Position numbers and translations under genes: made by a program. The notes below the pieces were generated by a model, which was given only the letters and a program-made list of their open reading frames with translations, searched no databases and was not told where the DNA came from. A stretch of 35,989 nt of DNA, taken from contig JABHHM010000281.1 of the NCBI GenBank assembly GCA_018671575.1, forward strand, positions 1 through 35,989. Direction: 5' to 3'. This DNA is from Methylococcales bacterium. Its GTDB lineage: Bacteria; Pseudomonadota; Gammaproteobacteria; JABHGC01. Positions 1-35,989 of the stretch are shown here, in pieces (position 1 is the first letter of the stretch; every line of letters begins with the position of its first letter).

Positions 1-403
1 AGGTGCTTGTTTTCGGACAGCCTCCTAGTAATAACTGACGTAATTCCCTTGCTTTGTCATTGCTTTGTTTTTCGTGTTCGACTAACCGATTGTCCAGTGT
101 TTTAATTCGTTTTTCAAGATCATCAGTGTTTTCTTGAAGGTCTTTTATGCGAATTTTTTGTTCGCTATCCAAACGTTGATTCAAAGATTCGAATTCAGAT
201 TTGACAAATTTCTCTAAAGAGTCTGTCCGCATTGCAGAATCATCGCTTAATTTTTTCAATTCTTTTGTGAGTGTGTCCTGTAATTGAGAGAATTTATGTT
301 CAAAATCTTTTATTTGGTTGCCAAATAAAATATCACGAATTTTATCAACATTGTTAATGTCGTCTGGTGTATGACTGGTTGCTGTTTTTTGTTTGTCATT
401 CAT
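1..403 (-). CDS. Partial CDS running off the left edge; charged, coiled-coil-like hypothetical protein
   Basis: Reverse strand from the CAT at 401-403 reads MNDKQKTATSHTPDDINNVDKIRDILFGNQIKDFEHKFSQLQDTLTKELKKLSDDSAMRTDSLEKFVKSEFESLNQRLDSEQKIRIKDLQENTDDLEKRIKTLDNRL... with no stop to base 1. It is absent from the ORF track, presumably because its stop lies outside the window. Confidence 0.7.
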   Translation of the reverse strand, partial: MNDKQKTATSHTPDDINNVDKIRDILFGNQIKDFEHKFSQLQDTLTKELKKLSDDSAMRTDSLEKFVKSEFESLNQRLDSEQKIRIKDLQENTDDLEKRIKTLDNRLVEHEKQSNDKARELRQLLLGGCPKTST

Positions 404-566
404 AATTATTTCCTAAGTCCAAACAATGTTAGAAATTCACAAGCATTTTTCAGAGTGTGATGCTTCTTCGTAATTAAATCGCATATATAACATAGTGGCA
501 AAGGAATTGCGTTTCGACAAGTAATTTTTATGTGGTAATTCACTCGCAATTTATATTTATTGTATT

Positions 567-581
567 ATTATCAATGATAAT
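567..581. promoter_or_regulatory. 7-1-7 palindrome ATTATCA-A-TGATAAT upstream of the pfaD-like gene; candidate operator
   Basis: Perfect 7-bp arms around one central base, about 55 nt upstream of the ATG at 636. Confidence 0.35.
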
Positions 582-635
582 TCTAGAAGTGCCATTTTTT
601 TTATGAAATTTTAGGTTAAAGGTAACTATTCAAAT

Positions 636-2243
636 ATGTCTCAAGGTTTAACAAATATTGGTGGTTGGTCTCCTACAGAGTCTCATCCAGCATTTAATGC
701 AACAGAATTGGTCAGTGCAATACAAAGAGTTAGAGAGCCAATTCATATTGTCCAAAATGGTCAAGGTTTTTTAGGTCTGGGGTTGCAAGGCAATCTGTCT
801 ACGACAGTGGGTGACTATTCACTGCTTGCCAGTTTACCTGCACTTTATCCTGAATGGCTAGGTGATCGTGCATTTTTAGAAGCTCATGGAACTCGTTTTC
901 CTTATGTGGCTGGAGAAATGGCGAGAGGTATTGCCAGCACCCAAATGGTGATCGCTATGGGAAAGGCCAATATGATGGCTTTTTATGGCACAGCTGGATT
1001 ATCTTTGGATGTCATTGATGCAGGAATTACTGAAATTGAGAGTCATTTGGGAACAAATTGTACGTTTTGGGGAACCAACCTGATTCATGATATGAATGAT
1101 CCTGAAATAGAAGGGGCCGTGGTCAATTTATTTTTGAAGCGTAATGTGACCAGAGTCTCTGCGTCAGCGTTCATGTCTTTGACTCCTCATGTCGTTCGTT
1201 ATGCTTGTCATGGTTTACATCAGTCGGCTGATGGTCAGATTCAACGTAAAAATTATCTGTTTGCAAAAATTTCACGACCAGAAGTTGCCACTCATTTTAT
1301 GTCACCTCCACCTAAAAATATGTTGGATGATTTGGTTAATAACGGGCAGTTAACTCGTCAAGAAGCTGATCTGGCTTTACAGATGCCTCTCAGTGATGAT
1401 GTCACTGTTGAATCAGACTCAGGTGGACATACCGATAATCGACCTTTGTTAAGTTTATTTCCAACCATCAGAGAATTAAGAGATAAGCTAACCGCGCAAT
1501 ATAACTATTCACACAATATTCGTTTGGGGGCTGCGGGTGGTTTGGGTACTCCAGATGCTGTTGCTTCTGCCTTTGCTTTAGGTGCTTCTTATGTTTTAGT
1601 GGCATCAGTCAATCAGGCGGCTGTTGAATCTGGTTTGTCCGAAGATGGTCGCAATATGCTGATGAAAATAGAAATGGCAGATGTGGCAATGGCACCTTGT
1701 GCAGATATGTTTGAACTGGGCGTTAAAGTTCAGGTCATCAAACGTGGCAGCATGTTTGCCAATCGTGCATCACAGCTTTATGAGGTTTATAACTCTTGTA
1801 AAGGACTGGATGATATTCCTCCTGCCAAAAAAGCCATGCTTGAAAAGCAATTGTTTAAATCAACACTGGAAGCTACTTGGGAAAATACCCGAGCGTTTTT
1901 TATGCAACACAGCCCAAAAGAGGTTGAGCGTGCAGAAAAAGACCCGAAGCATCTAATGGCTTTGGTTTTTAGATGGTATCTTGGAAAATCCAGTCATTGG
2001 CCAATTTCTGGAGAATCAGAACGTCGTTTAGACTATCAAATATGGTGTGGTCCAGCGATGGGTGCATTTAATACTTGGGTGGCAGGGTCATTTCTGGAAG
2101 CACCTGAAAATAGAACGGTTGTTCAAATTGCAAAAAACTTGCTTGAAGGCGCAGCCATTGTAACACGGGCTCAACAATTAAGAAGTTATGGTTTACCTGT
2201 TCCAGCATCAGCATTTCATTTTACACCCAGAGTGCTGAATTAA
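636..2243 (+). CDS. pfaD: PfaD-like FMN-dependent enoyl reductase of a PUFA/secondary lipid synthase
   Basis: 535 aa; PfaD/FabK-like features (GLGLQGNLSTTVGDYSLLASLPALYPEWLGD, ...LGAAGGLGTPDAVASAFALGASYVLVASVNQAAVESG...). It sits directly upstream of PfaA/PfaC-like megasynthases. Confidence 0.92.
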   Translation: MSQGLTNIGGWSPTESHPAFNATELVSAIQRVREPIHIVQNGQGFLGLGLQGNLSTTVGDYSLLASLPALYPEWLGDRAFLEAHGTRFPYVAGEMARGIASTQMVIAMGKANMMAFYGTAGLSLDVIDAGITEIESHLGTNCTFWGTNLIHDMNDPEIEGAVVNLFLKRNVTRVSASAFMSLTPHVVRYACHGLHQSADGQIQRKNYLFAKISRPEVATHFMSPPPKNMLDDLVNNGQLTRQEADLALQMPLSDDVTVESDSGGHTDNRPLLSLFPTIRELRDKLTAQYNYSHNIRLGAAGGLGTPDAVASAFALGASYVLVASVNQAAVESGLSEDGRNMLMKIEMADVAMAPCADMFELGVKVQVIKRGSMFANRASQLYEVYNSCKGLDDIPPAKKAMLEKQLFKSTLEATWENTRAFFMQHSPKEVERAEKDPKHLMALVFRWYLGKSSHWPISGESERRLDYQIWCGPAMGAFNTWVAGSFLEAPENRTVVQIAKNLLEGAAIVTRAQQLRSYGLPVPASAFHFTPRVLN

Positions 2244-2367
2244 TTAAAACTATCTTTAGTAGCTATCAAATTTCTGAATAATGACTGTTTATGAGTCATT
2301 TAATGCAGTTGATACTAAATTAGCTAGTCATAATATACGTGTTTAATATAAAATAATGCCATTAAAA

Positions 2368-2391
2368 ATTCATTAAATTATTCATTAAATT
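2368..2391. repeat. Perfect tandem duplication of the 12-mer ATTCATTAAATT in the pfaD-pfaA intergenic region
   Basis: ATTCATTAAATT|ATTCATTAAATT read directly. Confidence 0.6.
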
Positions 2392-2456
2392 AAGTGTTAC
2401 AGGTTTTTTAGATTCATCTTTGGATACGAATCTGTAGATAAAATAAGGCGATAGAT

Positions 2457-5400
2457 ATGTCAAAAAAAATAAAATCTTCAGCTCAACAACCGATTGCAGT
2501 CGTTGGAGTGAGTGCTCTTTATCCAGGGTCATCTGCCGTTGATGGATTCTGGAAAAATATCATCAATGCAGAAGATCAGATCAGAGAAGTGCCACCAACG
2601 CATTGGTTGATTGAAGATTATTATGATCCCGATCCAACAGCCCCTGACAAAACTTACTGTAAAACAGGGGCGTTTCTTGATCCCGTTCCATTTAACCCAA
2701 TGGAATTTGGTATGCCGCCCAATGCCATGCCAAGTACGGATACTGCTCAACTGTTGGCATTGATTGTTGCTAAAAAAGTATTGGATGATGCATCAAACGG
2801 ACAATTTAAAGATTTAAATAAAGATAATATCAGTGTTATTTTAGGTGTTGCATCAGGTACTGAATTATTAAGTAATCTGGTCAGTCGTTTACAACGTCCT
2901 GTTTGGGTTAAAGCGTTACGAGAAACAGGTTTGCCTGAAAGCCAGGTGCAAGAAGCTTGTAATCGAATTTCAGATTCTTATGTGCCTTGGCAGGAAAGTT
3001 CATTTCCTGGTTTATTAGGTAATGTGGTTGCTGGTCGTATTGCCAATCGTTTTGATTTAGGCGGCACTAACTGTGTAACAGATGCTGCTTGCGCGAGTTC
3101 TTTGTCAGCAATGTCTATGGGAATCAGTGAGTTGTATCTTGGTCAATCGGATATGGTTATCACTGGCGGTGCTGATGCCTTAAATGAAATTTTAATGTAC
3201 ATGTGTTTCAGTAAAACACCTGCTTTTTCACCCACAGGTGATTGCCGTCCTTTTTCAGATAAAGGAGATGGTACAATTATCGGTGAAGGTATCGGTATGA
3301 TGGCATTACGTCGTCTGGAAGATGCAGAACGTGATGGTAATAAAATTTATGCAGTGATCAGTGGTTATGGAACATCTTCTGATGGTTCTGGAACCAGTGT
3401 TTATGCTCCAAAACCTGAAGGGCAAGCAAAAGCTCTAAGAAGAGCTTATAATGAAGCGGGTTATAGCCCATCAACTGTTGAATTGTTAGAAGCTCATGGC
3501 ACGGGAACTAAAGCAGGTGATAAGGCTGAATTTAATGGTGTGAATTCGGTGTTTTCTGAGAGCAGTCCTGATACTAAGCAGTGGTGTGCCATCGGTTCAG
3601 TAAAGTCTCAAATTGGTCATACCAAAGCTTCTGCTGGAATTGCTGGAATGATCAAGGCAGTGCTATCATTAAATAATAAAATATTACCACCAACTCTCAA
3701 AGTTGATAAACCAAATCCAGCTTTAAATATTGAGGAAAGTGCATTTTATATTAATACCAAAACCCGCCCTTGGATACGTGCCAGCGATCATCCAAGACGA
3801 GCATCCGTTAGTTCGTTTGGTTTTGGTGGCAGTAATTTTCACATGGCTTTGGAAGAATACAAAGGCGACTCAAAGCTAGCGACACGATTCAGGGCATTAT
3901 CCAGCGAAATGTTGTTAATGAGTGCCGATAACTCAGGTCATTTATTGAGTGATATTAAAAAACTTCAGGAAGAACTTAAAACAGAAAGTAATCTGATTAC
4001 TCTGGCTCATCAAAGTCAGCAAGATTTTAATGAAAAACAAGCGGTCAGATTAGCGATTATTGCAACGAATGATGCAGATTTAGCTGATAAATTAGGCAAA
4101 GCATCCGATAAAATTACCAAAGATGGAAAAGCTTCATTCAGTGTGCCTTCAAAAATGCATTACAGTGTTGATAAAGCGACAGATGGTAAAGTAGCGTTTA
4201 TCTTTCCAGGTCAAGGTAGTCAGTATGTTGATATGGGGGCTGAGCTGGCAATGGCATTTGGTTCTGCCAGATCAGTTTGGGATGACCAGGCCTCTAATAC
4301 AGACGAAACACCATTACATCAAATTGTTTTTCCTCAACCTGTTTTTAGCAAAGAAGATGAAGCGGCTCAAACAGCGACTTTAACAGAAATGGCATGGGCT
4401 CAGCCCAGTATTGCGGCAGTGAGTTTGTCTCAAATGGCCGTGTTAAATCAGCTGGGTTTGAAACCTGATTGTGTCTGTGGTCATAGTTTTGGTGAAGTCA
4501 CTGCTTTACACAGTGCAGGTGTATTTACTGAAAAAGATACCATTGAAGTGGCTCGAAAACGTGGTCAATTAATGACTCAAGCGGCGGCTGATACCAGTGG
4601 TGCGATGAGTGCTGTTTCCACTGACCGTGATACTTTAGAAAAGTTATTGACAGAATGGAATGTGGGTGTGGTGATTGCTAATCACAACAGTCCGTCACAA
4701 ATTGTTATTTCAGGTGAAACCAGTGCCATTGAGGAAGCTGAAAAACGTCTGAAAGAACAAAAGATCAGAGCCAAGAGATTGCCTGTTGCTTCTGCTTTTC
4801 ATTCGCATATTGTCAGTTCCAGTAGTAAACCATTTCATGAATTTTTAAATGGTTTGAAAACAAAATTACCAACCATTCCTGTTTATGCTAATACCACGGC
4901 TAAACCTTATGCGAAGAAAACAGCTACGATTAAAGAACAATTAGCCAATCAACTGGCTAATCAGGTGCGTTTTGTAGAACAGATTGATGCAATGTATGCC
5001 GAAGGTGTGCGCTATTTTGTTGAAGTGGGTCCTGGTAATGTACTGACTGGTTTGGTGAAAAAATGTTTAGAAGGTAGAGATCACACAGCGATCAATTTGG
5101 ATCGTAAAGGTCAAAGCGATGTCACCATGTTATGGAATGGTTTGGCTCAATTGGCTGTGAATGGTTTTGAAATGAATTACGCTTCGTTATGGCAAGATTA
5201 TCAACTTGAAGCCACTGCTCGTGAAAAAGTCAGTCCTCATGCCATGTATATTCAAGGTTCAAACTACAAAAAACCTTATCCACCGATTGAGGGCAGTGCG
5301 GCAATTCCTAAACCTAACCCAGAAAAACCAAAAGAAATACCTGTGGTCGCTAAACCAGCTGTGGCAGTAAGTACAGCAACACCTGTTAAAAAACAATCCG

Positions 5401-8400
5401 TTCAACAGCCTGTTGTTAGTACGCCACCAATGAATCAAACAACGTCACAGCCAGTTCAAGTTGCTAAGCCTGTGGTCAATAAACCCGTGATGCAACCCGT
5501 ACAACAAGTCTCATCGACGCAAAATACTAATGTTGACGGTATGTCATCATTCATGGCATTTCAAAAGCATACTGCTGATGCACATAATGTCTTTCAAACC
5601 ACCATGGCAGAAAGTCATCAAGCATTTTTAAATATGGCAGAAAGTGCATTGGCAGGTTTGTCTGGCGGTGTTCAACCAACAATGCCTGTACACCAACCCA
5701 TGGCGGCAACTCAAGTCACTCAATCTCAGCCCGTTGTATCAACGCCTGCGGTAGCTCAACCTCCTGTTGTGACGGAAACGCCTGCTCCAACTGTTAAGGT
5801 TGAAGCAACTCCTGTGGTTGCTAAAGTTACTCCTGCTCCTGTCGTTGAAAAGCCTGTTGTCGCTCCTGTGGTGGCGACACCTGCTATTGATATGAGAGCA
5901 ATTTTACTGGAAGTTGTGTCAGAAAAAACAGGCTACCCAGAAGAAATGCTGGATTTAGAAATGGAATTAGAATCAGGCTTAGGGATTGATTCAATAAAAC
6001 GAGTTGAAATATTATCTGCTTTTCAAGAAAAAGCACCTGGTTTGCCAGAGGTAGAACCAACTGATTTGGCTAATTTGAATACGTTGGGTGAAATTGTTGA
6101 TTTCATGCAAAGTAAAATGCCTGCGGGTTCAGCTTCAGCAACGGTTTCAATAGCCCCTGTTGCAACTGCTCCAGCCATTGATTTTAATAAGTTATTATTG
6201 GAAGTCGTGTCAGAAAAGACTGGCTATCCAGAAGAGATGTTAGATTTGGACATGGAATTAGAGTCAGGATTGGGTATTGATTCTATCAAGCGGGTTGAAA
6301 TTTTATCGGCTTTTCAGGAAAGAGCCCCTGGAATGCCAGATATTGAACCTACCGATTTAGCGACTTTGAATACGTTGGGTGAGATTGTTAGCTTTATGGA
6401 GTCAAAAGCTCCTGCTACAAGTCAAGCACCTGTCGTTACAGCAAACGTAGCTCCCAGTGTTGATCTGCAAAAAATCTTATTAGACGTTGTTGCCGAAAAA
6501 ACAGGTTATCCAACCGAAATGTTAGATTTGGAGATGGAATTAGAGTCAGGTTTGGGTATTGACTCCATCAAACGAGTTGAAATTCTATCTGCATTTCAGG
6601 AACAAGCACCAGGAATTCCAGAAATAGAACCCAATGATTTGGCGGTATTGAATACATTGGGTGAAATTGTCAACTTTATGCAAGCAAAAATGCCAGCAGG
6701 TTCTGCTCCAGTGAGTACGGTCACAACGACATCGAGTGCTACCCCAAGTGTCGATTTGAATGGTATTTTACTGAAAGTGGTTGCAGAGAAAACAGGTTAT
6801 CCAGAAGACATGATCGAAATGGATATGGAATTGGAGGCAGGTCTAGGTATTGATTCAATCAAACGAGTAGAAATTCTATCTGCATTTCAGGAACAAGCAC
6901 CAGGTTTACCAGAAATAGAACCCAATGATTTGGCTGTACTGAATACATTGGGTGAAATTGTCAGCTTTATGCAAGCAAAAATGCCAGCAAGCTCAGCTCC
7001 AGTGACCTCAACAGCTACGCCAAGTATTGACTTAAACGGACTATTACTTGAAGTTGTTGCTGAAAAAACAGGTTATCCTGTTGATATGATTGAAATGGAT
7101 ATGGAACTTGAAGCAGGTTTGGGTATAGATTCAATTAAACGAGTTGAAATATTGTCAGCCTTTCAAGAGAAAGCACCAGGTTTGCCAGAAATAGAACCGA
7201 CTGATTTAGCAACATTAAATACGTTGGGTGAAATAGTGGGTTACATGCAAAGCAAAATGCCATCGGCATCAGCAACAACTGCTCCAGTAGCTCAAAATTC
7301 AGCTCCCTCTGTAAATTTAGAAGCTATTTTATTTGAAGTGGTGGCGGATAAAACAGGTTATCCGACAGAAATGTTGGAAATGGACATGGAATTAGAAGGT
7401 GGGCTGGGTATTGATTCTATCAAACGAGTCGAGATTTTATCTGCATTCCAGGAACAAGCACCAGGATTACCAGAAATTGATCCTTCAGATTTGGCAAAAT
7501 TAAATACTTTGGGTGAAATTGTTGATTATATGGGACAAAAATCTGGCAGTGAAGTCACTACGCAGACTGCTCAAACTGTCTCAAGTGAGCCCGCTACCCA
7601 AGGAGTTGGACGCTATATTCTAAATGTGGTTGATTCTCCTGCAACTGGGTTACGGATGGCAGGTTTAACCAACGCCTCTAATATTGCAGTGACCAATGAT
7701 GGTCAAGGTATCGCTCAGCAATTGGTTGATAAATTACAAACACAAGGTTTAAAAGCCAGTCTGGTTGATAGTCTTTCCGCTGATGCCGATGTGGTTATTT
7801 ACATGGGCGGCTTAATCTCTGATGTCAATGCTGAATCAGCTTTGTCAATTAATCAAGGAGCATTTGAAGCCGCTAAAACAGTGGCTGCCAAATTTACTGA
7901 ATCAGGCGGAACATTTATTACAGTCCAAGACAGTGGTGGCCGTTTTTCTGTCAACAATGTTTCAGTCGATAGGGCATGGGCAGCGGGTTTAACGGGATTG
8001 GTTAAAACAGCCGCTCTTGAATGGCCTAAAGCAACATTAAAAGCAATTGATATTGAGTCTGCTGGTCGAAACAGTGATGTAATTGCACAAGCCTTAATGA
8101 ATGAGTTGATGGAAGGTGGCCCTGAAATTGAGGTGGGTTTATCAGCCAGTGGTAATCGCATTACTTTGGTGAGTGAGCAAGCACTGTTAGATGGGGCTGG
8201 AGAGGCAATATTGAATGCCGATTCTGTGTTAGTAGTGTCGGGTGGCGCTAGAGGTGTAACAGCCGCAACACTCAAAGGTTTGGCAAAAGCCTATCAACCT
8301 AAAATGGTTTTGCTTGGACGAACTCCATTAGAAGATGAACCTGATTATTGTGTCAATCAGCTGGACGAAGCTTCTCTAAAACGTGCATTACTTACCGCCG

Positions 8401-9884
8401 CTAAAGATCAAGGGCGTAAAATTACACCGATTGAATTGGGTCAAGAAGCCAGTAAAATTATTGCCATGAGAGAAGTCAAAGGCACATTAGCTGACATCGA
8501 AAAAGCAGGTTCAAAAGTCAAATACATTGCGACTGATGTGAGAAATTCTGAGGCATTAAAAACTTCGCTTGATCCTATCAGAGCAGAGTGGGGTGCTATT
8601 ACAGGTTTAATTCATGCGGCAGGCACTTTGGCAGATAAAAATATCAAAGACAAAACCGTTGAACAATTTGAAAGGGTTTTTCAAACCAAAGTTGCTGGCT
8701 TAGCTGGATTACTGGATGCCACAAAAAATGATCCATTGAACGTGATCTGTCTGTTTTCATCCGTCGCAGGACGTGGTGGTAATGTCGGACAATGTGACTA
8801 TTCAATGGCCAATGAAGTATTGAACAAAGTTGCTCAGGCAGAAGTGGTGAGACGTGACGGTAAGTGTCTTGTTAAATCAGTAAACTGGGGGCCTTGGGAT
8901 GGTGGTATGGTGACACCTGCTTTGAAAAAACATTTTCAATCCATGGGTATTGATCTGATTTCATTACAAGATGGTACCGATTATCTGGTTCAAGAATTGA
9001 CCAATATTGATCGTGGTCAAATTGAAATCGTAGTGGGCGGTGCTGCTCGGGAAATGCCTCAGTTTTTAGCGGCCAATTCGCAAGAAAAAAAAATGGAACT
9101 TTGGGTCAATAAAGAAAAATATCCTTACTTATTGAGTCACCAAATCAAAGGTAAGCCCGTTATTCCTATGATGCAGGTTGTAGAATGGTTCATGAGAATG
9201 GCACAAGCCAATCGACCTGATTTACTGCCAGTCTCATTAATGAACATTAAAGTGCTGAAAGGTGCAATGCTGGAAAATTATGAGGGAGTGGGTGATCAAC
9301 TGTGGGTGAGTTGTCAGGAAAATGCCGATGATCCGTTAAGTTATGAGTTATCTTTGTTGTCTGCTAACGGCATCAAACATTACAGTGCCATGATGAAAAT
9401 GGATTTAAGATCAAGAAAAACCAATGCATCATCTGATGCGTTGAAAATATCTAATGATAACTTTAAAAGCTGGCCTTGGCAGTCGAATGAAATTTATGGT
9501 GATAAATTGTTCCATGGTGATGATTTTCATGTTATTTCTGAGCTGGAAGGTGTGTCTGCCGATGGTGGTGAAGCCGTCTTAGAAGGAACAATTGATAAGC
9601 AATGGCCAAATGGTCCATGGTTGACAGATACTGCGGCTCTTGATGGCGGTTTACAGTTAGCAATCCTTTGGGGAATTCAGCAGTCAGGTAAAACATCATT
9701 GCCCACAGGTTTTGAAGCGTTTATTCCGCATTCAACTAAAGCCATTGAAGGTCCTGTTCATTGTCGTTTTAAGTCTCGTATGGTGGGTGGCTTGCGATCT
9801 GAAAATGATCTGCTTTTTACCTCAAAAGATGGTGAGGTGATTGCCGAGCTGAAAGGTTTGCAAATGCACATGCTTGAGAAATAA
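2457..9884 (+). CDS. pfaA: PfaA-like multidomain PUFA synthase subunit (KS-AT-6xACP-KR-DH)
   Basis: 2475 aa. KS active site TDAACASS (Cys codon 3090-3092); AT GHSFGE (about 4479-4496); six LGIDSIKRVEIL ACP motifs; KR VSGGARGVTAAT; C-terminal polyketide-type DH (LLSHQIKGKPVIPMMQV ... TAALDGGLQLAILWG). Confidence 0.95.
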   Translation: MSKKIKSSAQQPIAVVGVSALYPGSSAVDGFWKNIINAEDQIREVPPTHWLIEDYYDPDPTAPDKTYCKTGAFLDPVPFNPMEFGMPPNAMPSTDTAQLLALIVAKKVLDDASNGQFKDLNKDNISVILGVASGTELLSNLVSRLQRPVWVKALRETGLPESQVQEACNRISDSYVPWQESSFPGLLGNVVAGRIANRFDLGGTNCVTDAACASSLSAMSMGISELYLGQSDMVITGGADALNEILMYMCFSKTPAFSPTGDCRPFSDKGDGTIIGEGIGMMALRRLEDAERDGNKIYAVISGYGTSSDGSGTSVYAPKPEGQAKALRRAYNEAGYSPSTVELLEAHGTGTKAGDKAEFNGVNSVFSESSPDTKQWCAIGSVKSQIGHTKASAGIAGMIKAVLSLNNKILPPTLKVDKPNPALNIEESAFYINTKTRPWIRASDHPRRASVSSFGFGGSNFHMALEEYKGDSKLATRFRALSSEMLLMSADNSGHLLSDIKKLQEELKTESNLITLAHQSQQDFNEKQAVRLAIIATNDADLADKLGKASDKITKDGKASFSVPSKMHYSVDKATDGKVAFIFPGQGSQYVDMGAELAMAFGSARSVWDDQASNTDETPLHQIVFPQPVFSKEDEAAQTATLTEMAWAQPSIAAVSLSQMAVLNQLGLKPDCVCGHSFGEVTALHSAGVFTEKDTIEVARKRGQLMTQAAADTSGAMSAVSTDRDTLEKLLTEWNVGVVIANHNSPSQIVISGETSAIEEAEKRLKEQKIRAKRLPVASAFHSHIVSSSSKPFHEFLNGLKTKLPTIPVYANTTAKPYAKKTATIKEQLANQLANQVRFVEQIDAMYAEGVRYFVEVGPGNVLTGLVKKCLEGRDHTAINLDRKGQSDVTMLWNGLAQLAVNGFEMNYASLWQDYQLEATAREKVSPHAMYIQGSNYKKPYPPIEGSAAIPKPNPEKPKEIPVVAKPAVAVSTATPVKKQSVQQPVVSTPPMNQTTSQPVQVAKPVVNKPVMQPVQQVSSTQNTNVDGMSSFMAFQKHTADAHNVFQTTMAESHQAFLNMAESALAGLSGGVQPTMPVHQPMAATQVTQSQPVVSTPAVAQPPVVTETPAPTVKVEATPVVAKVTPAPVVEKPVVAPVVATPAIDMRAILLEVVSEKTGYPEEMLDLEMELESGLGIDSIKRVEILSAFQEKAPGLPEVEPTDLANLNTLGEIVDFMQSKMPAGSASATVSIAPVATAPAIDFNKLLLEVVSEKTGYPEEMLDLDMELESGLGIDSIKRVEILSAFQERAPGMPDIEPTDLATLNTLGEIVSFMESKAPATSQAPVVTANVAPSVDLQKILLDVVAEKTGYPTEMLDLEMELESGLGIDSIKRVEILSAFQEQAPGIPEIEPNDLAVLNTLGEIVNFMQAKMPAGSAPVSTVTTTSSATPSVDLNGILLKVVAEKTGYPEDMIEMDMELEAGLGIDSIKRVEILSAFQEQAPGLPEIEPNDLAVLNTLGEIVSFMQAKMPASSAPVTSTATPSIDLNGLLLEVVAEKTGYPVDMIEMDMELEAGLGIDSIKRVEILSAFQEKAPGLPEIEPTDLATLNTLGEIVGYMQSKMPSASATTAPVAQNSAPSVNLEAILFEVVADKTGYPTEMLEMDMELEGGLGIDSIKRVEILSAFQEQAPGLPEIDPSDLAKLNTLGEIVDYMGQKSGSEVTTQTAQTVSSEPATQGVGRYILNVVDSPATGLRMAGLTNASNIAVTNDGQGIAQQLVDKLQTQGLKASLVDSLSADADVVIYMGGLISDVNAESALSINQGAFEAAKTVAAKFTESGGTFITVQDSGGRFSVNNVSVDRAWAAGLTGLVKTAALEWPKATLKAIDIESAGRNSDVIAQALMNELMEGGPEIEVGLSASGNRITLVSEQALLDGAGEAILNADSVLVVSGGARGVTAATLKGLAKAYQPKMVLLGRTPLEDEPDYCVNQLDEASLKRALLTAAKDQGRKITPIELGQEASKIIAMREVKGTLADIEKAGSKVKYIATDVRNSEALKTSLDPIRAEWGAITGLIHAAGTLADKNIKDKTVEQFERVFQTKVAGLAGLLDATKNDPLNVICLFSSVAGRGGNVGQCDYSMANEVLNKVAQAEVVRRDGKCLVKSVNWGPWDGGMVTPALKKHFQSMGIDLISLQDGTDYLVQELTNIDRGQIEIVVGGAAREMPQFLAANSQEKKMELWVNKEKYPYLLSHQIKGKPVIPMMQVVEWFMRMAQANRPDLLPVSLMNIKVLKGAMLENYEGVGDQLWVSCQENADDPLSYELSLLSANGIKHYSAMMKMDLRSRKTNASSDALKISNDNFKSWPWQSNEIYGDKLFHGDDFHVISELEGVSADGGEAVLEGTIDKQWPNGPWLTDTAALDGGLQLAILWGIQQSGKTSLPTGFEAFIPHSTKAIEGPVHCRFKSRMVGGLRSENDLLFTSKDGEVIAELKGLQMHMLEK
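5890..7545 (+). repeat. Array of six tandem acyl carrier protein domains within PfaA
   Basis: Six copies of a roughly 80-aa unit with (L/M)E(L/A/G)...GLGIDSIKRVEILSAFQE, separated by Ala/Pro/Thr/Val-rich linkers. Confidence 0.93.
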
Positions 9885-9885
9885 C

Positions 9886-12800
9886 ATGTCGGAACCTATC
9901 GCAATTGTAGGACAATCCTGCGTTTTACCTGGCGCACTCAATGCTGACGAACTTTGGTCAGCAGTGCAACAGGGACAAAATTTAATTTCATCGGTGCCAG
10001 CAGGTTATTGGCGCATTAATCCTGATGCAGTTTTGCAAAATGGCTCGGGTTCATTGCCCGCCAATGAACGTGCCAGAACAGATCGAGGTGGTTATGTCAG
10101 TGGTTTTGGTGACATATTTAATGCTGATGGTTTTGCCATATCTAAAGAGACAATCCTGTCATTAGATACGGCATTTCAATGGCTGTTACATAGCTCAAGA
10201 CAAGCATTGTCATCGGTTGCCTCAGTCGCTCAGCTACAACATCGTACCAGTGTGATTTTTGGTAATTTATCGTATCCATCACACAATTTAACGCAATTGG
10301 CTGAGTCAATTTGGCTACAATCTAATCAGCATTTATTAAATGGTCAAGCAGCTGAATTGGCTGGCATTGTTCAACCTGCTTTTCAAAACAGATACATGTC
10401 AGGTTATCCTGCTCATGTTGTTGCGAATGCACTTGGACTCGGTGGCGAATCATTTTGTCTGGATGCGGCTTGCGCTTCATCACTGTATGCCTTGAAACTG
10501 GCTTGTGACAAATTAAATTCTGGTCAATCTGATTTGGTATTGGCTGGCGGTATTAATTGTGCCGATGATTTGTTTTTACATGTTGGGTTTTCAGCATTGC
10601 AGGCATTGAGTAAGTCAGGTCAAAGTCTGCCATTCAATAATCAGGCAGATGGCTTATTACCTGCCGAAGGTGTTGCTGTAGTTGCGCTTAAGCGTTTAGC
10701 TGATGCAGAAGCCCAAGGCGATGATATTTTAGCCGTTGTTCGTGGAGTTGGATTATCCAATGACGGTCGCAGTGGTAGCTTTTTAGCACCAGCGATGCAA
10801 GGCCAAGTTCGGGCAATCAAAGCCGCCTATCAGCAATCAGGTTTAAATCCCAAAGATATTTCTTTAATGGAATGTCATGCCACGGGAACGCCTGTGGGTG
10901 ATACAGAAGAAATTAAAAGTATGTCGGAAGTTTTTAAAGACAATCATGACATGCCGATTGGTTCATTAAAATCCAATATGGGGCATTTAATCACTGCTTC
11001 TGGCATGGCTGGGTTAATGAAAGTCATTGCCAGCATGAAAGCTGGTGTCAGACCACCGACTTTAAATACCGAAACTCCAATCGATATTTTATCAAGTTCA
11101 CCTTTCAGATTACTCAAAGAGGCTGAGCCTTGGGAGTGTAATGGTCTGAAACGTGCGGGTATTAATAATTTTGGTTTTGGTGGTAATAATGCACATTGTA
11201 TTGTCGAAGAGTATCAACAAACTGCCGAAGCTTATCAGCCCAAAATAACATCAGGTGCTTCATCTGAAATTGCCATTGTTGGTATCGATATTATTGCGGG
11301 ATCAGCTGATAATATTGCGACTTTTGCTCAAGATGTCTTTTTAGAAAATCGTCAGACCAACCCTCAAATAAAATCTTTCGAGCTATCTTTAAAGGGCTTG
11401 AAATTTCCACCGATGGATTTAAAGAAAAGTTTGCCGCAACAAACCATCATGATGAGTGTGGCGCGTGGTGCGGTGGCTGATGCAGGTGGTTTGACAGGCT
11501 ATGAAGCAACAACGGGTACTTTTATCGGTATGCAGTGTGATGCTGAAATTGCTCGTTTTGGTGTGCGTTGGAGAATGTCAGAATGGGCTGAAAAATGGTC
11601 TCACTCCAGTCAAACAGAATTTGATACTCAATGGTCACAACAGGCACGAGATGCGGCAGGGCCATTCCTTGAGTCAGCAGGTGTGGTTGGTGCGATGCCA
11701 AATATTCCTGCCAATCGTTTAAACAGTCAGTTTGATTGGGGTGGTTACAGCTTTGTGACTTGCAGTGAAGAACTCTCAGGTATTGTGGCATTAAATACTG
11801 CCATTAGTGCTTTGCAGAACAATGAACTGGATGTGGCGTTGGTGGGAGCAGTTGATCTTAGTTGTGAACCCGTCAATCAAACGGCCGCCACTCATACTTT
11901 ACCTGTGACTCGTCATCAAGCAGGAGATGCGGCTGTTGCTTTGATCTTGAAAAGAGCTGATGATGCCCGAAAAGATAATGATAAAATTTATGCCATTGTT
12001 TCAAATGATTCACAACAATCCTCAAATTATCAACTGGGGTTAGATTTAGACGAAAACAGTAGTTATATAACACAACGTTTTGGTCATTCACATTGTACAT
12101 CTGGTTTATTGCATATAACCGCTGCTGCCTTAGCCTGTTCTTCTCGTATTCAGCCGTATTGGAATTCAAATTCAGCAGACGAAAATAATTATTCAACTCA
12201 AGTCACCATTCAATCATTTAGTGGACAACAATCAACAATAAAACTATCTGGAGATGCAGAACATCGCACCAATTTGTTGACGGAAAAGGGGATTTCATTG
12301 GCTACACAAAACAAGCAGGGAGCAGGTAATGCTCCCTCATTACAATTTAATGCACATTATGATAATGTGCAATTTCCTGCAAAAACAACCAATTTAGCAA
12401 CCGCTAGTTCGAGTGCTGAAGAGTCAATGGCTCCACCGCCCATGTTGCCATCGGTGATGAATCAAATACCTGTTATGTCAACGCCTGTTGCCGTACCTAA
12501 TAATCAAGCAGAAGCCACTCAAAATGTAGCGACATCGGTTGTGGTGCAACCTCAAGTGCAACAAACCAGTCAAGCAGGTTTGCAGGCAACTAGCACTACC
12601 GTTGCACAGCAAACGGTGGTTGTGACTGGTGTTGACCCTGTGAGTGATTTGTTGGCTCAAGCTTCGGCAATGCATCAAAACTTTATCAAGCAACAATCGC
12701 AATTACATCAACAGTTCATGTCTTTGCAACAACAGGCATGGGGACAAAATACATCAAACAATATGACTCCATCGGTGGCAGAAAATTATCCTGCTGAGTC

Positions 12801-15800
12801 TGCCGTTGTGAGTGAATCGCCCATATCTCAACCAACATCTCAAGAAAGCATCAATGTTCCACCGCCAGTAATGGTTGAACCTGCTATTGCTAAACCCGTT
12901 GTTAATCAAGAAATTACTACTTCAACAACAAAACAAGAGGTGCCCTCTAAACCAAAAGAAACTTCAACTGCTACTCAAGAAAATAATATTGATTCTACCA
13001 GTAAAGCACCTGTTCCTACGGGGCCAAAGTTTTCTCGTGAAGACTTAGAAGTATTGGCATCAGGTAAAATATCATCTGTTTTAGGGGCATTATTTGAACA
13101 ACAAGATCAATATGATATTCAGGTGAGAATGCCAGAACCACCGTTGTTACTTGCTGATCGTGTAACGGGAATTAAAGGTGATGCAGGCTCAATGGGGACG
13201 GGGACTATCTGGACAGAAACAGATGTGCCAAAAGATGCCTGGTACTTGCATCAAGGTGCTGTACCTCCTGGGATTATGATTGAATCAGGTCAGGCTGATT
13301 TGTTATTAATTTCCTGGTTAGGTGCTGATTTTCTTAATAAAGGCGAAAGAGCTTATCGTCTATTGGGTTGTGAATTAACTTACCATGAAGGTGGAATGCC
13401 TCGTCCTGGTGATACTCTTTGTTATGATATTCACGTTGATGGTCATGCCAAGCATGGCGATGTTCGTTTATTCTTTTTCCATTACGATTGTCGCGTCAAT
13501 GACCAATTAAAACTCTCTGTCCGTCAGGGACAAGCTGGGTTTTTTAACACCGAAGAGCTGGCTGATTCAGGTGGCGTATTATGGAGTGCAGAGGACGACG
13601 AACCTAAAGAAAATGCACAAATGGCTCCATCTCCTGTTGAATGCAAGCGCACTAGCTTTAGCAAAGAATTGGTTCAAGCATTCGCCGAAGGTCGAGCTTA
13701 CGAATGTTTTGGTGAAGGTTTTGAAGCAACTGCCGCTCATACTCGAACGCCAGGGATTCCCACGGGTAAAATGAAAATGTGGGAAGAAGTGACCGAACTA
13801 TCTTCACGTGGAGGACCTTGGAAACGTGGTTATTTAAAAATTGAAACTCCGATTACCAAAGATGATTGGTATTTCAAGGGTCATTTTAAAAATGACCCTT
13901 GTATGCCTGGCACATTAATGGCCGATGCCGCAGTACAAACCATGGCGTTTTACATGGCATCTCAAGGTTTTACATTACACCGTGATGGTTGGCATTTTGA
14001 ACCAATGCCTGATGAAGCTTATAAATTTGTTTGTCGTGGACAGGTACTACCACATGCCAAACATTTAACCTATGAATTGTATGTCGAAGAAATTATTGGT
14101 GGAGACACTCCTACTATTTATGGCGCAATGTTATGTACTTGTGATGGGCAAAAAGTATTTCAATGTCGACGATATGGTCTGCGTTTAGTACCAAATTGGC
14201 CATTAACCAGTATGCCAGAATTATTAGAAGGTCATGAAGCTCCACGAGTGGTGGGTGAGTCTGGTGATGTTTGTGGTGACTATTCTGCGTTATTGGCTTG
14301 TGCGTGGGGTGCGCCAACTGCCGCCTTTGGTCAAATGTATAAGCGTTTTGATGGACCTTGCACAGTACCTAGATTACCAGGGCCTCCGTATCACTTTATG
14401 TCAAAAGTATTATCGGTTGAAGGTCATCCAGGTAAACCAGAACCTGGCAAAAAATTGATTTCAGAATACGATGTTCCACCTGATGCTTGGTATTTTAATG
14501 AAAATGGTCATGCAGTCATGCCATTTTGTGTGCTGTGTGAAGTATTGTTACAACCTTGTGGTTGGTTTGGTTCTTTTATGGGTTTTGCAACTCGCAGTGA
14601 TAATGATTTGTGTATCCGTAATTTGGATGGTGATTCATCAAAACAATTGATTGAATTGGGTAGAAATTTTGGTACTTTAAGAATTGAAGTAACACTCACC
14701 AAACTCAGTCAAATGGGGCCAATGGCATTGGTGTTTTTCCATGTTGACAGTTACAAAGGTAATGAATTAGTTCATACACTGAATACGTCTTTTGGTTTTT
14801 TCAGTCAGGAAGCTTTAGTGACTCAGCTGGGTCTACCAGTTACCGATGAAATTCGTGAATTAAGAGACAAAGAATCAGATTATTTTGTCGATTTAACTGA
14901 AAAGCCAGAAAAATTCTGTGCAGGGTCTCTCCGAATTGCCAATCCAATGTTACGAATGATCGACCAGTTAACGGGTTATTGGCCAGAAGAAGGTGATGCT
15001 GGGTTGGGTCGAATTAGAGCCAGACAAACCGTTGATCCTGATGCGTGGTATTTCAAAGCTCACTTTTTCCAAGATCCCGTTCAGCCTGGTTCTTTAGGTC
15101 TTGAAGCTTTATTACAATTGTTGCAATGTTACATGATTGAAAAAGGATTGGATGCGGGTCTCAAAGAGCCACGTTTTGAAGCCATTGCGATGAATGAAGA
15201 TATGATTTGGAAATATCGTGGACAGGTCGTTCCAAGCAAAGAATTTGTCACCACTGAATTAGAAATCACCAAAGTTGTGCGTGATGAAAACAGCATTGTT
15301 GCAATTGCCAAAGGTAACTTATGGTGTGATGGATTAAGAATCTATTCTGTTGAAAACATGGCAATGAGAATTACTGATGGTGCTTTTCCCAAAACCACAA
15401 TTACCAGTTCTCAGCTAAAAGACGCCGATCCTACTGGAGAGAGTCTAAAAAAAATTCTAAAATCTGATATTTGCGGTGAAATTGTCCTGCATAAGGACAA
15501 TTCTCCATGGATTTCAGATCATTGCCCAACTTATACTGTGCCTGCTTTACCCATGATGGTGATGGTGGATTACCTTGCCAGTGCCGCACATGATGGTTTT
15601 CCAGAGATGAAAGTGGTTGGTTTGCAAGATGTTCAGGTTTTTCGTTGGGTTTTGATTGAAGAATCGGTGCGCCTAAAAACAGAAATAAAAGAACTAGACA
15701 ATAATAAATTGGAAGTTACCTTGTTGCTGTGGCGCGATGCAGACATAGAAAAACTATCCCGTTTTGAACCTGCCGCCAAAGGCATTGTGACACTGGCAAA

Positions 15801-17583
15801 AAATTATGCGGGAAACAATAACAAATTATCCAATTTAGAATCAGCAAAAATAGCTGAAAGTAGTTACGAATCAGGTGCTTTATTTCATGGGCCTGCGTTT
15901 CAAATTATGAAATTGTTACAAATAGGAAAAAATGGTTCTGCGGCAACACTAGATGCTGGGGCAGGACAAGTTCCTACTGGCTATTTAAACCCTGTTTTAT
16001 TGGATGGCGCAACTCATGCCATACCTCACGATAAATTAAATCAGTGGTTTGATGCTGTTCAATCAGATCAAGTGGCTTATCCTCACAAAATTTCATCCAT
16101 TAGTTTTCATCAAGCAACTCCTTTGTCAGGCAATGTTTTTTGTGAAGTTCGAGCCAAGACATTTGAAGATAATCGTCATCCTATTTTTCAAATTCAATTG
16201 AGTGTTGATGATAAAGTCTGGATGGAAATGGAACTGATGGAAATCATGTTTCCAAAAGGAAATTTAGGTAATGCTCCATCGGAAGATCGACGAACCTTTC
16301 TACAAGAAAAAGGTTTCGTTCAAGACTTGGGTTTATCTGAAGTGGATGGGCAATGGAGTAAATTATCACACCAAACGGTTAAAATGACCAATTGGTTGCC
16401 AGGAACACTGGAAAATGTCTATCAGTTTAGCAGTAAAGGCAGTAAATTAACTCAGCACATTGTGACAAAAGAACATTTTGCCAGACAACAAAATATTCAT
16501 CCTAGCCAAGTGACCATCAAGGGAGATTCAGCTTATTGTCAAAATATGCCTTTAACAGAATTTCCCTATAAAACGTTTAGTAATAATGATGCAGTGAGTG
16601 TGCAGAATGCTGGTGATCCAATTTTAAATATTGACCCCGTATTATCGTATTGGCGTGATCGATTAGATGCAACCAGTGCATGGCCAGTGGAAGACATATT
16701 TTTTGCCTTGATCAGACGTTTTGTCGGTAAAGTTTATTTGACTGACCCTAAAAAGTTTTACTCGATAAAAGGCAGAAGTGTTTTATATTTGGGTAATCAT
16801 CAAGTGGGTATTGAATCCCTGTTATTTTCAGTCATTGCTGGTGGTTTAAATCATGTGCCAGTGGTGACTGTTGCAAAGGCTGAACATAAAAATACTTGGT
16901 TAGGCCGATTAATTGCACTTTGCCAAAATTATCCTGGCAAAAACTTACCAAAAAACATTATGTTCTTTGAGCGAGCAGATCAAGCCAGTATGTTAAAAAT
17001 GCTGGCTGATATCAAAGAGTCATTAGTGAAAGAAGGTTTGTCATTAATGGTACATTCAGAAGGAACCAGAGCGTTGCATTGTGGCGAACCAGTGAAAAAA
17101 CTCAGTTCGGTTTTTATTGATTTAGCTGTGGCCGCTAATTTGCCGATTGTTCCAGTACGTTTTTCTGGTGGTTTACCTTCAACCAATGCAGAAGATTCAT
17201 CTCGCTTTGAATTTCCAATCGGCTATGGCAGACAAGATTATTATCTAGGTGCTCCTATAATGCCTGAAGATTTGAAAAAATTAACCCTGGCAGAGCGAAC
17301 CCGTTTGGTGTTAGGGGCATTGAATACCTTGGGGCCTGATTTGGAGCAAGAAGAACCCAATAATCCTAATCCTGATTTTGCCAGTCAAGTCAAAGCATTG
17401 AGCAAAAAAATGTCAATGCCTCCTGAATATGCAGCGATTTTCAGAACATTAAAAGATGATAGTCGAGTGAGTCAGCAAATGCAGAAGTTTTTTGATAATG
17501 CAAAAAGTGGTCGAAAATTACTATCAAATAATCCAGAGGACAGTTGGTTGTCTAGTTTTGGGAAATGGTTGGGGATTAAGTGA
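9886..17583 (+). CDS. pfaC: PfaC-like multidomain synthase subunit: KS, chain-length factor, four FabA-like hotdog repeats, PS-DH-like region, C-terminal PlsC/AGPAT-like acyltransferase
   Basis: KS motif LDAACASS (Cys 10471-10473); CLF with TCSEELSG; DAWY/DDWYF...G hotdog motifs x4; HGPAF plus LDGATHA PS-DH motif; acyltransferase motifs GNHQVGIES and SEGTR. The track start at 9874 is a TTG; ATG at 9886 (MSEPIAIVGQSC) is one nt after the pfaA stop and more likely. Confidence 0.93.
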   Translation: MSEPIAIVGQSCVLPGALNADELWSAVQQGQNLISSVPAGYWRINPDAVLQNGSGSLPANERARTDRGGYVSGFGDIFNADGFAISKETILSLDTAFQWLLHSSRQALSSVASVAQLQHRTSVIFGNLSYPSHNLTQLAESIWLQSNQHLLNGQAAELAGIVQPAFQNRYMSGYPAHVVANALGLGGESFCLDAACASSLYALKLACDKLNSGQSDLVLAGGINCADDLFLHVGFSALQALSKSGQSLPFNNQADGLLPAEGVAVVALKRLADAEAQGDDILAVVRGVGLSNDGRSGSFLAPAMQGQVRAIKAAYQQSGLNPKDISLMECHATGTPVGDTEEIKSMSEVFKDNHDMPIGSLKSNMGHLITASGMAGLMKVIASMKAGVRPPTLNTETPIDILSSSPFRLLKEAEPWECNGLKRAGINNFGFGGNNAHCIVEEYQQTAEAYQPKITSGASSEIAIVGIDIIAGSADNIATFAQDVFLENRQTNPQIKSFELSLKGLKFPPMDLKKSLPQQTIMMSVARGAVADAGGLTGYEATTGTFIGMQCDAEIARFGVRWRMSEWAEKWSHSSQTEFDTQWSQQARDAAGPFLESAGVVGAMPNIPANRLNSQFDWGGYSFVTCSEELSGIVALNTAISALQNNELDVALVGAVDLSCEPVNQTAATHTLPVTRHQAGDAAVALILKRADDARKDNDKIYAIVSNDSQQSSNYQLGLDLDENSSYITQRFGHSHCTSGLLHITAAALACSSRIQPYWNSNSADENNYSTQVTIQSFSGQQSTIKLSGDAEHRTNLLTEKGISLATQNKQGAGNAPSLQFNAHYDNVQFPAKTTNLATASSSAEESMAPPPMLPSVMNQIPVMSTPVAVPNNQAEATQNVATSVVVQPQVQQTSQAGLQATSTTVAQQTVVVTGVDPVSDLLAQASAMHQNFIKQQSQLHQQFMSLQQQAWGQNTSNNMTPSVAENYPAESAVVSESPISQPTSQESINVPPPVMVEPAIAKPVVNQEITTSTTKQEVPSKPKETSTATQENNIDSTSKAPVPTGPKFSREDLEVLASGKISSVLGALFEQQDQYDIQVRMPEPPLLLADRVTGIKGDAGSMGTGTIWTETDVPKDAWYLHQGAVPPGIMIESGQADLLLISWLGADFLNKGERAYRLLGCELTYHEGGMPRPGDTLCYDIHVDGHAKHGDVRLFFFHYDCRVNDQLKLSVRQGQAGFFNTEELADSGGVLWSAEDDEPKENAQMAPSPVECKRTSFSKELVQAFAEGRAYECFGEGFEATAAHTRTPGIPTGKMKMWEEVTELSSRGGPWKRGYLKIETPITKDDWYFKGHFKNDPCMPGTLMADAAVQTMAFYMASQGFTLHRDGWHFEPMPDEAYKFVCRGQVLPHAKHLTYELYVEEIIGGDTPTIYGAMLCTCDGQKVFQCRRYGLRLVPNWPLTSMPELLEGHEAPRVVGESGDVCGDYSALLACAWGAPTAAFGQMYKRFDGPCTVPRLPGPPYHFMSKVLSVEGHPGKPEPGKKLISEYDVPPDAWYFNENGHAVMPFCVLCEVLLQPCGWFGSFMGFATRSDNDLCIRNLDGDSSKQLIELGRNFGTLRIEVTLTKLSQMGPMALVFFHVDSYKGNELVHTLNTSFGFFSQEALVTQLGLPVTDEIRELRDKESDYFVDLTEKPEKFCAGSLRIANPMLRMIDQLTGYWPEEGDAGLGRIRARQTVDPDAWYFKAHFFQDPVQPGSLGLEALLQLLQCYMIEKGLDAGLKEPRFEAIAMNEDMIWKYRGQVVPSKEFVTTELEITKVVRDENSIVAIAKGNLWCDGLRIYSVENMAMRITDGAFPKTTITSSQLKDADPTGESLKKILKSDICGEIVLHKDNSPWISDHCPTYTVPALPMMVMVDYLASAAHDGFPEMKVVGLQDVQVFRWVLIEESVRLKTEIKELDNNKLEVTLLLWRDADIEKLSRFEPAAKGIVTLAKNYAGNNNKLSNLESAKIAESSYESGALFHGPAFQIMKLLQIGKNGSAATLDAGAGQVPTGYLNPVLLDGATHAIPHDKLNQWFDAVQSDQVAYPHKISSISFHQATPLSGNVFCEVRAKTFEDNRHPIFQIQLSVDDKVWMEMELMEIMFPKGNLGNAPSEDRRTFLQEKGFVQDLGLSEVDGQWSKLSHQTVKMTNWLPGTLENVYQFSSKGSKLTQHIVTKEHFARQQNIHPSQVTIKGDSAYCQNMPLTEFPYKTFSNNDAVSVQNAGDPILNIDPVLSYWRDRLDATSAWPVEDIFFALIRRFVGKVYLTDPKKFYSIKGRSVLYLGNHQVGIESLLFSVIAGGLNHVPVVTVAKAEHKNTWLGRLIALCQNYPGKNLPKNIMFFERADQASMLKMLADIKESLVKEGLSLMVHSEGTRALHCGEPVKKLSSVFIDLAVAANLPIVPVRFSGGLPSTNAEDSSRFEFPIGYGRQDYYLGAPIMPEDLKKLTLAERTRLVLGALNTLGPDLEQEEPNNPNPDFASQVKALSKKMSMPPEYAAIFRTLKDDSRVSQQMQKFFDNAKSGRKLLSNNPEDSWLSSFGKWLGIK
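16630..17340 (+). other. Acyltransferase (PlsC/AGPAT-like) domain fused to the PfaC C-terminus
   Basis: GRSVLYLGNHQVGIESLLFSV ... FFERADQASMLKMLADI ... LMVHSEGTRALHCG ... LPIVPVRFSGGLPS, the order of lysophosphatidate acyltransferase motifs. Confidence 0.8.
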
Positions 17584-17620
17584 TTTTAGGATTATACCAC
17601 AAGGGCATAAGTTGTCATTG

Positions 17621-17637
17621 AAGCGGGCAAGCCGCTT
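17621..17637. terminator. Possible hairpin (AAGCGG-gcaag-CCGCTT) between pfaC and the convergent ATPase gene
   Basis: Perfect 6-bp GC-rich stem with 5-nt loop in the convergent intergenic gap; no strong U-tract. Confidence 0.4.
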
Positions 17638-17646
17638 AATTCAGCT

Positions 17647-18876
17647 TTATAAATAACCGATAGGAATAGCGTGAACCTCAGATGATAGTGGAACGTCAGT
17701 CTCTTTGAGGCAGATTACTGCTCCTGATGAAATTTCTTTTCCAAGTTTTTTCAATACAGTAAAGTTCTTTATTGATGCGGTACTTGGTGAAGCAGTTTTT
17801 TTTATCTCGATAGGATGAAGTTGGTTGTCTTGTTCTATCAATAAGTCGACTTCCTTCATATCTTTGTCTCTATAAAAATAAAAATACGGTGTTAAACCAT
17901 TGTACCAATAACTTTTTAGGCATTCAGAAATAACATATGTTTCAAATATAGCACCAGAAAAAGCACCAGAAGAGAGTGTTCGTGAACTAGACCATTGTGT
18001 TAAATAACGACACAACCCTGTATCAAGAAAATAAACTTTAGGTGTCTTAATCAAGCGTTTGGTTAAATTGTTATGGTAAGGTTGTAGGCAGTAAATTAAA
18101 CCTGATGTTTCAAGTACGGATAACCACGCTTTGGCTGTTTTTTGGTCAATACCCACTTCTCTTGCCAAATTAGCATAATTTAGTAACTGCGATGTTCTTG
18201 CCGCAACTGCGCGAATAAAATCCCTAAAGGCTTTTTCATCGGTTACTCGAGTTAAATCTCTTACATCTCTCTGAATATAAGTTTGTAGATAAGAGTTGTA
18301 AAATAAATCGGTTGAAATTTGTTGTTCATTGATAACTCTGGGGTAACTACCACGCCAAATATCTTCAAATACTTGATTAACGTCCTGTGTTTTAGGCTGT
18401 CTTTTTTTTGCTTTTTTAAGCCATATTTCATTGGGTAAAAAAGGCGTTAGTGTTGTTGCACGATTTTCTATTTCAGCTCTGGCAAACCCCTGTAATTCAA
18501 GAATGGCAACACGTCCAGCAAGACTTTCGGTGATACCCTGCATCAGTTGAAACTTTTGTGAGCCTGTTAACCAGAATAGACCATTACATTTTTTCTTGTC
18601 GACCATTATTTTAATGGCGTTGAATAACTCAGGCGCATATTGGACTTCATCAATAATTAAGGGTGTTTTATGATATTGTAAAAATAAAGCAGGGTCATTT
18701 TGAGCCAATTGACGTTGTTCATAATCATCAAGACTGACATAGTTTCGACCAGATTCAGCACAATTTTCCAACAAGGTTGTTTTGCCGACTTGTCTTGGTC
18801 CTGTGACTAATACGACAGGAAAAGTTTGGGAAGCGTTTAGCAGGGAATTGTTAAGGGTTCTTTTAAAAGTAGTCAC
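17647..18876 (-). CDS. AAA-family ATPase with DUF4143-type C-terminal domain
   Basis: Walker A GPRQVGKTTLLE; LIIDEVQYAPELF Walker B; LTGSQKFQLMQGITESLAGRVAILEL; C-terminal nuclease-like EVDLLIEQDNQLHPIEIKKT. Apparent GTG start. Confidence 0.88.
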   Translation of the reverse strand: MTTFKRTLNNSLLNASQTFPVVLVTGPRQVGKTTLLENCAESGRNYVSLDDYEQRQLAQNDPALFLQYHKTPLIIDEVQYAPELFNAIKIMVDKKKCNGLFWLTGSQKFQLMQGITESLAGRVAILELQGFARAEIENRATTLTPFLPNEIWLKKAKKRQPKTQDVNQVFEDIWRGSYPRVINEQQISTDLFYNSYLQTYIQRDVRDLTRVTDEKAFRDFIRAVAARTSQLLNYANLAREVGIDQKTAKAWLSVLETSGLIYCLQPYHNNLTKRLIKTPKVYFLDTGLCRYLTQWSSSRTLSSGAFSGAIFETYVISECLKSYWYNGLTPYFYFYRDKDMKEVDLLIEQDNQLHPIEIKKTASPSTASIKNFTVLKKLGKEISSGAVICLKETDVPLSSEVHAIPIGYL

Positions 18877-18879
18877 TGT

Positions 18880-18918
18880 TATCGTCCGATATGGGTTTTG
18901 ATTCCATATTAGACGATA
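18880..18918. promoter_or_regulatory. Imperfect inverted repeat (13/15 matching arm positions) across the divergent ATPase/Fic start region
   Basis: TATCGTCCGATATGG (18880-18894) - GTTTTGATT - CCATATTAGACGATA (18904-18918). Confidence 0.55.
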
Positions 18919-19421
18919 CTCTGGTTGATAGAACTCGTCAATTTTTTTATTGTTCTGGTGAAGCCCGAATGATTATTAATCATCGTTTTGCTCATGACTA
19001 TTTGCATAAAATTAATGATGTAAATAGCGAAATTATTGGTCAAGTTAATGAAATTGTATTGAATAATTTACACAGTAAAGCGGGGATATTCAGAAGTTAC
19101 GGTGATGTATTGATTAGTGGTAGTTCTTATATTCCTACTAGCAATGGGAAATTATTGGAAGAATACTTTAATATAATGATCGTAAAATCTAAAGATTATG
19201 ATTGCCTTAATCAGGCATTCTACTTATTTTCTCGGTTACCTTATTTACAACCATATTTTGATGGAAATAAAAGAACTTCACGGCTATTGCGTAATAATAT
19301 TTTATTACAAAACAATATTTGTCCACTTTCTTTTTATAGTAATCGTCACGATTATATAAAGTCGTTACTTGGCTTTTATGAGCTGGTAGATGATAGTTAT
19401 CTCAGATACCTTTATTATTGA
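18891..19421 (+). CDS. Fic-domain-like protein with altered catalytic motif (QPYFDGNKRTSR), possibly degenerate or truncated
   Basis: GIFRSYGDVLI...Y.P arrangement, then LPYLQPYFDGNKRTSRLLRNNILL, resembling the Fic motif HPFxDGNGRxxR but with Gln for the catalytic His. Confidence 0.65.
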   Translation: MGFDSILDDTLVDRTRQFFYCSGEARMIINHRFAHDYLHKINDVNSEIIGQVNEIVLNNLHSKAGIFRSYGDVLISGSSYIPTSNGKLLEEYFNIMIVKSKDYDCLNQAFYLFSRLPYLQPYFDGNKRTSRLLRNNILLQNNICPLSFYSNRHDYIKSLLGFYELVDDSYLRYLYY

Positions 19422-19433
19422 TATGGCAATTAA

Positions 19434-19616
19434 TGGTTTATTAAGATATCAGGTTTTCCATTAGAAATTAGAAAATTTTATTCCCAAAATAGCGATAAAA
19501 TACTCTCTGTGCTTCGTGATTATGTTTATGAAGGAAAGGGCGTGGGTAGTAATGATCTGTTAGATTTTTTAGTTGAAAGAACATCTTATGTGAAAAATAT
19601 TGAATCCAGTTTTTAG
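19434..19616 (+). pseudogene. Short coding-like remnant in frame with, and after the stop of, the Fic-like ORF
   Basis: Reading on in the same frame after TGA (19419-19421) and TAA (19431-19433) gives ...GFPLEIRKFYSQNSDKILSVLRDYVYEGKGVGSNDLLDFLVERTSYVKNIESSF*. Confidence 0.35.
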
Positions 19617-19648
19617 GTGTATTCAATTCAGGTCTTAAGGGGCTTTGA

Positions 19649-20056
19649 TTAGATTTCTGAATGTAAAGTTATTGGCAGAATTTCTGAATAATAATTAAAG
19701 TCTTTGTCGCAAGTAAATATACTGATCTGTAGTCTATGGGCTACAGAACAGATTATAAAGTCAATATGTGAGCCTTGAATACCTTTTTTTCTGCAAAGAT
19801 TATAGAATTCAGCGGCAACGGTATAGTCTTCGTCAATGATGGTTTCATTTGGAAAGAAACTTAGTTTGTTTTTAAGCTTGTTGCATTGTTTCGGATCACT
19901 ATAACCAGATAAAACTTCTTGCCTTATTGGTCCAATAATTTTCACTTTTTCATTACAAATTAGTTTTGTTAGTTTTTGAGATATAATTTTTTCTCTAGGC
20001 TGTTTGCCACGTAAAGCTAGTGACCAGATGCAAGTATCAACAAGCGTTGTTTTCAC
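19649..20056 (-). CDS. PIN-domain ribonuclease toxin (VapC-like)
   Basis: LVDTCIWSLALRG at the N-terminus, conserved acidic residues, GSHIDFIICSVAHRLQISIFTCDKDF. GTG start overlaps the upstream stop (TAGTG). Confidence 0.85.
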   Translation of the reverse strand: MKTTLVDTCIWSLALRGKQPREKIISQKLTKLICNEKVKIIGPIRQEVLSGYSDPKQCNKLKNKLSFFPNETIIDEDYTVAAEFYNLCRKKGIQGSHIDFIICSVAHRLQISIFTCDKDFNYYSEILPITLHSEI

Positions 20057-20247
20057 TAACGTCCCTTTTTGTAATCGTAATCATCATCAGCTGGAAATTG
20101 TCCAAATAATTCGATAATTTCACGCTGTTTATGTTTTTCTATAAATTCTTTAAGGGCAGCATTTACCGTATCTTTTTTTGATTTATAGCCACCGACTTGT
20201 AATGCTAAATCTAATAAACTATTATCCAGTGCTAAATTAGTTGCCAT
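20056..20247 (-). CDS. VapB-like antitoxin
   Basis: MATNLALDNSLLDLALQVGGYKSKKDTVNAALKEFIEKHKQREIIELFGQFPADDDYDYKKGR, directly upstream of the PIN gene. The internal ATG at 20247 preceded by AGAGAAA is a better start than 20277. Confidence 0.82.
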   Translation of the reverse strand: MATNLALDNSLLDLALQVGGYKSKKDTVNAALKEFIEKHKQREIIELFGQFPADDDYDYKKGR

Positions 20248-20340
20248 GATTTTCTCTTTACACATTGGTTTACACAATGATATTATAGCTGAAACATTAA
20301 TGAAAATTCAATTCTATTTTACAACTCAAATCAATTAATC

Positions 20341-20967
20341 ATGCACATACTCATCGTAGATGACCATAACATCGTCCGTGAAGGCATTAAAGGAATGTTA
20401 CTGAAACAACCAACGATTGTAACTGTTGACGAAGTTGGTTCTGGTGAAGATGCACTGAAGTTTTGTAAAAAATCAAAACCAGATATCGTTCTTATGGATC
20501 AAAATATGGATGGTATCAACGGTATTGAAACCACCAAAAGATTAAAGCAATATCACCCCAATATTAAAATAATTGTATTAACTCAACACTCGGATGTGCT
20601 TTTTGCAAATCAATTTATCCAAGCAGGTGCCAAAGGTTTTTTAACCAAAGGCGGGTCGATTGATGAAATCATGATGGCTATTAAAAAAGTCATTTCTGGA
20701 AGTATGTATATCAACCCAGACGTTGCACAAGAGATGGCTCTTTCAAAGTTTAATGGAATGGATGAAAATCCATTTGAAAAGCTTTCTCCCAAGGAGCTTC
20801 AATTGGCTCAACTTATTCTCAAAGGACATAAAAAACAACACATTGCAGACATGCTGTGTGTCAGTCCTAAAACTATCTACACTTATAAAACACGGCTCTT
20901 TGAAAAATTGCAAATAGAGACAGATGTTCAACTGGTTCATACGGCGTTAAATCATAATTTCTCATGA
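20341..20967 (+). CDS. NarL/FixJ-type response regulator (REC + LuxR-type HTH)
   Basis: MHILIVDDHNIVREGIKGML, DIVLMDQNMDG, LTQHSD, LTKGGS receiver residues; C-terminal LSPKELQLAQLILKGHKKQHIADMLCVSPKTIYTYKTRLFEKL. Confidence 0.93.
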   Translation: MHILIVDDHNIVREGIKGMLLKQPTIVTVDEVGSGEDALKFCKKSKPDIVLMDQNMDGINGIETTKRLKQYHPNIKIIVLTQHSDVLFANQFIQAGAKGFLTKGGSIDEIMMAIKKVISGSMYINPDVAQEMALSKFNGMDENPFEKLSPKELQLAQLILKGHKKQHIADMLCVSPKTIYTYKTRLFEKLQIETDVQLVHTALNHNFS

Positions 20968-21623
20968 AAAAATCTAAAACTTTTAATTTACATTGTACTA
21001 AGTGTCCTCGATTGAGCCAGTTTTTGGTGGATGTTAAGAATGAGCATCCTGACTATCACGCTAAACCTGTGCCACCTTTTGGTGAAGATAAACCAAAGTT
21101 GCTGATTGTTGGTTTGGCACCTGGAATGCATGGGGCTAATGCGACTGGTCGTCCATTTACGGGGGATCATGCGGGTATATTGCTCTATAAAACATTGTTT
21201 GAATTTGGTTTTAGTAGCAAAGAAAAGTCGGATTCTGCTGATGATGATTTGAAGCTGATTGATTGTAAAATTACCAATGCGGTTAAATGTTTACCACCTC
21301 AAAACAAACCCACAGCCATTGAAATTAATGTGTGTAATGAGTATTTGGGTCATGAATTGTCTGCCTTAAAAACAAATACGGTTATTCTTGCCTTAGGTGG
21401 TATTGCTCACAAATCGGTCATCAAAGCATTAGACCTTAAGCAAAAGGACTATCCTTTTTCACATAATGTTTGTCACCCACTAAGCAAACAACGACACCTG
21501 ATAGATTCCTATCATTGCAGTCGTTATAATACTCAAACTAAACGATTAACCACTCCCATGTTTCAAGATGTATTTAGGCAAGCCAGAAAAATTATTGAGA
21601 CTAAGGCGACTCGCACGAAATAA
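20964..21623 (+). CDS. Uracil-DNA glycosylase, family 5 (UdgB-like), likely Fe-S
   Basis: CTKCPRL near the N-terminus, GLAPGMHGANATGRPFTGDHAG, NAVKCLPPQNKP, ...NVC, VCHPLSKQ. ATGA overlap with the upstream regulator. Confidence 0.85.
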   Translation: MKKSKTFNLHCTKCPRLSQFLVDVKNEHPDYHAKPVPPFGEDKPKLLIVGLAPGMHGANATGRPFTGDHAGILLYKTLFEFGFSSKEKSDSADDDLKLIDCKITNAVKCLPPQNKPTAIEINVCNEYLGHELSALKTNTVILALGGIAHKSVIKALDLKQKDYPFSHNVCHPLSKQRHLIDSYHCSRYNTQTKRLTTPMFQDVFRQARKIIETKATRTK

Positions 21624-21652
21624 CTTCCCGTTCCTAACTCTTGAATCCAAAA

Positions 21653-24600
21653 TTACAACTTTAGCAATGCCTCTAATTTTTCAAGATCAATTGGCTTTTT
21701 CAAAATCTCTTTAATTCCTGCTTGAAGATATTTTTCGTTATTACTTGATGAGTTATCGTCGTCCATCATAATGATTTTTAATGCTGGATTGATTGATTGA
21801 ATATCGTTGATGAGTTGATCAAAGCCAAACTGTTCGGCAGTGGATGTGTCTAACAATATCTGGGATATTTGATGCTTTTCCGACAGTGTTGTTTTCATTT
21901 TGTCGATATCGGCAATAATAGAAATAGTTGCGCCTGCATTTCTTAATGTTTTGGAAAAAGAAAAAGCAAAGCGCATATTTTTGTCAACCAACATAAGATG
22001 AATGTCGGTTAAGTCAATACTGATATCTGGCTGAGTTGGTTGATTTGTTTTCGGTGTTTTGACGGGAGGGGGGCTGGCTGGTTTATCGATTTGCTCTATT
22101 TCAATATGTTTTGGAGTGATCTCTTCTTGAATATGTTCAATGGGTGCGTCAGCTTGTTTCAGCGGTAAAAACAGTGTGAAAGTAGTGCCTTGCTGTAATT
22201 CACTGGCTACTTTAATTTCTCCACCCATTAAACGGGCAAAATTCATTGCAATTGAAAGCCCTAAACCTGTTCCGCCATAAGTTCGTGCAATTGAAGCGTC
22301 TACCTGTTTAAAGGCATCAAAAATTTTGGATAAATGATCGGCTTTAATACCAATTCCCGTGTCTTTCACCGCAAAAAATAATTGTTTATTGTCAATGCAA
22401 CCAACTGTCAGGGTCACTGCCCCCCGGCTGGTAAATTTAATGGCATTACCAATTAAATTGGTCAAAATTTGGTTGAGTTTTGTGTCATCACATTCAAATG
22501 ATATTGGTAAAGATGATTCTTCGGTGACTTTAAATTCAATGTTTTTATCCTCTGCCATGTGATGAAAGCGAGATGAAATCATCTCTAATACATCTTTAAG
22601 TTGTACTATTTTATTATCAAGCTGTATTTCATTGGCTTCAGATTTTGCCAGATCAAGAATTTGGTTGATTAATTCTAATAAATGTTGACCGCTGTCATAA
22701 ATGACTTTGGCTGATTTCGCTTCATCTGCTGACAAATTACCTTGTTTATTTTTTTGTAACAAATTGGCCAGTATTAATAAACTATTTAATGGTGTTCTTA
22801 ACTCATGTGACATATTTGCCATGAATTCAGACTTAAATTGTCCAGTTTTTTCAAGTTGTAAGGCTTTTTCTTCCGTTGCTTTTTGAGCCAGTTGTAATTC
22901 TTTGGTTTGTAGTTTCAGTAAACTAGACTGTTGTTCTGCTTGTTTAAATAATTGGTTAATTCTTTGACGGGATAACGTGGTATTCATCGAAATGGCAATG
23001 GGAGACATACTGGCATTGATAAAATCCAGAATATTTTTTGAAAAAACATGAATGGTGGCTAACTCAATGACTCCAATGACCTTGTTCTCAAAAATAATGG
23101 GAATAATCAACAGTGAAATTTGTCGGCTTTCAAATAGTCCTGTTGACATTGATAACCCATCAATTGAAATGTTTTCTAATTGTAAGGCTTGTTTTGACTT
23201 GATGGTTTCCTCTAATAGACCTGTCAGATGTCTTTTACTGGATTGATACTGACGAGAAGACCAGCCGTTAGAGGCAATTAAATGTAACGATTGGTTTTCC
23301 TTGAGATGAAATACAATACCAATTTGAGACTGACTATAATCTGTGAGGCATCGAATAAAATGGTCGCCCCATATCTCAAGCGTATGTTCTCCTGACATGG
23401 CTTTTGCTAATAAATTTTGCCCTGCACGAAACCAGCTTTCATGATCTGTTTTATTGGATAATGACAATAAGTTTGATGACATTTTATTCATTGCAAACGA
23501 CAATTGGTCTGCCTCACTTCTGGGCGTGAGCTGGATATTATAGTTACCTTCCCCTATTGCCAGCGCTGTTTTGGTGAGCTGTTGTAACGAGACGGCAATT
23601 TTACTGAAACTATTCAGTAATATGTCTGCTTCAGTAGAATTTTTGAAAGAAGGCAATGTAATATTGAGTTTGCCTGATGCCAAATCACTGGCAAGTGAGC
23701 TGGCATGTGTCATTAAACGGGTAATGTTGTTACCCATTAGGTAAGCGAGTATCAATGACAATAAAATGGCAATACTCAATGCCAGCCATTGTATCAGTAC
23801 AATGGCATTAATGTTGTTTTGTTGAGTCAAATTATTTTGCTCAATACTGAGACGGTACTGATGTAAAATTTTGTCAATCAGCTGATCGATTTTGTTGAGA
23901 GCGGGTGTCATTTTATATTGCAGTAAATAAACGGCTTGATTCCAGTCTTTATCAATTCTAAGTTTTAGCAGGTGTCGACTGGATTTTTCATAGCGTTGAT
24001 TCATCTTTATAATATTTTTGAATTCTTTTTGTTGAACTAACGTCATTATTGAATGTTTGGTCAGTAATGAGTCGATTGTTCGTTGTAATTTGGCTTGATA
24101 GGCAATAAATTTTGCTGGAAAAGCAGGGTCGCCAGATTCTAAAAATCGACTTAATGCATTATTTTTCACAATCCATTGATGTTGTAATTGATTAATTTCA
24201 ATCAAAAGTTGACGTCTAATATAGAATGTTGGTTGTTTTTCTTCCTGACGTACCAATTTGTAAAAAGAGATCATTGCACTGTTAAAATAACTTGATATTT
24301 TGGTTTTAAATAATTTTTTAGATTTTAGGTTATTATCAGTATGGGCAATTTGTTGGATACGAAGCTGTAATTTTTCAATTGAATTCAATTGTTTTGTCAG
24401 GCTGACAAGATGACTGTTATTTTGGTTTTTTTTAAAGGATAGCTGTAGTGAAATATTTTTAATACTAGACAATGCTGGCTTAATTAATTCTAACCAGGTT
24501 TGTTTGCGTTTCGCTTGATAGGATGAATCGGTAGAATTAACCCATTGATTGAGTGCCAATGTGGATTGTGCTAATCCTATTTGAATTTTTAGCACATCTT

Positions 24601-24751
24601 CCAATGCAGGAAATTGCTGTGTCGTCAGTGTATCTGCAGTGCTTGATAAGCGATTCAAATTGATTAGTGTGATAGTGGCCATCAGCAAGAAAATGCCGCC
24701 TATCATAAAATATCCAGCCCCTATTTTTTGACCAAAAGTATTCAGAATCAT
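21653..24751 (-). CDS. Membrane hybrid sensor histidine kinase (periplasmic helical sensor, HAMP-like, GAF, HisKA, HATPase, degenerate C-terminal REC)
   Basis: N-terminal TM; second TM near WLALSIAILLSLILAYLMG; FMANMSHELRTPLNSLL; GTGLGLSIAMNFARLMGGEI; C-terminal MLVDKN...ILLDTS...KKPIDLEKL. Confidence 0.92.
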   Translation of the reverse strand: MILNTFGQKIGAGYFMIGGIFLLMATITLINLNRLSSTADTLTTQQFPALEDVLKIQIGLAQSTLALNQWVNSTDSSYQAKRKQTWLELIKPALSSIKNISLQLSFKKNQNNSHLVSLTKQLNSIEKLQLRIQQIAHTDNNLKSKKLFKTKISSYFNSAMISFYKLVRQEEKQPTFYIRRQLLIEINQLQHQWIVKNNALSRFLESGDPAFPAKFIAYQAKLQRTIDSLLTKHSIMTLVQQKEFKNIIKMNQRYEKSSRHLLKLRIDKDWNQAVYLLQYKMTPALNKIDQLIDKILHQYRLSIEQNNLTQQNNINAIVLIQWLALSIAILLSLILAYLMGNNITRLMTHASSLASDLASGKLNITLPSFKNSTEADILLNSFSKIAVSLQQLTKTALAIGEGNYNIQLTPRSEADQLSFAMNKMSSNLLSLSNKTDHESWFRAGQNLLAKAMSGEHTLEIWGDHFIRCLTDYSQSQIGIVFHLKENQSLHLIASNGWSSRQYQSSKRHLTGLLEETIKSKQALQLENISIDGLSMSTGLFESRQISLLIIPIIFENKVIGVIELATIHVFSKNILDFINASMSPIAISMNTTLSRQRINQLFKQAEQQSSLLKLQTKELQLAQKATEEKALQLEKTGQFKSEFMANMSHELRTPLNSLLILANLLQKNKQGNLSADEAKSAKVIYDSGQHLLELINQILDLAKSEANEIQLDNKIVQLKDVLEMISSRFHHMAEDKNIEFKVTEESSLPISFECDDTKLNQILTNLIGNAIKFTSRGAVTLTVGCIDNKQLFFAVKDTGIGIKADHLSKIFDAFKQVDASIARTYGGTGLGLSIAMNFARLMGGEIKVASELQQGTTFTLFLPLKQADAPIEHIQEEITPKHIEIEQIDKPASPPPVKTPKTNQPTQPDISIDLTDIHLMLVDKNMRFAFSFSKTLRNAGATISIIADIDKMKTTLSEKHQISQILLDTSTAEQFGFDQLINDIQSINPALKIIMMDDDNSSSNNEKYLQAGIKEILKKPIDLEKLEALLKL

Positions 24752-25677
24752 TGTTTTATGTCTCGTATTGCTTGATTCAATAAAAGGTGTAACCAGTTGA
24801 CTTGTTGATAAACATCAGAAGGAAATTTCCTTCCTGGGTAATAGCCTTGATATTTTGTCTGTAGTCCAAAATGGTCATATAAGAATTTGATTTCAGATAG
24901 TACGACTTTGGCTAAATCATTAACGTCACCTGGTTTTTGTTGTTGCAATACCTGTGAAGCCAATTGAACATTGATTCCATTGAGTTTGTTGCTAGAAAAC
25001 AGGATGTTGATTTGTTTTAATGATTCAAATAATAGAAAAAATACATCTCTGGGTGTTTTATTTCTAATATAAACGGGTTTGTCAGCCAACTGAGTGTTGG
25101 ATAATTTTATTTCAATGATTGCTCGCAGATAAAATAAAGCTTCTTCCATTGTTTGAAATACTTCACTGGATGAAACGGGGTGGTCTAATAAATAGTTGAT
25201 TTGTTGATTGGCAGAGACTAATGCCGTGTAAACTTGATTGGATGAAGTGCTTTCTGCTTGTGGTTGTACGGTTGATCGGGTGGGTATTTTATATTTATAT
25301 TTGACATTGTTGGCTAACCCCATGGCAAGATTTACGGTTTCAAACACATCTTTAGATCTGATGTTTAAGGTTTTTTTAATGGCTGGAATTTTGATGTGAA
25401 TGCCTGTTTGTTCCAGTGATAACTGGTTGGCTTTTACCAACAAACTTTGTGCCTGAAAATAAACGGAGCGGGGTTGTACTTTAATGGTGACAATCCAGGG
25501 TTTAGATGTTTTTGGTTTGCCCATAAATAACCGTAAATTATCCATGTTTTGCTGTAAGTAAATAATTCTAGTTAATACATCCGCAGGGATAATATTGGTG
25601 TCTTTTGCCAAACCATAAGAGCAATAAACAGACAACAATAAAATACTGCAAAAAAGCTTAGATAAATAGCTATTCAT
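24748..25677 (-). CDS. Predicted exported protein with degenerate helical repeats
   Basis: N-terminal signal-like MNSYLSKLFCSILLLSVYCSYGLAK; recurring P-x-DV-containing segments; overlaps both neighbouring genes by a few nt. Confidence 0.75.
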   Translation of the reverse strand: MNSYLSKLFCSILLLSVYCSYGLAKDTNIIPADVLTRIIYLQQNMDNLRLFMGKPKTSKPWIVTIKVQPRSVYFQAQSLLVKANQLSLEQTGIHIKIPAIKKTLNIRSKDVFETVNLAMGLANNVKYKYKIPTRSTVQPQAESTSSNQVYTALVSANQQINYLLDHPVSSSEVFQTMEEALFYLRAIIEIKLSNTQLADKPVYIRNKTPRDVFFLLFESLKQINILFSSNKLNGINVQLASQVLQQQKPGDVNDLAKVVLSEIKFLYDHFGLQTKYQGYYPGRKFPSDVYQQVNWLHLLLNQAIRDIKQ

Positions 25678-27667
25678 CTGTCTTTCCTAATGCCATAGCA
25701 ATGGCTTCGCCCGTAGTTTCAATTAGTTTTTCAATGTCATGATCAATTGGGTTTAACGATGCAATTTCCAGTACAGAATGCACCTGTCCATTTAAAATAA
25801 TGGGAATGATGGAGATGAATTTTGCAGTGGCTTTGATTAATCCAGTACGGATGATGAGGCTATCATCTGGAATGTTTTCTATGCGTTTGACCTCACCGTC
25901 TTTGGCAACTTGTATCACCAAGCCTTGGCCTTCAATTTGTTCGTCATTACTCGACCCATAGCTGGCAATAGACAGTGGAATATTTTCTGAATGTATCTTA
26001 TAGAGAATCAATGATTGTGCTTGAAAAATATCTGCAAGGTAAGTCAATAATTGTTTGGCCAAATCATCTGTATGGCGGTGAGTTAACTGAAATATTTTTA
26101 TGGTATGTAAGCAGTGACTATTTTTTTTGAGTAAATTTTGAGTTTCTTCATCACGGGCTTGTTGTTGTTGAATAATATGAGACTGTCTGGCTAAAATACT
26201 TTTTCCCAGAGTTGAAAACTCATCATTTTGATTGATTGAAGGTGTTTTTGAATGGTCTGCCATCACTTGTTGCCAAAGTAAAACTTGATTAATGACATAG
26301 TTTATTAATTGATGATTCATCATCAATAAAATGATGCCGAATAACAAAATAAAAATAATAATAATAAAAGATGTATTCGATAAATGTTTTAATATTCGTT
26401 GTTGTGATAATTCATTTTCTTTGTTGATTTGTTCTTGTAAAAGATTAAGTTGGAAAAAATAAGTTTGGTCATCCACTTGAATTTGTTCATCAATGGTTTT
26501 CCTTGCTTTGGTGGCCTGCTCAGAAATTGAACCAAGGTTTTTTAATGCCAGTAAGTAAGGCTTGTCGTTTATTTTTATGCGTGTATCAATGTCATTTCTA
26601 GCTTGCGTTGCTTGTCGGAAAACTCGTCGCAGTGTGATAAAAGCAGTTAAATAGGCTGTGTCATCAATTTTTATTTGTGCTTCATTGATGGGTTTGTTTG
26701 ATTGCCATAGTCCTTTTGTAACAAAAATGGTATTGGAATAGCGTTCTATCATTTCATTGATCTTGTTCAATGATTCACGTTCTTCGGCGCTTAAATTACC
26801 CAGTGATCGGTAATAATTTAATGCTTTTAAAATGCGTTTTCGATGTTGTTGAAACTGGGATAAATATTTTTTATCTCCTCGTAAAACATAATTCTTAAAG
26901 GCATGAATCGCACCGCCATAACCCATTTGAGAATTGATTTCTTCCACTAATTCTAATTTGCTGATGACTTCTTGCGCAGATTTTCCTTGCGTCCATAAGC
27001 CTTTGGCTGTTTCCATGGCATTCGAGTAAGCGGTTAGCATTTCACTTAGCTTTTCCAGTGATTGAGTTTCTTTTACACTCATTTCACCCGAAGAGCGGTA
27101 GTCTTGTAATGAACTATTGACCAATTTAATCTGTTGAGTAAATGCAGTGGCATATTTATCATGACCGCGTAAAACATAGTTTTTAAATTGGTGAATCATA
27201 CCGCCATAACCCAAAGAAGTACGTATTGATTCAACGCTTTGTAATTTGACCAGCACCTCATTGGAGGTTTTTCCTTTTTGCCATAGTTTTAAGGTTGATG
27301 CCACTGCTTGAGTATAATCATCAGTCATGAGTTGTATTGACGTTAAGGCAGATAGTTCAGTTCGGTTTAAAGAGTGTGCACGAAATTTGCTGAGGGTATT
27401 GTTAATTTCTTCAACCACTTCATTGAACTGATTATAATATTGCAATTCTCCTCGTAATACATAGTTCTTGAAAAAATGGATCATGCCTCCATAACCCAGT
27501 TGAGAGTGCAACGAAGACAATAATCTGTTTTTTTGTAGGGTCTGTTGTTGATAGGTGTTTATCTGTGTTTGTAATTGATTTGAGCGATTCATTGAGAGAA
27601 ATATAATAAAAAGCATGAAACCAGTGATGGCGGATAAATTAATCCATTTTTTTGTTTGAAGAGTCAT
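25670..27667 (-). CDS. Membrane sensor protein with three tandem GYGG(M/A)IHxFKNYVLRG repeats, second TM and C-terminal GAF-like region; no kinase domain seen
   Basis: TM near WINLSAITGFMLFIIFLSM, three roughly 95-aa repeats, TM TSFIIIIFILLFGIILLMM, C-terminal GAF-like. The track start at 27691 is TTG; ATG at 27667 (MTLQTKKW) is more likely. Confidence 0.8.
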   Translation of the reverse strand: MTLQTKKWINLSAITGFMLFIIFLSMNRSNQLQTQINTYQQQTLQKNRLLSSLHSQLGYGGMIHFFKNYVLRGELQYYNQFNEVVEEINNTLSKFRAHSLNRTELSALTSIQLMTDDYTQAVASTLKLWQKGKTSNEVLVKLQSVESIRTSLGYGGMIHQFKNYVLRGHDKYATAFTQQIKLVNSSLQDYRSSGEMSVKETQSLEKLSEMLTAYSNAMETAKGLWTQGKSAQEVISKLELVEEINSQMGYGGAIHAFKNYVLRGDKKYLSQFQQHRKRILKALNYYRSLGNLSAEERESLNKINEMIERYSNTIFVTKGLWQSNKPINEAQIKIDDTAYLTAFITLRRVFRQATQARNDIDTRIKINDKPYLLALKNLGSISEQATKARKTIDEQIQVDDQTYFFQLNLLQEQINKENELSQQRILKHLSNTSFIIIIFILLFGIILLMMNHQLINYVINQVLLWQQVMADHSKTPSINQNDEFSTLGKSILARQSHIIQQQQARDEETQNLLKKNSHCLHTIKIFQLTHRHTDDLAKQLLTYLADIFQAQSLILYKIHSENIPLSIASYGSSNDEQIEGQGLVIQVAKDGEVKRIENIPDDSLIIRTGLIKATAKFISIIPIILNGQVHSVLEIASLNPIDHDIEKLIETTGEAIAMALGKTDE

Positions 27668-27788
27668 AAATTTTATTTTCCAAGCAGTCAATTGAGACTA
27701 TTATTATCATAAATTATTACCATAAATGTTTAGATAAATCAGCATGGTTAGATTAAAATAAAGTATAGTCTCGTAATAATCAAAAAGG

Positions 27789-29333
27789 ATGGTTTTTGTG
27801 TCAAAAATTCTGGTGGTTGATGATGTTTCCGCTAATTTAGTAGCGATGGAATCTTTATTGGGTGAATTAGGTGTTGAGGTCATTTGTGCCTCATCTGGAA
27901 ATGAGGCTTTGGAGTATACATTATCCCATGACTTTGCGCTCATTTTACTGGATGTTCAAATGCCAGTGATGGATGGCTATGAAGTGGCTGAATTATTGGC
28001 TAGTGATGATGCAACCAGGCAAATTCCCATTATATTTGTTTCCGCTATTTATAATGATGAAATACATCGTTTAAAGGGATACAGTGCGGGCGCAATTGAC
28101 TATATTACTAAGCCTGTTAATGACACTATTTTATTGTCTAAAGTGCATATATTTTTAGAATTATGGCAAAATAAGCAAGATTTAATTCGGGCAAATCAAA
28201 AAGCAGAAAAGGCCAATCAGGCAAAAAGTGACTTTCTTGCCAACATGAGTCATGAAATTCGTACACCAATGAATGGTGTGATTGGTATGACTAATTTGTT
28301 GTTAGAAACAGAGTTGACCCAGCAACAAAACTCCCAAGCACTCAATATTAAACGTAGTGCAGAGTCATTGTTAGTGATTATTAATGATATTTTGGATTTC
28401 TCCAAGATGGAAGCGGGTCAAATGGAGATCGAACATATCGATTTTGATCTCAGTGCATTGATATCTGATATTTTAATTTGTATGGAACTGCGTGCAGCTG
28501 AAAAAAGTTTATTGCTTGTTAAACCTGAGCCACTAAAACACCATTGGTATTGTGCTGATCCTGGCAGAATACGTCAAATTATGATTAATTTATTAAATAA
28601 TGCGATCAAATTTACCCAACAAGGCAATGTGGAATTAAAAATAGAAATATTGCCCGTTCAAGATGATCAATACGAATTGTTTTGCCAAGTTTCTGATTCT
28701 GGAATTGGTTTGACCGAAAAGCAAATGGCAAACCTCTTTAAACGATTTGCTCAGGCAGATGCTTCGACGACTCGTCAGTTTGGTGGGACGGGTTTAGGGT
28801 TGGCTATTTGTCGGCAACTGGTTGAATTAATGAAAGGTGATATTGGTGTTCACAGTAACCCAACGAAAGGTGTTACTTTTTGGTTTAGATTACCGATTCA
28901 ACAAATTGATGAAGTCGAAAAAAGTAGCGCTATTGGTGATGAAAAAGTGTCTCGAGATATTCGTGGACATGTTTTAGTGGCAGAAGACAATAAAGTCAAC
29001 CAAATGGTCATGGAGGGTATTCTGAATAACATTGGGATGACTTGTGAAATAGCCAATAATGGCGAAGAAGCCATTGAGTTGTTAACCGAAAAAGATTTTG
29101 CTTTGGTTTTTATGGATTGTCAGATGCCTGTGATGGACGGGTATCTAGCTACCCAAAAAATTCGCAACATAACTTCTGCGGTTAAAAATCATAAAATTCC
29201 TGTGATCGCACTGACGGCAACAGTTATGTCTGAAGAACGCGATAAGTGTTATAACGCAGGAATGGATGATTTCATGAGCAAGCCAATTGATGTGGAGCAA
29301 TTAATCGAAAAATTACAGCAATGGTTACCTTAA
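27789..29333 (+). CDS. Hybrid histidine kinase with N-terminal REC, HisKA, HATPase and C-terminal REC
   Basis: [112 protein letters not shown] a few codons in may be the real start. Confidence 0.93.
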
Positions 29334-29518
29334 AATTTTAGGTTAGAGCCATTACTTTAATCTTTTTAGCGGATTTTGAGCCATGGTTCACACTCACTGA
29401 TTCATAATTGAGAATTGCTTCACATATTGTCCGCACTATTCCCCCTAGACTGTAGTTATCAGGTACAAAATATAAGACCTAAATTTGCAGCGATCCATTC
29501 CAGATCAGGAGGAATACC

Positions 29519-30106
29519 ATGTTATCAGCATTACAACAATCAGAAGAAAACCTGTGCTTACAAACCATTCAATTAAAACCTGTTCAAAAAAGACCAGAAC
29601 AAACATTAAAGTTTGTATCCAGTGTGATGGTTCATTTAGACAATGGGCGAGTGCTTAGAGGTAAAACTTTAGACATGAGTTATCAAGGTGCTGTCTTTAA
29701 AGTAGATCAATCCATTGAACAGGTTAAAGAAGGTGATCGTGGTGTATTTGAGTTAACGGTTTCAATTGTTAATGGCGATAGAGATACTACCCAGTATCAA
29801 TGTGTTGTTAAAGCAATCATCAATAATAATATCTGTCTTGAATTTAATCAAAATGGTTTTATTCCGCATTCTCCAGTGACTGTTAGACGAAGCAATGGTG
29901 AGTTTGAAGACGGTTGGGAAATATATGACGAGCGTGATGTATTGCCAGAGTCAGTAAAAAGGTTGTATCAACTTCGAAAAATGAAAGAGCAAATGGCTGT
30001 TTGTGTGAAGCATGATCATCATTTAAATACTGTTTCATATAAAGTATTTTCTGTTGAGGATTTAAAAACTATACAAGAAACAGTGAAAAAATTTAATCAA
30101 GGATAA
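29519..30106 (+). CDS. PilZ-like domain protein
   Basis: VHLDNGRVLRGKTLDMSYQGAVFKV resembles the PilZ DxSxxG motif; good SD (AGGAGG) upstream. The classical RxxxR is not evident. Confidence 0.55.
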   Translation: MLSALQQSEENLCLQTIQLKPVQKRPEQTLKFVSSVMVHLDNGRVLRGKTLDMSYQGAVFKVDQSIEQVKEGDRGVFELTVSIVNGDRDTTQYQCVVKAIINNNICLEFNQNGFIPHSPVTVRRSNGEFEDGWEIYDERDVLPESVKRLYQLRKMKEQMAVCVKHDHHLNTVSYKVFSVEDLKTIQETVKKFNQG

Positions 30107-30192
30107 TTTTTTACTCTATCATTCAGTGATCATAATTAGGGGAAGCGAAATAAATGTCCAAATTGCGCATTCCCTTATGTGTTACCTACTTT

Positions 30193-30879
30193 TTATGTAT
30201 TGGCTATTTCATGGTTCTTCATAATAGCCAATGATTGCCAATATTTTGGGAATTTATTTTGCTCCGAGTCTATTTCAAGCAACCTTTGTTTTGATGAACT
30301 TAAAATTTCATCTTTTTTCTCAATCATTAAATTAATTGCAATTTTTAGTGATTCTTCATTTTCTTCGCACAATAAGGTCGCGATCAATTCATTTTCCAGA
30401 ACCAAACTGTCTGGACGTAGTAAATCTGCAATGAGCGGATTTTTTAAAAGATCAAAATGAGTTTGTCGGGCGATATTTTCTGTTTCCAGTTCTTCTTGAG
30501 CTGTCTTGTCACCTTCTGTTGAATGTGATTGGATATTTTTCATGATGACATCCACTAATTTATTAAGCCCTTCCTTTTCTTTCGTTAAATCACCTGCCAG
30601 TCCGCAAGCTCGTTCATATAATTTGTCTATTTTTTCTTTCATTTTAATGATTTGGTCACTGTCGACATTGGGCGGTAATTTGATGGCTTCATCAAATAAC
30701 TTCTGAAAGTCCTTATAAAAGTTATTCAATTCTTTTTCATCATTCTGGATAGCAATGTCAGCACTTTTTTGGGTTAAATGTAAGTTGAGAAAGGAAAATA
30801 ACTCTGGATTATTATATTTTCGTGATAAATGTCTCTGGTGCGCGCCATAGGGTTTTTTGAAATTTAATGAATGTTTCAT
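30193..30879 (-). CDS. Hypothetical helical protein
   Basis: 228-aa ORF, no recognised motif. Confidence 0.6.
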   Translation of the reverse strand: MKHSLNFKKPYGAHQRHLSRKYNNPELFSFLNLHLTQKSADIAIQNDEKELNNFYKDFQKLFDEAIKLPPNVDSDQIIKMKEKIDKLYERACGLAGDLTKEKEGLNKLVDVIMKNIQSHSTEGDKTAQEELETENIARQTHFDLLKNPLIADLLRPDSLVLENELIATLLCEENEESLKIAINLMIEKKDEILSSSKQRLLEIDSEQNKFPKYWQSLAIMKNHEIANT

Positions 30880-31046
30880 TGTTGAGTGTGTTCCGTTGTT
30901 AGATTTTTTTTAGTTAATGAGCTAAAATCATGAAAGAGTAAAAAAATTATTTCTCTAAATTATTTATTTGGACCACGAACACAAATAAACACCGATGATA
31001 TTTAAATCTCCATGTTCATCAGTGCTTCTATAATATTTTGTTACTT

Positions 31047-31059
31047 TGCCCAAAGGGCA
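31047..31059. repeat. Hairpin-forming element TGCCC-AAA-GGGCA (copy 1)
   Basis: Read directly; TGCCCAAAGGGCAT is shared exactly with 35869-35882. Confidence 0.55.
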
Positions 31060-31069
31060 TCATATTTTT

Positions 31070-31762
31070 ATGAATAGCCGTAAAAAAATTAGCACAGTCA
31101 TCAGTAGTCTTGAAAATATTATTCCACTTCAAGCTTATTTGCAATCACATTTGTTGCCTTATATTGAATCAAATATTGACAGTTTTTTAGTACGTCACAT
31201 TAATAATATTGCCGTTCAGTTGCACGTGAATTCCTTGAAAGAGTTATTGGAAGCGCCTGTCAATAATGCTGATCTGGCAAAAAATATCCTGCAATGGGGA
31301 CGTGAGAATTATAATTTACGTGCTTTTAAAGCGCTACAGGCAATGATTTGGGAAGAAGGTTTTCAGAATAAAGAATTGTTAGCTCCTGTTTGTCAGGATA
31401 ACATGAAGCAGTTTACTCAATGGCAGTTTCAGGATATAAAAATATATATCTATTCCCGTCAGGCAATTCAGGCTCAAAAGGGCATTTTGTTGCATACAGA
31501 AGCGGGCGAGTTGAGTGAGTTGATTAGTGGGTATTTTGATTTAAGATCGGGTTCTAAAACAGAGTCAGATTCCTACTTAATATTGGCGGACGAACTTGGT
31601 GAAGATGTGTCTTGTATTATGTATGTGACACCTTATGTTAAAGAAGCGGATGCCGCTTATCGGTCAGGTGTGAACGTTGTATTGATAGATCATCTTCATC
31701 AAATAAATTCAGTAAAACCCTATGTCGTTGTGCCTGATGTTAGAGGAATACGGGTCGGGTAA
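31070..31762 (+). CDS. Acireductone synthase (MtnC, enolase-phosphatase E1)-like protein lacking HAD catalytic motifs; putative pseudoenzyme
   Basis: FKALQAMIWEEGF, IYIYSRQAIQAQKGILLHTEAGELSELISGYFDLRSGSKTESDSY, KEADAAYRSG match the order of MtnC landmarks, but no N-terminal DxEGTT. The track start at 31046 is TTG inside the hairpin repeat; ATG at 31070 is preferred. Confidence 0.65.
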   Translation: MNSRKKISTVISSLENIIPLQAYLQSHLLPYIESNIDSFLVRHINNIAVQLHVNSLKELLEAPVNNADLAKNILQWGRENYNLRAFKALQAMIWEEGFQNKELLAPVCQDNMKQFTQWQFQDIKIYIYSRQAIQAQKGILLHTEAGELSELISGYFDLRSGSKTESDSYLILADELGEDVSCIMYVTPYVKEADAAYRSGVNVVLIDHLHQINSVKPYVVVPDVRGIRVG

Positions 31763-31804
31763 ATTATATGAAATAATACAGTTTTTCCGTTAGTGGTAGG
31801 GGAA

Positions 31805-32569
31805 TTATGTTCTGACTGTCCCTAAATAAACATCATATCTTGTGTTCTTATTAACTACGTTGTAGTCCGCTTTTTTCTGGGTGATTGGTTGGGCTGTTTT
31901 AGGCCTTTTAACCACAACTTTGGTTGCGATATTTAAGCATATTTCAAATAAGTCTGCGGAATCCTCATCTTTACCAACCAGTTTTTGAATTATCTGCATT
32001 TCTTTTTTGACTTTGGCTGATTTGTTTCGTTTCGGGTACATCGGATCCATATAAATAACATCAATGGCTTGATTGTTTAATAAAAAAAAATCCGATGCAA
32101 TGAGTTGCTTGGAATCAGCGTTAATTAATTGAATATTTTTAACGATGGATTCGGTAGAAAGGTCTTGTTGTGCCCGTTTAAGTGCATCAAATAGTAGGGC
32201 ATATAATATTGGGGATCGTTCAATGATGGTTACCTGACAACCCAGACTCGCTAAAATAAATGCGTCTTTTCCCAATCCTCCCGTTGCATCAACAACAATA
32301 GGTCTTTTTTTTGTGCCAATGGCTTTTGCCAGTGGTTGTTTGTGATGATTGTCATGCTGGTTTTGAATGCGATGAGCTAATTTTCCGTGATTGAAGTCTA
32401 TCAATAAGTTGCCACAGTCAAGTTCATTATCACAATAAGATAGACCTGTTTCGGTGAAACTTAAAAAACAAGAATGTCCAGTTATTTGATCACTCCAAGG
32501 AATATTTAATTGTTCTGATAAACGTTTGGTTTGTTGAATAAATTGATTGTGTTGGCATAAAAATATCAT
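31805..32569 (-). CDS. rsmJ: 16S rRNA (guanine1516-N2)-methyltransferase RsmJ
   Basis: VVDATGGLGKDAFILASLGCQVTIIERSP, IDVIYMDPMYPKRNKSAKVKKEMQIIQKLVG, VVVKRPKTAQPI. Confidence 0.93.
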   Translation of the reverse strand: MIFLCQHNQFIQQTKRLSEQLNIPWSDQITGHSCFLSFTETGLSYCDNELDCGNLLIDFNHGKLAHRIQNQHDNHHKQPLAKAIGTKKRPIVVDATGGLGKDAFILASLGCQVTIIERSPILYALLFDALKRAQQDLSTESIVKNIQLINADSKQLIASDFFLLNNQAIDVIYMDPMYPKRNKSAKVKKEMQIIQKLVGKDEDSADLFEICLNIATKVVVKRPKTAQPITQKKADYNVVNKNTRYDVYLGTVRT

Positions 32570-32755
32570 TGTGGGTAGGTGTTTTTCTTGAATTAATAAA
32601 ATTTATAAGCTATGTATAGTTTTTCATGGAATTTTAATAGATAATTGTATGCATTATATGATAAAACGTCGATATCATAAAAAATAAGAATAATAAAATT
32701 CCTGAATTATAAAAAATAACCACAATCATTGGTTTCAAATGGTTGCATAAGCTAT

Positions 32756-35700
32756 ATGATAATAAAAAAGATTAAATGGTCAGTTGTGTTGGGAGGATGT
32801 CTGATTAGCCAATGGGTTATGGCTGATACAGGTTTGTCTGTTTGTGATTTGCAAAGTGTTTTAAAATTCAATTCACAACAACTGTCGGCAAAGGCAGTTA
32901 AAAATAAAATAATATCTTCTCAAATAGTTCATTCAAATAATGAGCTAAATGCTGCAAAATCAAATATAAAAAATTGCAATCTAGCCATTAAACAAAAGTT
33001 GGTTTCTAATCAGCGTGAAATATCAACTTTGATGTCAATTCAGTCTGATATTATCGCTAATCGTGATTTTTCAACGATTAATCTACAAACAACTCAGTAT
33101 CGAAATGCTCAAAAGACAATAAGAAATATCCTGCCAAAGCACTTGAAAGGTGTTAAATATAAGGGATTGTTTTTGACGTTGATTAAATACCCATCCTATT
33201 TTGAAAGCAAAAAATCACTTAAATCAATGGCACACAATATCATTGAAAAAGATGCCATTGTTTCGATGAATAGAATGTTTCTAAAAACAGTACCTAAACT
33301 GTCAATTTCCAATGCCATGAAATCTGAAATAAACCAATTAATTTCTGGCAATATGGTGTTGGAAGAAAATTATTTATCGGAATCGAATCCCAGTAAAAAA
33401 GTATATTTTAATTTGTCAAAAATTTCAGTTAAACCTGTAGAGGCTGGGAGTTCTGCGCTGAATTCTACTGAGTATCCTGGTTATCAAAGTAAAGTTTTTT
33501 TTATTGAGGACAATCAGTGGCAAAACTCTTTAGCAGGATGGGGTGTTTCTGATAAACAAATCAAGAAAATAAATAAAGTGGTTAATACTTTTTCAAGCAG
33601 TGTGAAAAATGAAAATTCAAGAATTCAAAGCAAGCAACAGGAAGCTATTCTTGATATGGCCTCACAAATAGGGCAATACGAAAATAAAATAAATAAACTG
33701 GAACAACAAAAACAACAACAACTCAAAATATTAAGTTCTAGCTATATTAAAATAGGTCTTGAATGTAATAACCTTTTATATCGATGTGTCAATCATGCAT
33801 TGAGTACCATCAAAGCAACTGTTAATGAAAAAAATCAGCAATTGGTTTCATTGAAACAATTTGATTTGTTTTATAAGGAAGGAACAGTCGCAATAAAAAA
33901 TAGTCCTGCACAAGATATTGCAAAATATGTCATGGAATTAATGAATCAAATGATTTCACAATATGAAACATTGAACCCCGTGGCTGAAATTTCAAATAAT
34001 AAAGCCTCTACCAGTCAGTTAAACTGGAATCAATACCAAATGAAGCGCGGTTTAAAAAACTTCTGGGTTTATATTGTTCCTCAAGAAGAAGATATGTTTT
34101 ATGTTTTAACATCGACACAATTTAAAATAAAAACCAGTCGTGAAAAAATTAGCTTTCAACCACATGTGATGGCTAAAAACTCTCAGGTTGACACCATTAA
34201 TTGTTTGAAAGAAATACCCAATAGTCTATTAAAAAATACGCCATTGATTCATTTGACGGTCAAGTTTAATGTAGAGGGTGCGAATGTTAGAATCATGAAT
34301 ATCAGTGAGAAATATTATCCAGGTATTTTATTGTATCCAGGTGCTTATCATCTTGAGGTCAATAAGGAAGGATTCGATGTCTGGAAAAAGTGGGTCTATC
34401 TCAGTCATTCAGATATGACTGTCAATGTTAGCTTGAAAAAAAGTAATGCAACAATAAATGATGCATTGAATAAATATGCTCTGACTGTTAAGACAATGCC
34501 CTTGTCTGCCAATATAAAAATCATGAATATTGACCCAAAATATAGTGCTGGAATGCTTTTGAAACCACAGTATTATGATGTTCAGGTGACAAAAAGGGGT
34601 TATCACCACTCTCGTCAATGGTTGAAAATGGACAATAAAGACCTGACAGTTTCAGTTAATTTAAGGAAAAAAGATGTAAAAGATGTTGGCTTTTTGACTT
34701 TGAATAGTAATTATGCCGATGCAACTGTTTATATTGATCGTCAATTAATGAATAACCGATTTAATAAACAAATCAAGCTGTCTTCTGGGTTGCATGAGGT
34801 GGTGGTGGAGAAACCTGGCTATCGCTGTTGGAATCAGTCGTTTGACCTGAAAAAATCTGAAAAGGTTAAATTATATGCTGTTTTAACACCTAAAAAAATT
34901 ATTAAACTGAAAAATATTAAACCTGTACTCACTGAAAATAATATTGTAAAAACTAAGCCTATTCAGTCACAGCCTCCTTTAAAAAGTAGTTCTCTAGTAA
35001 AAAAAGTTGAACTTACGCCAAAACCCACCATAAAACAGAAAAAAATAAATAAAATTGCACCTATAATGAAAGCACCAAGCAATTTAATGGTTGGAAAAAC
35101 TTGGACAGAAAATAAAACCAACATGGAGTTTATGGGGGTTCCTGGTGGATGTTTTCAGATGGGCAGTGTTGATGGAATTTCAAATGAAAAACCAGTGCAT
35201 GAGGTTTGTGTGGATGATTTTTTCATGGGTAAATTTGAAGTAACTCAGAAACAGTGGAATTTAGTGATGGGTAATAATCCCGCTGATTTCCAATCATGGG
35301 TTCAAAAAACGGATGATTATCCCGTTGAAAGTGTTTCCTGGGAAGATGTTCAGTCTTATGTGTCCAAGTTGAATCAAATGACAGGACATGTGTTTCGTTT
35401 GCCTTCTGAGGCAGAATGGGAGTTTGCTTGTCGGGGTAAGAGTCATCAGGATATTTTTTCTGGCGGTAATTCATCGGTTACTGTTGATGAAATTGCTAAT
35501 ATTTGTGATAAAAAATGCCAGTATGAATGGCGTAGTAAACAGCATGATGATGGTTATGAAAAGATTTCACCCGTTGGGTTGAAAAAACCAAACAGCTATG
35601 GTTTGTATGATATGTCGGGCAATGTTTGGGAATGGATTGAAGATGGCTACGATGAATTGGCTTATGAAAAACATCTCAATAAAAACCCATTGATTACTGG

Positions 35701-35833
35701 TGGAAAAAAGAAAGTTGGACGAGGTGGTAGTTGGGTCGTGCATTATCAATTGTCCCGCTGTGCTGCAAGGCGAGATGGTGAAAAAAATAAGAAAGCCAAT
35801 GATTTAGGTTTCCGTTTGATAAAGCTGAATTAA
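32756..35833 (+). CDS. Exported protein with PEGA-like repeats and a C-terminal formylglycine-generating-enzyme-like (SUMF1/FGE) domain
   Basis: Signal-like MIIKKIKWSVVLGGCLISQWVMA; three PEGA-like units (about 34250-34890); MEFMGVPGGCFQMGSVDG...VHEVCVDDFFMGKFEVTQKQW...FRLPSEAEWEFACRG...GLYDMSGNVWEWIEDGY...GRGGSW...DLGFRL. The internal ATG at 32756 is a better start than 32729. Confidence 0.88.
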   Translation: MIIKKIKWSVVLGGCLISQWVMADTGLSVCDLQSVLKFNSQQLSAKAVKNKIISSQIVHSNNELNAAKSNIKNCNLAIKQKLVSNQREISTLMSIQSDIIANRDFSTINLQTTQYRNAQKTIRNILPKHLKGVKYKGLFLTLIKYPSYFESKKSLKSMAHNIIEKDAIVSMNRMFLKTVPKLSISNAMKSEINQLISGNMVLEENYLSESNPSKKVYFNLSKISVKPVEAGSSALNSTEYPGYQSKVFFIEDNQWQNSLAGWGVSDKQIKKINKVVNTFSSSVKNENSRIQSKQQEAILDMASQIGQYENKINKLEQQKQQQLKILSSSYIKIGLECNNLLYRCVNHALSTIKATVNEKNQQLVSLKQFDLFYKEGTVAIKNSPAQDIAKYVMELMNQMISQYETLNPVAEISNNKASTSQLNWNQYQMKRGLKNFWVYIVPQEEDMFYVLTSTQFKIKTSREKISFQPHVMAKNSQVDTINCLKEIPNSLLKNTPLIHLTVKFNVEGANVRIMNISEKYYPGILLYPGAYHLEVNKEGFDVWKKWVYLSHSDMTVNVSLKKSNATINDALNKYALTVKTMPLSANIKIMNIDPKYSAGMLLKPQYYDVQVTKRGYHHSRQWLKMDNKDLTVSVNLRKKDVKDVGFLTLNSNYADATVYIDRQLMNNRFNKQIKLSSGLHEVVVEKPGYRCWNQSFDLKKSEKVKLYAVLTPKKIIKLKNIKPVLTENNIVKTKPIQSQPPLKSSSLVKKVELTPKPTIKQKKINKIAPIMKAPSNLMVGKTWTENKTNMEFMGVPGGCFQMGSVDGISNEKPVHEVCVDDFFMGKFEVTQKQWNLVMGNNPADFQSWVQKTDDYPVESVSWEDVQSYVSKLNQMTGHVFRLPSEAEWEFACRGKSHQDIFSGGNSSVTVDEIANICDKKCQYEWRSKQHDDGYEKISPVGLKKPNSYGLYDMSGNVWEWIEDGYDELAYEKHLNKNPLITGGKKKVGRGGSWVVHYQLSRCAARRDGEKNKKANDLGFRLIKLN

Positions 35834-35868
35834 GGGGATGCGCAATAAATAAACATCCAACTTGCTTG

Positions 35869-35881
35869 TGCCCAAAGGGCA
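35869..35881. repeat. Hairpin-forming element TGCCC-AAA-GGGCA (copy 2)
   Basis: Exact 13-nt match to copy 1 at 31047-31059. Confidence 0.55.
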
Positions 35882-35902
35882 TAGCAATTTTTTTGCCCGC
35901 CT

Positions 35903-35971
35903 TTTTTGTTGCAAAAATAGTTGTGTAGTTCGACTACACGCCTATTTTTGCGCCTCAAAGGCAAACAAAAA
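35903..35971. repeat. Nested inverted repeat/stem-loop in the right-end intergenic region
   Basis: Outer arms TTTTTGTT (35903-35910)/AACAAAAA (35964-35971); GCAAAAATAG (35911-35920)/CTATTTTTGC (35942-35951); GTGTAGT (35923-35929)/ACTACAC (35933-35939), loop TCG; side hairpin GCCT-CAA-AGGC (35952-35962). Confidence 0.7.
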
Positions 35972-35989
35972 TCCTGCACAATTTGGACA

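Follow-up and report, generated by a model that had tools for sequence, protein, structure and literature searches.

A Type L secondary-lipid synthase locus of the AT2-less form in a Methylococcales bacterium, and the absence of fabD from the fatty acid synthesis operon of its host

The Type L secondary-lipid synthases are defined by a pfaD gene at the 5' end of the cluster and a fused pfaBC gene (KS-CLF-DH2-AT), and their described members come from Sorangium, Plesiocystis, Streptomyces, Nakamurella and the gammaproteobacterium Saccharophagus degradans (Shulse & Allen 2011, PMC3098273). The characterised myxobacterial relatives produce PUFA (PMC6731297, PMC8436480), and the AGPAT step of myxobacterial Pfa systems has been described (PMC6731297). 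In Aetherobacter and Minicystis, Pfa3 carries an internal acyltransferase (AT2) between CLF and DH (PMC6731297, PMC8436480), whereas Pfa3 of Sorangium cellulosum So ce56 has none (PMC4882568, PMC8436480); linoleic acid is the only PUFA made by S. cellulosum (PMC4882568). The Type A/B pfaABCDE clusters of Shewanella, Photobacterium and Moritella have the gene order A-B-C-D, a separate pfaB acyltransferase and no fused AGPAT.

Gene layout and phylogenetic position of the locus

The stretch analyzed here (the window) corresponds to contig C32 in its full length, 35,989 nucleotides from a Methylococcales bacterium whose assembly comprises 3.87 Mb in 524 contigs, with an estimated completeness of 90.5%. 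Since the window is the complete contig, sequence upstream of base 1 cannot be read. The contig begins with three long ORFs on the plus strand, in the order D-A-C (Table 1). The ORF list, matches far above the TIGR02814 and TIGR02813 cutoffs for the first two ORFs and the Pfam domains of the third bear out the first-pass annotation of these as PfaD-, PfaA- and PfaC-like. The pfaC-like gene most likely starts at the ATG at 9886, immediately 3' of the pfaA stop codon; with the TTG at 9874 that was listed as its start, it would overlap pfaA.

Table 1. Features of the pfa locus in the window
Feature	Position	Strand	Evidence
pfaD / pfa1, enoylreductase (ER), 535 aa	636..2243	+	TIGR02814 pfaD_fam, 629.7 bits, cutoff 449 (NCBIfam)
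pfaA / pfa2, KS-MAT-6xACP-KR-PS-DH, 2475 aa	2457..9884	+	TIGR02813, 2016.8 bits, cutoff 1010; Pfam domains
PfaA ketosynthase (KS), DAACASS	2457..3866	+	Pfam and motif
PfaA malonyl-CoA transacylase (MAT), GHSFG, AFHS	4197..5120	+	PF00698; 33% identity to FabD of same-family genome G001
PfaA six tandem ACPs, GIDSIKR in each	5904..7556 (approximate limits)	+	6 PP-binding stretches (Pfam)
PfaA ketoreductase (KR)	8157..8996	+	PF08659
PfaA PKS-like dehydratase	9027..9881	+	PF21089 and PF14765, both under curated cut-off
pfaC-like / pfa3, KS-CLF-linker-DH'-DH2-DH'-DH3-DH4-AGPAT	9886..17583	+	Pfam and homologue comparison
PfaC KS, DAACASS	9886..11238	+	PF00109
Chain length factor (CLF), SEELSG, without active-site Cys	11254..12168	+	second ketoacyl-synt stretch
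CLF-DH linker, site of AT2 in Aetherobacter/Azospirillum-type proteins; AT absent here	12169..13017	+	0 Pfam families; 283 aa gap
FabA-like dehydratase/isomerase region DH'-DH2-DH'-DH3, GHFKNDPCMPG, AHFFQDPVQPG	13018..15483	+	4 PF07977 stretches
PKS-like dehydratase DH4, DHCPTYTVPALP ... LLDGATHA	15529..16323	+	weak PF14765; 78 aligned homologues
C-terminal AGPAT / PlsC-type acyltransferase	16534..17553	+	PF01553; HX4E motif; AF2 pLDDT 93.9; Foldseek

The domain set reads ER / KS-MAT-ACPx6-KR-DH / KS-CLF-(no AT2)-DH-DH-DH4-AGPAT. As in Type L (PMC3098273), the pfaD homologue is the 5'-most gene of the cluster, PfaA has the form KS-MAT-ACPn-KR (n=6), and the last protein is a KS-CLF fusion with two DHs and a C-terminal acyltransferase (two PF00109, four PF07977 and a terminal PF01553 match), with no pfaB; nothing differs in the domain order tested, and the window forms a separate deep branch. 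Among the three ORFs the only malonyl-type acyltransferase (Acyl_transf_1, PF00698) is in PfaA, as the annotation had stated, and its claim that PfaB is missing also holds: in the host assembly, which is 90.5% complete, the search gave neither a stand-alone PfaB nor another stand-alone PF00698 protein. The homology to Type A/B clusters extends to PfaA, the PfaC core and PfaD, and the PPTase is separate in both; the Sfp-type PPTase of the host is encoded on contig C423.

With So ce56 the locus shares the D-A-C order, the AGPAT fused to Pfa3 and a Pfa3 without AT2; So ce56 is a myxobacterium, and this likeness is drawn from its published description, the sequence compared being that of the AT2-bearing So ce26. 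Gene order and AGPAT are also common to the Pfa1-3 systems of Aetherobacter and Minicystis, the latter with a DH4 as in the window, and to an Azospirillum lipoferum plasmid homologue whose protein is 46% identical to the window PfaC. All of these differ from the window in having AT2.

On quick LG+G4 trees of PfaC and of PfaD plus PfaA the window falls within the Type L radiation, an outcome foreseen in the annotation as telling against its reading. It groups with a set containing Sorangium So ce26, Azospirillum and mycobacterial loci. On the PfaC tree the Azospirillum protein, which bears AT2, is the sister of the window sequence (SH-aLRT 100; window end branch 0.55), a pairing on which the PfaD plus PfaA tree does not agree. 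The locus very probably represents a Type L secondary-lipid (PUFA) synthase of the AT2-less subset seen in So ce56. The novelty read into the locus by the annotation does not stand: the layout is already described, belongs to the published Type L cluster, and has the same domain set as that type and its So ce56 form (PMC3098273, PMC4882568, PMC8436480).

The G+C content of the pfa genes (636-17583) is 0.41-0.42, against 0.347 for the remaining contig (17600-35989), an offset that is compatible with horizontal acquisition. Beyond the locus, the minus strand has two short ORFs that overlap each other (19649-20277) and resemble by eye a putative VapBC/PIN toxin-antitoxin pair. A large protein with a PEGA repeat and an FGE-sulfatase domain (32729-35833) adjoins an RsmJ-like methyltransferase (PF04445).

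AT2 and AGPAT among Type L-like loci

Relatives were collected by searching genome contigs with an alignment as query; the bare C-terminus as query had matched nothing. At least 80 related loci were found, spread over Myxococcota, Acidobacteriota, Planctomycetota, Verrucomicrobiota, Actinomycetota (mycobacteria), Cyanobacteriota and Pseudomonadota; the order PfaD-PfaA-PfaC, with DH4 and AGPAT, recurs in many. Among the matches listed, 63 Type L-like loci were readable across the AT2 region; AT2 is absent from 41 and present in 22, as judged by PF00698. The distance from CLF to DH is bimodal: loci lacking AT2 have 142-354 aa and AT2-bearing ones 580-961 aa, and the window has 283 aa. The annotation was right that the window linker (given as about 12180-13020) has no acyltransferase: Pfam, the comparison with homologues and the gap length all rule out an AT there. 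A scan for GHSxG would be insufficient by itself, since AT2 of Azospirillum reads GLSSGE.

The AT2 state was mapped on a PfaC tree of 69 sequences built from KS, CLF and DH with the AT2 columns omitted. Thirteen changes of state are needed, of which at least 10 are forced by well-supported branches. AT2, which corresponds to the product-determining PfaB, has thus been gained or lost many times while the fused AGPAT was retained, so that these loci provide natural pairs for asking whether AT2 sets chain length. Because its domain set is that of published Type L and the AT2-less form is common among relatives, the locus adds a member to a known type; Type L itself is widespread yet has seen little characterisation, and the window locus is an ordinary member of it. 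In contrast to So ce56 of the literature, Pfa3 of So ce26 carries AT2 (locus L064, 12371-13591), so the linoleic-acid-only rule may not cover the whole species S. cellulosum.

The first-pass annotation had likened the locus to a myxobacterial layout minus the extra acyltransferase. The myxobacterial likeness and the lack of PfaB and AT2 stand, but the fused AGPAT is present; both it and DH4 had been omitted from that reading of the pfaC-like protein. The AGPAT domain is real. It matches the PF01553 Acyltransferase family (9e-9 in the full protein, 5.1e-10 for the domain alone), as do all 45 homologous C-termini scanned. Motifs I-IV are present (NHQVGIE, FFER, SEGTR, IVPV), and N88, H89, Q90, E94 and G177 are invariant in the 45-sequence alignment. 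A profile search of solved structures gave PlsC (5KYM) as the nearest relative. The AlphaFold (AF2) model, made from an alignment that left out one row from a plasmid collection, shows an acyltransferase fold with confidence (pLDDT 93.9), and its Foldseek matches, GPAT1, squash GPAT and PatA, have the glycerolipid acyltransferase fold. Motif I (approximately 16783-16803) reads NHQxxxE, that is HX4E where HX4D is canonical, and HX4E occurs throughout 80 aligned Type L homologues; with E94 invariant, it is a subfamily trait and not damage in the window protein. We assume the domain to be catalytically active with this variant motif.

Predicted product and off-loading

The comparisons above show the domain content of the locus and its membership of Type L; the product, its chain length and the off-loading reaction we infer from the domains. 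The six ACPs would be activated by the host's Sfp-type PPTase, whose gene lies outside the window, malonyl units would be loaded by the PfaA MAT, and elongation would proceed by the PfaA KS and the PfaC KS-CLF, each round being processed by KR, the DHs, the FabA-like DH/isomerases and PfaD to give methylene-interrupted cis double bonds. PfaB acts at a late stage as an acyltransferase, and flux past C18 requires it (PMC12895367). Without PfaB and AT2 the chain would probably stop at about C18 (linoleic-type), and the fused AGPAT would take the completed chain over from ACP and attach it to 1-acylglycerol-3-phosphate (lysophosphatidic acid), yielding phosphatidic acid directly. The annotation's proposal of off-loading unlike that of the studied EPA systems fails as stated because this AGPAT is present. 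By analogy, a C18 PUFA delivered to lysophosphatidic acid seems the most likely product. The chain length is predicted from the lack of AT2 in So ce56, the linoleic-only profile of S. cellulosum (PMC4882568) and the role of PfaB (PMC12895367), that is, from one AT2-less producer and the PfaB of another type; that relatives without AT2 also occur in lineages without known products counts against it.

Two other products were considered, both improbable. The function of AT2 or PfaB could be supplied in trans by another acyltransferase or a thioesterase of the genome, giving a long-chain PUFA of the EPA/DHA type. The repeated switching of AT2 among otherwise similar synthases suggests that its loss may be easily compensated, and the genome holds two further AT domains, in a PKS-NRPS on contig C515 and a PKS fragment on C185. 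These are, however, cis domains of PKS/NRPS proteins, the assembly yielded no stand-alone PfaB, and the described AT2-less S. cellulosum makes only linoleic acid as PUFA (PMC4882568). Slightly better odds attach to a non-PUFA long acyl chain, a secondary lipid that the acyltransferase would hand to another acceptor to form a special membrane or storage lipid. Many secondary lipid synthase types have products that are non-PUFA or unknown (PMC3098273), Foldseek matches of the AGPAT model are to GPAT1, squash GPAT and PatA, enzymes with acceptors other than LPA, and motif I is HX4E in the AGPAT homologues. Against this, the histidines and acids of the FabA-like DH/isomerases are intact in the PfaC-like protein, as expected for cis double bonds, and the characterised myxobacterial relatives make PUFA. 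The linoleic-type C18 PUFA is preferred to either.

The host fatty acid synthesis operon and fabD

The part of this analysis worth following is the state of fabD in the host rather than any novelty of layout. The fabD gene is usually essential. On host contig C409 (L121, 5107-5143) the order is fabH-fabG-acpP-fabF, with fabD cleanly missing and about 33 bases from fabH to fabG; the one same-family genome compared (G001) has plsX-fabH-fabD-fabG-acpP-fabF. An AT search of the 90.5% complete assembly found no stand-alone FabD, returning only the PfaA MAT, the PKS-NRPS AT on C515 and the PKS fragment on C185. With G001 FabD as query, the PfaA MAT is the best match in the assembly (33% identity), and the alignment shows the GHS, Arg and His of FabD conserved in it. 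The PKS-NRPS of C515 (L122, L123) is a single ORF of 7478 aa across the contig, with KS-AT followed by repeated C-A-T modules.

In Photobacterium profundum fabD is dispensable, mutations in fabD and pfaA are synthetically lethal, and an E. coli fabD deletion is rescued by pfa genes; it was concluded that the PfaA MAT stands in for FabD, and suggested that other bacteria with Pfa may also do without fabD (Allemann & Allen 2021, PMC8174602). The host may likewise have lost fabD naturally, its housekeeping FASII depending on malonyl-ACP from the PfaA MAT, a possibility that we advance tentatively and consider less likely than not. With the assembly 90% complete, fabD may sit in the missing part, and the ATs of C515 and C185 are alternative candidates for its role.

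As a control, 7 of 140 genomes of the same class with completeness of at least 95% lack any AT, a count that misses genomes having PKS ATs but no FabD. Two of the 7 are genomes of 0.3-0.4 Mb, four have a weak AcpP match or none, and in the last one fabG is followed by the contig end. A second Type L carrier, a gammaproteobacterial MAG (G174, locus L091), has plsX-fabH-347 bp-fabG-acpP-fabF, and no FabD remnant was found in the 347 bp gap (contig C453, L168 4409-4756). On a FabF plus AcpP tree the FabD-bearing G001 is sister to the host, so the losses in G174 and the host are separate.

FabD above the cut-off is missing from 8 genomes with Type L loci in addition to the host, among 24 genomes excluding mycobacteria; two mycobacterial genomes with a lower-scoring FabD-like ORF of 322 aa were not counted. 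In seven of these 8 the arrangement is plsX-acpP or acpP-fabF, with fabH, fabD and fabG all absent from it. Among relatives of one carrier (G168), 34 of 40 genomes lack FabD above the TIGR00128 cut-off, and ATs within very long ORFs occur in nearly all. That Type L generally leads to loss of FabD is ruled out by the shared arrangement and by this FabD-poor lineage, which also indicates that FabD absence has other routes and counts against replacement by the PfaA MAT. Among these Type L carriers, only the host and G174 have a fab operon that is standard except for the missing fabD.

If the PfaA MAT does supply the FASII of this host, the host would be a natural counterpart of the laboratory result in P. 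profundum and E. coli (PMC8174602). A "secondary" lipid synthase would then have made an essential gene of primary metabolism dispensable in nature, and deletion of pfaA should be lethal.
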